Part shown: positions 1 to 64,000 of the stretch, one piece after another | How positions within the stretch are numbered: the first letter of the stretch is position 1 | Layout of the letters: each line of letters begins with the position of its first letter | Source: Mucilaginibacter sp. PPCGB 2223 | Lineage (GTDB): Bacteria > Bacteroidota > Bacteroidia > Sphingobacteriales > Sphingobacteriaceae | DNA length: 64,000 bases | NCBI RefSeq assembly: GCF_001705515.1 | Contig: NZ_MDJS01000001.1 | Span: 1,426,001 to 1,490,000 of the forward strand | Direction of reading: 5' to 3' | Position numbers and translations under genes: made by a program | The notes under the pieces: generated by a model | The model's database searches: none | The model's input: the letters and a program-made list of their open reading frames with translations, nothing else | Told to the model about the DNA's origin: nothing

Positions 1-698
1 GACACGTTGATCCTTTCATCGATACGGCCTTTCTGTAACGAAATATAGTTACGCATATAGTTAATCTCGCGGTCGAGTTCTATCTGCTCAACATTGCATT
101 CGTAAAGCTGGTAGCGCAGCATTTCCGAAAACACGAGCAGCATCTCACGTGCCGGTTTATTTGTTTTATCGATATGGGCGTAAATCGAATTAATAGAATT
201 AAACAAAAAATGTGGGTTGAACTGCGCCCTTAGAAAATTAAGTTCGTTATCCGAATTTTCTTTCTCAATCTGTTCGATATACCGCTGCGAACTTATCTTT
301 TCGGTGATGAGTTTGGTTACTAATATCAGCACAACCCAAAAAAGGATATTGACAAACGAATCCGAAAAAACCTTAACAAAATTAAACTGACTGACGTCTA
401 CCCTGAAAAGATATTTATTTACCAGAAAAGATACAGGTACCCGAGCCATTGCCCCTGCCAAAATACCGGCTAAAAAACACAGCCCAAAAGCAAGGTATTT
501 TTTACGGTTGAGTAACGCGGGTACCGTAAACAGCGAATTGTAATAATAATTACCTGCTATAAAAATCAGGTAGCAAAACTGTATCGTAAGCGCATGGGTA
601 AATACCAGCGTGCCGTTCCTGAAAATAAATATCCAGAAAAGATAGGCCAGCAGCCAAAAGCCAAGATGATATATTAATTTGTTACTTCTCAAAAACAC
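1..698 (-). CDS. LytS/YehU-type sensor histidine kinase, 3' end beyond the window
   Basis: This minus-strand gene is cut by the left edge, leaving 232 N-terminal residues. Four hydrophobic segments lie in residues 10-130, followed by a short coiled stretch. The phosphoacceptor block QFNPHFLFNSINSIY of the His_kinase (LytS/YehU) family follows, with the candidate phospho-histidine at residue 163. The ATPase domain lies outside the window. An in-frame TGA sits just upstream (704-702), so the first usable start is GTG at 698; a TTG at 692 is the alternative and there is no ATG. Such kinases usually pair with a LytTR response regulator, which would lie beyond the edge. The ligand is unknown. Confidence 0.85.
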   Translation of the reverse strand, partial: MFLRSNKLIYHLGFWLLAYLFWIFIFRNGTLVFTHALTIQFCYLIFIAGNYYYNSLFTVPALLNRKKYLAFGLCFLAGILAGAMARVPVSFLVNKYLFRVDVSQFNFVKVFSDSFVNILFWVVLILVTKLITEKISSQRYIEQIEKENSDNELNFLRAQFNPHFLFNSINSIYAHIDKTNKPAREMLLVFSEMLRYQLYECNVEQIELDREINYMRNYISLQKGRIDERINV

Positions 699-728
699 TT
701 GTCAAATCCGCACTAAAGATAATGATAA

Positions 729-1163
729 TCATTTGGGTTCGGCCCCATCGGGGAAGGGCTGGCCTTTGTGGCAGGTTGTACATTGTACCACCAAGCCAGT
801 GTCGCCCAGCTTCGGATGTTTATTTTTCAGCCATCTTTTGTTCAGGTCGAGTGTCATACGCATCATCGTACGCGCTATTTCCTTTTCTGGCTTCGCATCG
901 CTGGCAAAATCCAGGCCATGCCCATCTTTGTTATTAGCATGACAAAATCCACAGCTAACCCCTATCCCGTCTTCAAAATCATCGGCCATAATACTTTGCA
1001 GGTCGCGCGAGCTGATATCTTTCGGCAACACTTTTAAATTGGTATAAAGCTGCTTATCGGCGGGCTTTTTATCGTCTGCCGTTTTCTTGATGGTTGCTGC
1101 CGTTGTAATACTTACAATAGCAGCAAGAGCACCAATAACGCAAACTTTTCTGTTTAGCTTCAT
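729..1163 (-). CDS. Diheme c-type cytochrome, exported
   Basis: A 144-residue protein with an N-terminal signal segment (about residues 1-23) and two heme c motifs, CGFCH at 71-75 and CTTCH at 128-132. The layout resembles the small Bacteroidota cytochromes that match the photosynthetic reaction centre cytochrome c subunit family; that family name is recalled and not computed. It should act in the periplasm as an electron carrier with an unknown partner. It is the last gene of a three-gene minus-strand unit, 10 bases after the YceI gene. Confidence 0.8.
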   Translation of the reverse strand: MKLNRKVCVIGALAAIVSITTAATIKKTADDKKPADKQLYTNLKVLPKDISSRDLQSIMADDFEDGIGVSCGFCHANNKDGHGLDFASDAKPEKEIARTMMRMTLDLNKRWLKNKHPKLGDTGLVVQCTTCHKGQPFPDGAEPK

Positions 1164-1173
1164 CTTAATCGTA

Positions 1174-1719
1174 TTAAGCTTTCTTAGCAGTTACATTAAT
1201 AAACACTTCCAGTTCATCGGATACGGTACTTGTGCCGCCAACTCCAAAATCCTTCCGGTTCATCTTAAACGAACCTTTAAAAACAAAACCGTCGCCGCTT
1301 TGAGTTGCCTCGAACGGGAACTTGATTGGTTTTGCCTTCCCTTTAATAGTGAGTTGCCCGTTAAACAGGTAGGTACCGCTCCTTATGTTGGTAATCTGTG
1401 TAGATGCCAGTTTGATACGGGGATAAGTCTTTACATCAAAAAAGCTATCGCCTTTTAAATGCTCATCGCGCAGGCTGTTGTCGGTATTAACGGTAGCCGA
1501 GGCTACCGTTACGTCGAAACTGCTGGCAGCGAGGTTTTGGGGGTTGAAATTAATCGCCCCCTCAAAACCTGTAAAACTGCCATCCACGCCAAATCCTAAA
1601 TTTTTTATGGTAAATTTCAGGGTCGAGCCCTGCTCTGCCGGCTTGTATTGTGCCCGGCTCACGTTTGCTGCGCCGATGATCAGCAACAGCATCATTATCT
1701 TTTTCATTACAAAACTCAT
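1174..1719 (-). CDS. YceI family periplasmic protein
   Basis: A 181-residue protein with a signal peptide ending near ...NVSRAQ and a YceI-type lipocalin-like fold: STLKFTIKNLGFGVDGSF early, a VTVASATVNTDNSLRDEHL block, and a C-terminal FGVGG...VSDELEVFINV strand pattern. YceI proteins bind polyisoprenoid-like lipids in the periplasm, but their role in Bacteroidota is mostly undefined. The start at 1719 overlaps the upstream stop codon by four bases (ATGA), which favours it over the internal Met at residue 5. It lies between a metallophosphoesterase and a diheme cytochrome. Confidence 0.88.
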   Translation of the reverse strand: MSFVMKKIMMLLLIIGAANVSRAQYKPAEQGSTLKFTIKNLGFGVDGSFTGFEGAINFNPQNLAASSFDVTVASATVNTDNSLRDEHLKGDSFFDVKTYPRIKLASTQITNIRSGTYLFNGQLTIKGKAKPIKFPFEATQSGDGFVFKGSFKMNRKDFGVGGTSTVSDELEVFINVTAKKA

Positions 1720-2720
1720 TTATCGCCTTCAATTAATGGTGAGTCGGTAATCGCCAGGGTGTGATCGTGTTCTACATAATTTACGCTGGTTAAACCTAAA
1801 TAGCTGCGTAGTTTTTCGGCGGGCACTTTCATCGGGCCGGGAGCCGGGGCCGAGCCTGGCGCCGGTTGCGGGAAAGCCGTCGAATTTGCGGTGTGGAAGG
1901 TTATGTTGCCTTCAACTTTTTGTATAGTTTGGTGGATGTGGCCGTTCAGTACCGATACCGAACCGAAACGTTTTAGCAAGGCCAGTACCTGTGCGCTATC
2001 GTCGGTCCCCCAGCCCCATTGCGGGTAAATGGCCCATAACGGGATGTGCGCGAATACAACAACAGGTGTACTGTTCGACAGGGGTTTCAAATCGGCTTCG
2101 AGCCATTTTAGCTGCGCCGGGCCAACATAACCCAAACCACCGTCAACATGGTTGGTAACGTTATTTAAACCGATAAAATGAACACCATGCGAATCGAAGC
2201 TGTACCAGCCATCGCCCTGTGTGCCTTTGCCAAAACGCTCCAGGTACAGTTTACCGTTATCGGTAACGTCGTGCTCGCCTGGTACATAAAATATCTTTTC
2301 GGTTTTTACACTTTTCAACGATTGCTCCAGGGTATCAAACTCATCGGCCTGGGCAAGGTGTGTTAAATCGCCGGTATGCAACACAAACGATGGTGCTACC
2401 GGCATGTTATTTATTTTCGAGATTGCGGCGTTTAATGTGCCCACTACATCGGGGTTAGCCGCCTTGTTAAAACCGATGTGGCTGTCGCTTATCTGGGCAA
2501 AGGTAAAATCAGACTTGGGTATTGCCAGGCCTTTTTTCAGCGCACCGGTCGATTGATCGATCATCTGGCTCATGCCGAATGATTTTAAGATACCGCCCGA
2601 CATCATCCAGATTACCCCGGTACCTGCCCAGGCCATACATTCTAAAAATCCGCGACGATCAATGCCGTCATTGTTAATTGCCGGTTTTGCGTGGTCTTCA
2701 GGTTGCAAGTGGTCTTCCAT
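1716..2720 (-). CDS. Tat-exported calcineurin-like metallophosphoesterase
   Basis: A 334-residue protein. The N-terminus carries a twin-arginine pattern (DRRGFLE, arginines 22-23) followed by a hydrophobic stretch, so export of a folded protein is likely. The metallophosphoesterase motifs appear in order: DSH (79-81), GD (117-118), GEHD (148-151), then AHIPL and NGHIH, which together bind two metal ions. GEHD replaces the usual GNHD, as in some relatives. The substrate cannot be told. It is the first gene of the unit with YceI and cytochrome c, and its stop overlaps the YceI start. Confidence 0.88.
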   Translation of the reverse strand: MEDHLQPEDHAKPAINNDGIDRRGFLECMAWAGTGVIWMMSGGILKSFGMSQMIDQSTGALKKGLAIPKSDFTFAQISDSHIGFNKAANPDVVGTLNAAISKINNMPVAPSFVLHTGDLTHLAQADEFDTLEQSLKSVKTEKIFYVPGEHDVTDNGKLYLERFGKGTQGDGWYSFDSHGVHFIGLNNVTNHVDGGLGYVGPAQLKWLEADLKPLSNSTPVVVFAHIPLWAIYPQWGWGTDDSAQVLALLKRFGSVSVLNGHIHQTIQKVEGNITFHTANSTAFPQPAPGSAPAPGPMKVPAEKLRSYLGLTSVNYVEHDHTLAITDSPLIEGDK

Positions 2721-2846
2721 AGCTTTGTTTTTTTAAGTGATTAATTTTGAATTGCACCGCTAAAAAACACAGACTATGGCTATGGGCGAATTATTTTACA
2801 TGAAGTGCCGGAAATACTTGATGAAATGTGCTTGATGGAAGCTGAC

Positions 2847-4352
2847 TCAGATTATGGGTAGCTGAAAGCTAAATCGGGAACCTACCCCTTCCTCACTTTT
2901 AACCTTAATTTCGCTATTATGATAGCGCATTATTTCGGCAACGAGGTAAAGCCCGATGCCGAAACCGGATATGGTTCTGATCTCCTCGTTCTTTACTCTG
3001 TAAAACCGTTTGAAGAGATTTTTCTGATCGACAGGGTTAATACCCACACCGTTATCGATAACGTAAATCTCAACATTATTATCTTTCTGCTCAAAACCGA
3101 CGATTATCTCCCCTCCCCTGGGTGAATATTTGATAGCATTACTCACCAGGTTCATAAGCACCTGCCCTATTTTATCCCTGTCAGCTTCGATTATTACACC
3201 CGGATGTGTTTCGGTTTTAATGGTGTGCGCCGATGTAAAATATTGTGCGTCGTCGGTGATCTCTTTTATGAGCTCATCCAAGTCGAACCGGGTTTTGTTC
3301 AGCGATATTTTACCTTCCTCAAGTTTGGCCAGGTTCAAAAAATCCTGTATCATGGCAGCCATTTTTTTGGTCTGGATGTCGGCTCGTTTTAATGCGTTTA
3401 TCTTAAAAGGTTCTTCATCATCTCCGGCCTTGACAAGCAGTACCTGGATGTATGACCGCAGCGACGTAAGCGGGGTTTTCAACTCATGGCTAACCATCGC
3501 TATAAAGTCGTTTTTGCGAACTTCTTCCTGTTTTTTTTCGGTAATGTCGCGTGCTATCTTCGAAAGGCCGATAATATTATTCTGCGAATCGCGCATTGGC
3601 GAAATGGTCAGTGATACGTCCAGTTGTTCGCCATTTTTTTTCATCCGCCTGGTTTCGAAATGTTCCATCCGCTCACCCCTTCTTAATTTTGATAATATCT
3701 CGACCTCTTCATGATGCCTGTCGGGTGGAATGATCTTCAGTATTGACTGTCCTATCATCTCTTCGGCGGTATAACCAAATGTACGTTCGGCAGATTGGTT
3801 CCAACTGGTGATTATCCCCTCCAGTGTCTTACTCACAATGGCATCGTCCGACGAATCGACTATCGCGGCAAGCTTTGCATTCTTTTCTTCTGCGGTTTTA
3901 GTATCAGTAATATCGGTCACCGTGCCTATAAATCGTTCTGCTTGCTTTTTTTCATTAAAATACACTTTTCCTTTGGCTCTTATCCATCTCACACCAGCAT
4001 TATCAAAGCGGGTAATCCGATAAGCGATATCATAGTTACCTTCTCCAGCCGGGTCCATCGCTTTTTGTATTTCATTATTTACAAAATCATAGTCTGCAGG
4101 ATAGATATGCTCTGAGAATACCTTCATATTGATCTCGGTATCACCGGTAAAGCCGTAAATTTTCTTACACTCGTCAGACCAGCTTAGTTCACCTGTTAAG
4201 GGGTGATAATCCCAGGTGCCAAATTTAATGGCATCAACAGCCATCTGCAGCCGCGCCTCACGCTCCCTCAACTCCAGTTCACGCTCCTCATACCACGCAA
4301 GCTTTTCCTGTAATTCTTTTATTTGTTTGGCAAGAGGTAAGGTTTTCGGCAT
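2847..4352 (-). CDS. Two-PAS sensor histidine kinase
   Basis: A 501-residue soluble kinase. A short N-terminal coiled coil (10-35) is followed by PAS 1 (about 36-150, PAS_3-like with PAC end GTVTDITD), PAS 2 (about 160-270, ending ARDITE), a HisKA domain with MVSHELKTPL (phospho-histidine near 289) and an HATPase domain with NLVSNAIKYSP, DNGVGI and GFGIGLYL boxes. All kinase motifs look intact. No response regulator is adjacent, so it is an orphan kinase. No membrane segment is present. Confidence 0.9.
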   Translation of the reverse strand: MPKTLPLAKQIKELQEKLAWYEERELELREREARLQMAVDAIKFGTWDYHPLTGELSWSDECKKIYGFTGDTEINMKVFSEHIYPADYDFVNNEIQKAMDPAGEGNYDIAYRITRFDNAGVRWIRAKGKVYFNEKKQAERFIGTVTDITDTKTAEEKNAKLAAIVDSSDDAIVSKTLEGIITSWNQSAERTFGYTAEEMIGQSILKIIPPDRHHEEVEILSKLRRGERMEHFETRRMKKNGEQLDVSLTISPMRDSQNNIIGLSKIARDITEKKQEEVRKNDFIAMVSHELKTPLTSLRSYIQVLLVKAGDDEEPFKINALKRADIQTKKMAAMIQDFLNLAKLEEGKISLNKTRFDLDELIKEITDDAQYFTSAHTIKTETHPGVIIEADRDKIGQVLMNLVSNAIKYSPRGGEIIVGFEQKDNNVEIYVIDNGVGINPVDQKNLFKRFYRVKNEEIRTISGFGIGLYLVAEIMRYHNSEIKVKSEEGVGSRFSFQLPII

Positions 4353-4603
4353 GTTATAACTATTATTGCCCCGTTTAGATCAGCAGGTACGCTATTTATA
4401 CAAATAATTAAGCTCATTGTTCGCCCGATTGCATTATTTACTTTGGACAGGATATAACGCTAAAATACAATTTTGCTTTAATCGCAAAAACAGCACGTAT
4501 ATCATGTATTAAATTTTGCTCATCCTGCCAAATTTGAGGCAGATTTTAGTATTCCTATTTATTTTTATAAATTTAAGCAGCTATTCACCAATCACAATTA
4601 ACT

Positions 4604-6688
4604 ATGAACCGCATATCGATCAGGATTAGCCTGTGCTTAGCTATCCTTATACTGTTCTCTGTAAAAGTTTCGGCCATAACTATTACCTCGTTCCTGCCTA
4701 ATGTTGGTGTTCCCGGAACTTTGATAACCATTACCGGCACCGATATGGGCAACCCCACCTCTGTTAAAATCGGCGGTAAAGCGGCTATAGTATTATCAAA
4801 TACCGGCCTCAAAATGGTAGCTATGGTTATGCCGGGCGCCGAATCAGGCAATATTACAATAGTAAACGCGCACGGTAAAGCCGTCAGCGCTACAAACTTT
4901 ATGTTGGTGGTTACTCCTAATCCGGGCGGCATACAGGGAACTAAACTGATCGGTAAAGACACTTCGGGCGCAGCGGCACAAGGCACCAGCGTAGCTTTCA
5001 GTTCAACCGGTTATACCGCCATTGTTGGCGGCCCTAAAGATCATAACAACACCGGCGCTGCCTGGATATATACTTATAGTGGTAAGCAGCAGGGAGCTAA
5101 ACTGGTAGGCAAAGATACAATCGGCTTGCCGGCCCAGGGTACCTCGGTAGCTATCAGTGCCGATGGTAACACGGCAATTGTTGGCGGCCCTGCCGATAAC
5201 CATGGGCATGGCGCCATTTGGGTATTTACACGTACCGATACCGTTTGGAAACAACAAGGTTTGAAATTAACCGCTACAGGTACTTCACCTATAGGATTAG
5301 GCTCATCAGTATCGTTAAGCGCAGATGGCAATACGCTTGTAGCCGAAGCTCCGGCCGATAGCGGTAGGGCCGGCGCGGCTTATGTATTTACCCGTAAAGA
5401 TACCGTGTGGGCGCAGCAAGGCCCCAGGCTGACTGCTAAGGGTTCGGCAGCCGATACAGCCGCAGATCAGTCTGTTTCCTTAAGCGCCGATGGTAATACT
5501 TTTATTATGGGCGGCCATACCGATAGCGTAGGCATTGGTGCAGCATGGATATTTGTGCGTAAAAACAATACCTGGCTGCGGCAGGATAGCATGCTGGTTG
5601 GCGCGGGTTATGTTAATCACCCCAACCAGGGCCATGCCGTTGCCATAAGTGCCGATGGTAACATAGCGGCCATAGGCGGTTATACCGATCATACCCAAAC
5701 AGGAGCTGTGTGGATATATAAGCGCGATACCACGGCCAATGCCAACACCTGGAAACAAATGGGCAAAAAAGTGATATCGATCGATACCGTGGGTAAAGCC
5801 TTACAAGGTTGTTCGGTTAGCCTTAATGCCGATGGCACCGTATTGTTATTTGGCGGGTTAAACAACAATAGCGCCACCGGCGCAGGTTGGGTTTACACCC
5901 GTAGCGATACAACCTGGACACCCTTTACACAAATAACCGGCGCTGATGCTACTAATGGCTCGTACGCGGGTAACTCGGTTTCGTTAAGTGCCGATGGTAT
6001 TTATTCGGTTATGGGCGGGTATGGCCACTCTAATGGTAAGGGTATTGCCTGGATAGCCGCAAGTGGTTATGGTGTACCCTGTAAGCTGCCACAAGTAGTA
6101 ACCAATGCCGCAACAGGTATTAGCCCGGATGGTGCAACTTTACACGGCATGGTTGATGCTGCCGGAGCGTTAATTACATCAGTTGTGTTTGAATTGGCTA
6201 CTCTTTCGGATATGTCGAACTCTATAGTTATAAAACCGACTACAGGTACAACACCGTTATCAGGATCTTTAGGCAACACCGCTTTTACCGCCGTTGTTAA
6301 CAAACTACAACCCTCGACCACTTATTATTTCCGCATCGTTGGCGCTAATTATTGCACCGGAATAACTTATGGCAATACTTTGCAGTTTACCACACCTGCC
6401 GAAGCACCAGGCAGCGGCTTGTCTGAAAAAAGTATACCTAATGCCTTTAGCCCCAATAATGATGGGATAAATGACAGATGGGAAATTCCGTTCTTAAGCA
6501 AATATCCAAACTGTTCTGTTAAGATTTTTAACCGCTCGGGCCAGGTTGTTTTTGCATCAACAGGCTATCAATCATCATGGGACGGCCGTTTCAAAAATAC
6601 TGAATTACCCTCAGGAGCATATTTTTATATTATCGATCTGAAAAACAGCTCAAGCTCGATATCAGGATCAGTTAATTTGGTGAGGTAG
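4604..6688 (+). CDS. T9SS type B sorted surface protein with IPT/TIG domain and propeller-like repeats
   Basis: A 694-residue secreted protein. Signal peptide about 1-24; IPT/TIG domain about 25-104 (SFLPNVGVPGTLITITG). From about 110 to 480 a 50-55-residue unit repeats, with the core (S)VSLSADGNT...GG...GAAWIF, resembling FG-GAP/integrin-like propeller blades. A fibronectin-like stretch (about 490-600) and a CHU_C-type C-terminal domain follow, opening with IPNAFSPNNDGINDRW and ending GAYFYIIDL. That last domain targets cargo to the type IX secretion system and, in type B substrates, to surface attachment. The next gene, PorP/SprF, follows at once, the usual arrangement for this class. The ligand is unknown. 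Confidence 0.9.
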   Translation: MNRISIRISLCLAILILFSVKVSAITITSFLPNVGVPGTLITITGTDMGNPTSVKIGGKAAIVLSNTGLKMVAMVMPGAESGNITIVNAHGKAVSATNFMLVVTPNPGGIQGTKLIGKDTSGAAAQGTSVAFSSTGYTAIVGGPKDHNNTGAAWIYTYSGKQQGAKLVGKDTIGLPAQGTSVAISADGNTAIVGGPADNHGHGAIWVFTRTDTVWKQQGLKLTATGTSPIGLGSSVSLSADGNTLVAEAPADSGRAGAAYVFTRKDTVWAQQGPRLTAKGSAADTAADQSVSLSADGNTFIMGGHTDSVGIGAAWIFVRKNNTWLRQDSMLVGAGYVNHPNQGHAVAISADGNIAAIGGYTDHTQTGAVWIYKRDTTANANTWKQMGKKVISIDTVGKALQGCSVSLNADGTVLLFGGLNNNSATGAGWVYTRSDTTWTPFTQITGADATNGSYAGNSVSLSADGIYSVMGGYGHSNGKGIAWIAASGYGVPCKLPQVVTNAATGISPDGATLHGMVDAAGALITSVVFELATLSDMSNSIVIKPTTGTTPLSGSLGNTAFTAVVNKLQPSTTYYFRIVGANYCTGITYGNTLQFTTPAEAPGSGLSEKSIPNAFSPNNDGINDRWEIPFLSKYPNCSVKIFNRSGQVVFASTGYQSSWDGRFKNTELPSGAYFYIIDLKNSSSSISGSVNLVR

Positions 6689-7696
6689 ATGAATAAACGT
6701 TTACTAACCATTTTACTACTGCTTCCTGTTAGAATATTAGCCCAGCAACTGCCCCAGTACACCCAGTATACTTTTAACGAGCTGCTTATAAACCCCGCCG
6801 TTGCGGGGATAGAGACCTACCTGGATATTAAAACAGGTTATCGCAGCCAGTGGACAGGTTTGCAAGGTGCTCCAACTACAGGTTACGTTACCGCAAGCAT
6901 TCCGTTAAACAGTCTTTTTACACAGGGCGATTACGGACAGATCATCCGCAATACAGATAACCCCGTTGGGCGTGCCGACCTGGAGAGTTACGAAGCTTCT
7001 CTTAGCCACGGCGGCATCGGCATCAGCATCATCAGCGATAAAGCGGGTGCTTTTAATCAAACACATTTTAATGCAGGCTATGCTTATCACATGTTGCTTG
7101 GCGATCGTTTTAACCTGGCTGTAGGCGTTTCAGCCGGCGTTAACGGAGCAACCCTGAACTCCGGCCAGTTAATATTTAATAACCCTATCGACCCGGTTGC
7201 CGGCCCAAACGGCCAAACCAAATTTAATCCCGATGCAGCGGTAGGTATTTGGGCATACGGGCCTGGATTTTTTATAGGCGCATCGGCCCAGCAGCTTATT
7301 CCACAAAATCTTAGTTTCGGTGGCAGTAGTTCAAACGGGCAGTTAAAAAGCACAACGCAGTACTTCGTTACGGCAGGTTGTAAACTATATCCATCAGACG
7401 ACATTACATTTTTACCCTCGGTTGTTGTGAACCCTGCTGCCAATACGCCACTCAACCTCGATATTAACTTAAAAACCGCCTTCAGGGACGTGTTCTGGCT
7501 GGGTGGTTCTTATCGTAAGGACGATGCGGTTACGGCAAGTATCGGCCTTAACATTACTGCTTTATTTACGGTGGGTTATGCTTACGATTATGCTATTTCT
7601 GATTTTAATACGGTAAGCAAAGGGACACACGAGCTTATGTTGGGCATACTTTTAAATAACCGTTACAACGTCCGTACTCCACGCCATACCTGGTAG
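6689..7696 (+). CDS. PorP/SprF family type IX secretion outer-membrane protein
   Basis: A 335-residue protein with a signal peptide (cleavage near ILAQ) followed by QLPQYTQYTFNELLINPA, the N-terminal block of the PorP/SprF family. The remainder alternates aromatic and glycine residues, as in a beta barrel. SprF-like proteins partner with the type B cargo encoded just upstream. The start codon directly follows the upstream stop, so the two genes are surely cotranscribed. It is probably dedicated to the 694-residue cargo. Confidence 0.92.
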   Translation: MNKRLLTILLLLPVRILAQQLPQYTQYTFNELLINPAVAGIETYLDIKTGYRSQWTGLQGAPTTGYVTASIPLNSLFTQGDYGQIIRNTDNPVGRADLESYEASLSHGGIGISIISDKAGAFNQTHFNAGYAYHMLLGDRFNLAVGVSAGVNGATLNSGQLIFNNPIDPVAGPNGQTKFNPDAAVGIWAYGPGFFIGASAQQLIPQNLSFGGSSSNGQLKSTTQYFVTAGCKLYPSDDITFLPSVVVNPAANTPLNLDINLKTAFRDVFWLGGSYRKDDAVTASIGLNITALFTVGYAYDYAISDFNTVSKGTHELMLGILLNNRYNVRTPRHTW

Positions 7697-7738
7697 CCAC
7701 AGCAAGTCATAGAAATTAATCTAAGATCATCCTTAATA

Positions 7739-7752
7739 GTGACCAGCATCAT
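7739..7752. promoter_or_regulatory. Crp/Fnr-type operator before the first USP gene
   Basis: GTGAC-CAGC-ATCAT, an inverted TGA-N6-TCA, centred about 60 bases before the ATG at 7805. It belongs to the series of similar sites described in the findings. Confidence 0.5.
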
Positions 7753-7804
7753 CTATTCATAGTTCTTTAATATGGAATTTTGAGTTATACCAATAATTCA
7801 GACC

Positions 7805-8668
7805 ATGAAAACGATACTGGTACCAACTGATTTCTCACCTGCAGCAGAAAACGCCGCAAAGTATGCTGTAGAACTCGCCCGGTATACAAAATCCGGGGTC
7901 AAGTTACTCAATGCTATAAAAGTACCGACAGAAACGCACATGGCTGCCCAGGTTACCTGGCCGCTTGAGGGGTACCCAACGCTAAAAAGGGATGCAGACC
8001 AGGAATTAAAAATACTTGCCAACCGCCTTTTATTTAGAAATGAAGAGCGGAAAGACACGGTATTTCAACCACAAATCAGCTATAGTTGCCTGGCGGGTAA
8101 TGTTGCCGATACGGTAAAAAGGGTAGCTAAAGATCATGACATCAATCTGGTAGTTATGGGCTTGTGGGATACCAGCAAAATTAACAGGTTCCTGGCCGGG
8201 AGCACCAGCCACGAGATGATCGAAAAAGCCGAACTGCCATTATTACTGATACCGCCTCATGCAAAATTTAAACCCATCAAAACGATTGCTTTTGCAACCG
8301 ACTTCAGCATGGGCGATATCAATATTATTTGCTCACTGGCAACTTTGGCACGCGCTTTTAATGCCGAAATATTGCTGCTGCACGTGTTCCAGGAAGATGA
8401 TCAGCACAGTGTTTCAGACTTTTTATCGACTGTGACCAACCAGGCTAATTATCCTAATATCTATTATCGTGGCATAGTGGCCGGCGATATTGATACCGGC
8501 CTGAATTTGCTTTTAGAGCAACGCGAACTTGAAATGTTTGTAATGATACATCGCAGGCATAACCTGCTCGACCGGTTATTTAACCATAGCCATGTACAAC
8601 GCATGGCACGTTATTCATCGTTGCCGCTATTGATTTTTCCGGCGGTTAACAAAGCGATAGTTCTGTAG
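7805..8668 (+). CDS. Tandem-domain universal stress protein (USP 1)
   Basis: A 287-residue cytoplasmic protein with two UspA domains (about 1-148 and 155-287), each opening with a strand such as KTILVPTDFS or KTIAFATDFS. The nucleotide motif G-2x-G-9x-G-S is only partly kept in domain 1 (GLWD...GST, Asp in place of the second Gly), so ATP binding is doubtful. Related USPs are induced by low oxygen or stationary phase in other bacteria. A Crp/Fnr-like site precedes the gene and a strong terminator follows, so it is monocistronic. Confidence 0.9.
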   Translation: MKTILVPTDFSPAAENAAKYAVELARYTKSGVKLLNAIKVPTETHMAAQVTWPLEGYPTLKRDADQELKILANRLLFRNEERKDTVFQPQISYSCLAGNVADTVKRVAKDHDINLVVMGLWDTSKINRFLAGSTSHEMIEKAELPLLLIPPHAKFKPIKTIAFATDFSMGDINIICSLATLARAFNAEILLLHVFQEDDQHSVSDFLSTVTNQANYPNIYYRGIVAGDIDTGLNLLLEQRELEMFVMIHRRHNLLDRLFNHSHVQRMARYSSLPLLIFPAVNKAIVL

Positions 8669-8689
8669 TGTTTAGTTTGATTGAAAAGA

Positions 8690-8722
8690 AAGGGCCGCAC
8701 TTTAAGCCGGCCCTTCTTTTTT
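8690..8722. terminator. Bidirectional intrinsic terminator
   Basis: An 8-bp stem AAGGGCCG / CGGCCCTT with a 10-base loop is followed by a T-rich run on the plus strand. The minus strand reads CGGCCCTTTCTTTT, so the same hairpin can end the convergent CoA-transferase operon. Confidence 0.85.
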
Positions 8723-8829
8723 ACAGCCATTTTTAAACATGCACTGTATCCTCAACCTACACTAATCTCAAACGTTTTATTGTAACAATACTTTTTTAAC
8801 GCTGCGATGATTTCGCGCGCCCAGGTAAC

Positions 8830-10146
8830 TCAGGCATGTTCAAACCTGTCAAAATAACTGCGCTCCAGATTTTCGCGGTGATCCGGGTGTGCCAGATCTA
8901 TTAATGCCAGGGCTCGTTGCTTTAAGTTTTTGCCAAACAGATCTACCATGCCATATTCTGTTACTACCCAGTGTACGTGGCCACGGGTGGTAACTACGCC
9001 GGCCCCTTGTTTTAACAGCGGCGTTATGCGGCTTACGCCTTTATTTGTTTGCGACGGCAAAGCGATAATAGGTTTGCCACCTTCTGACAATGATGCCCCG
9101 CGTATAAAATCCATCTGCCCTCCTATCCCCGAATATTGGTAAGTGCCGATTGAATCTGAGCACACCTGCCCGGTAAGGTCGATCTCAATTGCGCTATTGA
9201 TGGCAGTAACTTTGGGATTTTGGCGGATGATGCTGGTATCGTTCACATAACTTATATCCATCACTCTTATACCGGGGTTGTCATTAACAAAATCGTATAA
9301 TTTACGTGTACCGGTAATGAACGAGGTGACAGAGCGGCCACGGTTGAGCTTCTTCAGGCTGTTATCAATGATCCCCCGCTCGATAAGGGGGATAATTCCA
9401 TCCGAAAACATCTCGGTGTGCAAGCCGAGGTTTTTGTGCGTGGTGAGGTTTTTCAAAACCTGGTCGGGTATGCCGCCTATTCCTAATTGAAGTGTCGCGC
9501 CGTTTTCAACCAACGATGCTACGTGGTAGCCTATTTTCTCGATAATGGCATTGCTTTCGCCCGAATAGTTAACCTCGGGTAACTCGGATTTATGCCATAC
9601 CATGGCGTTTATTTTACTGATATGAACAAAACTTTCGCCATGCGTCCGCGGCATCAGGGGGTTCACCTGCGCTATGATGTATTTGGCGGTATCAACTGCG
9701 GCCCGCGCAATATCTACCGATGTACCCAATGAGCAATATCCATGCGCATCGGGCGGCGAAACCTGTATAAGCGCAACATCGATAGGCAGGATGTTCCGAC
9801 GGAAAAGCTGCGGTATCTCGCTTAAAAATATCGGTACATAATCGCCATCCTCACTATTGGCCACATTGCGCGTTACTGCCGAAACAAATAATGAGTTAAA
9901 GAAGAACGATTTGCGGTGCTCAGGCCTGTCAAAATTCACATCGCCTAATGTTGTTATACTCACCAGTTCGACGTTGTATAATTCGTTATGACGGTTTTGC
10001 AAAGCGCTTACCAGATGGGCAGGCGTTGCTGCGCTGCCATGAATAAAAACACGGTTTCCGGGACGGACAACCTTTAGCGCCTCATCGGCTGATATGTAGT
10101 TGATTTCGATCATGGGATCTTGTTGCTTGGTTTTAGTGGTGTTCAA
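8830..10146 (-). CDS. Acetyl-CoA hydrolase / acyl-CoA:carboxylate CoA-transferase
   Basis: A 438-residue enzyme of the acetyl-CoA hydrolase/4-hydroxybutyrate CoA-transferase family. Visible marks are FIHGSAATPAHLV near the N-terminus, GIGGIPDQVL, the block LHTEMFSDG (Glu that forms the acyl-glutamyl-CoA intermediate in the family), GIGGQMDF and TRGHVHWVVTEYGMVDLFG. The reaction would move CoA between acetyl- or another acyl-CoA and a carboxylate, a typical step of fermentative or overflow metabolism. The start at 10146 overlaps the upstream gene by 14 bases; the Met at 10113 is an equally good start. Third gene of the alcohol dehydrogenase operon. Confidence 0.88.
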   Translation of the reverse strand: MNTTKTKQQDPMIEINYISADEALKVVRPGNRVFIHGSAATPAHLVSALQNRHNELYNVELVSITTLGDVNFDRPEHRKSFFFNSLFVSAVTRNVANSEDGDYVPIFLSEIPQLFRRNILPIDVALIQVSPPDAHGYCSLGTSVDIARAAVDTAKYIIAQVNPLMPRTHGESFVHISKINAMVWHKSELPEVNYSGESNAIIEKIGYHVASLVENGATLQLGIGGIPDQVLKNLTTHKNLGLHTEMFSDGIIPLIERGIIDNSLKKLNRGRSVTSFITGTRKLYDFVNDNPGIRVMDISYVNDTSIIRQNPKVTAINSAIEIDLTGQVCSDSIGTYQYSGIGGQMDFIRGASLSEGGKPIIALPSQTNKGVSRITPLLKQGAGVVTTRGHVHWVVTEYGMVDLFGKNLKQRALALIDLAHPDHRENLERSYFDRFEHA

Positions 10147-10900
10147 ATAACCATTTGGATGGTTTGATTGCTTTATGAGGTTTTAACCCGAATTTTTTTA
10201 TACTTTTTTCTTGAATAAGCGCCACAGCCTCGGTTATGTCGTCGGTAACGAGGAACAGCGAAGTATCAGGAGCATTTATAGCCCCGTTCGCCTTCATTGT
10301 CTCAATATGCTGTATTAATTCCCGGTGATACTCTTTTCCTAAAATAATGACCGGAAACTCGGCTATCTTGTGCGTTTGGATAAGCGTTAACGCTTCAAAG
10401 TATTCATCCATAGTGCCGAAACCGCCAGGCAGTACAATAAACGCAAACGAGTATTTTACCAGCAACACCTTCCGCAGAAAAAAGTGATTCATATTGACCC
10501 ACTTATCCAGATACGGATTGGGCGCCTGCTCAACGGGCAATTGAATGTTACAGCCAACCGATCGCCCGCCCACATCGCGGGCGCCGCGGTTGGCTGCCTC
10601 CATTAGTCCCGGCCCACCTCCCGTCATCACAGTGAATCCCAACCTGGCTATTGACGATGCCGCCTCGCGGGTGAGCGCATAATACGGATGACCTTCTTTA
10701 AACCTGGCCGAGCCAAAAAAAGTAACACAGGGGCCAATAAAGTGAAGCGCGCGTAACCCACGAATCAAATCAATGGTAGTTTGCAACGTGAACTTAAGTT
10801 CTTTAAAGCGCGACCGTGGTCCCTGCAAAAATTGTATCTCGGCACTGTTCATTGGTTTAGGCTTATATCTTTCATAAACCCGGGAAGGCCTGATCTTCAC
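10133..10900 (-). CDS. LOG family (TIGR00730) Rossmann-fold nucleotide hydrolase
   Basis: A 255-residue protein with the LOG signatures GGGPGLMEAANRGA and PGGFGTMDEYFEAL. Characterised members cleave nucleoside 5'-monophosphates (cytokinin-type or AMP) to base and ribose 5-phosphate; the exact substrate here is unknown. It lies 22 bases after the alcohol dehydrogenase gene and overlaps the CoA-transferase, which indicates one transcript. The Met at about residue 17 is an alternative start. Confidence 0.88.
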   Translation of the reverse strand: MKIRPSRVYERYKPKPMNSAEIQFLQGPRSRFKELKFTLQTTIDLIRGLRALHFIGPCVTFFGSARFKEGHPYYALTREAASSIARLGFTVMTGGGPGLMEAANRGARDVGGRSVGCNIQLPVEQAPNPYLDKWVNMNHFFLRKVLLVKYSFAFIVLPGGFGTMDEYFEALTLIQTHKIAEFPVIILGKEYHRELIQHIETMKANGAINAPDTSLFLVTDDITEAVALIQEKSIKKFGLKPHKAIKPSKWLFEHH

Positions 10901-10922
10901 TTTCCCGGGTGTGTCAAATCAA

Positions 10923-12041
10923 TTAAGGTTGTGCTATTTGCAGCACGATGCGCCCGTCTATCAGGCCACTTTTCATTTCATCAAATACATGATTGATCTC
11001 TTCGAGCTTTGCAGTCTTCACGGTAGCTTTTACTTTGCCTTCTACTGCAAACGCAATGGCTTCCTGCATATCCTTGCGGGTACCTACAATCGAACCCCGA
11101 ACCGTATACCGGTTAAGTACGGTTTGAAATATAGGCAGATCGAAGCTGCCTTTTGGCAACCCGTTAAGCGCGATTACACCTTTACGCCGCAGTGCCGAAA
11201 TCCCTTGCTGAAAAGCAATGGGCGAAACTGCCGTTACCAGCACGCCGTGCATCCCACCCGTTTTCTTTTTCAGGTATTCGCCCGGATCCTGTTCTTTGGC
11301 GTTCACGGTCAGTTCGGCGCCGAGTTTTGTTGCCAGTTCCAGTTTATCATCGGCAACATCAATTGCTGCCACGTGCATGCCCATAGCCTTAGCATATTGG
11401 ATGGCCAGGTGCCCCAGGCCGCCGATACCAGAAATAGCAACCCATTCGCCGGGTTTAACTTCGGTTTCTTTTAATCCTTTGTATACCGTTACACCGGCGC
11501 AGATAATAGGCGCCATCTCGGTAAAATTTATCCCTTTCGGAAAATGGGCCACGTACCGCGGATCGGCCAGCACGTATTCAGCAAAACCGCCGTCGACACT
11601 ATAGCCGCCATTTTGCTGTGTTTCGCAAAGTGTTTCCCAGCCGGTAATGCAAAATTCACAGCAACCGCAGGCACTCGCCAGCCACGGTACCCCTACAATA
11701 TCGCCCTCACTAACGCCCGTAACCAGCGAGCCTTTGGCCACTACATATCCTATTGCCTCATGCCCCGGTATCAGCGGCAGGCCGGGTTTAACCGGCCAGT
11801 CGCCGTTAACGGCATGTAAATCGGTGTGGCAAACACCGCAGGCTATTACTTTAACCAGTATCTGGTTATTATTCGGCATTTTTACCGGTACCTCCTCGAT
11901 TTTGAGCGGCTCACCAAATGCTCGTACTACCGCCGCTTTCATTGTTCGGGGGATATCGGTTCTTAGCGAAATACCTTGCGGAACTTCGCACATTCCGGAC
12001 AGCGTTTCCTTTCCTGCCGGAGCTTTTGTCAATGTTTCCAT
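10923..12041 (-). CDS. adhP: Zinc-dependent alcohol dehydrogenase, AdhP type
   Basis: A medium-chain dehydrogenase of 372 residues from the chosen start (METLTK...). Catalytic zinc ligands appear in CGVCHTDLH and GHEAIGYV, the structural zinc cluster in CGCCEFC...C, and the NAD motif as GIGGLGHLAIQYAKAMG. It should interconvert ethanol and acetaldehyde or similar alcohols with NAD(H). A reading frame extends 22 codons upstream to 12107, but that extension resembles no family member and would nearly reach the operator, so 12041 is preferred. First gene of the unit with LOG and CoA-transferase genes. A perfect Crp/Fnr-type palindrome lies about 82 bases upstream, suggesting low-oxygen control. 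Confidence 0.9.
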   Translation of the reverse strand: METLTKAPAGKETLSGMCEVPQGISLRTDIPRTMKAAVVRAFGEPLKIEEVPVKMPNNNQILVKVIACGVCHTDLHAVNGDWPVKPGLPLIPGHEAIGYVVAKGSLVTGVSEGDIVGVPWLASACGCCEFCITGWETLCETQQNGGYSVDGGFAEYVLADPRYVAHFPKGINFTEMAPIICAGVTVYKGLKETEVKPGEWVAISGIGGLGHLAIQYAKAMGMHVAAIDVADDKLELATKLGAELTVNAKEQDPGEYLKKKTGGMHGVLVTAVSPIAFQQGISALRRKGVIALNGLPKGSFDLPIFQTVLNRYTVRGSIVGTRKDMQEAIAFAVEGKVKATVKTAKLEEINHVFDEMKSGLIDGRIVLQIAQP

Positions 12042-12115
12042 ATCGTTATGGTTTTTAGTATAACAAAGTAACTGATAGGCGGTGAGGTACAGCATGATAC
12101 GATGCACGACAAAAA

Positions 12116-12129
12116 GTGATGCTGATCAC
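12116..12129. promoter_or_regulatory. Crp/Fnr-type operator before the alcohol dehydrogenase operon
   Basis: A perfect inverted repeat, GTGAT-GCTG-ATCAC, flanked by A on the left and T on the right. It is centred about 82 bases before the ADH start and just beyond the stop of the YceI-like gene. Confidence 0.7.
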
Positions 12130-12134
12130 TCTGT

Positions 12135-12761
12135 TTATTGCACGTCCAATGCTTTTATCTGTAGCCTGAATTGCACATTGAGTTTATCATTCGTCCTGAT
12201 CATACCGCCCAGTTTGCGCGGCGGGGTCAGATTAAAATCGGAGAAGTTAACATCGCGCGAACCTACGAGCAGAATGTTTTTTTGCGCATCAGCCGATGCC
12301 TGGTAATTTATTTCGAACCGCTTGCTCGCTCCTGCAAGTTCGATGCTGACCATACCGGTAATCGGTTTCGGTTTAGGGCACAATTCAGGCAACTCGCTAA
12401 GTGTTAAAAAACTGATCCGCAAGCGGGGGAACTGCTTTTCTTTTAACGTGCTCCGCAGGTCGTGCGTCATAATAGCGTTATGACAATCAAAACTTTGTAT
12501 CCTTAAGTTAATACATCCCGAAAGTATTATCTCCTTCTCATTTCTGCCCCTGGCTATTGTAAGTGTGTCGGTTTGGTCGTAATCGGGTATCTCGCACGCA
12601 AATTTGTTGATATTTGTACTGCCGTTAACACAAAGGCTGCTGTTTTGGTTTATCACCCATTTTTTTGTTTCGGTGGTTACCGATCCGGGCAGATAAGCAC
12701 ACAACATGATCATGGCAGATGCAAATAAAAAGTATCGCGGTAACAGATGTTTGGTATACAT
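12135..12761 (-). CDS. YceI-like exported protein
   Basis: A 208-residue protein with an N-terminal hydrophobic signal (about 8-27). Its body matches the divergent YceI pattern of Bacteroidota: a VNGSTNINKFACEI opening (compare SSNIHDW in the YceI protein at 15351), a DLRSTLKEKQFPRLRI centre, and the ending NFSDFNLTPPRKLGGMI. Periplasmic lipid or small-molecule binding is likely by family. It lies between a membrane protein gene and the ADH operon, with no obvious operator of its own. Confidence 0.7.
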   Translation of the reverse strand: MYTKHLLPRYFLFASAMIMLCAYLPGSVTTETKKWVINQNSSLCVNGSTNINKFACEIPDYDQTDTLTIARGRNEKEIILSGCINLRIQSFDCHNAIMTHDLRSTLKEKQFPRLRISFLTLSELPELCPKPKPITGMVSIELAGASKRFEINYQASADAQKNILLVGSRDVNFSDFNLTPPRKLGGMIRTNDKLNVQFRLQIKALDVQ

Positions 12762-12818
12762 GGTGCTTAATTGAGGTTTAAATCATCACGACATGTAAAT
12801 TGATAATGGCCATGTTGC

Positions 12819-13226
12819 TTATGGATTAAGCTTTGCGAAAATTATCCCGGCGATAAGTGCCTGCAGCAGGCCATATATAAACCAGCTTGCCACTATCGAA
12901 ACGGTAATATCCAGCGCACTGAACGATATCCACATTACAGGCAATAAAGCAATAATGGCATATACCAGTCCAAACTCAAGCCCGCGCAGCAATATTGCCC
13001 CTTTAAAAAGGCTCTTAAACCGCTCCCAAAACCACGATAGCGCCATGCTGATCACAAAAGGGTGCAGATAGAAAAGGACATCCCTGCTGCCGGTGGCGTT
13101 AAATAGTGGGCTGTTATATTCGACAAATAGCCACGGAAAGAACTTAACAGCTAAAAACAGGCTGCCATAACTGATCACAAATAGTGCTACGCCTGCAAAT
13201 ATGCCGGATGTTAAAACTTTTTTCAT
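12819..13226 (-). CDS. Four-helix membrane protein of unknown function
   Basis: A 135-residue protein with four predicted membrane segments, near residues 7-28, 47-65, 80-103 and 110-131, and a short charged loop WERFKSLFKG. I do not recognise a family or any catalytic residue. It lies between the terminator of the YceI/porin unit and the YceI-like gene, in the same direction. Confidence 0.6.
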   Translation of the reverse strand: MKKVLTSGIFAGVALFVISYGSLFLAVKFFPWLFVEYNSPLFNATGSRDVLFYLHPFVISMALSWFWERFKSLFKGAILLRGLEFGLVYAIIALLPVMWISFSALDITVSIVASWFIYGLLQALIAGIIFAKLNP

Positions 13227-13256
13227 TTGCTTAAACTGCTGCTTCTGTTTAAAGAA

Positions 13257-13300
13257 GGATTAAAAGTAACGGCCTCATGATCTGTTCAGAAGGCCGTTAC
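13257..13300 (-). terminator. Terminator after the porin gene
   Basis: A 10-bp stem, GTAACGGCCT / AGGCCGTTAC (13266-13275 with 13291-13300), stands about 30 bases after the porin stop on the minus strand and is followed there by TTTTAATCC. The T-run is modest. Confidence 0.65.
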
Positions 13301-13330
13301 CAATTGGTTTTGCTTTATTAAAGTTCGACC

Positions 13331-14710
13331 TTAGAAGCCGATAGCTGCTGATATCATAAAACCATTAAACTTGCCTCCGTTTAAAATATTGGTCGAATCG
13401 AAGTTTTTGTATTCCTGGCTTACATATTCGCCTCTCAGCATAATGTTGTTGGTTAAGAACCAACCGGCAGAGCCTACCGAACGGTTAACAGTAACATCGG
13501 TGCTGTTACCAACAATGGTAGCTGTTACGGTATCATAACGGTAGCCTATCCAAAAGTTTTCGGTCTTAGCTGGGAAACGATAGATCAGATCGCCTGCATA
13601 TTGATGGGCTCCGCGGTTATTGATCTCTGATATAGTACGGCCTTTGGCAGTTTCTGCTGTTCCGAAAAATTCAAGTCCTTTGAATTTCACAAACAGGTTA
13701 CCCATAAAGCTGTGGTTCTCTTCGCTAAAGCCAGGGTTAAACCTGCCTGAGAAAGCATTATAATCGATAGCCTGGGTTAATGTTGTGCCGGCTGCTGTAA
13801 CAGGGTTCGACATTACGTTATAATAGTTTGAGCCGGTACGGTCGCCGCCGAACAAGGTACTGCTGTTAGCACTGTTAACCGAATAGAATGAGCCGGTTAT
13901 CCTTAAGCGCAGATCTGTAGTCAATTGTTTGTCAAAACCCAGTTTACCTAAGTAAGCTGGCGGATATTTATTCAATTCGCCGGTTTCAGGGTCGGTTTTG
14001 GTTGGCTCGATAGTAGTTGGGTTAAGTTCGCCATTGGTAATACCAACCATGCCAAACAAGCCGGTTTTTGGGCATTTGTAATAAGCCTGCATACCCAGTT
14101 CGGTAGCAAACTCGTCCATCACATAGTTTTCGACAAAGGGGTTGTAGATAGTGTTACCGCCATCCGATCTGCGGTAGTGCTGGTCGCCATAGTCCAGGTC
14201 GTATTCGCCAATCACAAAAGTTACGTTTTTCATGATGCCATCAATAAACTGGCTGTGTAAAAACGGCAGCTTATCAACTTGCAGGTAACCGCCTTTAACC
14301 CAGGTTTCTTCGTGGTGCCTCGAAGCGAGGTATGAGGTAAGGTTTAAGCGTACGCCATCGGCCAGTTGCACATCAAAATTAAGGTTAGCCATAGGCAGGT
14401 TAAAACCATCAATCAGCGGGGTAAGGCTATTAACATTACCAGTTGAAGTACCTACTGTTTTTGTTACCGGCACCGCGGTGTTTGATGCCCGCAAGCCCTG
14501 AAAGTTGATGGTAAAACCACCACCCACTTTTACTTTTAAACCGGTAAATTTTACAGAATCGGCTTTTGAGGTTTCAAATACGTTAATGCCTCGTTTATCA
14601 TTCGGGCGGAAATATTGTATTTGCCCGTCTTGTGCTTTAAGCACGGTTGGCAGTATACTTAGCCCTACAATTACAACAGAGCCAAGCAGTGTAAAAATTT
14701 TAGTTTTCAT
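13331..14710 (-). CDS. Outer-membrane beta-barrel porin-like protein
   Basis: A 459-residue protein with a signal peptide (cleavage near VLKAQ), a body rich in alternating aromatic strands, and a C-terminal phenylalanine strand, FMISAAIGF, typical of BamA-folded barrels. It resembles the porin-like proteins often annotated as hypothetical in Bacteroidota; its substrate is unknown. It follows the YceI gene by 14 bases and is closed by a terminator, forming a two-gene operon with a Crp/Fnr-like site in its promoter region. Confidence 0.72.
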   Translation of the reverse strand: MKTKIFTLLGSVVIVGLSILPTVLKAQDGQIQYFRPNDKRGINVFETSKADSVKFTGLKVKVGGGFTINFQGLRASNTAVPVTKTVGTSTGNVNSLTPLIDGFNLPMANLNFDVQLADGVRLNLTSYLASRHHEETWVKGGYLQVDKLPFLHSQFIDGIMKNVTFVIGEYDLDYGDQHYRRSDGGNTIYNPFVENYVMDEFATELGMQAYYKCPKTGLFGMVGITNGELNPTTIEPTKTDPETGELNKYPPAYLGKLGFDKQLTTDLRLRITGSFYSVNSANSSTLFGGDRTGSNYYNVMSNPVTAAGTTLTQAIDYNAFSGRFNPGFSEENHSFMGNLFVKFKGLEFFGTAETAKGRTISEINNRGAHQYAGDLIYRFPAKTENFWIGYRYDTVTATIVGNSTDVTVNRSVGSAGWFLTNNIMLRGEYVSQEYKNFDSTNILNGGKFNGFMISAAIGF

Positions 14711-14724
14711 GATTTTAATTGTTG

Positions 14725-15351
14725 TTAGTTATTGGATAAAAGGTTTTGTTTTTTATAGTTGATATTGAATTGAATGGTCAGGTCGTTAGCTACTTTCATA
14801 GCGCCCAGCATAAAGCTTGGCGGGTCGATCTTGTAGTCGCGTAACTGAAGCTTTTGGCTGCCCGAACAGGTTATGGTATTGTCGGCATTCACCAGGGCGG
14901 TAACATCCATGTTAATGGTTTGGGTTACGCCTGCGATGGTTAAATCGCCTTTGGCCTTGATGGCAAACTTGTTTTTTGATGATGGGGTAATTGTTGCCGA
15001 ACCCAGCTTAAAAACTATCTTCGGAAACTGCTCGGCCTTAATTGATTTGTAAGTCCGTTCGTCCATTGATGCGTGCTCGCTTTTAAGCGATTTTGCATCG
15101 AGCGATAAGGTAAACGTACTGATGGATTTTAATTGGTCTCCATCGAACTTAAAATCACCCTGGCTATCGCTGGTTGCCGAAATCATGGTCCAGTCGTGAA
15201 TGTTGGATGATCCTAATACTTTTATAAAGCAATCTTTACCATTTACGGCTTTATAAATGTTTTGAGCTTTTGAAACCTGGATTGTTGCGGTCAGGATTAT
15301 TGCTGCGAGAATGCTGCCCGAAACAATGCGCCATTTGTTTAAATTTTTCAT
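14725..15351 (-). CDS. YceI family protein
   Basis: A 208-residue exported protein (signal about 1-29, cleaved near SKAQ) with a YceI fold: VLGSSNIHDW, LDAKSLKSEHASMDERTYKSI, KGDLTIAGVTQTI and LRDYKIDPPSFMLGAM. It is the third YceI-type gene within 14 kb. First gene of an operon with the porin. The divergent spacer to USP 2 holds two Crp/Fnr-type sites, the nearer centred about 70 bases upstream. Confidence 0.88.
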   Translation of the reverse strand: MKNLNKWRIVSGSILAAIILTATIQVSKAQNIYKAVNGKDCFIKVLGSSNIHDWTMISATSDSQGDFKFDGDQLKSISTFTLSLDAKSLKSEHASMDERTYKSIKAEQFPKIVFKLGSATITPSSKNKFAIKAKGDLTIAGVTQTINMDVTALVNADNTITCSGSQKLQLRDYKIDPPSFMLGAMKVANDLTIQFNINYKKQNLLSNN

Positions 15352-15413
15352 ATCCGTCTGTTTTTTATGTTTTTAATGATACCCAAAAGTAGGGTGCTTA
15401 TTGCAGCTGTTAA

Positions 15414-15427
15414 ATGACAAAAGTCAA
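15414..15427. promoter_or_regulatory. Crp/Fnr-type operator, YceI side
   Basis: ATGAC-AAAA-GTCAA with a perfect TGAC/GTCA core, about 70 bases before the YceI start (15351) in a divergent spacer. Confidence 0.55.
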
Positions 15428-15457
15428 TGGGTATGATGATGGATATCAGCAATGTAT

Positions 15458-15471
15458 GTGATAAATATCAC
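15458..15471. promoter_or_regulatory. Crp/Fnr-type operator, USP 2 side
   Basis: GTGAT-AAAT-ATCAC, a perfect inverted repeat centred about 58 bases before the USP 2 start at 15522. Confidence 0.7.
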
Positions 15472-15521
15472 TGGTTCCGGTTTATTACGTATCGATATTT
15501 AAGGTATTAAATCATATTAAA

Positions 15522-16343
15522 ATGAAAAAGATACTTGTACTGACGAACCTTTCGTATAAAGCCGAAAATGCTGCTTTATATGCCCTTAAACTCGCCGAAA
15601 AGGCGGGCGCCAACATTATTTTGTATCAATCCCTCGATGTGCCGGTTTATAGCGGAGTTCATACAGATGCAGAAAGTAACGAGGAACTGGAAGAATTACA
15701 AAAAGACAGCCTTGCGCAGCTGGCAAACCTGGCTGCACGGCTTGGCAAGCACCAGCCTTCGGGCCAGTTTAAACCTGCGATCGAAATATTTAACGAGTTC
15801 GGCGATCTTACGGTTAATGTTAATCACCTGATAAATGAGCGTGCGATCGATCTGATCGTAATGGGTGCAAAAAACAATGCCGAGCTAAGTTACCTGGTAT
15901 TTGGCGAGACCAATGCGGTTTTAACCGGAGTTAAATGCCCGATTTTATTTGTACCCTATAAAGCAAGCTACGAGGGGTTAAATACAGTGATCTATTCATC
16001 CGATCTGAAGAAAGCTTATCCAAAGGCGGTAGCATTCTTAACCGACCTGGCTAAAATTGATAACAGCGATATTATAGTTGCACACATCGGGGCCGCGGCC
16101 AAATTCGATCAAAACCAATGCATCGATCTTTTTCAACAGATATTTGAATACCCGAATGTGACTTACAAGCAGTTACCAAACGGCAGTGTCAGCGAGCAAC
16201 TCGAAAGATTTGCTATCGAAGTAGAAGCTGACCTAACCGTAATGATACACCACGAGCACAAGTTATATGGGATGCCGTTACCCGACAACAGTACTAAAAT
16301 GCTGGAAAAACAGGCTACTCCATTATTGGTGCTGCCCGACTAA
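15522..16343 (+). CDS. Tandem-domain universal stress protein (USP 2)
   Basis: A 273-residue protein with two UspA-like halves: KKILVLTNLSYKAEN at the start and a weaker second half opening near LNTVIYSSDLKKAY. The domain 1 nucleotide motif is degenerate (GAKN...GET), so this USP may not bind ATP. It stands alone between a Crp/Fnr-type palindrome and a strong terminator. It is divergent from the YceI/porin operon and close to three other USP genes. Confidence 0.85.
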   Translation: MKKILVLTNLSYKAENAALYALKLAEKAGANIILYQSLDVPVYSGVHTDAESNEELEELQKDSLAQLANLAARLGKHQPSGQFKPAIEIFNEFGDLTVNVNHLINERAIDLIVMGAKNNAELSYLVFGETNAVLTGVKCPILFVPYKASYEGLNTVIYSSDLKKAYPKAVAFLTDLAKIDNSDIIVAHIGAAAKFDQNQCIDLFQQIFEYPNVTYKQLPNGSVSEQLERFAIEVEADLTVMIHHEHKLYGMPLPDNSTKMLEKQATPLLVLPD

Positions 16344-16383
16344 ATTAAGCGCCCGGGACGAATCGGATCCATTGATTTTCAAT

Positions 16384-16420
16384 AAAAAGCCCCCGGTGAA
16401 AAATTCACCGGGGGCTTTTT
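16384..16420. terminator. Strong bidirectional terminator
   Basis: AAAAAGCCCCCGGTGAA and its complement enclose a short A-rich loop, with a T-run on each strand. It separates the convergent USP 2 and USP 4 genes; the minus-strand stop codon of USP 4 begins right beside it. Confidence 0.95.
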
Positions 16421-16421
16421 A

Positions 16422-17309
16422 TTATACATGAGTTGGATTGCTGCTGAAGAATAATAACGGTTCACGAATATTCACAGCCGGAAAGATAATCATCGGCCCG
16501 ACCGGGTAATTGACCATCGCGTGCGAAACGCTTTTGTTAAACAGCCGTTGCAGGTAATTGCGTTTACGGTGCACCATCGCCAAAATATCGGCGTTCAGTT
16601 TTTGAGGGATTGTTTTAAGCCCACGTAATATATTGGTGTCTTTTATAATCTTGAACCGTTTTTTAGGATAGGTGATTTCGGCGTCAACGCGGTCGAAATA
16701 TTTCTCCAACACGGTATTGTTATGAGCTAATAAGCCTCGATCGCTAATGTGCGTTATAATGATTTCGGAATCGAAATACTTAGCCATGTCGCATAAGCTG
16801 TTCAAAGCGGATACGCTGCCATCGCTCAAGTCGGTTGCAAACACCAGGTTTTTAAAACCATCAAACCTGGCCTCGTACGGGATGAGTAAAACAGGATATT
16901 GAGCATGATCAATTAATTCGCGCGTATTGCTCCCAAGCAATAACGAAGTTAATTTATCAGTGCAGCGTGCGCTCAATACTGCCATTAAAACGTTTTCGGT
17001 ATCGGCAATTTTGCGCAACGCCGAAGATAAAGTTCCGGTTTTTATGCAGCATGCTATCATGGGTTTGTACCGGTCGGTGCCAAGCGTCATAGCTCGTCGT
17101 CTCAATCGTTGCAGCAGTTCGTCCATGTCTTCGGCTGCACCAGTTCGCTCATTCTCGTTCTCTTCACCATATTTATTTTGTGGCGTTACCGCCTGCAACA
17201 CATGGCAAAGTACAATATCAGCTTTCATGTGCGACGCCAAAGCCAGGGCGTACAATGCTGTGTTTTCGGCCTTTAGCGTAAAATCGGTGAATACAACCAG
17301 CGTTTCCAT
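16422..17309 (-). CDS. Tandem-domain universal stress protein (USP 4)
   Basis: A 295-residue protein from the chosen start (METLVVFTDFT), which aligns with the USP first strand; the frame extends six codons upstream to 17327. The second domain opens FKNLVFATDLS. The domain 1 phosphate motif is altered (SARC...GSN). The C-terminal half ends VGPMIIFPAVN, as in USP 1. It is the last gene of the three-gene unit USP 3/142-residue protein/USP 4, ended by the bidirectional terminator. Confidence 0.85.
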   Translation of the reverse strand: METLVVFTDFTLKAENTALYALALASHMKADIVLCHVLQAVTPQNKYGEENENERTGAAEDMDELLQRLRRRAMTLGTDRYKPMIACCIKTGTLSSALRKIADTENVLMAVLSARCTDKLTSLLLGSNTRELIDHAQYPVLLIPYEARFDGFKNLVFATDLSDGSVSALNSLCDMAKYFDSEIIITHISDRGLLAHNNTVLEKYFDRVDAEITYPKKRFKIIKDTNILRGLKTIPQKLNADILAMVHRKRNYLQRLFNKSVSHAMVNYPVGPMIIFPAVNIREPLLFFSSNPTHV

Positions 17310-17336
17310 TTCGATATTGCGTTTCAAATGTTAAAA

Positions 17337-17765
17337 CTATTTGGCGTTTTGCCTGCCCAGCTCAAGTATGCTTTCGGCACAAGCAAACAATTCGCTTTTA
17401 GTGATTTTAACGCTTGTAAGTAACTGTTTTATCTCGTCGTCCAGACCATTGTAGCGTTGGAGCAGGCTAAGGTCCATGGTCTTTTTCTGATCGCCGACAT
17501 AAGGGGTTAAATAGGCTATAAATTTAGGGATAGCCAGTTTGAGATTCGCTATGTTTTGCTCCTGTTCGGCTATTTTTTCGTTAAATTGCTGCCATTGCGA
17601 TCCTAAACCGGCCTCCGGCGCATTTATATGAAATTTTACAAGCAAATCTTTAAAAAAGCGCAATTCATCTTCGGCAAATGAAATATCGTTTAGCCAGTAC
17701 TTTGCCAAAATATAAAGCTCCTGTACCTCGTACTCAAGCTCAGTGTCTGGGGGTATAATCAACAT
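17337..17765 (-). CDS. Helical protein of unknown function between two USP genes
   Basis: A 142-residue cytoplasmic protein that is mostly charged and helical, with a probable coiled coil near residues 55-85 (QWQQFNEKIAEQEQNIANLK). There is no signal peptide or known motif, and I do not recognise the family. It sits 27 bases after USP 3 and 27 bases before USP 4, so cotranscription is likely and a link to stress-protein function is possible. Confidence 0.7.
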   Translation of the reverse strand: MLIIPPDTELEYEVQELYILAKYWLNDISFAEDELRFFKDLLVKFHINAPEAGLGSQWQQFNEKIAEQEQNIANLKLAIPKFIAYLTPYVGDQKKTMDLSLLQRYNGLDDEIKQLLTSVKITKSELFACAESILELGRQNAK

Positions 17766-17792
17766 AACGTTTTATTTTAAGGGTTAACATTT

Positions 17793-18656
17793 CTATTTAT
17801 TTGCAACCGGCAATACCATTAACGGAATTGAAATATGGCTGATCATTTTTTTGGTATAGCTGACCTGAATGATGGAATCGAAAAAACCATGCAGGTGATG
17901 GCTCATCGCCAACAACTGAATATTATTGTTTTCGCATAGCCAGCCGAGGCCGGTATTAACCTTTTCGGCTTTAATCACTATCGTATCTATTTTATGATAA
18001 TTGGCCTTTTGTGCCAAGTTATTTAACTGATCGTACAAAGCTTGCCGGGTAGCCGCGCTCATATCGCCGTTAGCATAAATATGAGCAAGCAATACCCTCG
18101 CGTCCAACGCTTTGGCCAGCGCAATCACCTGCAACGTGATTGCCAGATCCTGGGCAGGATTATTCAGATCAAGTGCCAGCGCTATCTGTTTAAACTCTTT
18201 AATACTAAAATTTACCGGTATGGTAAGCATAGGCTTTGTAATGGTATCTGCCAATCTTTTGGTGTGATCGCCGATCACAAATTCGGTCACAAAATTTGGC
18301 GAATGTGCTCCGGTAATTATCAAATCTGCATTGTATTCGGCAGCCACTTCTTCTATAACTTCGGCCGCCATACCACCCTGTGTAACGCAGGATATATGTG
18401 GTGTATATGCTCCGGCAGCTTTCAATTTGTATAATTCGTTTTTTAGCTTTTCCAGTTCTTTCCCGCTTTCATCCATCATGATGTCGTACTGATTGGATGG
18501 CCAGACAACAAAGCCGGTTTGTGGTAGTTCGGCCTGGAGGGTCATAGCATTACAAAGAACCACATCCGCACGAAGCTGTTGTGCAAGCGCGTAACCGTAA
18601 CGCGCTGCGTGGATGGAGTTTTCTGAAAAGTCGGTTGCTATCATTATCGTTTTCAT
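17793..18656 (-). CDS. Tandem-domain universal stress protein (USP 3)
   Basis: A 287-residue two-domain USP starting MKTIMIATDFSENS; the second domain opens FKQIALALDLNN. The domain 1 motif is degenerate (GAHS...GDH). The C-terminus ends IPLMVLPV. First gene of the USP 3/142-residue protein/USP 4 operon, with a perfect GTGAC-N4-GTCAC palindrome about 64 bases upstream. Confidence 0.88.
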   Translation of the reverse strand: MKTIMIATDFSENSIHAARYGYALAQQLRADVVLCNAMTLQAELPQTGFVVWPSNQYDIMMDESGKELEKLKNELYKLKAAGAYTPHISCVTQGGMAAEVIEEVAAEYNADLIITGAHSPNFVTEFVIGDHTKRLADTITKPMLTIPVNFSIKEFKQIALALDLNNPAQDLAITLQVIALAKALDARVLLAHIYANGDMSAATRQALYDQLNNLAQKANYHKIDTIVIKAEKVNTGLGWLCENNNIQLLAMSHHLHGFFDSIIQVSYTKKMISHISIPLMVLPVANK

Positions 18657-18713
18657 AGTCTTTACCGTTTAGTTTAACTGTCGTAAAACTCTTCATTAAT
18701 GATAGTATAAACC

Positions 18714-18727
18714 GTGACCATGGTCAC
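18714..18727. promoter_or_regulatory. Crp/Fnr-type operator before the USP 3 operon
   Basis: GTGAC-CATG-GTCAC, perfectly palindromic, centred about 64 bases before the USP 3 start. Confidence 0.65.
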
Positions 18728-18775
18728 CATTTTTGGTGACCCGACAACGTTTATATAACTGGTTAACAGCGGTTT

Positions 18776-19597
18776 TCAGGCGGGCAGCGATTGTATACCG
18801 CCGACCTTTTTTGTATCGTATGTAATAAAAGGCACATAGCTCACTTTGGCTATCTCCCCTTTAAAATACTCGTAATCGCCCCCCGGCATTTGCCAAACTG
18901 CCGAAAACTGCTGCGCATGTTTCTTACCGGAATACTTTAAATAAGCTTTCCATTTATACTGCCTGTAACTGCCATTTTTTGCAGTATAATACCGGTCTTC
19001 TGTTTCAAAGCAAACCGGGTAGCCGGTTTCGTCAAAATGAAACAGACCCGAGGCCGTAATATGGTTATGTGTGATGGTACCTTTTATGCAGAGATCATCG
19101 ACAACTTCCCAGCTTATGTAGTACTGCAATGCGTAGGCTGGCACAAGCATCGTTTCTGCGAGTATGGTAACCAATTCGGCTTTATCCATTTCGGGCCCTG
19201 CGGCTTTACTAATAGTAAATAGATTCAGTAGCTTAATGAGCATTATGCCTGTACCTTTAATATACTCGTCAACAGCATCAAAAGGGATAAAATTCCACAA
19301 AAGCGTTTTCATATACACCAGGCGTACAGGCTCAGGCAATACATTGGTTTGTATACAACGGATGTGGGTCCAATGCCTCCGCGGCGAAAATTTTAGCATA
19401 GCATTTTTCCACTCAATTTGCACTTCGCGTGTACACTCATCTCCGGTTATACCGCAAAAAGCCAGGTAACGTTGCAATATTGGTGGCAGTTCATCCGCCC
19501 GGCGGCAAACTTGTCCGCTCATCTTGAGCTTTTCGGCTGTGTTGAGCCCCGCATTATAAAATTCGCTTGCTGACGGTGAGAGCATACAATAAGTCAA
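18776..19597 (-). CDS. DUF6544-like protein
   Basis: A 273-residue protein that resembles the DUF6544/DUF6920-type hypothetical proteins. It has an N-terminal LPPILQRYLAFCGI block, a central KWNAML..SPRRHW-like region and a beta-rich C-terminal half with DETGYPVCFETEDRYY. The family name is from memory and uncertain. No catalytic motif or signal peptide is seen. The ATG at 19597 overlaps the stop of the 596-residue gene by four bases, so the two are translationally coupled; Met 5 is an alternative start. Confidence 0.6.
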   Translation of the reverse strand: MTYCMLSPSASEFYNAGLNTAEKLKMSGQVCRRADELPPILQRYLAFCGITGDECTREVQIEWKNAMLKFSPRRHWTHIRCIQTNVLPEPVRLVYMKTLLWNFIPFDAVDEYIKGTGIMLIKLLNLFTISKAAGPEMDKAELVTILAETMLVPAYALQYYISWEVVDDLCIKGTITHNHITASGLFHFDETGYPVCFETEDRYYTAKNGSYRQYKWKAYLKYSGKKHAQQFSAVWQMPGGDYEYFKGEIAKVSYVPFITYDTKKVGGIQSLPA

Positions 19598-21384
19598 TCA
19601 AATGCCAATATACTGTGCAGCTTACCTTCCATACGGTTGAGTTCGTCGCTGAATGTCCTGAAAAGCCCGGCTGCTTCTGCAGGCAGCCATTCGGCGCACC
19701 GGTCCTTGTAATAATTAATGCCTTCGTGCAGTTGGGCCTTAAACTTGTTAAAATACTTCTTCTTTTTCTCGTTCAGGTCGTTCATGTGGCTGCGTATATC
19801 ACTTTGCAGGTAGTCGATATACAATTCCAGCTCTTTAATGAAAATATGCGGCCGGGCTACGTTATTGAGCAGATTAACCTTTCCGTAAATATGCCCTACC
19901 ATCTCTTCGAGCGTATAGATTTTACTAAAATAAGCCAGGTTGGGGCCGGGACATACGGCCACCGCAACGTTTTCCTTTGGCTTATTTATTTCGTACTTTA
20001 AATAAGCCGATGAACACAAACCTTCGCAAAGGCAAATCTTCTCGGTTATGCTGTTAAATTGCTGCTCATGCTCGTCCTTTGGCAGATCCAGGTTATTCAA
20101 TTGTTTAATTTTTAAGTTTTGATATTCCCTGGAGGCAGTACAAATGGGCTGCTCTGTAAACTCGGTGTTTGTACAGAGGTATTTTTTTGTGCATGGGCTA
20201 CCCGGCCTGTTTTTTGCCAAACGCTGTAAGCGTTGCTGCTCAATACTGCTGTGTTTAAAGCTGTTAAATAAAATGCCTAAGGGCGATGAATTGCTTAGAT
20301 AGTAATCCGTTTCGGTAGCATTGATAAGTTGCACCAGTGTAGTTTCGTCTACATTGGTAGCTTCCGGAACTAACAGAAACGGGCTACCCCAACCAGTTGC
20401 GTCCAACTGGTAATTACGCATTAAAAAGCTGTTCTCGTCTGCGGTACCTATACCGCCTTGTACACTGATGCGCTGCTGCGGTGCTTTATCCATTGTAAAC
20501 TGCCTGGCCGCTAACACGGGTTGATACAGGTTAAAAAGTTCATCAAGCATCTCCTGCCGCTTTTGCTTAAACTCCTCCAGTATCGGCCCAAGCAAATAAC
20601 CTTCTGTGGCAAAAGCATGGCCGCCGCAGTTCAAACCCGACTCGATACGGAACTCTGAAACCCACAAACCTTTCTTGGCCAGGAATTTGGCCTGTATCAA
20701 TGCCGACCGGAAATCACTCACCTTGAGGATGATCCGTTTTTTGATATGGCCGTTTGTATCGGGGGAAAAATCGGCGAAATTTTCAATATAGCTGTAAAGC
20801 TTAGGGTTCATGCCCGCCGATAATACGATGGATGAATCAAGTTCGCTTTCGGCAAATCCGCGCAAGGCAGCTAAGGCATCGGTATTTTCGTTACCGGTGT
20901 AGTTGCCTGCAGCGTCAAAGTTCATCTTGTCGACTTTAGCCATAATATTTACGTCGATTGAGCCGATGGTCATCCTGCTGCGCAATATATTTTGAAAAAT
21001 GCGCTTGCGTTCGTTATCCGGATATTCCATCATTAATTCGTACCCCAGACGCAGTTGAGAACCATCGGGCAGCAGGTTAAAATACTTTAACAGGTCTGTC
21101 CCTGGTGCAAACTGCTGATTTTGCAATTCGTCAAACTGCCGCTTAACATACCTGTTTACCATATTAAGATAAGCAGTGATGCGCCTGGCGCGGCTATCGG
21201 GAGCAGACTTCGGGATTGCTACAAACTCGTCATTATTTGCCCGGGTATGATATTCGCGCATACGCTCAACTAACTCATCGTCGACTATCGACATTACAGA
21301 TGAGATGCCGTAACGTGCCACCTTTAGCGGCGTATCTACCGAATAACCAAGTCCTAAAACGGGAATGTGAAATGTATGGCTCAT
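19594..21384 (-). CDS. Unrecognised 596-residue protein with nitronate-monooxygenase-like motifs
   Basis: A long cytoplasmic protein whose family I do not recognise. The N-terminal 330 residues look like a TIM barrel: HIPVLGLGYSVDTPLKVARY at the start, SGLNCGGHAFATEG (compare EAGGH in nitronate monooxygenases), then VQGGIGTADEN and GSPFLLVPEATNV, which parallel the FMN-phosphate and final loops of that fold. The C-terminal part has cysteine groups (CTKKYLC...C, CLCEGLC, CPGP) and a helical tail. It is divergent from ccoI, shares a Crp/Fnr-type site with it, and is coupled to the DUF6544-like gene. A flavin enzyme tied to microaerobic respiration is a guess. Confidence 0.55.
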   Translation of the reverse strand: MSHTFHIPVLGLGYSVDTPLKVARYGISSVMSIVDDELVERMREYHTRANNDEFVAIPKSAPDSRARRITAYLNMVNRYVKRQFDELQNQQFAPGTDLLKYFNLLPDGSQLRLGYELMMEYPDNERKRIFQNILRSRMTIGSIDVNIMAKVDKMNFDAAGNYTGNENTDALAALRGFAESELDSSIVLSAGMNPKLYSYIENFADFSPDTNGHIKKRIILKVSDFRSALIQAKFLAKKGLWVSEFRIESGLNCGGHAFATEGYLLGPILEEFKQKRQEMLDELFNLYQPVLAARQFTMDKAPQQRISVQGGIGTADENSFLMRNYQLDATGWGSPFLLVPEATNVDETTLVQLINATETDYYLSNSSPLGILFNSFKHSSIEQQRLQRLAKNRPGSPCTKKYLCTNTEFTEQPICTASREYQNLKIKQLNNLDLPKDEHEQQFNSITEKICLCEGLCSSAYLKYEINKPKENVAVAVCPGPNLAYFSKIYTLEEMVGHIYGKVNLLNNVARPHIFIKELELYIDYLQSDIRSHMNDLNEKKKKYFNKFKAQLHEGINYYKDRCAEWLPAEAAGLFRTFSDELNRMEGKLHSILAFD

Positions 21385-21431
21385 ATTTTAAAAGTATTTG
21401 CCAAAACTATCGAGACGTCTGCGTTTAAAAA

Positions 21432-21445
21432 TTGACGACCGTCAC
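21432..21445. promoter_or_regulatory. Crp/Fnr-type operator between the 596-residue gene and ccoI
   Basis: TTGAC-GACC-GTCAC with a perfect TGAC/GTCA core. It is about 55 bases from the minus-strand start and 80 bases from ccoI, so it could serve both. Confidence 0.65.
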
Positions 21446-21517
21446 ATTTTAAAAAGTCTCCGGTCATTCTTTTCCACACTGCTCAATCTGATTTTTGGTC
21501 GCAAAAAAAAGTAAGAA

Positions 21518-23908
21518 ATGAAGCAAGGCGCAATCATCGAAAAAACCTGTTGTTACCACTGCGGCGACGAATGCACGACTACCGATTATGTAATTGACGA
21601 CAAGCAGTTTTGCTGTCACGGTTGCAAAAGCGTTTACCAGGTTTTATCTGCGAACCAGCTTTGCAGTTATTACAAGTACAACGATCATCCGGGCGCTACA
21701 CGGAATCGTACCGATAAACGTTTTGATTACCTGAGCGAACCGGGCATTATTAGCGAACTGCTCGATTACAGCGACGACCATGTAAGCATTGTTACCTTTT
21801 ACATTCCACATATCCACTGCAGTTCGTGCCTTTGGCTGCTCGAACAATTGAATAAAATCAACCCCGCCGTCCACTATTGCCGCGTGGATTTTTTAAAAAA
21901 ACAGTTGAGCATCCGGTTCGACCATCGTAAACTTAGCCTGCAGCAGTTGGTTGAGTTATTATTCGATATCGGGTATGAGCCGCTCATCAGTTTACACGAT
22001 ATCATCAAGGATCAAAACAATGCCAATAAAGATAACCTGGTACAGAAAATAGCGGTTGCAGGTTTTTGTTTTGGCAACGTGATGCTGTTAAGCTTCCCCG
22101 AGTATTTTGGATTGTCGGTTTACGAGCAAAATTTCAAACACTTTTTTGGATGGCTTAACGTACTGTTTTCCCTGCCGGTTGTTTTTTACAGTGGCAGGGG
22201 ATATTTTCAATCGGCATGGCAAAATCTGCGTAACAAGGTATTGAACATCGATTTCCCGCTTGCGTTAGGCATCGCGGTTTTGTTTTTGAGGACATTGTTT
22301 GAAGTAGCAAGCCATACCGGCGCCGGCTTTGCCGACACACTTTGCGGGCTTGTTTTCTTTTTGCTTGTAGGTAAGTTTGTGCAAAAGAAAACCTATCACC
22401 ACCTGTCGTTCGAACGTGATTACCGCTCGTTTTTCCCGGTTGCTGTAAGTACCATCACGCCAAACGGCGAAAAGCCCGTTAAGTTATCCGAATTATCTGT
22501 CGGGCATCGCATTATTATACGCAATAACGAAATAGTCCCGGCTGACGCTATACTGCTTAAAGGTAACGCACTGGTTGATTTTAGTTTCGTGACAGGTGAA
22601 ACACTGCCCGTCGGCAAGGTTTTGGGCGAAATTATATATGCAGGCGGCCGTCAGACCGGTGAGGCTCTTGAGATGGAGGTAGTGAAACCTGTTTCGCAAA
22701 GCTATCTTACACAACTGTGGAACAACGAAGCATTTTCCCGGCAGCAGGATGACCGGATGCGCACCTTCAATCAAAAGGTCAGCAAATATTTCACCATTGT
22801 TTTGCTCATTATTGCGTTTGGATCGTTGTCATACTGGCTGCCTTCCGATATCCGGCGCGGCTTTGCCGCGTTTACGGCGGTATTAATAGTGGCCTGTCCC
22901 TGCGCACTGGCATTGAGCACGCCGTTTACCATGTCGGCAGCGTTAAGCATTTTCGATAAAAACCTCTTCTATCTCAAAAATACCGCTGTAGTTGAGCAGA
23001 TGGCGGGCATTAACACCCTTGTATTTGATAAAACCGGGACTATTACCGCCAGCGATGACACCGAAATTAAACAGGAACTGGCTTTAACCGACAGGCAAAG
23101 GCAATTGGTATACAGCGCATGCATCAATTCGGCTCACCCGTTAAGCATGATGGTGTGCCGCGAATTAAAGGGAACCAAACGCCTCGAAACGTCAACCTAT
23201 CTCGAAATTCCGGGCAAGGGCATATTAGCAACAATAGACGGTGATGAGCTGCGCATTGGCAACTCCAAATTGGTTTTTGGGCAGCCGGGCGAAGCCGGCG
23301 ATGTTACCAAAGTGCACCTTATGATTAACGAACGGTATTTAGGGTATTTTGCTTTAGAACACCGGTACCGCCCCGGCCTTGATGTTTTACCAGGTTTGGG
23401 AAAAGATTACGATACCTACCTTTTATCGGGCGACAAAGATTATGAACGCAACAGGTTAAAATCCTTTTTCTCCGTGGAAGACAAAATGCTCTTCAACAGC
23501 TCACCGCAGGATAAGCTCGACTTTATTGACAAGCTGCAAACCGGCGGAGGCTGCGTAATGATGTTTGGCGACGGGCTCAACGATTCGGGCGCACTAAAAC
23601 AAAGCAACCTGGGTGTGGCCGTAACCGATAACGTCAACAACTTCACCCCCGGCAGCGATGCCATCCTGGATGGGAGATCATTTGATAAACTACCCTCATT
23701 TTTGAGGTTTTCTAAAGATACGGTAAATATCATCCACATATCTTTTTTGATTTCGCTTACCTACAATTTAATCGGGTTAAGTTACGCTGTAACCGGCAAT
23801 CTTTCGCCATTGATAGCGGCAATTTTAATGCCCCTCAGTACGGCAACCATCATTTCATTCACAAGCATCGCCACACATTTCATGGCAAAAAAACGCAGGT
23901 TAATATGA
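21518..23908 (+). CDS. ccoI: CcoI/FixI-type copper P1B ATPase
   Basis: A 796-residue P1B ATPase with an extended N-terminus: a cysteine-rich region (CCYHCGDEC and FCCHGCKSVYQ, about 11-45), an HMA-like domain with CSSCLWLLEQ (about 108-120), membrane helices, the actuator motif TGE, the ion-pathway motif CPC (ACPCALALSTPF), DKTGT phosphorylation loop and GDGLNDSGAL hinge. This is the CcoI/FixI type, which moves copper for assembly of the cbb3 oxidase. It heads the ccoI-ccoS-ccoNO-ccoQ-ccoP-ccoG-ccoH cluster, is preceded by a Crp/Fnr-type site, and overlaps ccoS by four bases. Confidence 0.95.
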   Translation: MKQGAIIEKTCCYHCGDECTTTDYVIDDKQFCCHGCKSVYQVLSANQLCSYYKYNDHPGATRNRTDKRFDYLSEPGIISELLDYSDDHVSIVTFYIPHIHCSSCLWLLEQLNKINPAVHYCRVDFLKKQLSIRFDHRKLSLQQLVELLFDIGYEPLISLHDIIKDQNNANKDNLVQKIAVAGFCFGNVMLLSFPEYFGLSVYEQNFKHFFGWLNVLFSLPVVFYSGRGYFQSAWQNLRNKVLNIDFPLALGIAVLFLRTLFEVASHTGAGFADTLCGLVFFLLVGKFVQKKTYHHLSFERDYRSFFPVAVSTITPNGEKPVKLSELSVGHRIIIRNNEIVPADAILLKGNALVDFSFVTGETLPVGKVLGEIIYAGGRQTGEALEMEVVKPVSQSYLTQLWNNEAFSRQQDDRMRTFNQKVSKYFTIVLLIIAFGSLSYWLPSDIRRGFAAFTAVLIVACPCALALSTPFTMSAALSIFDKNLFYLKNTAVVEQMAGINTLVFDKTGTITASDDTEIKQELALTDRQRQLVYSACINSAHPLSMMVCRELKGTKRLETSTYLEIPGKGILATIDGDELRIGNSKLVFGQPGEAGDVTKVHLMINERYLGYFALEHRYRPGLDVLPGLGKDYDTYLLSGDKDYERNRLKSFFSVEDKMLFNSSPQDKLDFIDKLQTGGGCVMMFGDGLNDSGALKQSNLGVAVTDNVNNFTPGSDAILDGRSFDKLPSFLRFSKDTVNIIHISFLISLTYNLIGLSYAVTGNLSPLIAAILMPLSTATIISFTSIATHFMAKKRRLI

Positions 23909-24063
23909 GTATCATTTATTTTTTGATCGGGTGCAGCGTTTTGCTGGCACTTGTGTTTTTAGCAGCTTTTTTCTGGGCACAACGCAGCGGGCAGAACGAT
24001 GATCTGTACACTCCCTCCGTAAGGATATTGCTCGAAGAGGATGATAATGAGCTTCAAAAGTGA
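23905..24063 (+). CDS. ccoS: cbb3 oxidase assembly protein CcoS
   Basis: A short gene of 52 residues. It begins MSIIYFLIGCSVLLALVFLA, one membrane helix, followed by a short tail with GQNDDLYTPSVRILLEED, which matches the CcoS/FixS pattern (GQfdD...PsvriL). CcoS is needed for cofactor insertion in cbb3 oxidases. It starts within the ccoI stop (ATGA). Its own stop codon lies inside a Crp/Fnr-type site that precedes ccoNO. Confidence 0.92.
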   Translation: MSIIYFLIGCSVLLALVFLAAFFWAQRSGQNDDLYTPSVRILLEEDDNELQK

Positions 24064-24073
24064 CTTCCATCAT
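24060..24073. promoter_or_regulatory. Crp/Fnr-type operator before ccoNO
   Basis: GTGAC-TTCC-ATCAT, overlapping the ccoS stop codon and centred about 80 bases before the ccoNO ATG. It has the same half-sites as the one before USP 1. Confidence 0.55.
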
Positions 24074-24117
24074 GTTTAAAACCAATTTATATCATTCCGT
24101 GCCCGATAGCGCACAAA

Positions 24118-24125
24118 TAGTTTTG
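24118..24125 (+). promoter_or_regulatory. Possible Bacteroidota -7 promoter element before ccoNO
   Basis: TAGTTTTG matches the Bacteroidota -7 consensus TAnnTTTG and lies about 20 bases before the ccoNO ATG. No good -33 element is visible at the usual spacing, so the call is weak. Confidence 0.3.
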
Positions 24126-24145
24126 CAACCATAACAATACAATAT

Positions 24146-26275
24146 ATGCAACCCGAAAAATTTTACTACGATAACAAGATCGTTCGCAACTTTGGCATAG
24201 CCACAGTTATCTGGGGGATAATAGGCATGCTGGTTGGCTTGATTGTAGCCATTCAGCTATATCATCCTGCGGCCAATATGGGCAACCAGTATACCACGTT
24301 CGGCCGCATCAGGCCGCTGCATACCAATGCTGTGATATTTGCCTTTGTGGGTAACGCCATATTTATGGGCGTTTATTATTCGCTTCAGCGCTTGCTTAAA
24401 GCGCGCATGTTCAGCGATATTTTAAGCAAGATCCACTTCTGGGGCTGGCAGCTCATTATTGTTTCGGCGGTAATAACCTTACCTCTCGGTTTAACTACTT
24501 CTCATGAATATGCCGAGCTTGAATGGCCCATTGATATCGCCATTACCCTGATATGGGTAGTATTCGGCATCAATATGTTCGGTACGATCTTCAAACGCCG
24601 TGAGCGGCATTTGTATGTAGCCATCTGGTTTTACATTGCCACGTTTGTAACCATCGCGGTATTACATATTGTAAACTCATTCGAATTACCTGTTTCTGCA
24701 TTTAAAAGCTATATGGTTTATGCCGGCGTTCAGGATGCCCTCGTTCAGTGGTGGTACGGGCACAACGCCGTTGCATTCTTTCTAACCACGCCATACCTGG
24801 GCATGATGTATTATTTCCTGCCTAAAATGGCAAACAGGCCTATTTATTCGTACAAGCTTAGTATACTCCACTTTTGGGCGCTGATATTTATCTATATCTG
24901 GGCCGGCCCGCACCACCTGTTGTATACCACATTGCCGGGCTGGGCACAATCGCTGGGGGTAGCATTTTCGGTAATGCTTATTGCACCAAGCTGGGGTGGC
25001 ATGATCAACGGTCTGCTGACATTACGCGGTGCCTGGGATAAAGTTCGCGACGATGTGGTGCTTAAGTTTATGGTTGTGGGCCTCACCGCTTACGGTATGG
25101 CAACCTTCGAAGGGCCCATGCTTTCGCTTAAACAAGTGAACGCCATTGCCCACTTTACCGACTGGATCATTGCACACGTACACGTTGGCGCTCTTGGCTG
25201 GAACGGTTTCTTAACTTTTGCCATCCTATACTGGCTGATACCGCGTATCTATAAAACCGAATTGTATTCTAAAAAACTGGCATCCTTCCATTTCTGGATC
25301 GGCACACTGGGCATCCTGTTTTACGCCATCCCCATGTACTGGGCTGGTTTTACACAAGGCTTAATGCTTAAAGAGTTCACACCCGAAGGTATACTCAAAT
25401 ATTCGAGCTTTTTAGAAACCACTTTACGCATCATCCCAATGCACGTGATGCGTTCGGTTGGCGGCAGCTTGTATCTATTGGGTGTGATTGTAATGGGGTA
25501 TAACCTGGCAAAAACTATGCTTGCAGGCAAGCTGGTAGCCAACGAGGCCGCACAGGCTATGCCGTTAGAACCCGTTCACACCATAACGCCCGAACTAAGC
25601 TGGCACCGCAGGCTCGAGCGCAAGCCTATCAAAATGATGCTGGCAGCACTGGTGGTGATACTCATCGGCACATTTATAGAGCTGATGCCTACGCTGACCA
25701 TCTCATCAAATGTACCAACTATTGCCAGCGTTAAGCCTTATACCCCGCTTGAGTTACAAGGGCGCGACATTTACATACGCGAAGGCTGCTCCAACTGTCA
25801 TTCGCAAACTATCCGCCCTTTCCGTTCTGAAACGGAGCGCTATGGTGAGTATAGCAAAGCCGGCGAATTTGTTTACGATCACCCGTTTTTATGGGGTTCG
25901 AAACGCACCGGGCCTGATCTGGCGCGCGAAGGCGGCAAGTACGGCAATGCCTGGCATTATAACCACCTGATGGATCCGCGGTTAATGTCGCCTGGCAGTA
26001 TCATGCCAAATTACGACTGGCTCATCTCGCAAACATTGGATACTTCGCTAACCGCCGCTAAAATAAATGCAATGCGCACACTGGGTGTACCATACCCCGC
26101 TGGTTACGATAAAACAGCCAATCGCGATTTGGATAAGCAAGCCGGGGTCATCGCCGATGACCTGGCTAAAAACCACATGAAAGTGATGAAAAACAAGGAA
26201 ATCATTGCGATCATAGCTTATTTACAAAGGCTCGGAACCGACATAAAAGCTTCAAAAACAGCTAACAACAATTAA
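24146..26275 (+). CDS. ccoNO: cbb3 cytochrome c oxidase, fused subunits I and II (CcoNO)
   Basis: A 709-residue fusion. Residues 1-470 are CcoN: heme and copper ligands are seen at His59 (RPLHTN), His206 (WYGHNAV), His256-257 (GPHHLL) and His344/346 (AHVHVG). After a linker and one more helix (about 495-520), residues 535-709 are CcoO, with the heme c site CSNCH (548-552) and a likely Met ligand in the PGSIMPNYDWL stretch. The complex reduces oxygen to water with high affinity at the inner membrane and pumps protons. N-O fusion is usual in Bacteroidota. Confidence 0.96.
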   Translation: MQPEKFYYDNKIVRNFGIATVIWGIIGMLVGLIVAIQLYHPAANMGNQYTTFGRIRPLHTNAVIFAFVGNAIFMGVYYSLQRLLKARMFSDILSKIHFWGWQLIIVSAVITLPLGLTTSHEYAELEWPIDIAITLIWVVFGINMFGTIFKRRERHLYVAIWFYIATFVTIAVLHIVNSFELPVSAFKSYMVYAGVQDALVQWWYGHNAVAFFLTTPYLGMMYYFLPKMANRPIYSYKLSILHFWALIFIYIWAGPHHLLYTTLPGWAQSLGVAFSVMLIAPSWGGMINGLLTLRGAWDKVRDDVVLKFMVVGLTAYGMATFEGPMLSLKQVNAIAHFTDWIIAHVHVGALGWNGFLTFAILYWLIPRIYKTELYSKKLASFHFWIGTLGILFYAIPMYWAGFTQGLMLKEFTPEGILKYSSFLETTLRIIPMHVMRSVGGSLYLLGVIVMGYNLAKTMLAGKLVANEAAQAMPLEPVHTITPELSWHRRLERKPIKMMLAALVVILIGTFIELMPTLTISSNVPTIASVKPYTPLELQGRDIYIREGCSNCHSQTIRPFRSETERYGEYSKAGEFVYDHPFLWGSKRTGPDLAREGGKYGNAWHYNHLMDPRLMSPGSIMPNYDWLISQTLDTSLTAAKINAMRTLGVPYPAGYDKTANRDLDKQAGVIADDLAKNHMKVMKNKEIIAIIAYLQRLGTDIKASKTANNN

Positions 26276-26279
26276 AGCC

Positions 26280-26462
26280 ATGTTTAAACAATTCACCGAA
26301 AATATACAGGGTAACCAGGTTTACCTTCTTTTCTCGCTGGCCATATTTCTTGTATTCTTCATTGTAGTTACGATAGTGCTGCTGCGTTTGCAGAAAAAAT
26401 ATGTCGACCACATGAGCGATTTGCCCTTGCAGGATAATTTGAGCAGTACAACACACAATTAA
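26280..26462 (+). CDS. ccoQ: cbb3 oxidase subunit CcoQ-like
   Basis: A 60-residue protein with a single membrane helix (about 14-38) ending in LLRLQKKY. Its position between ccoNO and ccoP matches CcoQ (subunit IV). The sequence itself is too short for a firm family match, so the call leans on context. Confidence 0.8.
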   Translation: MFKQFTENIQGNQVYLLFSLAIFLVFFIVVTIVLLRLQKKYVDHMSDLPLQDNLSSTTHN

Positions 26463-26475
26463 TATAATTACCGTC

Positions 26476-27372
26476 ATGAACCTGAAAAAAATACTGATAC
26501 TGACACCCTTGTTGCTGGTTATGCAACCGGTGTTGGCCGCCGACGACAATGAGGCTCCATCTAATTTAATGAACGTTATAGGCTATGGAGCCATACTTTT
26601 TACACTGCTACTATTCGTGGTGGTTTTATTAGTGCTTTTGCGCGCTGTAAGGGTGATGACCAGGGTTGCGTTAAAAAGCCAGGGATATACCGAAGAGCAA
26701 ATAGCTGCCGAACTACACCCGCCTAAAAAGGCTAAACGATCAAAAGAGGAAGTTTGGAATAAGCTGCTCTCGTTAAAACCGCTGTCGCAGGAAAAAGATT
26801 TGATTATGGAACATGAATACGACGGCATACAAGAGCTGGACAACCCTACCCCATCTTGGTTTATGGGTTTATTTTACACCACTATTGCCTTTGCCGCCTG
26901 TTATTTACTGATTTACCACGTTTTTGGAATAGGCCAGCTACAGTATGATGAATATAAAACCGAAGTTGCACAGGCTGAGATCGCTAAAAAAGAATACTTA
27001 AGCAAAGCGGCAAACCAGGTGGATGAAAACACAGTTAAACTAACCAAAGACCCGGCGGTGCTTGCTGCAGGACAGGTCATATTTGTAAGCAAATGCGCGC
27101 CCTGCCACGGCGACCACGCTCAAGGCAATGTTGGCCCTAACCTTACCGACGATTACTGGCTGCATGGCAATAAAATAAACGACCTGTTTAAAACTATCAA
27201 ATACGGTGTGCTGGCCAAAGGGATGCCGACCTGGGAAAAACAGTTGTCGCCGAAAGACATAGCTGATGTTGCCAACTACGTAAAATCATTACATGGCAGC
27301 CACCCGGCGGGTGCAAAAGAACCGCAGGGTATCAATGAACCTGAAGAATCAAATAAACTGGCCGCAAAATAA
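26476..27372 (+). CDS. ccoP: cbb3 oxidase diheme-subunit homologue CcoP, with a single heme c site
   Basis: A 298-residue protein. It has a signal-like first helix (about 5-21), a helix near 35-57, the CcoP N-terminal domain motif YDGIQELDNPTPSWFMGLFY followed by another helix, and one cytochrome c domain with CAPCHGDHAQGNVGPNL and a downstream GMPTW Met ligand. Proteobacterial CcoP normally carries two CxxCH sites; only one is present here. It passes electrons from the bc1/alternative complex III or soluble cytochromes to CcoNO. Confidence 0.93.
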   Translation: MNLKKILILTPLLLVMQPVLAADDNEAPSNLMNVIGYGAILFTLLLFVVVLLVLLRAVRVMTRVALKSQGYTEEQIAAELHPPKKAKRSKEEVWNKLLSLKPLSQEKDLIMEHEYDGIQELDNPTPSWFMGLFYTTIAFAACYLLIYHVFGIGQLQYDEYKTEVAQAEIAKKEYLSKAANQVDENTVKLTKDPAVLAAGQVIFVSKCAPCHGDHAQGNVGPNLTDDYWLHGNKINDLFKTIKYGVLAKGMPTWEKQLSPKDIADVANYVKSLHGSHPAGAKEPQGINEPEESNKLAAK

Positions 27373-27380
27373 CCCCGAAC

Positions 27381-28751
27381 ATGAACGCATTGCTTAACGC
27401 AAAAGAAAGTGGCCAACGGCGTTGGATGTATCCACAAGTAAAAAAAGGCACCTATTATAAATGGCGTGCCCGGTTAAGCTATGTTTATTTGATCTTCTTT
27501 TTTACGGGTCCGTTCTTACGCATCAATAGTCAGCCATTGTTGATGCTGAATTTTGTGGACCGCCAGTTCGTCCTGCTTGGCCAGGTTTTCTGGCCCCAGG
27601 ACATTTTTCTTTTCATGCTGGCATCACTGTTCTTTTTGGTGTGCGTGGTATTATTTACCATAGCGTTTGGCCGTATATTCTGCGGCTGGATATGCCCGCA
27701 AACCATCTTTATGGAAATGGTTTTCCGCAAGATTGAGATATGGATAGAAGGTGACGCCAACAAACGAAAAAAGCTTGATGCAAGCCCGTGGACCAACGAA
27801 AAAATAGTAAAAAAAGGTGGCAAACACCTGGCTTTTATTGTACTTTCCTTTTTAATCGCCAATACCTTTCTGGCTTATATCATTGGCAGCCAGGGCCTCA
27901 TCAGGATAATTACCGAGCCGGTGAGTATGCATTGGGTGGGCTTTTTAAGTATCTGGGTATTTACCGCCGTGTTTTACCTGGTATATAGCCAGGTGCGCGA
28001 ACTGGTTTGTACGGTGATCTGCCCGTATGGCAGATTACAAAGCGTATTGATAGATGAGCACACACTGGTTGTTGCTTATAACGATGTGAGAGGCGAACCC
28101 CGCGGCAAACTTGAACGCATACCCGATCCGGTAAACCCCAGGGGCGATTGCGTTGACTGCGGCCTGTGTGTGGCAGTTTGCCCAACCGGGATCGATATAC
28201 GTAAAGGCACCCAGATAGAATGTATTAACTGCACTGTTTGCATTGACGCCTGCGACCAGGTAATGGATAAAATTCATAAGCCCCGCAACCTGATCGGCTT
28301 TTATTCGGAAAATATGATACGGGTTGGCGAAAAACTATCTTTCACTTTGAGGATGAAGGCTTATACTGCGGTTATTGTGGTTTTATTGGGCGTGTTAAGT
28401 TACTTCGTATTTAGCCGTACCGATATGGATATGACCGTAATGCGCAGCGCCGGACTGTTATACCAGGAGCAAAAAGGTGGTTATATCAGCAATATTTACA
28501 ATGCCGATATCATTAACAAAACCGACAGGAAACATATCATCGCTATTAAACCGGATGACCCATCCATCAAAATAAAATATATACAGGCTCCGGGAACGAT
28601 AGGCAGCGGCTTATCGGCGAAAGCTGTTTTTTTTATGATGGTGCCGCAAACAAATATCCATACTGCTAAAACAGATATCCATCTGCAGCTTTGGATGGAC
28701 AATCGTTTAATTGAGACTGTTAACACCGCATTTATCGGACCTGTAAATTAA
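27381..28751 (+). CDS. ccoG: Cytochrome c oxidase accessory protein CcoG (FixG)
   Basis: A 456-residue membrane protein with about five helices and two [4Fe-4S] ferredoxin-type motifs (CVDCGLCVAVCP and CINCTVCIDACD). An early CGWICPQT motif and a C-terminal immunoglobulin-like FixG domain are also present. CcoG is a cupric reductase that helps copper delivery to the cbb3 centre. It is 9 bases after ccoP and 6 bases before ccoH. Confidence 0.95.
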   Translation: MNALLNAKESGQRRWMYPQVKKGTYYKWRARLSYVYLIFFFTGPFLRINSQPLLMLNFVDRQFVLLGQVFWPQDIFLFMLASLFFLVCVVLFTIAFGRIFCGWICPQTIFMEMVFRKIEIWIEGDANKRKKLDASPWTNEKIVKKGGKHLAFIVLSFLIANTFLAYIIGSQGLIRIITEPVSMHWVGFLSIWVFTAVFYLVYSQVRELVCTVICPYGRLQSVLIDEHTLVVAYNDVRGEPRGKLERIPDPVNPRGDCVDCGLCVAVCPTGIDIRKGTQIECINCTVCIDACDQVMDKIHKPRNLIGFYSENMIRVGEKLSFTLRMKAYTAVIVVLLGVLSYFVFSRTDMDMTVMRSAGLLYQEQKGGYISNIYNADIINKTDRKHIIAIKPDDPSIKIKYIQAPGTIGSGLSAKAVFFMMVPQTNIHTAKTDIHLQLWMDNRLIETVNTAFIGPVN

Positions 28752-28757
28752 AAAAAA

Positions 28758-29177
28758 ATGAACTGGGGAAAAGGAATTATCGGAGGCATGATCGCTTTCA
28801 TGCTTTTTATCATCGGGATGGGTATTTACATGTTTACTGTACCCGAAGATGGCTACGATCATCAATACTATGAAAAAGGTCTGTCGTTTAATAACGACTT
28901 TAACAAAGAACGGCAGGTAACAATAGACAATGCCCGACCGGTTATAACTGCCGACCGACAAGCTGTGGCCCTCACTTTTACGGTGCCGGCAAAAGGCGTG
29001 GTAAAATTTGTACGGCCATCCGACGCACACCTGGATCGCGAATATGAGTTCAATACCAATGGTGACGTTTTTTTACTATCGCGGCAGAATATTCCTGATG
29101 GTGAGTGGCAAGTAGTTATCGATTGGAAAAGCAATAACAAGGCTTACCTGTATCAGCAAAAATTTTATCTGAAATGA
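28758..29177 (+). CDS. ccoH: FixH/CcoH family assembly protein
   Basis: A 139-residue protein with one N-terminal helix (about 3-28) and a periplasmic domain typical of FixH: YEKGLSFNNDF, then a VKFVRPSDAHLDREYEF block and an end of beta strands. It stabilises or assembles the cbb3 complex. It overlaps the next gene by four bases. Confidence 0.9.
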   Translation: MNWGKGIIGGMIAFMLFIIGMGIYMFTVPEDGYDHQYYEKGLSFNNDFNKERQVTIDNARPVITADRQAVALTFTVPAKGVVKFVRPSDAHLDREYEFNTNGDVFLLSRQNIPDGEWQVVIDWKSNNKAYLYQQKFYLK

Positions 29178-29860
29178 GCGCTAATCAAATCGCTTTTTTT
29201 ATCGGCTTGTTTGGCAGCATACATTGCGTCGGCATGTGCGGCCCGCTGGCGTTTGCTATCCCTGTTTCAACCGAACGCTGGTGGCTTGTGTTAGCCGACA
29301 AGATTATATACAACCTTGGCCGCATTATAAGTTATGTATTTTTAGGATTGTTGATCGGCCTGGTTGGCAAGCAACTTTGGGTATTGGGTCTTCAGCAAAT
29401 TATTGGCTTCATCAGCGGGTTGTTGATCATCATTGCCGGCCTGTCGCGCATGTTGAAACTTACTATAGGCAGCAGCCGTGTTTCATCCTTTTTCTTTGCT
29501 CCTGTCAATCGTTTATTATCCCATGCTTTACAGCACAAAGCGGGGCACCTGATCATAGGAATGCTCAATGGTTTGCTGCCCTGCGGTTTTGTTTATTTAG
29601 CGCTTGCGGGTGCAATTAATACGGCCTCATCCATCGGCGCGGCGCAGTACATGTTATGGTTCGGGACAGGTACCTTTCCGTTAATGCTCGCGGCCACCAT
29701 AGGTTCGGGCTATATTGGTCCGGTGTTTCGCAGGCGGATAAATAAAGCCATACCCTACTTTATGGTATTGCTCGGCTTCTGGTTCATACTAAGGTCAGCA
29801 GGCATAAATATTCCATATTTAAGTGCGCCGTTAACACATCTTACCAACGCCTGCGGTTAA
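29174..29860 (+). CDS. TauE/SafE-like membrane protein of the cbb3 cluster
   Basis: A 228-residue protein with about six membrane segments. The IGLFGSIHCVGMCGPLAFA opening and the second GMLNGLLPCGFVYLAL block are the repeated signatures of the SafE/DsbD-like family. Genes of this type commonly end cbb3 clusters, where a part in copper or thiol handling has been suggested; the exact role is unknown. The overlap with ccoH indicates coupling. It is the last gene of the cluster and is convergent with the PAS protein. Confidence 0.88.
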   Translation: MSANQIAFFIGLFGSIHCVGMCGPLAFAIPVSTERWWLVLADKIIYNLGRIISYVFLGLLIGLVGKQLWVLGLQQIIGFISGLLIIIAGLSRMLKLTIGSSRVSSFFFAPVNRLLSHALQHKAGHLIIGMLNGLLPCGFVYLALAGAINTASSIGAAQYMLWFGTGTFPLMLAATIGSGYIGPVFRRRINKAIPYFMVLLGFWFILRSAGINIPYLSAPLTHLTNACG

Positions 29861-32401
29861 TCATCGTCGGTATATTTCGCATTCGATGATTTTATCAACG
29901 ATATTCCTGATCACATCGTCCAGCTCGTTTGCCGATTGCACCAGGAAGGTAAGAGTTAAATCCTTTTCATGCGCATCACCATCCTGCAACAGCGTTAACA
30001 GCCCCATAATTCGGGAGAGCGGGGCCCGTATTACGTGCGATTGCATCCACGATATCTCTTTTAGCTTTTCGTTCTGATCCTGCAGGTTCTTGTTAAGTAT
30101 CTGCAACTGCAATTCGGATTTTTTTCGCTCTGTAATATCCTTAAAATAAACCGATAAGCCATGCTCGGATGGATAGGCACTTACTTCGAACCATTGATCA
30201 AGCGGCAGGTAATAATCTTCAAAGTGCCGGCTTTTATTGGTGCGCATTGCTTCGTGGTATCTGATATACGATTCTGAACCTATCGCAGCCGAAAATGCAT
30301 CCCATAGGTTTTTATCTACGATCTGTTCCTTGGGTGTTTTTAATATTTTCTCGGCCATGTTATTCCAGTAAGTTACCACCCAGTTTTTGTCGACGGCAAA
30401 AAATGCATCGCCAATACTTTCTAAAACGGTATTCTTTTCCTTTAACGATTCCGCAATCTCTTCGGCTAATTTTAGCTTTTGCAGTTCTTCGTTTTTTGCC
30501 TGCGTTATGTCCTTCTCGATGGCTATAAAGTGGGTGTTTTGCCCGCTCGCGTCCTTCACCGGGCTAACCGAAAAGTTGATCCAGAACTCTTCACCGTTCT
30601 TTTTATAATTTACCGTAGTTACCTCGCACGACTCGGCCTTTTCCAATGCGTTGCGTAAACGCTTTAGCTCCTGTTTATCGGTTTTAGGGCCCTGGAGGAT
30701 GCGCGGGGTTTTCTCAAGGATCTCTTCGGATGTATATCCTGTCATCCGTGTGAATGCATTGTTGACGTAGATAATACCCGGACCTGGCTCGTCAAGCGGC
30801 GATACTTCGGTAATCAACACCGCGTCGGTGGTATTGGTTATTACCGATTCAAGCAGCCGCAGGTGTTTTTCTTCCTCTCTGCGTTGTGTAATGTCTCTGA
30901 TAAAAACAGACAGACCTTCGTTCGATGGATATATCCTGTTTTCGTGCCATAAACTAAGCGGCGTAAAGTAGTCCTCATTACAAATGTATTTTTTTTCTTC
31001 AAGAGCCTCATGTATGGCATTCCAGGTTGGCGTTCCTACCATATCCGGAAAAAGCTGCCATATATTTTTCCCGATCATGTTTTGCGCTTGCTCGCCGAAT
31101 ATCTGTTCGATATGTTTATTACCATAGGTAAAACACAGGTTATTGTCTAAAGCTATAAAACCATCGGTGATGTTTTCGAGCAGGTTTTCGATCTGCCTGT
31201 TCTTCTCGGCTATTTTCATCTCAGCCTTCCTTACTTCGGTATAGTCACATATGAGCGAGTAAAAGCCTTGCACAAGGTTATTTTGAACATCGGGCACATA
31301 TTGGGTATGGGTATAAATAGTTTCGTCATCCCCCTTATGGAACGAACGGTAAAAGCTTTGCGGCTTACCTTGCAGAACAGCGCGAATATGGGGTTCGCAA
31401 TTTTCATATTCTGCAGCATCCATCAGCTGTTTTTTGTGCATACCCAGAATATTGTCTGCCGATGTGCCAAACCAATCCAATAGCTTTTTATTGGCAAATA
31501 AACATCGCTGATCAGTATCCCAATAGGTTATCATTGCCGGCAGGTTGTTGGTAATGGCCTTAAAGAAACGCTCACTTGCGGCAATTTTTTCTTCGTTTAA
31601 CTTGCGTTCTGTTATATCCGATCGTATAGCTACATATTGATATGGTTTGCCGCGCTCATCCAGAAATGGCACTATGGCCGTATCTACCCAATAATAGGTT
31701 CCATCTTTCGCTTTGTTTCTTAACTCACCTTTCCATACTTTACCGTTAGCAATGGTTGCCCACATGTTACGGATGAATGCTTTATCGTGGTAACCCGAAT
31801 TAATGATGCGGTGATCCTGCCCGGTTAACTCGTGCCTCTCATATTTTGAAATCCTGCAAAAGTTATTATTTACATGATTGATAATACCTTTTTGATCGGT
31901 AATAGCTACTATTGCCGATTCGTCAAGGGCGTACTTATATGCCGACAACTCATTCACGGTTTGCTGCAATAACAGCTCTGCTTCCTTTTGCCTGGTGATG
32001 TCGTGAAAATTGCAAACAATGGCGTTTACGCCGTCTTCGGCAAGCATGTTGGTATAGGTACATTCAAGCCATAGATAATGTCCCTGATAATGCCTGGAGC
32101 GAAACGTGCATGTTTGCGGAAGCCCCGGGTTCGACAATACGTCCTGAAGAACTTGTTTTACCAGCGCCTGATCGGACCGGTGGATCAACTGATCTATTGT
32201 TTCACTGGCTTGTGAGGCATTATCCCAACCAGCGATACGCTCGGCGGACGGGCTGTGATAAATTGTTCTTAGGTGCCCATCGAGCAATGTTATCCCCGAA
32301 TAACTGTTTTCAATCAGTTTTCGGAAATGAATGTCGTTACCGACAATGTGTTTTTTCATAGGCTCTTCGCGATGCCCCCCGGGGCTTTTACGTTGTGCCA
32401 T
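29861..32401 (-). CDS. Six-PAS protein with HisKA-like end and no ATPase domain
   Basis: An 846-residue soluble protein from the Met at 32401; a start at 32359 is equally possible, and the frame extends upstream to 32497. About six PAS/PAC units follow one another, with PAC ends such as ITERK, ITQRREE and ITQAKNEE. The fifth is LOV-like (EKTPRILQGPKTD) but lacks the photoactive cysteine of GxNCRFLQ. The protein ends about 80 residues after the last PAS, in a HisKA-like helix pair containing WMQSHVIRAPLSRIMGLL (histidine followed by RAPL). No N, G1 or G2 ATP-binding boxes follow before the stop. It may be a dimerising receiver for another kinase. Confidence 0.85.
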   Translation of the reverse strand: MAQRKSPGGHREEPMKKHIVGNDIHFRKLIENSYSGITLLDGHLRTIYHSPSAERIAGWDNASQASETIDQLIHRSDQALVKQVLQDVLSNPGLPQTCTFRSRHYQGHYLWLECTYTNMLAEDGVNAIVCNFHDITRQKEAELLLQQTVNELSAYKYALDESAIVAITDQKGIINHVNNNFCRISKYERHELTGQDHRIINSGYHDKAFIRNMWATIANGKVWKGELRNKAKDGTYYWVDTAIVPFLDERGKPYQYVAIRSDITERKLNEEKIAASERFFKAITNNLPAMITYWDTDQRCLFANKKLLDWFGTSADNILGMHKKQLMDAAEYENCEPHIRAVLQGKPQSFYRSFHKGDDETIYTHTQYVPDVQNNLVQGFYSLICDYTEVRKAEMKIAEKNRQIENLLENITDGFIALDNNLCFTYGNKHIEQIFGEQAQNMIGKNIWQLFPDMVGTPTWNAIHEALEEKKYICNEDYFTPLSLWHENRIYPSNEGLSVFIRDITQRREEEKHLRLLESVITNTTDAVLITEVSPLDEPGPGIIYVNNAFTRMTGYTSEEILEKTPRILQGPKTDKQELKRLRNALEKAESCEVTTVNYKKNGEEFWINFSVSPVKDASGQNTHFIAIEKDITQAKNEELQKLKLAEEIAESLKEKNTVLESIGDAFFAVDKNWVVTYWNNMAEKILKTPKEQIVDKNLWDAFSAAIGSESYIRYHEAMRTNKSRHFEDYYLPLDQWFEVSAYPSEHGLSVYFKDITERKKSELQLQILNKNLQDQNEKLKEISWMQSHVIRAPLSRIMGLLTLLQDGDAHEKDLTLTFLVQSANELDDVIRNIVDKIIECEIYRR

Positions 32402-32763
32402 ATTAACAGTTATGAAGTAGAGCAATACCCGGTTATACTCCGGTGATTTAATATTATTAAATGTAATTATTATTTTGATTATACAATACAATATCAAACA
32501 AAATCACAACTTTAATTATAGGTCATTTTTTAAATTAGAAATACATTAACGACAACCAATGTTTAGTTGTAAATATATTTCTTAACTTATATTATAAGTC
32601 TCTTTTTATTGCAGTGATCCAGCTCAGGCTGCATACCGTTTCTTTTTCTGCCCGGATGCAGAAAAATTCTCAAAAAGTGATTTAAGTCATTTTATCCGGT
32701 GCGCTTTCTCATGCCTTATGTTCAATCTGTTGCGCATTTTTGCTATATCAAAATGTATTAAGC
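32402..32763. other. AT-rich spacer between the six-PAS gene and the 115-residue membrane gene
   Basis: A 360-base divergent spacer that is AT-rich in its left two thirds. Apart from the Crp/Fnr-like site at 32679-32692, I see no open frame with a start, no repeat and no RNA structure. It probably holds both promoters. Confidence 0.6.
32679..32692. promoter_or_regulatory. Crp/Fnr-type operator before the 115-residue membrane gene
   Basis: GTGAT-TTAA-GTCAT (TGA-N6-TCA), A-rich on the left and T-rich on the right, centred about 79 bases before the ATG at 32764. Confidence 0.5.
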
Positions 32764-33108
32764 ATGACTACTTTAACTACAAATGTTCGATTGAGCAACG
32801 ACTTAGCAAGCGAGGCGCAACACCTGTCATTATGGAACAAATGGCTCACACTTGCCGATAGCCAGGCGCCACGCAAAACCTTATGGTTTATGATATCACT
32901 TATATCGCAGGGCGTATTATTTTTACCAATGCCTGCGCTGCTCATCTATTATTTTAACGCCCCTGTTTTTGTATTGGGCATTACACTGGTATTATTTTTT
33001 ATAAACTTTATAGCAGGTATGGGTGGTTCAAATATCCGCACAACCCTTACCCTGTTTGCTATCAGTATTATGGCGCATTTAATTATGCTGCTTATTTTTC
33101 TGCTGTAA
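32764..33108 (+). CDS. Small membrane protein of unknown function
   Basis: A 114-residue protein with a 40-residue soluble N-terminus and three membrane segments (about 42-62, 66-86 and 94-114). I do not recognise a family. The start at the ATG at 32764 is preferred over an eight-codon upstream extension beginning at 32740. It stands alone with an upstream Crp/Fnr-like site and a terminator, beside cbb3, hemN and the FixL-like system. Confidence 0.7.
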   Translation: MTTLTTNVRLSNDLASEAQHLSLWNKWLTLADSQAPRKTLWFMISLISQGVLFLPMPALLIYYFNAPVFVLGITLVLFFINFIAGMGGSNIRTTLTLFAISIMAHLIMLLIFLL

Positions 33109-33153
33109 TTCCTTTCCCCAATTTTAACAATAAATAGTGTGTTTGATTTAGTT

Positions 33154-33186
33154 GCTGTTAACGCGAATGCGTTAACAGCTTTTTTT
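33154..33186 (+). terminator. Intrinsic terminator
   Basis: An 11-bp perfect stem, GCTGTTAACGC / GCGTTAACAGC, with a four-base loop GAAT is followed by six or more T. It ends the 115-residue membrane gene transcript. Confidence 0.95.
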
Positions 33187-33306
33187 ATCCATCTGAACCG
33201 TACCTGGTGAATGCAAAAAGCCCGATAGTTACTACCAGGAAGATCAGAAAGAAACCGTTTTAAAATGATTTTAGTACTAAGCGAAGAAGACTAATCCTCC
33301 ATTACT

Positions 33307-34677
33307 TTAAATAGCCATGCTGAATTGCTGGGTTGCAGGTTTGTCATTCCAGAGCCTTGCGTCAAACGCCATACAGATGTTCCGAAGGAATCGTTTACCA
33401 AGTGGAGTAACTTTCAGACCTGAGGAGTGCAATTCGACGAGTCCGTCTGTTGCCAAAGGCTCAAGGCGTTCAACAGCCTGCACTAATGCCATACAGGGTT
33501 CGGCAAAAAGGTTCCACTTTGTTTCTCCTTTACACATAATATTAAAAATATGATTGCGGATAACACTATCTTCTTTTGTTAAAACGTGGCCTTTAAATGC
33601 CGGCAGCTGGTTATCATCAATATAAGCATGGTAGGCTTCAACCATCTTTACATTTTGTGCGAAGGCATAGCCCGAATCGCTGATGGCCGATACCCCAAGC
33701 CCGATAAGCAATTGGGTTTGCTGGGTGGTATAACCCATAAAATTGCGGTGCAGTGTGCCATTCTTTTGGGCGATGCTCAATTCATCCTGCGGTAAAGCAA
33801 AATGATCCATACCTATTTCTTCGTAGCCGTAGGTTGCAAACATGCTGCGGCCAACCTCGTATAGCTTAGCTTTTTGTGGTGCGTCGGGCAAATCCTGTTC
33901 GGTAAACCGCCGCTGCCCGGGTTTAATCCAGGGCACATGCGCATAGCTGTAAAACGCTATCCGATCTGGCCGCAATTGTGCCACCAGTTGAACGGTATTG
34001 ATCAGCCCTTCGGTTGTTTGCAGGGGAAGGCCATATATCAGATCGTAGTTTATAGAAGTATAGCCTATTTGGCGGGCAGCTATGGTTACATCTCTAACTT
34101 GTTCGAAACTCTGATCGCGGTTGATGATAAAGCGGACTTGGGGATCAAAATCCTGTATACCGATGCTTACACGCCTGAAGCCCAGATCGTATAAGGTTTG
34201 CAGATGTTCGGTAGTGGTATTAGCTGGATGCCCCTCAAAACTAAAAGCAGCCGACGGGTGCACTTTGGCTTTTTGGAGAATGCCGTTTATGAGCATTCTT
34301 AAATTATCCGGGCTGAAAAAAGTAGGCGTGCCGCCACCTAAGTGGATCTCGCGTATAATCGGTACGGCTTCAAATACATCGAGATACATTTGCCATTCTT
34401 TTAATAAAGCGTTGATATACGGAACCTCAACACCATGGTTTTTTGTTATGCGGGTGTTACAGCCGCAATAGGTGCAAAGGTTTTCGCAAAATGGTAAATG
34501 CAGATAAAGGCTTATCCCTTCGGTTGTGTTGGTTTCGTCGAAAGACAGCCTGACAGATTGTTTCCACTGGCTAATATCAAATGAATCAACATGCCAGTAG
34601 GGCATTGTTGGATAGCTGGTATAACGCGGAGCAGCGACGTTATATTTGCCTGCCAGCTGATGCGGTAACATGGTCAT
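33307..34677 (-). CDS. hemN: Oxygen-independent coproporphyrinogen III oxidase HemN
   Basis: A radical-SAM enzyme of 456 residues from the chosen start (MTMLPHQLAGKYNV), which fits HemN N-termini; the frame runs 23 codons upstream to 34746 with no family similarity. The [4Fe-4S] motif is CENLCTYCGCN, preceded by the typical PRYTSYPTMPYW and followed by HLGGGTPTFF and GIQDFDPQVR. It makes protoporphyrinogen IX without oxygen, needed for heme supply in low oxygen. It follows the truncated dehydrogenase-like gene by 13 bases, downstream of a Crp/Fnr-type site. Confidence 0.95.
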   Translation of the reverse strand: MTMLPHQLAGKYNVAAPRYTSYPTMPYWHVDSFDISQWKQSVRLSFDETNTTEGISLYLHLPFCENLCTYCGCNTRITKNHGVEVPYINALLKEWQMYLDVFEAVPIIREIHLGGGTPTFFSPDNLRMLINGILQKAKVHPSAAFSFEGHPANTTTEHLQTLYDLGFRRVSIGIQDFDPQVRFIINRDQSFEQVRDVTIAARQIGYTSINYDLIYGLPLQTTEGLINTVQLVAQLRPDRIAFYSYAHVPWIKPGQRRFTEQDLPDAPQKAKLYEVGRSMFATYGYEEIGMDHFALPQDELSIAQKNGTLHRNFMGYTTQQTQLLIGLGVSAISDSGYAFAQNVKMVEAYHAYIDDNQLPAFKGHVLTKEDSVIRNHIFNIMCKGETKWNLFAEPCMALVQAVERLEPLATDGLVELHSSGLKVTPLGKRFLRNICMAFDARLWNDKPATQQFSMAI

Positions 34678-34690
34678 GCTTTTAGAATGA

Positions 34691-35134
34691 TTAGATGTTA
34701 GGGGCATTGGTGCGGCAGTTACGCGCACACGCACATGCGTCGCCAACGCATTTGTTGTTTTGCCACAGATCGAGGTTCGAAATGGTTTGATCGGCTATTT
34801 GCTGTAAAACTTCGGGCAACTGGCTGGCGCCTGCAGCGTAGCCCGGCACATTGGATATTTTAATGCCAAACCGTAACGCGGCATTCCTGTCTATATGATC
34901 CGTTTCGGCAGTACGTGTTACGATGAACCGAATGCCCATCAACGCCAGCTTTTCAATAACAGGGGCCCATACATCGTCATCGGTAAAAACAATCACAGCA
35001 TCTTTTCCCTTTGCGTAAGCAACCGTTTCTACACTTAAGGGGTTGGATATTAATGTTATATCGTGTTTTTTCCGATTGGCCCTGGCCAAATATTCTTTTT
35101 CGTATGCTTTTACACTGTAGGCTACCGCTTTCAT
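34691..35134 (-). CDS. Stand-alone D-lactate-dehydrogenase N-terminal-like domain with cysteine-rich tail
   Basis: A 147-residue protein starting MKAVAYSVKAYEKEYL, which matches the start of D-lactate (LdhA-type) dehydrogenases. It continues through VIVFTDDDVWAPVIEKL and ISNVPGYAAGASQLPEV but ends where the NAD-binding Rossmann domain should begin. The tail NKCVGDACACARNC holds four cysteines and no longer resembles a dehydrogenase. It cannot be a complete enzyme. The frame extends to 35200, but the Met at 35134 fits the family. First gene of a unit with hemN. Confidence 0.75.
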   Translation of the reverse strand: MKAVAYSVKAYEKEYLARANRKKHDITLISNPLSVETVAYAKGKDAVIVFTDDDVWAPVIEKLALMGIRFIVTRTAETDHIDRNAALRFGIKISNVPGYAAGASQLPEVLQQIADQTISNLDLWQNNKCVGDACACARNCRTNAPNI

Positions 35135-35204
35135 TCGCAATAATTTATTAAACAAAATTACCGCGTATCGATGGCTTGCAGAATGAGTTGCATCATCCAA
35201 AAAA

Positions 35205-35218
35205 GTGACCTAAGTCAA
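35205..35218. promoter_or_regulatory. Crp/Fnr-type operator before the hemN unit
   Basis: GTGAC-CTAA-GTCAA flanked by A6 on the left and T5 on the right. It overlaps the stop codon of the receiver-Crp gene and is centred about 78 bases before the dehydrogenase-like start. Confidence 0.7.
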
Positions 35219-36267
35219 TTTTTCATACGCATAAGGCGTTTTTCATCAAGTATGGTAATGATACTACCTTTTTTCTCTATCAACCCCTCTTCTTTAAAAT
35301 CCGACAGGGTACGGCTGACCGTCTCGGTAGCCATACCCGCCATGGCTGCAAGGTCCTCCCGGCTTATGCGGAAGTTCTCCGTAGGGATAGCCTGTTGCCT
35401 GTGCAGGCGCAAAATGGCCTCGGCCATGCGCTTGCGTACCGAGTTGTAGGCCAATTGTAAAAGTTGCTCTTCCTTTTCGCGGATATCTGCTGCCAGTAAT
35501 TTGATAAACTCGCGTGCCACCTCGGGATGATGATTTAGCAGCGGGTCGAGCACATCTTTCGGTATAAGGCACAGCATACTGTCTTCCAAAGCTGTAGCCG
35601 TATCACTATAGGCCTCGTTAGCCAGCATGGCATGTATGCCCAGGTAGTTATCATTTCCATAAATACCTGTCATCAGTTCGCGTCCGTCTTCGGCCAGTTT
35701 AACCGTTTTTACCCGGCCGCTTAAAACTATATGCAGGCCATTACCTCTATCACCCTCGTAATAAATCACCTGGTTCTTTTTAAACTGTCTGCTTTTACGC
35801 TCCTGTATTATTTTTTTAAGCTCGGCAAGGCCATTATTTTTTGCTATAAGTGTACCCAGGCTATCCAGCGAGCGGCTGTAATATTTCTGCTGAACCTCTT
35901 TCTTTTTCAAACGGCTTTCGATGGCGTTTAACAGGTCCATGTCGTCGAAGGGCTTCGTCAGATAATCATCGGCACCCATTTCCATTCCTTTACGCAGATC
36001 CAGCCGCTCGGCCTTTGCAGTTAAAAAGATGAACGGTATGGTTGCTGTTTCGGGATTTTTATTGAGCATATACAATACGCCGTAACCGTCCAGTTCGGGC
36101 ATCATAATATCGCAAAGTATAATATCGGGCAGGTTTTTTGTCGCAATATCGACGCCATTCTTACCATCTCCGGCTTCAAAAACCTCATAGCCTGCCAATT
36201 GCAGTATCTCAACCACGTTTTCGCGGATATCGTTGTTGTCTTCAATAATCAGTACTTTTTTACTCAT
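35215..36267 (-). CDS. Response regulator receiver fused to Crp/Fnr DNA-binding module
   Basis: A 350-residue regulator. Residues 1-120 are a CheY-like receiver with the acidic pair at 10 and 13, phospho-acceptor Asp53 (CDIMMPELDG), Thr83 and Lys105. Residues 140-265 are a cNMP-binding-type beta roll and long dimer helix; residues 270-340 are an HTH_Crp domain. The recognition helix ATETVSRTL (Glu315, Ser318, Arg319) has the E-x-x-S-R arrangement of FNR and not the R-E-x-x-G-R of CRP. There are no FNR iron-sulfur cysteines, so phosphorylation probably replaces direct oxygen sensing. Coupled by ATGA overlap to the FixL-like kinase. Confidence 0.92.
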   Translation of the reverse strand: MSKKVLIIEDNNDIRENVVEILQLAGYEVFEAGDGKNGVDIATKNLPDIILCDIMMPELDGYGVLYMLNKNPETATIPFIFLTAKAERLDLRKGMEMGADDYLTKPFDDMDLLNAIESRLKKKEVQQKYYSRSLDSLGTLIAKNNGLAELKKIIQERKSRQFKKNQVIYYEGDRGNGLHIVLSGRVKTVKLAEDGRELMTGIYGNDNYLGIHAMLANEAYSDTATALEDSMLCLIPKDVLDPLLNHHPEVAREFIKLLAADIREKEEQLLQLAYNSVRKRMAEAILRLHRQQAIPTENFRISREDLAAMAGMATETVSRTLSDFKEEGLIEKKGSIITILDEKRLMRMKN

Positions 36268-37451
36268 GATAATGAAAATGAAATGGTAAATAATGTTCCC
36301 TGGTTTATGTCGCTTTTAAAGCCGATGCGGCCATTCATTAAGTTTGTATAACGGGCAACTATGTTCAGGCCCAGCCCTGTTCCGGGTATGTTACCTGTGT
36401 TGTGCGCCCTGAAAAAGGCTTCGAACAAATGCTTTTGATCAGTCTCAGGTATGCCGATGCCATTATCTTTAATGGTGATGATACAGTCTGAAGAGCTGAT
36501 CTCGGTATTGAATTCGATGAACGTGTTTTCGCCCGAATACTTGATTGCATTCCCTATTAAATTGATAACACAGTTTTTAAGCAGGTTAGGATCGAGCTTG
36601 ATCACACTATGGGTGCCGGTGTGCTGGTAAATAATACTCTGGTTTTGTTTGGCCACCATCTGCATTTCTTCGGTGATCTCTTCGGCCAGTTTGACCAGGT
36701 CAAAGTTGACGAAGGTTGGCTCAACCTTACCAGCTTCCAGTTTTTCGAGTGAAAGGAAATCATTCAGGATAGTGGTCAGGTTACTCACCGCATTTTTTAT
36801 TTTAATAACATGTTTGGTAATGTTAGCGTTATCAAATGGTGCAGCATATTTATCAATAAGCGATGCCGATAATTGTACCGCGCTCAATGGTGTGCGAAAC
36901 TCGTGCGACGCCATAGATACAAAGCGGCTCTTTAACTGGCCCAGCTCTTTTTCTTTTTCCAAAGAGAGGCTTACTTCTTCTTTGGCTATTTCGAGTTCCA
37001 GCACCGATTTTTTTAACGACCGGGTACGCTGCTCAACTAATTCTTCTAAATGCAGGGCGTACTCTTTTAATGTTTCTTCGGCTTCTTTTTCGCGGGTCAG
37101 ATCGTGTATAAAACCGGTATATATCTTCCGGCCCGAATACTGCACTTCACTAACCCCAAGCCGGAAGGGGAACACAGTTCCGTCTTTACGCAACCCCTTT
37201 ACTTCGCGGCCCTTGCCAATGATATGCGGTTCGCCGGTGTGCTGATACCTTGCAATATATTGATCGTGCTGCTCCCTGTCTGGCGACGGCATTAAAACCG
37301 ACACATTTTGCCCGACTACCTCACCCGGTTCGCATTGAAAAAGTTTACATGCTGCAGGATTAATAGACTCTATCCTACCCCTGTCATCGATAGTAATAAT
37401 GCCATCTATTGCATTTTCAATAATTGCTTTCAACAGGGCAGCGTTTTCCAT
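36264..37451 (-). CDS. FixL-like heme-PAS sensor histidine kinase (kinase A)
   Basis: 395 residues from the chosen start MENAALLKAI; the frame runs ten codons upstream to 37481. The single PAS (about 1-125) follows rhizobial FixL closely. His62 in REQHDQY aligns with heme-ligating His200 of Bradyrhizobium FixL, His76 (EPHIIG) with His214, and Arg82 (GKGREV) with Arg220. A coiled coil (125-170) leads to HisKA with SMASHEFRTPL (His183) and an HATPase with NLIGNAIKYS, DNGIGI and GTGLGLN. No membrane segment is present. It should sense oxygen through heme and phosphorylate the receiver-Crp protein whose start overlaps its stop. A perfect Crp/Fnr palindrome lies about 88 bases upstream. Confidence 0.9.
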   Translation of the reverse strand: MENAALLKAIIENAIDGIITIDDRGRIESINPAACKLFQCEPGEVVGQNVSVLMPSPDREQHDQYIARYQHTGEPHIIGKGREVKGLRKDGTVFPFRLGVSEVQYSGRKIYTGFIHDLTREKEAEETLKEYALHLEELVEQRTRSLKKSVLELEIAKEEVSLSLEKEKELGQLKSRFVSMASHEFRTPLSAVQLSASLIDKYAAPFDNANITKHVIKIKNAVSNLTTILNDFLSLEKLEAGKVEPTFVNFDLVKLAEEITEEMQMVAKQNQSIIYQHTGTHSVIKLDPNLLKNCVINLIGNAIKYSGENTFIEFNTEISSSDCIITIKDNGIGIPETDQKHLFEAFFRAHNTGNIPGTGLGLNIVARYTNLMNGRIGFKSDINQGTLFTISFSLS

Positions 37452-37527
37452 AAGTATAAGCAGTTTGATGATTGTTATCACAAATATTGGAAATGTATAT
37501 CACTCAAAAAGTAATTATTTTCAGGTA

Positions 37528-37551
37528 AAAAAGTGATCCACATCACTTTTT
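37528..37551. promoter_or_regulatory. Long perfect Crp/Fnr-type palindrome before kinase A
   Basis: AAAAAGTGAT-CCAC-ATCACTTTTT, a 10-bp perfect inverted repeat with four-base spacer and the best site in the window (core 37533-37546). It is about 88 bases before the kinase A start and may also affect kinase B. Confidence 0.75.
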
Positions 37552-37633
37552 ATTTAAAACGCTTCATAAAGCCCAAAAAAGCTGCTGTTTTATGGGTCTT
37601 TTGCTTTTCCTTTTGCGTGAAGATTTTGCCGGT

Positions 37634-37647
37634 TTGATAATTATCAC
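37634..37647. promoter_or_regulatory. Fnr-type operator before kinase B
   Basis: TTGAT-AATT-ATCAC, one base from the classical FNR/FixK box TTGAT-N4-ATCAA, centred about 80 bases before the kinase B start. Confidence 0.7.
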
Positions 37648-37719
37648 ATTTTACAACACACGCTATCATTTTTTTTTTGGCCTGCTACAAATAGCTTTAC
37701 TTACCTAAACTTTAAAGCA

Positions 37720-38967
37720 ATGAGCAAGGCTACCTTGTTAAAAGCCATTATACAAAATGTTGTCGATAGTGTTATCGTTATCGATCATCATGGTATCATC
37801 ATGTTTGTAAATCCAGCTGTATCAACCCTTTTTGGATATACAGAGGATGAACTCATCGGACAAAAAATAAATATGCTGATGCAAAAGGCCGATGCGCACC
37901 AGCATGACCATTATCTTTCGCACTATCAAATAACCGGCAAGGCCGCAATTATTGGGAAGGGCCGCGAAGTTACAGCTGTAAAAAAAGATGGCACTATATT
38001 TCCGATAAGATTAGCGGTAAGCGAGGCAAAATACAAAGGTAAACCGTTATATGCCGGCCTCGTGCACGATCTGACCAAAGAAAAGCGGGCCGAAGCAGAT
38101 TTAAAAAAACATAACAGCGAACTGGAAGCCATTGTAGACGAGCGGACTGTTTTTTTGAAAAATATTGTGCAAACACTCGAACAGGCAAAAGATGAAGTAA
38201 GCATCTCACTTCAAAAGGAAAAGGAGGTGAATCAGCTGAAAACACGTTTTGTTTCGATGGCGTCGCATGAGTTTAGGACGCCACTTAGCGGCATACAGCT
38301 CTCTGCATCACTAATCGAACATTACTACGATAAACTCGACAAACAAAAAATATTGAATCATTTAAAAAAAATCAAGGCTGCGGTGGGCGACCTGACATCA
38401 ATACTAAACGATTTTTTATCCGTCGAACGTATAGAAGCCGGGAAGCTCAAGCCATCGTACAGTAATTTTGACCTGCACGAGATTTGCCTCGAAGTTATCG
38501 AGGAAATGCAGTTGCAGATCAAAGATGGTCAGAAAATATCCTACCACCACAAACGCGGCAGTACAAATATTTGCCTGGATAATACCTTGTTACGGCATTG
38601 CCTGATCAACCTTCTATCAAACGCCATTAAATATTCTGACGAAAACGGCCAGATTGACATTATAACAGATGTTGATCAGCAAAATTACTATATAACTGTT
38701 AAAGATAATGGCATAGGTATACCCGAAGACGAGCACGATAAATTGTTCGAGGCGTTTTTCAGAGCACAAAATACGGGCACGGTTCAAGGTACCGGACTTG
38801 GCTTAAACATTGTTAAACGCTATGCCGAACTGATGAACGGCAGCATTACTTTTGAAAGCATGCAGCACAAAGGCACCTCATTTACCCTGTCCTTCCCGGT
38901 ACACCAAATGGAGCGGTTATCGACGACACACCCCGCTTTTGAGCCAACAAACCAGGAATGTGGATAG
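37720..38967 (+). CDS. FixL-like PAS sensor histidine kinase (kinase B)
   Basis: A 415-residue paralogue of kinase A, colinear throughout. PAS about 1-125 keeps His62 (AHQHDHY, the FixL heme ligand) and Arg82 (GKGREV). The equivalent of FixL His214 is Ala76 (GKAAIIG). HisKA with SMASHEFRTPL (His183) and a complete HATPase (NLLSNAIKYS, DNGIGI, GTGLGLN) follow. No response regulator is adjacent on its strand; it could act on the receiver-Crp protein. It is divergent from kinase A, and the shared spacer holds two Crp/Fnr-type sites. Confidence 0.88.
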   Translation: MSKATLLKAIIQNVVDSVIVIDHHGIIMFVNPAVSTLFGYTEDELIGQKINMLMQKADAHQHDHYLSHYQITGKAAIIGKGREVTAVKKDGTIFPIRLAVSEAKYKGKPLYAGLVHDLTKEKRAEADLKKHNSELEAIVDERTVFLKNIVQTLEQAKDEVSISLQKEKEVNQLKTRFVSMASHEFRTPLSGIQLSASLIEHYYDKLDKQKILNHLKKIKAAVGDLTSILNDFLSVERIEAGKLKPSYSNFDLHEICLEVIEEMQLQIKDGQKISYHHKRGSTNICLDNTLLRHCLINLLSNAIKYSDENGQIDIITDVDQQNYYITVKDNGIGIPEDEHDKLFEAFFRAQNTGTVQGTGLGLNIVKRYAELMNGSITFESMQHKGTSFTLSFPVHQMERLSTTHPAFEPTNQECG

Positions 38968-38990
38968 TGTACCCGCTGTCAACGCCCGGG

Positions 38991-39004
38991 ATGACACAGG
39001 TCAT
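38991..39004. promoter_or_regulatory. Crp/Fnr-type operator before the L,D-transpeptidase
   Basis: ATGAC-ACAG-GTCAT, with perfect arms, centred about 58 bases before the ATG at 39055. Confidence 0.55.
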
Positions 39005-39054
39005 TATCTGGCTGCGTTGTATTTGTCAACTTTATGCTAACCAGTATAAAGATT

Positions 39055-40473
39055 ATGAAAGCAGTTATCAGCATAGTTTTTTTGCTTACGGCCCTGACAG
39101 CAGGTGCAACGGTAAACAGGCAGAACCACGATACAGACAGCGCATTAACACGTCAGATACAAATTCAACTGACCGGCCGACAAGCAGAATCGTCGTTATA
39201 TTTCCCTCATTCAGTAATACGGTTTTATGAACAACGTGGCTTCGCCGCTGCCTGGATAGGCCCGCAGAACGAAACAGGCAGGGCATGGCAGGCTATGCTG
39301 ATGATAGATTGCGTACTCCAATTCGGCTTATCGCACAACGATTTTCATCCGGCCGAATTGCTTTACAGCAAGTTGCACAATATTATGGATGCAGTGCAAA
39401 CCCCGGTAAGCGAAAAGGCACATTTCGATATATTGCTTACCGACGCAATAATCACTTTTATGAACTATCTGCACTACGGAAAGCTTAATCCTTATTATCT
39501 GACCATACAGATTGACAATGGCCTAAAAGGTAACCTCCAGGCTGACGTATACCTAAATACAGTTATTGATCATAAGAGCCTTATATCGGATATTGCAGCT
39601 GTACAGCCCCAAAACAAACTTTATGCAGATATGCAGGAGCAACTACATTTGTTAAAAAGCTTATATCTCGACGATTGTTATGAGGTGCCAGAGGCCGATG
39701 TACGCAGACTGGCTGTAGATATGGAACGGCTGCGCTGGGATAGCCCGGACGATAGTACTTATATACAGATCAATATTCCATCGTATACCTTAACCTATTA
39801 CCGACCTGATACTTCTTATCTTTTTAAAGTTGTAGTTGGCAAACCTGCAACGCCGACACCTACTCTATCAAGTGCCATCAGGTATTTTACTACCTCACCC
39901 GAATGGCGGGTGCCACAAAAGATATTTGTAAAAGAACTGTTGCCCAAAGCACTGGCCGACACGGCTTATTTATCCAATAATCACTTTACAATTTACAATA
40001 AAAACGGTGGCTATGTGCCAGGAACGGTTGCTAATCTTACCGAAATAAAAAAACATCCGTCAGCGTTTCATATCCAGCAATCTGCCGGTTGCGACAATGC
40101 CCTCGGCAGCATAGTTTTCAGGTTTGATAATATTTACGATATATACCTGCACGATACTCCTGAACAACAGCTATTTGCTTCAGATAAACGGACCTTTAGC
40201 CACGGTTGTATACGTGTAGAACATGCTGAAAACCTTGCTGTGCTATTATTACAAAATGATGGCTCGGCAAACAAGATAGATTTGTTACGAAAAACAATAT
40301 CCAGATACAAAAAAACAAATTTCACATTAAAAAGGCCTGTACCAATATATGTAACCTACCTAACATGCATGGTGAAAGATGGAATACTGGTTACTTTTGA
40401 TGATCCGTACAACCTTGATAAATCGCTCGAAATGGCAATTTATGGGGTAAACAATATTCTGAGCCGCAGGTAG
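39055..40473 (+). CDS. Exported L,D-transpeptidase (YkuD/YcbB-like)
   Basis: 472 residues from MKAVISIVFLLTALTAGATV, a clear signal peptide; the frame starts seven codons earlier at 39034. The N-terminal and central parts resemble the YcbB scaffold domain (YFPHSVIRFYEQRGFAAAW, RLAVDMERLRWD). The catalytic YkuD domain carries IYLHDTPEQQLF and SHGCIRVE with the nucleophilic cysteine. The enzyme makes 3-3 crosslinks in peptidoglycan or attaches proteins to it. The upstream Crp/Fnr-type site and the position next to kinase B suggest wall remodelling in low oxygen. Confidence 0.88.
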   Translation: MKAVISIVFLLTALTAGATVNRQNHDTDSALTRQIQIQLTGRQAESSLYFPHSVIRFYEQRGFAAAWIGPQNETGRAWQAMLMIDCVLQFGLSHNDFHPAELLYSKLHNIMDAVQTPVSEKAHFDILLTDAIITFMNYLHYGKLNPYYLTIQIDNGLKGNLQADVYLNTVIDHKSLISDIAAVQPQNKLYADMQEQLHLLKSLYLDDCYEVPEADVRRLAVDMERLRWDSPDDSTYIQINIPSYTLTYYRPDTSYLFKVVVGKPATPTPTLSSAIRYFTTSPEWRVPQKIFVKELLPKALADTAYLSNNHFTIYNKNGGYVPGTVANLTEIKKHPSAFHIQQSAGCDNALGSIVFRFDNIYDIYLHDTPEQQLFASDKRTFSHGCIRVEHAENLAVLLLQNDGSANKIDLLRKTISRYKKTNFTLKRPVPIYVTYLTCMVKDGILVTFDDPYNLDKSLEMAIYGVNNILSRR

Positions 40474-40489
40474 TATTTTACCCGTCACA

Positions 40490-41944
40490 TTAAGCAGAAG
40501 CCGACGGCCTGGTCTGTAAAATAAAATCGTGCCCCGGAGAATCACAGGTTGGACATCGATAATACGGGATAGCATCAAATCTTGTACCTGATGCTATATT
40601 GTTTAATTCATCGCCATAGTCTTCGTCATATATCGTCAGGCAATTTTTGCATTGATAAACGGTAGCCTCCCCGCCCTCGGTTTCAGATTCTATTACCGAA
40701 GTTTTGCTTTTTGAACCTTCGGTATTTTGCAATTCGTAAAATTGGTCGCAAAGCTTAATTAAGTTCGGACTGATATCCTGTTTTAAGATATCGCGTTTAA
40801 AAATTACAAAATCTTTCGAATTGGGGTTAAAATCGCGGGTGTGCATTATTTCAAAAATCTCACCTGCCTTGCCGGTGCGCTGTTTATTAATAATTACCGA
40901 ACCAAACAAACCCGATTTAGGCTTAGTCTTAACAGCAAAGCATAAACGGTAAGTACGGATGTCGGCCTCTTCAAAGTCTTTCACAAGTTGGCGTTTAAGC
41001 CCGAGACCTTCGTCGCAAAGTTCTTCTACCTGCCAGTTCAGCTCGTTGGCGGCATGCCTTACATTGATGCGGTGCCGGTTCAAAATAACTCCCCAGGCGG
41101 TACGCTCCGCCTGCTCGATACCTTTTATTACGATAGATTTCCATGGAGTAGTGTACAGCTGCCCTATCCTTGTTTCGATACAAAGGCTACATATATCTTT
41201 TAAAAACCCTACCGGGAACAATTCGCCGCGGCGATATATGCCGAGCCACAGTTTACTATTGCCATAACGGTTAAACCCCTCGTAAAAAGGCAAATGAAAT
41301 TCGGGCAGCAGCAACGGAGATTCAAGCGCCTGAAGAAGGAAACCATGCTTATGACCAATTTTTGTGTGCAATAAAGCACCGTCGATTTCGGGCTTATCGT
41401 AAAACAAACCGCGATTACCCAGTATCTCACCTTCTATTAATTTGCTGATACCAGGTATATCTTCCGAATAGATAAGCGATGGCCAGCAGTATAAGATATT
41501 GGTTTTGGGAAAGCGTACATACAGGTACCAGAAGTTGCTTACATCCGACGAGATAAAGTTCAGGTTACCTGTAAAAAACGGGATAAAGGTCTGCGAGTTA
41601 TCGGCCAGGTTTATTTTTAAGCGAGGTGTGTAGTCAAACAGATCCAGGATATCCTTATAAACCCCTTCCTTAAGCCAGCTCGCATTATAAATAATATCTT
41701 CGGTAACATACGAGCTGACAATATTGGGGTGATCTTCGCGATCTGTTTCATACTCGATATCTGATATTAACAGGTCGTTCTTTACATCCTCCAACTCTGC
41801 CGCCTCTACCTCAAACAATAACTGTTGCCGGTTACCAAAGCGTACATTTTTAACACCTGCGTTTTGAACAGCAATCAAAATATCCAGCAATTCGCCTGCC
41901 GGCACAATACCCCCCGGTAAATTAATCTTGATAGTGTGCTTCAT
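40490..41944 (-). CDS. Nitrite/sulfite-reductase-like protein with C-terminal rubredoxin domain
   Basis: A 484-residue protein. The first 60 residues (IKINLPGGIVPAGELLDIL, then NVRFGNRQQLLFEV) look like the ferredoxin-like half-domain of nitrite/sulfite reductases. The middle has no clear siroheme/[4Fe-4S] cysteine pair; the only nearby cysteines are in CSLCIET. The C-terminus is a rubredoxin: C432xxC435 and C464xxC467 flanking DYGDELNNIASGTRFDAIP. It is the last gene of the nitrate operon, 12 bases after the nitrate reductase fusion. It is probably an electron carrier or assembly partner for it; a catalytic role seems unlikely. Confidence 0.8.
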   Translation of the reverse strand: MKHTIKINLPGGIVPAGELLDILIAVQNAGVKNVRFGNRQQLLFEVEAAELEDVKNDLLISDIEYETDREDHPNIVSSYVTEDIIYNASWLKEGVYKDILDLFDYTPRLKINLADNSQTFIPFFTGNLNFISSDVSNFWYLYVRFPKTNILYCWPSLIYSEDIPGISKLIEGEILGNRGLFYDKPEIDGALLHTKIGHKHGFLLQALESPLLLPEFHLPFYEGFNRYGNSKLWLGIYRRGELFPVGFLKDICSLCIETRIGQLYTTPWKSIVIKGIEQAERTAWGVILNRHRINVRHAANELNWQVEELCDEGLGLKRQLVKDFEEADIRTYRLCFAVKTKPKSGLFGSVIINKQRTGKAGEIFEIMHTRDFNPNSKDFVIFKRDILKQDISPNLIKLCDQFYELQNTEGSKSKTSVIESETEGGEATVYQCKNCLTIYDEDYGDELNNIASGTRFDAIPYYRCPTCDSPGHDFILQTRPSASA

Positions 41945-41955
41945 CCGGCATCGTA

Positions 41956-44900
41956 TTAATTAGTTATCGTTTCTAACACAGTTGCTTCATCCAGCAACCT
42001 TTTTACTTCCGGTCTGCACGAACCGCAACCCATGCCGGCCCCTGTTAAAGTGCACAGCTGTTTGAAATCGGTACAGCCTTCGGCTATTTTATTGACGATA
42101 TTGCCCTGCCCGACATTATTGCAGCTGCAAACCAGCTTACCAATTACAGGTTCAGCTTTAGTGTTGCTGCGCAATAGTTGCATGCGCTTATCGCTCAGTT
42201 CGGTTTTGTTGGCGATAAGTTCCCTGAACTCCTGGAACTCGCTTTTATCGCCGATCAGTATCGTACCCACCAGCCTGTCGCGATGGATAATACATTTTTT
42301 ATAATAACGCTGGGCCTTATCTATAAATGTAATCTCCTCGTACTCCTGATCATCGGGGCATTCAGACAGGCCGATACTGCACAGATCAAAACCGTGTATC
42401 TTAATAATGTTCATAAACAGGCTGCCTTTATAATAGCTGGCAATATCGCCGTTTAAGTAGCGCGCAACAACTTCGGCCTGCTGCTCAGCAGCGGCTGTAA
42501 TGCCGTAAAGCGTGCCTTCAAACTCGGCGATCTCTCCAATGGCGTAAATATCGGGGTCGCTGGTTTGGAGGTAATTATTTACAATGACCCCGCGTTTACA
42601 CTCCAACCCACAATTTTTGGCCAATTCAAGGTTCGGCGTGGTACCTATAGCCAGTATCACGGCATCGCAATTGATGCGTGTACCGCTTTTTAAACCGATA
42701 CCGGTTAGCTTGCTGCGACCGTAGTAAAGCTGCACCTCATCATCGTAATAAACATCGCAGCCCTGGTCTACCATTTCTTCATGCAGCAATTGGCTGCCTA
42801 AGGCATCCAGTTGGCGGTTTAAAAAACGTGAAGTCCGTTGGATCACTGTTATGCTCACGCCGATCTCGCGCAATGAAGCCGCCATTTCTAAACCCAGTAA
42901 ACCACCGCCAACAATCACTACATGCGCATTTGTCGAAATATGCGCCTTAAAGTTGTCGGCATCGGCGCGGCTTCGCATACTGAATATGCCGGGCAAGGCC
43001 GGTACATTGCGAGGTATTGCCGCACGGCTGCCGGTCGCCATGATCAAAACATCGTAATAGGTTTTAATCCCCCGCGAATCGATCACAAATTTATTTTTGC
43101 GATCTACCTTTTCAACGCTTACGCCTCGCAGCAGGTTTATTTTGAAGGCTGGTTCCTCTTCATCCGTCATTTTAACCAGTTGCTCCCAGCGTTGCTCGCC
43201 GCTGATGTAATCGGGCAGCATAACACGGTTATAGAACGGCAGGTCTTCTTTGCTGAAGATCGTGATCTCATCGTCGGGATTGATTTCCCTGTACGAGCGT
43301 ACAAAGCCATGTGCTCCCGCCCCGGCTCCTACAATTATGATACGCTGAAAAGGCTTTTTGTATTTCTGAATATTAACCGCGCAAAATTTAAAGTCGGGCT
43401 CTTTTGATACAGGGTCTACCCGGTCGCTGGTCAGGTTATTGGCGCGGTTCAGATCGTTACCTAATATCTTGCCCCAATGCATGGGCATAAACACCACACC
43501 CTGCTTAATGCCCTCGTTAATTTTAGCTTTAACCCGTACTTCGCCCCTTTTTGAGCGGATTACAGTTACCTCACTCTCGCTAATATTTAACCGGCGGGCA
43601 TCGGCGGGGTGTATCTCTAAAAATGCTTGTTTAATGTGTTGATTAAGCTTGTTTACCTTGCCGGTTTTGCTCATGGTATGCCATTGATCGCGGATGCGGC
43701 CCGTGGTGAGTATAAACGGGTAATCGGCAGTTGGCCGTTCGCTGGTGTTATCGTCGGGCACCGCATGGATAATAGCTTTAGCCGATGGCGTATAAAATTG
43801 ATGATCGGTAAACAAACGCGACGTACCTTTAAATAACGGCAGTGGTGATTCGACCGGTTTATTAAGCGCCTTCTTTTTACCGATGGCCTTTTCAGTTGCC
43901 GGCGGTTTAGGATACGGCCATTGTGCGGTTTTAACCTGTTTTAAAATATCGTGGCTCAAACCGCTCACATCAGCATTAGTACCTGCAGTAAGCGCGGCGT
44001 GTTCGGCATATATTGCAGCGGCGTTTTCGAAATCAAAACCGGTGTAACCCATTTTTTGTGCAAAACGGCAGATGATTTCAGCATCGGGCATCGCCTCGCC
44101 GGGTGCATCGATAATCTTATTGAGGTAGCTGATGCGGCGTTCGGAATTGGTCATGGTACCCTCCTTCTCAGCCCAGGCTGCACCGGGCAGTATCACGTCG
44201 GCATACTGCAAACTTTCAGATTTGTTGGTGATATCCTGTACCACAACAAATTTGGCTTTCTTTAAACCTTCTTCGGCCAGCCGCACATTCGGCAGGCTCG
44301 TCATCGGGTTGGTACACACTATCCAAATAGCTTTTAGGCGGCCATCATTCAGGGCTTCGAACATTTCGGTGGCTGTGAGCCCTGGCTTTTCGCCGATAGG
44401 TTTGCCGCCCCAAAACTGCTGCACTTCGAGCCGGTGTGCTGGGTTTTTCAGCTCGCGGTGCGCTGGCAGCAGATTCGCTAAACCTCCAACCTCGCGTCCG
44501 CCCATAGCATTGGGCTGGCCGGTAAGCGAGAAAGGCCCTGATCCGGGTTTACCAATATGCCCGGTTATGAGGTTAAGGTTGATCAGGCTCAGGTTTTTGT
44601 TCACCCCGATAGCGCTCTGATTAAGCCCCATCGTCCACATCGAAATAAAACCTTTGGCATTGCCGATGTACTGTGCCGCCAGCCGGATATCAGCTTCGGC
44701 AACACCACAAATCATGGATGCCTGCCCAACAGTTGTTTTAAAAACAAGTTCTTTATACTGCTCAAAGCCTTCGGCGTGGTTATTTATAAAATCGAGGTCG
44801 ATGTCCCCATTTTCAATAATAGCCCTGCCAATGGCATGATTCAGGGTGATATCCGTTCCGGGGTTTATCTGCAAATGAAGATCAGCTATGGAGCAGGTAT

Positions 44901-45537
44901 CCGTCATACGGGGATCGACCACTATGATCTTTGCGTTGGGATTGGCTTGTTTATGCGCCTCTACGCGCCGCCACAAAATGGGATGGCACCAGGCCGGGTT
45001 AGCGCCGGTAACATAAAAACAATCAGCCAATTCAATGTCATCGTAACAGATAGGCACACTATCTTCTCCCAAAGCCAGTTTGTACGCAGCCACGGCGCTG
45101 CTCATGCACAACCGCGAGTTGGTATCGATATTATTACTGCCTATAAAGCCTTTCATCAGCTTGTTAAGCACGTAATATTCCTCCGTCAGGCACTGCCCCG
45201 AGGCGTAGATAGCTACGCTGTCGGGGCCGTATTTATCGATAAATGTTTTAAAAACCGCTACAGTGCGTGTAAAAGCGTCATCCCAGCTTACGCGCTGCAT
45301 GGGCATATTTTTATTATACCGCATCTGCGGGTAAAGCAGCCGGTCGCTCCTGTCGTTTACAGTGTGGTGCAGGTTCATACCTTTGCTGCACAGCATACCT
45401 TTATTAACCGGGTGATCGGGGTTACCCTGCAGGGTAACCGTGTTATTCTTGCCTTTATTTAACAGCAAACCACAACCAACGCCGCAATAGCAGCAGGTTG
45501 TGGTTAACTGATTATTTAACTTGTTCTTGCCCGACAT
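41956..45537 (-). CDS. nasC: Assimilatory nitrate reductase fused to NAD(P)H flavoprotein and BFD domain
   Basis: 1193 residues from MSGKNKLNN; the frame runs nine codons upstream to 45564. Residues about 10-690 are a molybdopterin oxidoreductase: [4Fe-4S] ligands in CCYCGVGC and CSKG, then molybdopterin-binding segments and the C-terminal molydopterin dinucleotide domain. About 700-1090 is an FAD/NAD oxidoreductase (IIIVGAGAGAHGF; VVIVGGGLLGLEMA) like the NirB N-terminus. About 1135-1190 is a BFD-type [2Fe-2S] domain (CSC...GAGMGCGSC). It should reduce nitrate to nitrite with electrons taken directly from NAD(P)H, so NasB and NasC functions are in one chain. Follows the MFS transporter by 10 bases. 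Confidence 0.93.
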   Translation of the reverse strand: MSGKNKLNNQLTTTCCYCGVGCGLLLNKGKNNTVTLQGNPDHPVNKGMLCSKGMNLHHTVNDRSDRLLYPQMRYNKNMPMQRVSWDDAFTRTVAVFKTFIDKYGPDSVAIYASGQCLTEEYYVLNKLMKGFIGSNNIDTNSRLCMSSAVAAYKLALGEDSVPICYDDIELADCFYVTGANPAWCHPILWRRVEAHKQANPNAKIIVVDPRMTDTCSIADLHLQINPGTDITLNHAIGRAIIENGDIDLDFINNHAEGFEQYKELVFKTTVGQASMICGVAEADIRLAAQYIGNAKGFISMWTMGLNQSAIGVNKNLSLINLNLITGHIGKPGSGPFSLTGQPNAMGGREVGGLANLLPAHRELKNPAHRLEVQQFWGGKPIGEKPGLTATEMFEALNDGRLKAIWIVCTNPMTSLPNVRLAEEGLKKAKFVVVQDITNKSESLQYADVILPGAAWAEKEGTMTNSERRISYLNKIIDAPGEAMPDAEIICRFAQKMGYTGFDFENAAAIYAEHAALTAGTNADVSGLSHDILKQVKTAQWPYPKPPATEKAIGKKKALNKPVESPLPLFKGTSRLFTDHQFYTPSAKAIIHAVPDDNTSERPTADYPFILTTGRIRDQWHTMSKTGKVNKLNQHIKQAFLEIHPADARRLNISESEVTVIRSKRGEVRVKAKINEGIKQGVVFMPMHWGKILGNDLNRANNLTSDRVDPVSKEPDFKFCAVNIQKYKKPFQRIIIVGAGAGAHGFVRSYREINPDDEITIFSKEDLPFYNRVMLPDYISGEQRWEQLVKMTDEEEPAFKINLLRGVSVEKVDRKNKFVIDSRGIKTYYDVLIMATGSRAAIPRNVPALPGIFSMRSRADADNFKAHISTNAHVVIVGGGLLGLEMAASLREIGVSITVIQRTSRFLNRQLDALGSQLLHEEMVDQGCDVYYDDEVQLYYGRSKLTGIGLKSGTRINCDAVILAIGTTPNLELAKNCGLECKRGVIVNNYLQTSDPDIYAIGEIAEFEGTLYGITAAAEQQAEVVARYLNGDIASYYKGSLFMNIIKIHGFDLCSIGLSECPDDQEYEEITFIDKAQRYYKKCIIHRDRLVGTILIGDKSEFQEFRELIANKTELSDKRMQLLRSNTKAEPVIGKLVCSCNNVGQGNIVNKIAEGCTDFKQLCTLTGAGMGCGSCRPEVKRLLDEATVLETITN

Positions 45538-45547
45538 GCAAATTATT

Positions 45548-46858
45548 TTAAACAACTTCGGCAACAGCCAGACTCTCCTGCGAAATTTCTTCGCCGTGCT
45601 TAAAAACCTTGGTAAAACGGGTTAACAGGATAATTGCCGAAACAGCAATCACGGCAAAGCCGATACAAGTAAATGCCTGTGTATAAGTAATATTGCTGGA
45701 TTTAAACAGGAAACCAAAAAGCATCCCGCCAAGGTTACCACCTGCACCAACAATGCCGCTTATCAGGCCAACATTTTTGGTATTAATAAAAGGCACAATG
45801 CCATAGGTAGCCCCGTTTGACATTTTCAGGAATAATGCAAAGGTGAGCATGGATATAATAGCGAATGCAAGCGAACCGGCCTGCGCAAATACAATAAGGC
45901 CTATGCCTTCGAGCAACAGCACACCCGCCAAAAGCAAACCCTTGCCACGCATACCAAATTTATCGCCCACTTTGTCGGACACGACTCCACCTAAAGCGCG
46001 GGCGAAAATATTCATAAAACCAAACACGCCCGCCCAAAAACCTGCCGAGCTTTGCGTTAATTGGAAACTATCCACAAAATGCAGCGAGGCCACGTTATCA
46101 AACGTCAGTTCCATGCCAAAACAGCAGGCATAGGCTAAAGTAAGCGCCCATACGCGCCAATCGGCTAATACACTCCAATCAGTTTTTTTAGCTTCGTGCT
46201 TTGAATGCCCTATCTCGTCAAAGTTCCCGGCGGGAGTATCTTTAGTATACTTGTAATAAATAAGGGCCATAATGAGCATGATCGTACCCGGCACGATCAT
46301 GGCATAACGCCATGCCTCGCCCTTGGTGAATCCCAAGCCTACAATGGCAGCAAATATCAGAGGCATTACCATGTTGGTTACCCCCCCGCCGAGGTTGCCC
46401 CAGCCACCTGTTACCGCGTTGGCTGTACCTTTTATTTTAGGCCCGAACATTTGTGATGTATGGTATTGTGTAATCACAAAAGAGGCGCCTATGATGCCTA
46501 TGGCCAACCTGAACAATAAAAAAGTAGTATAACTATGTGCCAAACCAACGCAGAACACAGGTATCGAGCCTACGATCAGTAACCTTACCGCAGTTTTACG
46601 CGGCCCCCAAACATCACATAGTTTACCGATAACAAGGCGCGCAATGATGGTTGATGCCACCGAAGCGATAATGATATTCCCTACCTGGCCTTTGGTTAAA
46701 CCTAATTCGACGCGGATGGTGGGCATCAGCGGTGCAAGGCCGAACCAACCGAAAAAGCAGACAAAAAACATCAGCCAGGTAATATGGAATGTCTTCATCT
46801 GGATACCCGATAAACTGAATATCTTTAATTTATCTAATGGTTTTGCTGTATTAGTCAT
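45548..46858 (-). CDS. narK: NarK/NasA-type nitrate/nitrite MFS transporter
   Basis: A 436-residue twelve-helix major facilitator. It carries both glycine-rich nitrate signatures of the NNP family, GGWGNLGGGVTN in helix 5 and GIVGAGGNLGGM in helix 11. It imports nitrate (or exchanges nitrite) at the inner membrane. The same operon also has an ABC-type nitrate importer, so uptake is doubled. It lies 10 bases from both neighbours. Confidence 0.93.
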   Translation of the reverse strand: MTNTAKPLDKLKIFSLSGIQMKTFHITWLMFFVCFFGWFGLAPLMPTIRVELGLTKGQVGNIIIASVASTIIARLVIGKLCDVWGPRKTAVRLLIVGSIPVFCVGLAHSYTTFLLFRLAIGIIGASFVITQYHTSQMFGPKIKGTANAVTGGWGNLGGGVTNMVMPLIFAAIVGLGFTKGEAWRYAMIVPGTIMLIMALIYYKYTKDTPAGNFDEIGHSKHEAKKTDWSVLADWRVWALTLAYACCFGMELTFDNVASLHFVDSFQLTQSSAGFWAGVFGFMNIFARALGGVVSDKVGDKFGMRGKGLLLAGVLLLEGIGLIVFAQAGSLAFAIISMLTFALFLKMSNGATYGIVPFINTKNVGLISGIVGAGGNLGGMLFGFLFKSSNITYTQAFTCIGFAVIAVSAIILLTRFTKVFKHGEEISQESLAVAEVV

Positions 46859-46868
46859 AGATATGCTT

Positions 46869-47750
46869 TTATTGTTCTATAGTTATATCGGCAATTGAGA
46901 ATTTATCGATCAGTAAATTCAGCAGCTTATCGTGAATCTTCATGTACGCCGGATCGTGTACAATGTCTTTTTTGTTTCTCGGGCGGCCCAAAGGCACGTC
47001 TATAATTTCTTTGATGGTCGCGGCCGGGCCGTTGTTCATCACCACTACCCTGTCCGACAGGAAGATGGCTTCTTCAATATCATGGGTAACCATCACGATG
47101 GTTTTCTGGCGGTTATCCATTACCCACAGTTTTAACAGTTCTACATGCATCGTACTTTTGGTTAAGGCATCCAATGCGCCAAAAGGCTCATCGAGCAATA
47201 ATATTTTCGGATTGATTGAAAAAGCACGGGCAATAGCTACGCGCTGCTTCATCCCGCCCGATAGTTGACCCGGCAGCTTGTCTTTATGCTCCCATAAGTT
47301 AACCATTTTCAGGTTAGTTTCAACCAGCGCCATTTTCTCGGCTGTTGTTTTATCTTTCAATGCCGAATCGACAGCCACGAAGATGTTTTTATAAACGCTG
47401 AGCCAGGGCAATAAGGAATAATTCTGAAAGACGATACCCCTGTCGGGCCCGGGCGCGTTTACTTTCTTTCCATTGGCGATTACTTCGCCCTGGGTTGGCT
47501 TCACCATCCCGCTGATAACGCCCATCAATGTCGACTTGCCGCAACCCGAATGCCCTATCAACGAAACGATCTCACCTTTTTGCACCGTAAGATCAATATC
47601 TTTTATGGCGGTGTAAATGCCCCCGGGCGTTTTAAAGCTTACACTTACATTGTTCACTTCGATACTGGTTTCGGCAACGGCTTGTTTCAGAAGCTCGTCG
47701 GCAACCACCCCGATATTGTCCTGATCTGTGTTGATTGTTACTGTACTCAT
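46869..47750 (-). CDS. ABC transporter ATPase, nitrate/taurine type
   Basis: A 293-residue ATPase with Walker A GHSGCGKST, Q-loop QNYSLLPWLSV, signature LSGGMKQR, Walker B ILLLDEPFGALDA and the switch histidine in MVTHDIEEA. It is of the NrtD/SsuB/TauB class, without the fused substrate-binding domain of cyanobacterial NrtC. About 25 extra N-terminal residues come before the nucleotide domain. It energises nitrate import with the flanking permease and NrtA. Confidence 0.93.
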   Translation of the reverse strand: MSTVTINTDQDNIGVVADELLKQAVAETSIEVNNVSVSFKTPGGIYTAIKDIDLTVQKGEIVSLIGHSGCGKSTLMGVISGMVKPTQGEVIANGKKVNAPGPDRGIVFQNYSLLPWLSVYKNIFVAVDSALKDKTTAEKMALVETNLKMVNLWEHKDKLPGQLSGGMKQRVAIARAFSINPKILLLDEPFGALDALTKSTMHVELLKLWVMDNRQKTIVMVTHDIEEAIFLSDRVVVMNNGPAATIKEIIDVPLGRPRNKKDIVHDPAYMKIHDKLLNLLIDKFSIADITIEQ

Positions 47751-47769
47751 AAAATCAAATATTTATAGG

Positions 47770-48555
47770 TTAAACCGCGTACGAAAATCGCTGCTGCAAC
47801 CAGGTAAAACATTTATCTAATAAAGACCCCACTAAACCGATAATAATAATTGCGACGAGTATCTTGGCGATATTGCCGCCATTAAAACCCTCTTCCCATA
47901 CAAAATAGCCAAGGCCCTGGCCGCCCGAAAGCATTTCGCCGGCTACAATAACCATCCATGCAACACCTATCGAAAGGCGCAGACCGGTAATAATATGCGG
48001 CAAACTGAAAGGCAGTAATATTTTGGTGAGATATTTCCAGGTGGAGAAACCAAAAGCTTTGCTCACGTTTTTATGATCCTGCGGGATATGCGATGCCCCG
48101 AACGCCGCATTGATCAATGTTGGCCATACCGAGCAGATAAATATCATGAAGATGCTGGCCTTGGGCGAATCCTGAAATATGGCCAAACCCAGTGGAAACC
48201 AGGCTAATGGCGATACCGGTTTTAAAATTTGCACGATAGGGTTGACCATCTTCATGGCTATTTTGCTGCTGCCCATTAATAAACCCAACGGGATAGCAAC
48301 CAAACTACCCAGGCCAAAACCTATGGCAACCCTGGTTAATGAACTTAACAATTTAGTGCCAACACCTTTATAGTCAGGATCATTTTGAAAAGGCTGGTGC
48401 ATTACCTCTTTAAACACAAGCCAGGTAGCCTGTGGGTTAGGGATCTCGTTTTTGGTAAGCTTTGAAACCAATGCCCAAATACCCCCAAGTATGATCATAC
48501 CTGCAACAAAATACAGTATCCCAAGTAGCGATTTAGTTGAAAATAATTCCTTCAT
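47770..48555 (-). CDS. nrtB: ABC transporter permease, NrtB type
   Basis: A 261-residue permease with about six helices and a typical EAA-like loop (NAAFGASHIPQDHKNVSKAFG). It is of the nitrate/taurine/sulfonate permease family. It should form the membrane channel with the ATPase 19 bases downstream. An intercistronic hairpin separates it from nrtA. Confidence 0.92.
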   Translation of the reverse strand: MKELFSTKSLLGILYFVAGMIILGGIWALVSKLTKNEIPNPQATWLVFKEVMHQPFQNDPDYKGVGTKLLSSLTRVAIGFGLGSLVAIPLGLLMGSSKIAMKMVNPIVQILKPVSPLAWFPLGLAIFQDSPKASIFMIFICSVWPTLINAAFGASHIPQDHKNVSKAFGFSTWKYLTKILLPFSLPHIITGLRLSIGVAWMVIVAGEMLSGGQGLGYFVWEEGFNGGNIAKILVAIIIIGLVGSLLDKCFTWLQQRFSYAV

Positions 48556-48593
48556 ATCGAAAAATTTAATATTCGTTTTACTTTGAAAAGGAC

Positions 48594-48614
48594 TTGCCGG
48601 AATTACTCCGGCAA
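48594..48614 (-). promoter_or_regulatory. Intercistronic hairpin between nrtA and nrtB
   Basis: An 8-bp perfect stem, TTGCCGGA / TCCGGCAA, with a five-base loop lies in the 88-base gap. No clear T-run follows on the minus strand, so it is more likely an mRNA-stabilising or attenuating structure than a full terminator. Confidence 0.6.
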
Positions 48615-48643
48615 TATCCTGATCACCTCATTTACTAACTAAA

Positions 48644-49861
48644 CTATCTTTTTGCACCTGCCAGGTATGCTGCCGGGTTATTCGGGTCGAATGTTATCGT
48701 TTCCAGATTAGTTTTAAACGGCTTCATATCTTCCTGAACAGGCACGCCCATGCTTTTCGCAACTTCGGCATACAGGTCACTCATGATCAGTTTCTGCGAT
48801 ATCTGCTGGTAATTCGGCGCCGTACTCAGCATCCCAAAGCGCATATATTGCGTCATAAACCATATTCCGTACGATACTTTTGGCGTATTTACCATACCAT
48901 TATTATAGAACAACATGTAATCGTCCTTATATTTCTGTACGCCTAAATCGCAGCCTATCTCTGTCGATCCCATTAACCTGGCTTCAATCACCTGCACCGG
49001 GGCGTTTACATAATTAGGGCGACTCAAAAACAGCGCTGCCTTTTTACGGTTGCTCATTACATCCAGCCATTTACAGGCTTCAATAAGCGCTTTCATCACA
49101 TTTTTCAGATCTTCCTTATCCGATTCGGAGAAAGCTTTATTTACAACCAGTGCTTTTTCGGGGTGATTTTTCCAGATATCCTGGCTGGCAATATGTGTAA
49201 AGCCAATGCCTTGTGTCGCGGCAACACCATTCCATGGTTCGCCAACGCAAAAACCCTCCATGTTATCAACTTTCATGTTGGCAACCATCTGCGGGGGCGG
49301 AATAGTGATGATACCTACCGATTTTGCATTAACGCCGGCCGCGGCTAACCAGTTACGCAACCAGATATCGTGCGTACCACCCGGGAATGTCATAGCGAAG
49401 GTTACTTCCTTACGCGCCTTAAGTTCTTTTACGGCGCCGGCAACTTTTTTCAGGTCCTTAAAACCGACTATTCCGCAAAAATCCTTCGATAAGGTGATAG
49501 CCTGGCCATTATTATTCAGCGTCATAGCTATTCTCATTTCCGAACCGGCCTTACCGCCTATACCCGTATATACCGAAAATGGCATTGAGAAGAGGCAATG
49601 TGCGCCATCCAGTTCACCGTTCAAAATTTTATCGCGAACAACTGCCCACGATGCTTCTTTTGATAGTTGCACATCTACGCCATACTTGGTAAAAAAGCCC
49701 ATCTCCTTCGCTATAACCAAAGGCGCGCAATCTGTCAGCGGGATAAAACCCAGTTTTACAACACGCTTTGGCGGGTTAGCACCTGCTATTGAATTAACCA
49801 GCACCAACAACAACGTGCATATTAAAAGGGATTTTGATTTTTGATTGATATTTTGAGTCAT
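48644..49861 (-). CDS. nrtA: ABC transporter substrate-binding protein, NrtA/CmpA type
   Basis: A 405-residue protein with a signal peptide (about 1-28) and the NrtA-type core: VKLGFIPLTDCAPLVIAKE, TFPGGTHDIWLRNWLAAAG, and MEGFCVGEPWNGVAA. It binds nitrate (or nitrite/bicarbonate in relatives) in the periplasm; no lipobox cysteine is seen at the signal end. It lies 25 bases from the upstream porin gene. Confidence 0.92.
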   Translation of the reverse strand: MTQNINQKSKSLLICTLLLVLVNSIAGANPPKRVVKLGFIPLTDCAPLVIAKEMGFFTKYGVDVQLSKEASWAVVRDKILNGELDGAHCLFSMPFSVYTGIGGKAGSEMRIAMTLNNNGQAITLSKDFCGIVGFKDLKKVAGAVKELKARKEVTFAMTFPGGTHDIWLRNWLAAAGVNAKSVGIITIPPPQMVANMKVDNMEGFCVGEPWNGVAATQGIGFTHIASQDIWKNHPEKALVVNKAFSESDKEDLKNVMKALIEACKWLDVMSNRKKAALFLSRPNYVNAPVQVIEARLMGSTEIGCDLGVQKYKDDYMLFYNNGMVNTPKVSYGIWFMTQYMRFGMLSTAPNYQQISQKLIMSDLYAEVAKSMGVPVQEDMKPFKTNLETITFDPNNPAAYLAGAKR

Positions 49862-49885
49862 GATCTTGCTTTTAAATACGTTTGA

Positions 49886-51484
49886 TTATTGTTTAATAGC
49901 TACCGGTTTGCTATAAAAAAAGTCGGGCGTAAACTTGAACATGACGTACGCCCAATTAGCCGATTTATTAAAGGTTGCCGCAACAGCATCCGTTGTAGCC
50001 TGGCCTTTGGCAAATGGCATACTATCGGTAGCTTTCATTATCGAATAACCAAACTCGATGTTGGTGAATTTGTTCATAGTATAATTGATTACCAGATCGC
50101 CCTCTTTGCCCAGGCTTTTATCGATCACTGTACCATCAGCTTTTTTCATATCCTTATTTAAGGAGAAGGAGTGGATATCCAATCCTACCGACAGTGTATT
50201 GGTAGCATATTTGATCTTGAAATAGGGGTTATTTAAACCTCCGGCCGGCGAGCCGCTGCCTGCATAGAAATAATCCATGTATCCCCAGAATTTATGCGGT
50301 GTACCGTATAATGGATCAAAACGATTATCTTTTCCAGATGGGTTAACAGCATCATTACCCGACAACACATCATAACCAGGCGTAAAACTCCAGTTGCCTT
50401 TTTGATAGGTTAAGGCAACGGTATAATGATAAGCGTCTAAACTTATGTTATCACGATCGACACCCGATTGCTGATAATAAGCGGCCTGCAAGGCAAACTT
50501 TCCAAAATCGGAAGCATTACCCAAAGTATGGTTAACCATCAAACCATAGGTATAACGGTGTACCGACGAATAGTCGTAAGTATCGGTTGTTCCGCTGGGT
50601 ACAAACCTGCGCCCGTAAACATAGCCCGTAGCTGCACTGCCTGCCGAATCGAGGCGGTATTTGCCGAAATTATCGTTAAAAAACAGCGCTGAGAATTTAG
50701 TTTGATTGAATTTTTTACTGATATATAAACTGGTGAACGATTTATAATCCTGGGTTGCACCATTGGTGCTTGGCGCATTAGCGTAAACCGGCGTGCCAGT
50801 CTTCGAGCTATTATTGGCAGCACTGCCACCGGCAGCCAGGGGTACCAAACCGGCAGGAGCGGCAACCAGTACGCCCAATGAGTTTTTAAGTGTTAAAGGG
50901 ATATTACCGGGAACGTAATCGGTGTTGGTTACACCAACTGCATCGGTATTTTGATTAAAGGCATAACCGAGGTCGACCTGCCAGCCGTGGTGCATAGTTT
51001 TCAGTAAGGCCATGTCGTGATGACGGGCCTGTTGCAACCAATCCAGGTTTCCTATCAGGCGCGAGTCATCATAGATCAACTCCTGCCTGCCGATCTTCAG
51101 AGTCATCAAATCAAAAAGCTTGGCGCCGATGGTGGTATCAGCCTTATTAAATAAGGTAAGCTCAGCCCAGCCTTCGTGTAAAAATAAGCGGTTATCAGTT
51201 GTTGAAATGGAAGATGCATCGCCTCCCCACACCCTGATATCCTGTACGCTGACACCAAAGGTTAGCCTATCCCATTTATAACCAAAATTTAAACGGGTAC
51301 GTTGTGAAATAAAGCCACCATCTTTTGAGTCGTTAGCTACCAGGTTGGCATAACCATTACGGTCTTCGGCGCGGGTGCGCAGCTGGCCTGTTAAGGTAAT
51401 TTGCGCTTGAGTTACAAAACTACAACAAGCAAGAAATACAATTATTGCAAAAAGCGTGCAATGTTTAAGTACATTTTTATACAT
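49886..51484 (-). CDS. Alginate-export-type outer-membrane porin of the nitrate operon
   Basis: A 532-residue exported protein (signal about 1-27, cleaved near VTQAQ). It has an arginine-rich opening, LTGQLRTRAEDRNGY, and many amphipathic strands; the fold matches alginate_exp-type porins. As the first gene of the nrtA-nrtB-ATPase-narK-nitrate reductase unit, it probably lets nitrate cross the outer membrane. Its real substrate cannot be read from sequence. Confidence 0.8.
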   Translation of the reverse strand: MYKNVLKHCTLFAIIVFLACCSFVTQAQITLTGQLRTRAEDRNGYANLVANDSKDGGFISQRTRLNFGYKWDRLTFGVSVQDIRVWGGDASSISTTDNRLFLHEGWAELTLFNKADTTIGAKLFDLMTLKIGRQELIYDDSRLIGNLDWLQQARHHDMALLKTMHHGWQVDLGYAFNQNTDAVGVTNTDYVPGNIPLTLKNSLGVLVAAPAGLVPLAAGGSAANNSSKTGTPVYANAPSTNGATQDYKSFTSLYISKKFNQTKFSALFFNDNFGKYRLDSAGSAATGYVYGRRFVPSGTTDTYDYSSVHRYTYGLMVNHTLGNASDFGKFALQAAYYQQSGVDRDNISLDAYHYTVALTYQKGNWSFTPGYDVLSGNDAVNPSGKDNRFDPLYGTPHKFWGYMDYFYAGSGSPAGGLNNPYFKIKYATNTLSVGLDIHSFSLNKDMKKADGTVIDKSLGKEGDLVINYTMNKFTNIEFGYSIMKATDSMPFAKGQATTDAVAATFNKSANWAYVMFKFTPDFFYSKPVAIKQ

Positions 51485-51526
51485 TTGAGTTAAGTTTTAG
51501 AGTTTGTTAAAGCACTTGAACTATTT

Positions 51527-51567
51527 CCCCCGCCCGGAATGCGACCTCCGGCGGGGGCTTTTTTTGT
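51527..51567. terminator. Terminator-like GC hairpin in the porin leader
   Basis: The 8-bp stem CCCCCGCC / GGCGGGGG is followed by CTTTTTTTG on the plus strand. The T-run thus faces away from the porin gene, which is on the minus strand and starts 43 bases away. On the minus strand it would be a leader hairpin preceded by an A-run. Which strand it serves is unclear. Confidence 0.55.
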
Positions 51568-51697
51568 TTAGATGTTAAAGCCCGAACTTTTTTTATCCAT
51601 ATAATGTCCTTTTTTAATTTTAACCTCGATTAATTACCATAAATATATCTGAATTAACATTTAATTGCAATTACTTTTACATTTTTTAGTAATTAAT

Positions 51698-51711
51698 ATG
51701 ATATAAATCAT
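51698..51711. promoter_or_regulatory. AT palindrome, candidate nitrogen-control site
   Basis: ATGAT-ATAA-ATCAT, perfect inverted repeat, 220 bases before the porin start. A near-copy (ATAATTTAAATCAT) precedes nirB. Base composition makes chance occurrence likely. Confidence 0.3.
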
Positions 51712-52010
51712 TTTAAAATTGATTTTTTAACAATTTATTAATTAAAAAAGCAAAAATTGATGGTAAAAAATGATTTTATTAAAAAAATACCCACAAAACC
51801 ATATCTATTTTCATTGATAAATAACAAAAAAGCTACAAAAACGATGTTAAAAACGCGTGAAACAGTCAATTTTAGTCAATCATTTGAAAAAAAGGTGATA
51901 AAAACGCGGTAAACACAAAGAAAATTAATGATTATACGATTTTATCGATCATAAAATCTACAATTCTTAAAAAAAAAGACGAAAATCGATCAAGAAGTAT
52001 TGTTTTTTAT

Positions 52011-52043
52011 ATACCCTGGCGCCGATGGGCGGCGCCAGGGTAT
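52011..52043 (-). other. Perfect 13-bp hairpin after nirD
   Basis: ATACCCTGGCGCC and its exact complement enclose a seven-base loop, about 23 bases after the nirD stop. No T-run follows on either strand, so it may be a 3'-end stabiliser or factor-dependent terminator. Confidence 0.6.
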
Positions 52044-52065
52044 CAAGACTCCTAAGAAGAGGGAA

Positions 52066-52416
52066 TTACGCGATCCCGATAAATACCCTGCCACCTTCAA
52101 CTTTAACCGGGTAGGTTTTAATTTGATAATCGTCGCCGCTGAGGCACTCGCCGGTTAACAGCGAGAAAGTTTTTTTATGAAAAGGGCACGCCACCTTCGG
52201 ATCACAGTTATCGCCCGCGCTCCCTATCATACCCCTGGCAAGCACCATTTGCTGTTTATGCGGGCAAAGATTTTGTGTGGCATACCACTCGCCGCGACGG
52301 GCAAAATTAAAAACCGCAATCTGCTCATTGCCCAACTTAACACACGCACCTCCGTTTTCCGGAATATCATCGGCATAACATGCCATATGCCATTGTATAT
52401 CAATCAGTGTTTCCAT
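52066..52416 (-). CDS. nirD: Nitrite reductase small subunit NirD
   Basis: A 116-residue Rieske-type protein. It has a CPHKQQ box and a CPFHKK box, each with a possible cluster ligand pair (Cys-Pro-His and Cys-Pro-x-His), so a [2Fe-2S] centre is likely; many NirD proteins lack it. It is the small subunit of NAD(P)H nitrite reductase, encoded 82 bases after nirB. Confidence 0.9.
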   Translation of the reverse strand: METLIDIQWHMACYADDIPENGGACVKLGNEQIAVFNFARRGEWYATQNLCPHKQQMVLARGMIGSAGDNCDPKVACPFHKKTFSLLTGECLSGDDYQIKTYPVKVEGGRVFIGIA

Positions 52417-52498
52417 ATTTCTTAAAATTTATAACCCAACCTTGAAGACCAGGAGCATATCACCTGGCCTCACCAGGTTTGGGCACTTACAAACTAAA

Positions 52499-54997
52499 CT
52501 ACCATTCGCGGGCGCGCACCTGTTCGCGCATAGGCTCAAACTGCACATGCGGATCTTTTTCGTCGGGCGCGTTTACAAAGTGGTTAAATCGCTTACGCAA
52601 TTCAGGATTTTCAACAACCTCCTTCCACTCACAGTGATAAGTATCTATCAAAGCCTGGATATCCTCCTCCAGTTGTTCACCGATACCTAAACTGTCATTG
52701 ATTATCACATTTTTAAGGTAGCTCATCCCCCCGTCCATCTTGTTGAGCCAGGTGGCCGTACGGGTTAGCGGGTCGGCGGTTTTGATATAGAACATCAAAA
52801 ACCTATCGAGATATTTAATACAGGTTTCTTTATCAATATCGGCGGCAAGCAACTGTGCGTGCTGCGGTTTCGAACCTCCGTTACCGCACACATATAAGTT
52901 CCAGCCTTTTTCGGTGGCTATAATGCCAAAGTCTTTAGCCTGAGCTTCGGCGCATTCGCGGATACAGCCACTAACCCCGCCTTTGAGCTTGTGCGGCGAC
53001 CGGATACCTTTATACCTATTCTCAACCTCTATCGCAAAGGTCACGCTATCGTGCAAACCAAATCTGCACCAGGTACTACCTACACAGCTTTTTACCGTAC
53101 GCAGCGACTTACCATACGCGTGCCCGCTTTCAAAACCAGCCTCGATCAACTCCTCCCATATCTGCGGCAGGTCGCTCACATGCGCGCCGAATAAATCGAT
53201 GCGCTGACCGCCGGTGATTTTAGTGTACAGGTTATACTTCTTTGCCACCCGCCCTATCACTATTAATTTATCGGGCGTGATTTCGCCACCCGGTATACGC
53301 GGCACAACCGAATAAGTACCACCCTTTTGGATATTGGCCAGGTAACGGTCGTTACTATCCTGTATCGGCGCCTGTTTTACGATAAGATCGTTCCACAAAC
53401 CCGAAAGTATACTTGCTACAACCGGTTTACATACTTCGCAACCATCACCACGGCCGTAATGATCGAGCACTTCGTCGTAATGTTTAATGTTATTGATCCG
53501 GATCAGATCAAGCAACTCCTGCCGCGAATGGTCAAAATGCTCACAAATCACATTTTTAATGTACTGACCATTGGCTTTCATCGTACCTACGATCAGATCT
53601 TTAACCATCGGCACGCAGCCACCGCAGCCAGTTCCGGCCTTGGTGCATTTTTTCATCGCGTCTACAGTCGTAATATCGTGTTCACAAACTGCATTGCATA
53701 TGGCACCTTTGGTCACTGCCTCGCACGAGCAGATCAACGCATCATCCGGTAAACCCATTACTCCGGCACCGGCATCGGCCGAATCGCCGCCACGGGCGCC
53801 TAACAACAAATCCTCCGGACTTGGCGGCAGCACCAGTTTATTATTCACCGTTTGCAGCAGCATATTATACGCTTCCGCATCACCAATTAAGATACCGCCC
53901 AGCAGGTATTTACCGTCGGTACTGATATTAATGCGCTTGTAAACACCCTTGTGCGTGTCTTCGAAAATAATAGTGCGGCAATCGGGCTCGGTTATAAACG
54001 CATCGCCAAAACTGGCCACATCAACGCCTATCAGCTTGAGCTTGGTACTCATGTCGAAGCCGTTAAATTCTTTATTAACCTCAGCAAGATGCGAAACCAC
54101 GACATCGGCCATTTCATAACCCGGAGCCACAAGCCCGTAGATCATCCCATCAAATAAAGCACATTCGCCTATGGCGAAGATACTTTCATCACTGGTTTGC
54201 ATCTTTGAGTTTACCAGGATACCGCCACGGGTACCTATCTGCAAACCAGCAAGTTTCGCCAGTTCGTCGCGCGGGCGGATACCCGCCGATATCACCAGCA
54301 TATCTACCGGCAATACACTTTCATCATTAAATTTAAGGCCGCTGATTTGATGATCACCAGTGATACACTGGGTGCTCTTGTTCAAATGGATATTTAAACC
54401 GAGCGATTTGAGTTTCGACTGCAGCATAGCGCTCCCCATCGAATCTATCTGCCGCGGCATCAACCGCGGGGCAAATTCAATCACATGCGCCTCTGGTATC
54501 CCCAGATCGAGCACTGCTTTTGCCGCTTCCAGCCCAAGCAGACCGCCACCCATCACCGCGCCAACTTTCGCGTTAGCAGCATAAGCTTTAATCAGCTCAA
54601 GGTCTTCAATAGTACGGTAAACAAATACCCCTGCCTTCTCCACTCCCGGAATATCAGGTACAAAAGCCGACGAACCCGTAGCCAGCACCAGGTAATCATA
54701 TTTTAGCGTAATGCCCTTTGAAGAGTGTACTGTTTTATGGGCACGGTCTATTTCCTGCACCGGGTCACCAAGCAGCAGTTCAATGCCATTTTCGGCATAC
54801 CAGGAGGATGATGACATAGACAGATCTTCGGCAGACCTGCCACTAAAATATTCGCTCAGATGGACACGATCGTAGGCTCTGCGGGGCTCCTCACCAAAAA
54901 CGATGATTTTAAAATCGGCTGAACGGCTGACCAGTTTCTCACAAAACTTATAACCAACCATGCCATTCCCAACTACAATAACGGTAGGTTTTGACAT
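52499..54997 (-). CDS. nirB: NAD(P)H nitrite reductase large subunit NirB
   Basis: An 832-residue enzyme of normal length. FAD/NAD domains (IVVGNGMVGYKFCEKL, VGAVMGGGLLGLEAAKA) are followed by a BFD-type [2Fe-2S] domain (CSCEAV...GTGCGGC) and the siroheme/[4Fe-4S] region with CVGSTWC and GCIREC. It reduces nitrite to ammonium in the cytoplasm in six electron steps. With nirD it forms a separate transcription unit upstream of the nitrate uptake operon. Its promoter region has no TGA-N6-TCA site. Confidence 0.95.
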   Translation of the reverse strand: MSKPTVIVVGNGMVGYKFCEKLVSRSADFKIIVFGEEPRRAYDRVHLSEYFSGRSAEDLSMSSSSWYAENGIELLLGDPVQEIDRAHKTVHSSKGITLKYDYLVLATGSSAFVPDIPGVEKAGVFVYRTIEDLELIKAYAANAKVGAVMGGGLLGLEAAKAVLDLGIPEAHVIEFAPRLMPRQIDSMGSAMLQSKLKSLGLNIHLNKSTQCITGDHQISGLKFNDESVLPVDMLVISAGIRPRDELAKLAGLQIGTRGGILVNSKMQTSDESIFAIGECALFDGMIYGLVAPGYEMADVVVSHLAEVNKEFNGFDMSTKLKLIGVDVASFGDAFITEPDCRTIIFEDTHKGVYKRINISTDGKYLLGGILIGDAEAYNMLLQTVNNKLVLPPSPEDLLLGARGGDSADAGAGVMGLPDDALICSCEAVTKGAICNAVCEHDITTVDAMKKCTKAGTGCGGCVPMVKDLIVGTMKANGQYIKNVICEHFDHSRQELLDLIRINNIKHYDEVLDHYGRGDGCEVCKPVVASILSGLWNDLIVKQAPIQDSNDRYLANIQKGGTYSVVPRIPGGEITPDKLIVIGRVAKKYNLYTKITGGQRIDLFGAHVSDLPQIWEELIEAGFESGHAYGKSLRTVKSCVGSTWCRFGLHDSVTFAIEVENRYKGIRSPHKLKGGVSGCIRECAEAQAKDFGIIATEKGWNLYVCGNGGSKPQHAQLLAADIDKETCIKYLDRFLMFYIKTADPLTRTATWLNKMDGGMSYLKNVIINDSLGIGEQLEEDIQALIDTYHCEWKEVVENPELRKRFNHFVNAPDEKDPHVQFEPMREQVRAREW

Positions 54998-55347
54998 ACA
55001 AGAGTTTTAAATGTTAAAGCACTTCTATTAAAAATAGCTCAACTGCGACCTAAAGCCATTTACAATAGCAATTATAGATAAAAAATCAATACAAATCAAA
55101 TAATTTCATTAATTTAGTCATGTTTTTTAGGTTAAAATCAGTAAGTTTTTGCTATTTCATATAATTTAAATCATAAAATATTAACATTTTATTAAAAATA
55201 AACCGCGCCACATGTTTTAAATCTAAAAAACATCATAAAAAACAACGTCTAAATTGAAAATAGCGAAAAAATGGCTAAATATTCGAATTATATTAACAAC
55301 AAGGGACTAAATCAGCGAAGTACAACAACTTTTAAGATAAAAAGACA
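54998..55347. other. AT-rich divergent spacer, nirB/DUF7009-like gene
   Basis: 350 bases with strongly AT-rich centre. It contains the AT palindrome ATAATTTAAATCAT (55161-55174), which resembles the site before the nitrate porin. No other feature, RNA fold or open frame with a start was seen. Confidence 0.55.
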
Positions 55348-55704
55348 ATGAAAATACGCATCAAAGGAAATTCTTTACGTTACAGATTAACCAAAACCGA
55401 TGTCAGTAACTTTACATTAAATGGCTATATTGAAGAACGCACCTGCTTTGGCGACCAAACATTGATTTATTCGCTGCAGCGCGCAGATACTGTGCAAGGA
55501 TTATCTGCAAAGTTTGAAGGTTGTAAAATAACTCTTTTTATACCATGGACCATGGCCGATGAATGGCATGCAACAGACAAAGTTGGTTTTGAAGGCATAG
55601 ATAACAACCTTTTTTTACTGATTGAAAAGGACTTTCAGTGCCTCGATAATGTAGCTGAAGATCAAAGCGATAACTACCCTAACCCCCTGCTGAATTGCGG
55701 ATAG
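55348..55704 (+). CDS. DUF7009-like small protein
   Basis: A 118-residue cytoplasmic protein starting MKIRIKGNSLRYRLTKTDV and ending in LIEKDFQCLDNVAEDQSDNY. I recognise the pattern as the DUF7009-type family (name from memory). No catalytic motif or known function. It is divergent from nirB and followed by the exporter operon after a spacer holding two Crp/Fnr-type sites. Family members often lie near nitrate or metal genes, but I cannot confirm a link. Confidence 0.65.
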   Translation: MKIRIKGNSLRYRLTKTDVSNFTLNGYIEERTCFGDQTLIYSLQRADTVQGLSAKFEGCKITLFIPWTMADEWHATDKVGFEGIDNNLFLLIEKDFQCLDNVAEDQSDNYPNPLLNCG

Positions 55705-55756
55705 GTATTTATAAATAATTAGGCTTGCGTAAATCAGAATACAGCATGTATAAAGA

Positions 55757-55770
55757 GTGACCTAACTCAC
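55757..55770. promoter_or_regulatory. Crp/Fnr-type operator 1 before the exporter operon
   Basis: GTGAC-CTAA-CTCAC (GTGA-N6-TCAC), centred about 78 bases before the TolC ATG at 55841. Confidence 0.55.
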
Positions 55771-55778
55771 ACCCTGGG

Positions 55779-55792
55779 ATGACCGCGGTCAG
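55779..55792. promoter_or_regulatory. Crp/Fnr-type operator 2 before the exporter operon
   Basis: ATGAC-CGCG-GTCAG with a perfect TGAC-CGCG-GTCA core, centred about 56 bases before the TolC ATG. The two sites are 22 bases apart, two helical turns. Confidence 0.6.
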
Positions 55793-55840
55793 TACAAGGC
55801 AATTTGTTGATTCGTTTTTTTGCAGTATAAAACTGCGATC

Positions 55841-57181
55841 ATGCAACGTCAGCAAATGGAAAGATCAACAACGCCATGGGTTCCACGGGCGATAACCATT
55901 GTTATCGTCGTGGTTATGATGATTTTGATGGTCCTCTTCGGCAAAAAAGTATATGGGCAATCTCCAACCCATTTAAGCATAGAGGATGCATACCAACGCG
56001 CAAGATTAAACTATCCGCTCATAAAACAGAATGGGCTGATTGATAAAACCGCAGCATACACTGTAGCTAATGCATCCAAAGGCTACTTACCCTCCTTGTC
56101 GTTCAGCGGGCAGGCGACTTACCAGTCAACAGTTACCAATTTCCCGCTAACGATCCCCATACCCGGCTTTTCGCTCCCATCTTACAATAAAGATCAATAC
56201 AAAATATATGCGGAAGCAGATCAGTTGATCTATGACGGCGGTGCGATACAGAATACAAAACAAATGGCACAGGCAACCCAGATGATACAGTGCCAGAACC
56301 TGGAAGCTGAACTTTATAACCTGTACGATCGTGTTAACCAGCTGTTTTTTGGTGTCTTACTGATTAATGAACAACTCAGGCAAAACGAACTGTTAAAAAA
56401 GGATATCGAAAACGGGATTGACAAAACAACTGCATTGGTAAAAAATGGTACCGCCTACCGAAGCAGTGTTGATGAGCTTTCGGCCCAATTGCTGCAGGTT
56501 GAGCAGGCACGGACAGAACTCAAAAGTACAAAAGGCGCATTTCTGCTCATGCTTGCGCAGTTTACGGGCATTAATATTGATGAAAATACCATCATCGAAA
56601 AGCCCGGAAAGCCTGCATTGGTCACCGGGATAAACCGGCCTGAGCTGCTGGCTCTCGATTATCAAAAGCTAACCTATGCTTTGCAGGCACAATCGCTCAA
56701 AGTACAGCTACGGCCTAAGTTTGGATTCTTTATCCAAGGCGGCTACGGTAGGCCGGGCCTCAATTTTTTGAACAATAATTTTGCGTGGTATTACCTGGGT
56801 GGTTTAAAGTTCAGCTGGAATCTCGGTAGCTTGTACACTTACAAAAATCAGAGGGAACTGCTCTCTATCAGCATACAGGGGCTTGACGTGCAAAAAGAAA
56901 CCTTTCTGTTTAATACCACCCTGGAGTTAAAACAACAAAGCGCGGCTATTTCGAAATATGATGAATTGATTGAAAAAGACCGGGATATCATCTCGCTACG
57001 CGAACGGGTAAAAGGTGCCGCTGCCGCTCAGTTGGAGAACGGCGTACTAACTGCACACGATTACATTACACAGGTAAATGCCGATGACCAGGCAAGGCAA
57101 AGCTTTATACTCCACCGGATACAGTTGTTACAAGCCCAGTTTAGCTATCAAAACACGTCAGGCATTACTACCGATCATTAA
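55841..57181 (+). CDS. TolC family outer-membrane efflux channel
   Basis: 446 residues from the ATG (MQRQQMERSTTPW); a TTG lies seven codons upstream at 55820. It has an N-terminal hydrophobic segment (about 20-40) ending near VYGQ, then two TolC repeats typical of OEP proteins, with long helices around 120-230 and 340-440. It opens the exporter operon; HlyD follows after 10 bases. It should form the outer-membrane duct for the ABC exporter. Confidence 0.9.
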   Translation: MQRQQMERSTTPWVPRAITIVIVVVMMILMVLFGKKVYGQSPTHLSIEDAYQRARLNYPLIKQNGLIDKTAAYTVANASKGYLPSLSFSGQATYQSTVTNFPLTIPIPGFSLPSYNKDQYKIYAEADQLIYDGGAIQNTKQMAQATQMIQCQNLEAELYNLYDRVNQLFFGVLLINEQLRQNELLKKDIENGIDKTTALVKNGTAYRSSVDELSAQLLQVEQARTELKSTKGAFLLMLAQFTGINIDENTIIEKPGKPALVTGINRPELLALDYQKLTYALQAQSLKVQLRPKFGFFIQGGYGRPGLNFLNNNFAWYYLGGLKFSWNLGSLYTYKNQRELLSISIQGLDVQKETFLFNTTLELKQQSAAISKYDELIEKDRDIISLRERVKGAAAAQLENGVLTAHDYITQVNADDQARQSFILHRIQLLQAQFSYQNTSGITTDH

Positions 57182-57191
57182 AACTATAGTC

Positions 57192-58154
57192 ATGAATATC
57201 CGTAAAGTATTATACCTGTTTATTGCCCCGCTATTGTTAAGCGGCTGTAATTCGGGCAACCATCTGTCTGATGCATCGGGCACCTTTGAAGCTGATGAAG
57301 TGATTGTATCGGCAGAGGTACCGGGCAAAATATTATCGCTGAACTTAGAAGAAGGCAGTACCTTGCAAAAAGACGAAATAGTGGGCATAATTGACCCGGT
57401 ACCCCTGCAATTACAAAAAGCCCAGGTTGAAGCCAACATCGATGCCCTGCACCAGCGCACGCTGGATGTAAGGCCACAGATAAAAATGCTGCAGGATCAG
57501 GCCGCAGTTCTGCAAATACAGCTAAACCAGGCATTATATGAAAAAAAACGCACTGAGCGGCTGCTGAAAGCAGATGCTGCCACAACCAAGCAATTAGATG
57601 ATATCAATACACAGATTGATGTATTGCAAAAACAGATCGTGGTAGCACGGCAACAAATTAAAGTGCAACAAACAGCAACAGGAACACAAAACAGCACCAT
57701 TTTGAGCGAGTACAAACCGCTGAAAAAATCAGTCGCACAAATTGATGATCAGTTAAAGCGCACCAGTATTACAAACCCTGTTAGCGGGGTTGTACTTACC
57801 AAATACGCAATGGCGGGCGAAATTACGTCGGCAGCTAAAGCATTGTACAAAATAGCCGACGTTTCCATTATTACCCTCAGGGCGTATATTACCGGCACCC
57901 AGCTTTCGGCTATTAAGCTCAACCAGCAGGTTAAGGTGTTGGTTGATGATGGCTCATCTGCGTATAAAAATTATACCGGTATAATTACCTGGATATCCGA
58001 TAAGGCCGAGTTCACACCAAAAACCATCCAAACTAAAGACGAAAGGGCGAATCTGGTGTACGCTGTAAAGATCCGCGTTAAAAACGATGGCTACCTGAAG
58101 ATAGGCATGTATGGCGAAGTCAAATTTAATGGATATGAAAGCCATAACCGTTGA
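57192..58154 (+). CDS. HlyD/YbhG-type membrane-fusion lipoprotein
   Basis: 320 residues from MNIRKVLYLFIAPLLLSGC, with a lipobox Cys (LSGC); the frame runs 38 codons upstream inside tolC to 57078. A biotinyl/lipoyl-like segment (DEVIVSAEVPGKILSL) is split by a long coiled coil (about 80-190) and followed by beta-barrel strands (SGVVLTKYAMAGEITSA). It bridges the inner-membrane pump to TolC. Overlaps the ATPase gene by 26 bases. Confidence 0.9.
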   Translation: MNIRKVLYLFIAPLLLSGCNSGNHLSDASGTFEADEVIVSAEVPGKILSLNLEEGSTLQKDEIVGIIDPVPLQLQKAQVEANIDALHQRTLDVRPQIKMLQDQAAVLQIQLNQALYEKKRTERLLKADAATTKQLDDINTQIDVLQKQIVVARQQIKVQQTATGTQNSTILSEYKPLKKSVAQIDDQLKRTSITNPVSGVVLTKYAMAGEITSAAKALYKIADVSIITLRAYITGTQLSAIKLNQQVKVLVDDGSSAYKNYTGIITWISDKAEFTPKTIQTKDERANLVYAVKIRVKNDGYLKIGMYGEVKFNGYESHNR

Positions 58155-59055
58155 AAATATCGTTAAAACATACAGGATTAAAAAAGGTGTCGTTGAGGCG
58201 CTGAACGATATCTCATTCTCGGTAGACCGGGGCGAGATTTTTGGTATTATCGGACCAGACGGCGCCGGTAAAACATCTCTGTTCCGCGTATTGACGACAC
58301 TTTTGCGGGCAGATAGCGGCACTGCGACCATCGACGGATTTGATGTAATTAAGGGTTATAAGCAAATACGCAACCGGGTTGGTTATATGCCGGGCAGGTT
58401 CTCGTTATATCAGGACCTGTCGGTACAGGAGAACCTGGAGTTTTTCGCCGCCATTTTTGATACTACTATTGCTCAGAACTACGATTTGATTAAGGAGATA
58501 TATCAACAGATCGAACCTTTTAAAGCACGAAAAGCCGGACAGCTTTCGGGCGGCATGAAGCAAAAACTTGCACTCTGCTGCGCGCTGATCCACAAACCGT
58601 CGGTTTTATTTTTGGATGAGCCTACCACCGGTGTGGATGCCGTGTCCCGCAAAGAATTTTGGGAGATGCTGCATCGCCTTAAAATACAAGGCATTACCAT
58701 ACTGGTATCCACAGCCTATATGGATGAGGCAAGTTTATGCGATAAGGTAGCGCTGATGCAAAAGGGTCGGCTATTATCTGTTAATACAACCCAAGGCATT
58801 ATAGCGCAATTTAAAAAAACTATTTGGGCGATAAAGGCCACCGAAATGTTCAGGCTAATGAATGAGTTGAAAAACAGCGAGGCAATTGAGAGCTGTTATC
58901 CTTTCGGGCAGTACCATCATGTGGTTTTTAAGCCAGCCGCAAATAATAGCGAACTGCTTAAAAACATTGCTGTACGGGGGCACTTTACGCAGTTTGAGAT
59001 GAAACAGATTGAGCCGGGCATTGAAGATTGCTTTATGGAACTAATGCAGGCATAG
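58129..59055 (+). CDS. ABC exporter ATPase 1 (YbhF first-half type)
   Basis: About 308 residues from the Met at 58129; the frame starts earlier at 58111 and a Met at 58135 is also possible. Walker A is GPDGAGKTS, signature LSGGMKQKLALC, Walker B VLFLDEPTTGVDAVS. The C-terminal tail of about 80 residues has no clear motif. It resembles the first nucleotide domain of YbhF. It pairs with the next ATPase, 3 bases downstream. Confidence 0.9.
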   Translation: MDMKAITVENIVKTYRIKKGVVEALNDISFSVDRGEIFGIIGPDGAGKTSLFRVLTTLLRADSGTATIDGFDVIKGYKQIRNRVGYMPGRFSLYQDLSVQENLEFFAAIFDTTIAQNYDLIKEIYQQIEPFKARKAGQLSGGMKQKLALCCALIHKPSVLFLDEPTTGVDAVSRKEFWEMLHRLKIQGITILVSTAYMDEASLCDKVALMQKGRLLSVNTTQGIIAQFKKTIWAIKATEMFRLMNELKNSEAIESCYPFGQYHHVVFKPAANNSELLKNIAVRGHFTQFEMKQIEPGIEDCFMELMQA

Positions 59056-59057
59056 CT

Positions 59058-59798
59058 ATGGAAAAGGTAATAACGGCAAACGGGCTCACCAAAAAATTCG
59101 GCGATTTTGCAGCCGTCGATCATATTACGTTCGACGTAAACAAGGGCGAAATATTTGGTTTTCTGGGTGCGAACGGGGCCGGTAAAACTACGGCCATGCG
59201 CATGCTTTGCGGCCTTTTAATGCCCTCATCGGGCCAGGCTACGGTGGCGGGCTTTGATGTTTATAAGCAAAATGAACTGATCAAGAAGAACATCGGCTAT
59301 ATGAGCCAAAAGTTTTCACTGTACGAAGATCTGACACTGGGCGAAAATATCAGGTTTTACGGTGGCATATATGGATTGACCGACAAGCAGATCGATGAGA
59401 AAAGCTACCTTTTACTCCATCAGCTCAATATGGAACACCAGGAAAAAATACTGGTGAAAGAGTTACCATTAGGCTGGAAACAGAAGCTGGCTTTTTCGAT
59501 CGCCATTGTACATGATCCCGCTATTGTTTTTTTAGACGAGCCAACGGGTGGTGTTGACCCGGTTGCCCGTCGCGAATTCTGGAACCTGATCTATGAAGCG
59601 TCGGCCAGGGGTATTACCATTTTTGTGACGACCCATTATATGGACGAAGCCGAGTATTGCAACCGCGTATCTGTTATGGTGGATGGCCGCATCGACGCGC
59701 TCGATTCGCCCCTTAACCTGATGAAAGCCCATAATGCGGCATCGATGGATGAAGTTTTTTTACAACTGGCCCGAAAAGCGGTGCGAACGGATAACTAA
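59058..59798 (+). CDS. ABC exporter ATPase 2 (YbhF second-half type)
   Basis: 246 residues from MEKVITANGLTKKFGDF; the frame starts ten codons earlier at 59028. Walker A GANGAGKTT and Walker B IVFLDEPTGGVDPVA are intact. The signature loop is altered to LPLGWKQKLAF in place of LSGGxxQ, as in the second half of YbhF. Such split or tandem ATPases work as heterodimers with one weak site. Confidence 0.9.
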   Translation: MEKVITANGLTKKFGDFAAVDHITFDVNKGEIFGFLGANGAGKTTAMRMLCGLLMPSSGQATVAGFDVYKQNELIKKNIGYMSQKFSLYEDLTLGENIRFYGGIYGLTDKQIDEKSYLLLHQLNMEHQEKILVKELPLGWKQKLAFSIAIVHDPAIVFLDEPTGGVDPVARREFWNLIYEASARGITIFVTTHYMDEAEYCNRVSVMVDGRIDALDSPLNLMKAHNAASMDEVFLQLARKAVRTDN

Positions 59799-59811
59799 TT
59801 GAGTAAAAGGC

Positions 59812-60918
59812 GTGAAACAGTTTTTAATCTTCGTAAAAAAAGAATGGCTGCACATCTGGCGCGACAGGCGCACGTTGTTTATCCTTATCTGGATGCCTGT
59901 GGTGCAGATCGTCCTTTATGGCTTCGCCCTCACCAACGAAGTTAAAAATTCAAATATCGCTATTCTCGATCAGGCGCATGATGAAGCAAGTATCACTATA
60001 GCAAATAAGATAGCAGCAAGCCGATACTTTAATCTGGTAAAAAACCTGTATTCATACAACGATATCGAAGCTACTTTTAAACAGGGCAAGATCAGGATGG
60101 CCATAGTTTTTCCATCAGGTTTCAGGCACGACCTGCTACACGCCAACAGCGCACAAATACAAATCATAGCCGATGCATCTGATCCAAACACTGCAAACAC
60201 CCTGACCAACTATGCTGCAACGATAGTTACCGATTACCAGGCAACTTTAAATCATGAACAGAAACTACCTTATACTATCAGCACCCAGGTCAGAATGCTT
60301 TATAATCCGGAGCTAAAAGGTGCTTATAACTTCGTTCCGGGTGTAATGGCCCTGGTATTAATGCTGGTTTGTGCTATGATGACCTCGATGGCTATCGTAA
60401 AAGAAAAAGAAATGGGTACAATGGAGGTTATCCTGGTTTCGCCGTTAAAGCCCTTCCGCATTATTATTGCTAAAACGGTACCTTATCTGTTCGTTTCCTT
60501 CATTAACATCATCACCATACTGTTGCTCAGTGTTTATGCGCTTGATGTACCTATATCAGGCAGCGTCTGGCTGCTGTTAGCCGAAAGTATTTTGTTTACT
60601 ATTACCTCGTTATCTATTGGCATACTCATATCCAACAGCGCAACCACTCAACAAGCGGCCATGTTTATGGCTATGCTAAGTTTGTTTTTACCTACACTGC
60701 TGTTCAGCGGCTTTATGTTCCCTATCGAAAACATGCCTTTCCCTTTACAGATCATCTCCAACATAGTACCGGCCAAGTGGTATTTTGTTATCATTAAAGC
60801 CGTAATGATTAAAGGATTGGGCTTTGCTGCTATCTGGAAAGAAACCCTCATCCTGATAGGGATGACGGCAGCATTGCTTGGTATCAGTATTTATCAATTT
60901 AAGATCAGGCTGGCATGA
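59812..60918 (+). CDS. ABC exporter permease 1 (YbhS/YbhR type)
   Basis: A 368-residue ABC2-type permease with a GTG start (KQFLIFVKKEWLHIWRDRRTL), a first helix (about 22-42), a large periplasmic domain (about 45-170) and five more helices. The conserved VKEKEMGTMEVILVSPL loop marks the ATPase contact. It probably exports a drug or lipid with permease 2. Overlaps the next gene by four bases. Confidence 0.9.
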   Translation: MKQFLIFVKKEWLHIWRDRRTLFILIWMPVVQIVLYGFALTNEVKNSNIAILDQAHDEASITIANKIAASRYFNLVKNLYSYNDIEATFKQGKIRMAIVFPSGFRHDLLHANSAQIQIIADASDPNTANTLTNYAATIVTDYQATLNHEQKLPYTISTQVRMLYNPELKGAYNFVPGVMALVLMLVCAMMTSMAIVKEKEMGTMEVILVSPLKPFRIIIAKTVPYLFVSFINIITILLLSVYALDVPISGSVWLLLAESILFTITSLSIGILISNSATTQQAAMFMAMLSLFLPTLLFSGFMFPIENMPFPLQIISNIVPAKWYFVIIKAVMIKGLGFAAIWKETLILIGMTAALLGISIYQFKIRLA

Positions 60919-62036
60919 GAACACTTAAGTTTTTACTGCAGAAAGAACTACGCCAGATCATCCGGGATCCGGCCATCATCCGCATATTGTTCATTATGCC
61001 CATGATACAACTGTTAGTATTACCCTTAGCAGCTGATTACGAGGTGAAAAATATCAACCTCGGCGTAGTAGACCACGATCACAGCCAATATTCGCGCCTG
61101 CTGATCAACAAAATAATTGCATCGGGCTATTTCAGATTAAGGGATAACAACTCCTCTTTTACCCAGGGCTTACATGCTGTAGAACAGGATAAGGCCGACC
61201 TGATCTTAGAAATACCCCCGCAATTTGAACAGGCGTTGGTAAAAGATAACGAGGCTCCGTTATTTGTTGCTGTTAACGCCATCAACGGGGTTAAAGCCGG
61301 TTTGGGCGGCGCTTATATACAGAACATCATCCGCGATTATAATCAGGAAATCCGTATGCAGTGGGCAGGATATCCACGATTTAACCCGCAGCCAGTCATA
61401 CAGATCACCTCATCTGATTGGTATAACCCTAATATGAACTATAAGGTGTTTATGGTGCCCGGCATATTGGTTATGCTGGTAACTATGATAGGGTCATCTT
61501 TTGCATCCAACAACATTGTACGCGAAAAAGAAATGGGCACCATTGAGCAAATTAATGTAAGTCCGATAAAAAAGCACGAGTTTATCCTGGGTAAGCTCAT
61601 CCCCTTCTGGATGCTGGCTATTACCGTGTTAACCATGGGCCTTACCATTGCCCGGCTGGTTTATGGTATAGTACCTTTAGGGCATTATATCACTATTTAC
61701 ATTTTTGCAACTGTATATCTACTTGCAATTCTCGGCCTGGGGCTTTTGTTATCAACCTATGCGCAAACCCAACAGCAATCAATGCTGGTGTCGTTTTTCG
61801 TAACCATGATATTTAATTTATTGAGCGGCCTGTATACCCCGATTGAAAGTATGCCGGGCTGGGCACAATTGATTACCAGGTTTAACCCGGTATCGTACTT
61901 TATCGAGGTGATGCGGATGGTGATGCTGAAGGGAAGCGGTCTTACCGATATTAAGTTCCAGATACTGGCTATGTTTGGTTTTGCCCTGTTTTTTAATGGC
62001 TGGGCTATACTGAACTACCGCAAACGTTCGGGTTAG
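60915..62036 (+). CDS. ABC exporter permease 2 (YbhR/YbhS type)
   Basis: A 373-residue paralogue of permease 1 with the same layout: QKELRQIIRDPAIIRI, first helix, periplasmic domain, and VREKEMGTIEQINVSPIKK before five helices. The two permeases presumably form a heterodimer. Last gene of the exporter operon; no strong terminator is visible after it. Confidence 0.9.
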   Translation: MRTLKFLLQKELRQIIRDPAIIRILFIMPMIQLLVLPLAADYEVKNINLGVVDHDHSQYSRLLINKIIASGYFRLRDNNSSFTQGLHAVEQDKADLILEIPPQFEQALVKDNEAPLFVAVNAINGVKAGLGGAYIQNIIRDYNQEIRMQWAGYPRFNPQPVIQITSSDWYNPNMNYKVFMVPGILVMLVTMIGSSFASNNIVREKEMGTIEQINVSPIKKHEFILGKLIPFWMLAITVLTMGLTIARLVYGIVPLGHYITIYIFATVYLLAILGLGLLLSTYAQTQQQSMLVSFFVTMIFNLLSGLYTPIESMPGWAQLITRFNPVSYFIEVMRMVMLKGSGLTDIKFQILAMFGFALFFNGWAILNYRKRSG

Positions 62037-62496
62037 TTCGGTTAGTTTTTTTTCCAGACAATACCTATCCGCAATACATCAGCCCCAATCCTCTGCCAGT
62101 CGTTACGAAGTGAAGCAGGTTAGCATAGGCTCACCATCAATGGTTACACGCTTATCCAAAGTACCAGCATTAAGCTTTGACTTGCTATGAGAAGGCATAG
62201 TGCTTTGCGTTGAAGATCGTTGCCAACAAGGTGAGCAAACTCAAAACCCCGTTCAGCATAAATAAGAAAACTTCAGGAATAAATAGTTGTGAAAATACGA
62301 GCGCTTGATTTAATCCAATGTTAGCCCCATCTTATGCCCGTACGGAAATTTGTCAACTGGCAGCCGCTGTAAAGCGCCGGAACAGCAGTAAAGATCAGGA
62401 TAACAATTGCAGTTATCCGCAGCCTGCTTTTAGTACGTAACATTTTGTTCGGACAGAATATCGCTTACCGGCATACCGGTTTTTATAAGTGGTTAA
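62037..62496. other. Spacer after the exporter operon with short frames only
   Basis: 460 bases without a convincing gene. On the minus strand several short open frames occur, the best being 62321-62443. I see no terminator stem with a T-run, and no repeat or known RNA. The region may hold decayed coding sequence. Confidence 0.45.
62321..62443 (-). CDS. Possible 40-residue lipoprotein-like peptide
   Basis: A short frame starting MLRTKSRLRITAIVIL and continuing to a lipobox-like LYSGC at about residue 28, then only 12 residues. The signal-peptide look is good but the mature part is tiny. It could be a real small lipoprotein, the stub of a frameshifted gene, or chance. Confidence 0.3.
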   Translation of the reverse strand: MLRTKSRLRITAIVILIFTAVPALYSGCQLTNFRTGIRWG

Positions 62497-63489
62497 TTAA
62501 TTTTTTTTATTTTGTTGTTTTGCCTTTTCCTTTTCCAGTTTTTTAAAATAGCCACTGAATAAAAAATTGTGCTTCAGGGCTTCCATATCCTGGTTAAAGG
62601 CATCTGTCCCTTTCTGGATATTATCCATGCTTTTTTTGAGGTTTTGAGCTATCACCGAATCTTTAAGCATTGCATTTAGCGATCCTTTACCACCTGTAAG
62701 ATCTTTATCTATCTTTAATACCAGTGCGTTGAGGTTAGCGGTCATCTGGTCGGCGTTATTGCCTGCGGTTTTTATTTTGGCAATGGCACTTTTTAAATCA
62801 CCCCCGGCCACGGTATCGGCAAGCAACACACCAAGTGCGCCTTTTCCGTTCCCGGCCCGGGTAACCATGTTGCTTATTGCCAGAGATATCTGGCTGGCGT
62901 TGGCTGTTGCTTTGGCAATGTTTTTTAATGATGTTTTAAGGCTCTTACCGATGCTCCTGTCGTTTAAAACATCCCATACAGCACTCTGATTGATACGGAG
63001 CGCTGTTGCTTTAAGCTCGGCAGAAATCACAGCGATATTATTATTGGTTGTAGATAATGTTTGCAGCATATCGTCGGTGCTGACCATTTTTTGTGTACCC
63101 AGCATATCGCCATTATCCACGAGCGGGCTGGCCCCTTTCCCAGCCGAGATATTAACCACTTTGTTGCCCATCAGGCCATCCGTCCCGATGGCAGCCAGTG
63201 CATTTTTATGGATAAATGTGCGTACCTTATCATCGATGGTCATCGTCACCTCGATCGAAGTATCGCTGATGAGGCGGATGCTTTTAACCGTACCACCCTG
63301 TATGCCTGCAAACAATACGTTGTTGCCTACGATGAGGCCGTTAAGATTCGGAAAGCGGGTATGTAGTTCAAAACTGCTTCCGAAAAGGTTATTGTTTTTG
63401 CCAATCATGTAAAACGCCATAATCAGCGCCAGCAGCCCGGCCAGTACAAATATACCCAGCCTGGTATTATTTCCTGTTTCGTTTGCCAT
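62497..63489 (-). CDS. MlaD-type MCE domain protein
   Basis: A 330-residue protein with one N-terminal helix (about 10-30), an MCE domain (about 35-115, with FPNLNGLIVGNNVLFAGIQGG and GLMGNKVVNI) and a helical, coiled-coil tail. It belongs to the lipid-transport MlaD/MCE family and should work in the periplasm with MlaE and MlaF. It follows the MlaF-type ATPase by 6 bases. Confidence 0.9.
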   Translation of the reverse strand: MANETGNNTRLGIFVLAGLLALIMAFYMIGKNNNLFGSSFELHTRFPNLNGLIVGNNVLFAGIQGGTVKSIRLISDTSIEVTMTIDDKVRTFIHKNALAAIGTDGLMGNKVVNISAGKGASPLVDNGDMLGTQKMVSTDDMLQTLSTTNNNIAVISAELKATALRINQSAVWDVLNDRSIGKSLKTSLKNIAKATANASQISLAISNMVTRAGNGKGALGVLLADTVAGGDLKSAIAKIKTAGNNADQMTANLNALVLKIDKDLTGGKGSLNAMLKDSVIAQNLKKSMDNIQKGTDAFNQDMEALKHNFLFSGYFKKLEKEKAKQQNKKN

Positions 63490-63495
63490 TGTTCA

Positions 63496-64000
63496 TTATT
63501 CAAAAAATTGTTTAATATTTTCATCTGCCGATGCTTCAAAATCAGGGTAGGTGCCTTGGGCATAACATTTGCCTCCCGAAAGCAACACCACCCTATCGGC
63601 CGTATTTTTTACACAATTCATATCGTGCGAGATGATAATCGATGTGGTATGGTATTTTTTTTGTAGCCTGATGATCAGGTTATCTATCTCGCGTGCCGTA
63701 ACCGGGTCGAGGCCAGTGGTAGGTTCATCATAAAGGATGATCTCTGGTTTGAGGATCAGCGTACGGGCCAGCGCTACCCGCTTCAGCATACCTCCCGATA
63801 GTTCGGCAGGCATCATATCAACCGTGTGCGGCAATCCCACATTGTTTAGCGCCTCCATTACCAATTCATCTACCTTTTGTTGAGAAAAATCGATCCAATG
63901 CCGCCGTAACGGGAACTCCAGGTTCTCGCGCACGGTCATCGAATCGTACAGTGCATTACCCTGGAACAAAAAACCCACCTTTGTTCGTACCCGGTCCAGG
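63496..64000 (-). CDS. MlaF-type lipid-transport ABC ATPase, 5' end beyond the window
   Basis: Only the C-terminal 167 residues are inside the window; the frame runs to the right edge (LDRVRTKVGFLFQGNAL reads in frame there). The signature AELSGGMLKRVALARTL, Walker B IILYDEPTTGLDPVT and ISHDM switch are present; Walker A lies outside. A GTG within this frame at 63978 is internal. Together with the MCE gene it forms an Mla-type phospholipid transporter. Confidence 0.9.
   Translation of the reverse strand, partial: LDRVRTKVGFLFQGNALYDSMTVRENLEFPLRRHWIDFSQQKVDELVMEALNNVGLPHTVDMMPAELSGGMLKRVALARTLILKPEIILYDEPTTGLDPVTAREIDNLIIRLQKKYHTTSIIISHDMNCVKNTADRVVLLSGGKCYAQGTYPDFEASADENIKQFFE

Follow-up and report, generated by a model that had tools for sequence, protein, structure and literature searches.

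The kinase-fusion operon and its surroundings

Within the 64-kb stretch of DNA analysed here (the window), kinase A (36264..37451, minus strand) encodes a soluble FixL-type PAS-HisKA-HATPase_c protein of 395 aa counted from its ATG, as assigned by Pfam, PDB search and alignment. ATG 37451 was used as the start and favoured over GTG 37481, the start given by the ORF tool, because of the position of a -7-like box at 37481..37488. The protein lacks a strongly hydrophobic segment (19-residue Kyte-Doolittle maximum 1.2). Its top match in the PDB search was the FixL PAS domain (E 2e-32), 57 of 124 PAS residues are identical to those of Bradyrhizobium FixL, and H62, R68, H76 and R82 align with H200, R206, H214 and R220 of that protein. 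The criterion for a heme PAS domain, a proximal His and a distal Arg, is met in sequence, while heme itself is inferred. Kinase A reached only 155.9 bits with the NCBIfam FixL equivalog NF041777 (cutoff 850, not met), and since this is far under the cutoff we regard it as a FixL-like sensor, not as FixL proper. A divergent FixL-type paralogue, kinase B (37720..38967, plus strand; ORF list, Pfam, alignment, PDB search), is transcribed divergently from kinase A and identical to it at 216 of 395 positions; FixL was among the best PDB matches for the PAS domains of both. Kinase B retains the equivalents of H200 and R220, with R206 replaced by H and H214 by A, and no receiver gene of its own adjoins it.

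The kinase A gene overlaps by 4 bases (36264-36267) the gene of a REC-cNMP-HTH_Crp fusion response regulator of 350 aa (35215..36267, minus strand), hereafter the fusion, which was assigned from the ORF list, Pfam and a residue check. Pfam placed Response_reg at residues 5-117 (2e-28), cNMP_binding at 160-247 (1.7e-20) and HTH_Crp_2 at 280-347 (2.3e-19). With E9, D10, D53, T83 and K105 the fusion meets the criteria for a response regulator, and D10, D53, T83 and K105 are invariant across the 41 relatives aligned. The criterion of the Crp-Fnr family (cNMP-binding fold plus Crp HTH) is likewise met; that of FixJ (REC plus a NarL/LuxR-type DNA-binding domain) is not, the output part consisting of cNMP and HTH_Crp_2. 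C52 and C233 are the only cysteines, so that the fusion fails the four-Fe-S-cysteine criterion of FNR proper, and its scores stayed below the NCBIfam FNR/FixK equivalog cutoffs (NF008365, 105.8 vs 228 bits; NF050806, 75.9 vs 300 bits). The R-S/T cassette is the phosphate-binding part of the cAMP pocket of CRP; by eye only, none was apparent in the fusion sequence. The DNA-recognition helix aligns with etisr of Aliivibrio (A.) fischeri FNR (PDB 5e44/5cvr). A preliminary description of the locus had named the heme-pocket residues His62, His76 and Arg82 of kinase A, the four-base overlap, and a 350-residue protein with a complete receiver (Asp53, Thr83, Lys105) and a Crp/Fnr module devoid of iron-sulfur cysteines; each of these points was borne out, and the FixL alignment adds R68 to the pocket.

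In an AlphaFold2 model of the fusion (mean pLDDT 81.8, pTM 0.42) the receiver and the Crp module were predicted confidently, with a helix (109-143) between the domains. Because of the pTM of 0.42 and the ill-defined residues 128-141 (pLDDT <50), the relative placement of the domains is unreliable. When the model was compared with the PDB by Foldseek, the matches listed included single Crp/Fnr proteins, FixK2 among them, and no receiver-Crp chain occurred among the 50 matches listed.

On the same strand, the half-dehydrogenase gene (34691..35134, minus strand, probable ATG 35134) encodes, according to Pfam, a stand-alone N-terminal 2-hydroxyacid dehydrogenase domain with a Cys-rich tail. Downstream of it lies hemN, the gene for oxygen-independent coproporphyrinogen III oxidase (33307..34676, minus strand; TIGR00538, 428 bits, cutoff 325), whose start at 34676 is assumed (the ORF tool gives 34746). 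The cco genes occupy 21518-29177 on the plus strand and comprise a ccoI-type heavy-metal P-type ATPase gene (21518..23908, profile match), a 52-aa ccoS-like ORF, ccoNO for fused cbb3 oxidase subunits I/II (24146..26275; PRK14485, 1299 bits, cutoff 1080), and ccoP, ccoG and ccoH (26476..29177), with FixP_N and FixH recognised by Pfam and ccoP under its NCBIfam cutoff (118.7 vs 180). The kinase-fusion pair had been described as standing next to a ccoN-ccoI locus. The cco genes are indeed in the window, but 6-14 kb from the fusion and on the opposite strand, five genes separating ccoH from the fusion. Searches of the 64-kb window for tRNA genes and Rfam families found none.

Distribution of the fusion and its partner kinases

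The fusion was detected in 154 of 201 family genomes (E<=1e-40) and in 56 of 395 phylum genomes, all 56 within the class of the window. From the 66 phylum matches, 10 were dropped as fusions, as they covered the receiver only; among six such receiver-only loci, the five with a readable frame all have the ending of a histidine kinase. Among the best 80 of at least 580 matches, named relatives with the fusion belong to Mucilaginibacter, Pedobacter, Flavobacterium, Chryseobacterium, Epilithonimonas, Dyadobacter and Arcticibacter, and the five closest fusions in these best 80 of at least 580 (81-82% identity) all come from Mucilaginibacter-named records, on which grounds the window is assigned to a Mucilaginibacter-like bacterium. 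Thus, many genomes of the family share the kinase-fusion architecture with this one, and it is present in other families of the class as well.

At least six plasmid records among those listed, from Hymenobacter, Runella and Spirosoma, also carry the fusion, annotated as 'response regulator' in five of the six and as 'transcriptional regulator' in one; in 5/6 of these plasmids a sensor kinase or PAS protein lies under the match. One Hymenobacter plasmid fusion has two genes for truncated hemoglobins and one for a P-type ATPase as its neighbours. A match on an Azospirillum plasmid (81% query cover) was rejected, being a 25% match that begins in a short annotated response regulator gene (447151-447507 of that plasmid record), and no annotated fusion was found at that site.

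Altogether 175 loci, all with the fusion, were examined (169 unique ones after six repeats had been dropped). They were mostly chosen by similarity to the fusion of the window, so that proportions among them do not represent the phylum. In 159 of the 175 loci the fusion gene is overlapped or immediately preceded by a kinase gene; the remaining 16 have none directly upstream. As judged from the genomes compared, chance is excluded for the kinase-fusion pair because the pair is conserved in many of them. For 153 distinct fusions with an adjacent kinase we used our own criteria of a FixL-type kinase, namely equivalents of H200 and R220, an IIG-type motif and at least 36% PAS identity to Bradyrhizobium FixL. 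By these, 114 partners are FixL-type and 39 are other PAS kinases, four of which (L043, L111, L121 and L123) look FixL-derived but fall below the criteria. A genome search for receiver-Crp fusions beside FixL-like kinases had been proposed in the preliminary description, and the 114 loci are such pairs.

The partner kinases of the fusion loci differ at heme-pocket positions in the alignment. The recognition helix reads E-T/S-x-S-R in 111/114 fusions with a FixL-type kinase and ExxIR in 33/39 fusions with other kinases. On a FastTree tree inferred with the helix residue masked, the helix label requires 2 changes and the kinase label 6, and an independent-contrast test of kinase type against recognition helix had no informative pairs and was unusable as independent evidence. 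To judge from this tree, the association between kinase and helix is essentially one clade-level event, not a set of independent repeats. Genes for cco proteins lie within 10 kb in only 25 of 54 long FixL-type loci.

Palindromic sites and promoter geometry

A palindrome with the consensus AARTGAYNNNNRTCAYTT recurs upstream of the kinase-fusion operon, at similar distance, in many relatives. We built a matrix from 33 hand-picked kinase-promoter sites that came from other genomes only. With this matrix nine sites in the window scored >=12.5 (Markov null, 0.6 at >=12), and every one of them has a gene close downstream: kinase A, Adh, the small membrane protein gene, ccoNO, half-dehydrogenase-hemN, a porin gene, ccoI, a Usp gene and the Usp/YceI pair. 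The kinase A-fusion promoter contains the perfect palindrome AAGTGATCCACATCACTT (37531..37548, score 24.9; no strand is assigned to any of the sites). Further sites precede the genes for the adhP-type alcohol dehydrogenase (12114..12131, score 20.5) and the small membrane protein at 32764 (32675..32692, 19.7), as well as ccoNO (24058..24075, 17.2), half-dehydrogenase/hemN (35203..35220, 17.0) and ccoI (21430..21447, 13.9). Weaker ones are situated upstream of the Usp gene at 7805 (7737..7754, 13.6) and between the YceI (14725-15351) and Usp (15522) genes (15456..15473, 12.5). Two of the nine overlap the end of the preceding gene by a few bases, namely the last bases of the fusion gene at the half-dehydrogenase site and the end of the ccoS-like ORF at the ccoNO site. 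Plain FNR boxes (TTGATNNNNATCAA) had no perfect match in the window and 6 matches with one mismatch, mostly inside genes; this box was set aside as the window signal, AARTGAYNNNNRTCAYTT being stronger.

The matrix was then applied to orthologous genes in 80 loci from named records. The half-dehydrogenase gene proved to be a conserved target, with a site in 45/49 orthologues, and so did ccoNO (16/18), followed by the genes for a 596-aa unknown protein (12/13), the small membrane protein (10/14), an LD-transpeptidase (9/12), YceI of the 14725 type (6/12) and Usp (22/40, paralogues likely mixed). None of 300 permuted matrices reached the counts obtained for half-dehydrogenase, ccoNO, the 596-aa protein and the membrane protein. 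Sites were rare upstream of hemN itself (1/22), ccoG (2/25), the fusion itself (3/79) and Adh (2/11), and were not found upstream of orthologues of ccoP (0/23), ccoH (0/23), SulfExp (0/24), NrtC (0/13), porin13331 (0/10), YceI of the 12135 type (0/7) and ccoI (0/4). The count for kinase A (40/72 loci; 24/29 in Mucilaginibacter-named loci vs 16/43 elsewhere) is partly circular, as the matrix was trained on kinase promoters. Orthologue counts are not independent events, the species being related and some near-duplicates. In a second, partly overlapping ccoNO set, the 30 best matches in family genomes, the palindrome was present 79-93 nt upstream of ccoNO in 25 of the 26 loci with a readable start. 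As cautions, the ccoI orthologues and most Adh orthologues are without the site, and the helices of Crp/Fnr paralogues could read the core of the palindrome.

For the -7 element of Bacteroidota we take TAnnTTTG to be the consensus. Exact boxes are found in the half-dehydrogenase/hemN promoter (TAATTTTG, 35153..35160, minus strand, 52 nt from the palindrome centre) and before ccoNO (TAGTTTTG, 24118..24125, plus strand, 51 nt); the box of the kinase A promoter on the minus strand has 1 mismatch and lies 52 nt from the centre. When up to one mismatch was allowed, the window promoters with a box at 51 or 52 nt were those of kinase A, ccoNO, half-dehydrogenase, the membrane protein (51 nt), Adh (52 nt) and ccoI (51 nt); no box was found at 51-52 nt in the two Usp promoters of the window. 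The same geometry was seen in 121 distinct promoter segments from five gene groups (site score >=11), where 46 of 48 exact TAnnTTTG matches lie 51 or 52 nt from the site centre. With up to one mismatch, 71 of 167 matches anywhere in the segments were at 51 nt and 15 at 52 nt; shuffled segments gave at most 7 at any position. If the -7 element spans about -12 to -5, the palindrome would be centred near -62, a class I-like position, as class I CRP/FNR promoters have their site there. An initial class II (-41.5) placement, guessed from the distance between site and ATG, was dropped in view of the -7 boxes at 51-52 nt.

In the genome of the window (5.48 Mb) we counted 22 palindrome sites with at most one mismatch, against 13 for a control pattern. 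Six of the 22, both perfect ones included, are inside the window, which makes up 1.2% of the genome. This enrichment is not fully independent, because the consensus was written after the kinase-promoter and other intergenic sites; the matrix result on other genes is independent. The core palindrome combined with an exact box at 50-53 nt occurs five times in this genome (control 1), three of them in the window. The 154 family genomes with the fusion gave 666 such matches (4.32 per genome, control 0.77) and the 47 without it 54 (1.15 per genome, control 0.49). Genomes without the fusion are often smaller, and their site-plus-box count is also higher than in their control, so that in them a similar site-box layout may serve another regulator. 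From the promoter comparisons, the conserved palindrome regulon with its putative promoter geometry constitutes the strongest new support for the kinase-fusion pathway.

A putative low-oxygen switch, its rivals and known systems

We next consider the family genomes with ccoNO (E<=1e-200), 149 of 201, of which 139 have the fusion and 10 lack it. All 10 cco-positive genomes that lack the fusion encode a Crp/Fnr protein of the type found at locus L229 (E<=1e-45), whereas among the 139 others two do (G029 and G058). Three proteins of this type (L229, L219 and L218) share Cx2Cx8C plus a later Cys113, an FNR-like cysteine pattern, and in six genomes (G004, G010, G033, G046, G058 and G060) the gene is on the same contig as ccoNO, at a distance of about 3 kb. 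As the 10 fusion-less genomes fall in four genera, only a handful of swap events can be counted. Five of six fusion-less ccoN loci have no palindrome near 80 nt, the sixth locus being truncated, and in these five a related, ATATGATWWAWRTCATAT-like palindrome precedes ccoN by 227-279 nt.

We propose that kinase A, and perhaps kinase B too, would be a soluble heme-PAS kinase silenced by bound O2. At low O2 the kinase would autophosphorylate and pass the phosphate to Asp53 of the fusion; heme and O2 binding are inferred, as is phosphotransfer. With REC phosphorylated, the Crp/Fnr module joined to it would be driven towards its active dimer, and this module would need no Fe-S cluster and probably no cAMP. 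The dimer is predicted to bind AARTGAYNNNNRTCAYTT, roughly 62 nt ahead of the points where transcription starts, and to activate its own operon, ccoNO(PGH), the half-dehydrogenase-hemN operon, Adh and some Usp and YceI genes. Here, phosphorylation-dependent DNA binding, the identity of the fusion as the palindrome-binding protein, the transcription starts and activation as the sign of regulation are inferences. The domains and residues, the conserved operon, the palindrome with its geometry and conserved targets, and the trade-off with the FNR-like regulator are what can be read from sequence comparison.

The explanation as a whole, from heme kinase through phosphorylated fusion and palindrome to low-oxygen genes, we consider likely. 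Mucilaginibacter and relatives thus appear to sense low oxygen with two proteins, a heme-binding kinase and the fusion, and the pair probably drives the high-affinity respiratory oxidase. The preliminary description had interpreted the locus as a FixL-like kinase that directly gates an Fnr-type regulator of cbb3 genes. This interpretation is supported because the conservation of the pair, the shared palindrome and geometry, and the near mutual exclusion with the FNR-like regulator fit it, the biochemical steps remaining inferred. We lean only slightly towards the wider proposal that in the Mucilaginibacter family and its relatives this two-protein switch has taken the place of the FixJ-FixK relay as well as of Fe-S FNR and serves as master regulator of the low-oxygen response. 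Under this proposal its regulon would be marked by a defined palindrome and a class I-like promoter geometry, and lineages would swap it for a cysteine-bearing FNR-like protein at cbb3 genes.

Heme PAS domains bind several gases. The module could thus sense another signal (NO, CO or redox), or the kinase could act mainly as a phosphatase with the fusion as a repressor that is relieved at low oxygen. The partner kinases vary at heme-pocket positions, and in the alignment some lack the proximal His (Q in L121 and L123; Y in L043, doubtful). Several targets are nevertheless classic low-oxygen genes, and a site that precedes the -7 box by a largely constant, class I-like distance points to activation, which leaves this reading possible but unlikely. 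It is also conceivable, if rather improbable, that a different Crp/Fnr protein reads the palindrome of a genuine regulon, the fusion controlling something else. Two Crp/Fnr paralogues in the genome have ExxxR helices (EENVIR and ETVFR, the latter in a protein with four N-terminal cysteines) that could read a TGA-N6-TCA core, and the related palindrome precedes ccoN in 5/6 examined loci without the fusion. On the other hand, the promoter of the fusion's own operon contains the palindrome, and genome G021, which has the fusion and no four-cysteine paralogue (E<=1e-20), still shows a site-plus-box match beside the fusion gene, although the EENVIR type is not covered by this case. The distribution of the FNR-like regulator (10/10 cco-positive genomes without the fusion vs 2/139 with it) also speaks for the fusion as the reader. 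A third reading, in which the receiver serves merely for dimerisation or gets its signal from other kinases and the FixL-like kinase is not its main partner, is very doubtful: a second fusion branch is paired with non-FixL PAS kinases (39/153) and 16/175 loci have no kinase directly upstream, yet 159/175 have a kinase gene that overlaps the fusion gene or immediately precedes it, and the catalytic residues of the receiver are retained.

For the preferred kinase-fusion pathway the remaining gap is biochemical, chiefly the inferred role of the fusion as reader of the palindrome. If the pathway is true, it would offer for characterisation a Crp/Fnr activator under the control of phosphorylation in place of cAMP or an Fe-S cluster, and many Bacteroidia would have a defined route by which oxygen sensing reaches cbb3 respiration. 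It also provides a naturally occurring exchange of one regulator type for the other, kinase-gated or cysteine-bearing, at shared target genes. Because the predicted binding sites and promoters are exact, each step is open to testing in soil bacteria that can be cultured. The preliminary description knew of no characterised example. Among the full-text matches listed, no title or opening of an abstract described a response regulator of receiver-Crp type with a FixL-like kinase as its partner, which does not establish its absence from print.

We regard the pair as a real and widespread, apparently uncharacterised variant of FixL-FixJ-FixK signalling. In the FixL-FixJ-FixK2 cascade of Bradyrhizobium and Sinorhizobium, a heme-PAS histidine kinase stands upstream, an Fnr-type activator downstream, and cbb3 oxidase genes are targets. 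The kinase-fusion pair resembles it in all three respects but has neither FixJ (REC-NarL type) nor a separate fixK step; receiver and Fnr-type module are in a single chain, and the transcriptional relay is removed. The hFixL protein of Rhizobium leguminosarum is a hybrid kinase. The hFixL-FxkR-FixK pathway of this species likewise has a FixL-type sensor, which acts via FxkR on FixK and controls fixNOQP (PMC7888657), but unlike the two-protein pair it keeps three steps, FxkR inducing fixK (PMC7888657). The L229-type regulator fills the places without the fusion, near ccoNO in the six genomes named above, and differs from it by the Cx2Cx8C...C113 motif, an ETAIR helix and the lack of a receiver. 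FNR (A. fischeri, PDB 5e44/5cvr) shares with the fusion the Crp/Fnr fold, the E-T-x-S-R recognition helix and the role at low oxygen; whereas FNR senses O2 via its Fe-S cluster, the fusion is without such cysteines and has a receiver domain instead.

Genes preceded by palindromes

When the matrix for the palindrome, the putative binding site of the receiver-Crp fusion, was scanned upstream of orthologues, the most consistent of all genes was the one directly preceding hemN (34691-35134, minus strand), with the palindrome found in 45 of 49 orthologues. Its product corresponds to just the N-terminal half of a 2-hydroxyacid dehydrogenase, standing alone and carrying a tail rich in cysteines. The same scan placed a palindrome about 60 nt before the start of a gene for a 596-aa protein (19594-21384, minus strand) in 12 of its 13 orthologues; searches of Pfam and NCBIfam returned no match for this protein. 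About 220 nt upstream of a porin gene of the nitrate cluster lies the palindrome ATATGATATAAATCATTT (51696-51713), which is closer to the palindrome of the genomes without the fusion than to that of the fusion, and which may be the site of another regulator.

Other signalling proteins

Around six PAS domains and a weak HisKA match were revealed by the domain search in the protein encoded at 29861-32497 (minus strand), and no ATPase domain was found in that search; the protein looks like a kinase whose catalytic part has been lost. Elsewhere in the genome (G000:C1:1617217-1617603), the single receiver L002 shares 46% identity with the receiver of the fusion, and the scan of this genome gave two matches to the core palindrome plus -7 box nearby, at 1616564 and 1617153. 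Four closely spaced N-terminal cysteines were seen in the Crp/Fnr paralogues L004/L210 and their relatives L211, L213 and L223, which are possible additional Fe-S or redox sensors.

Variant partners of the fusion

On the Hymenobacter swuensis plasmid pHsw1 (L286), the fusion and a PAS kinase have as neighbours a pair of truncated hemoglobins, both of group III, and a P-type ATPase. At loci L121 and L123 the partner kinases appear FixL-derived, yet Q replaces the proximal His in the alignment; the L043 partner has Y there, where the alignment is doubtful, and perhaps belongs to the same class. The fusions of L121 and L123 (perhaps also L043) meanwhile retain the FNR-like helix. Judged from sequence, a changed signal is possible in these systems.
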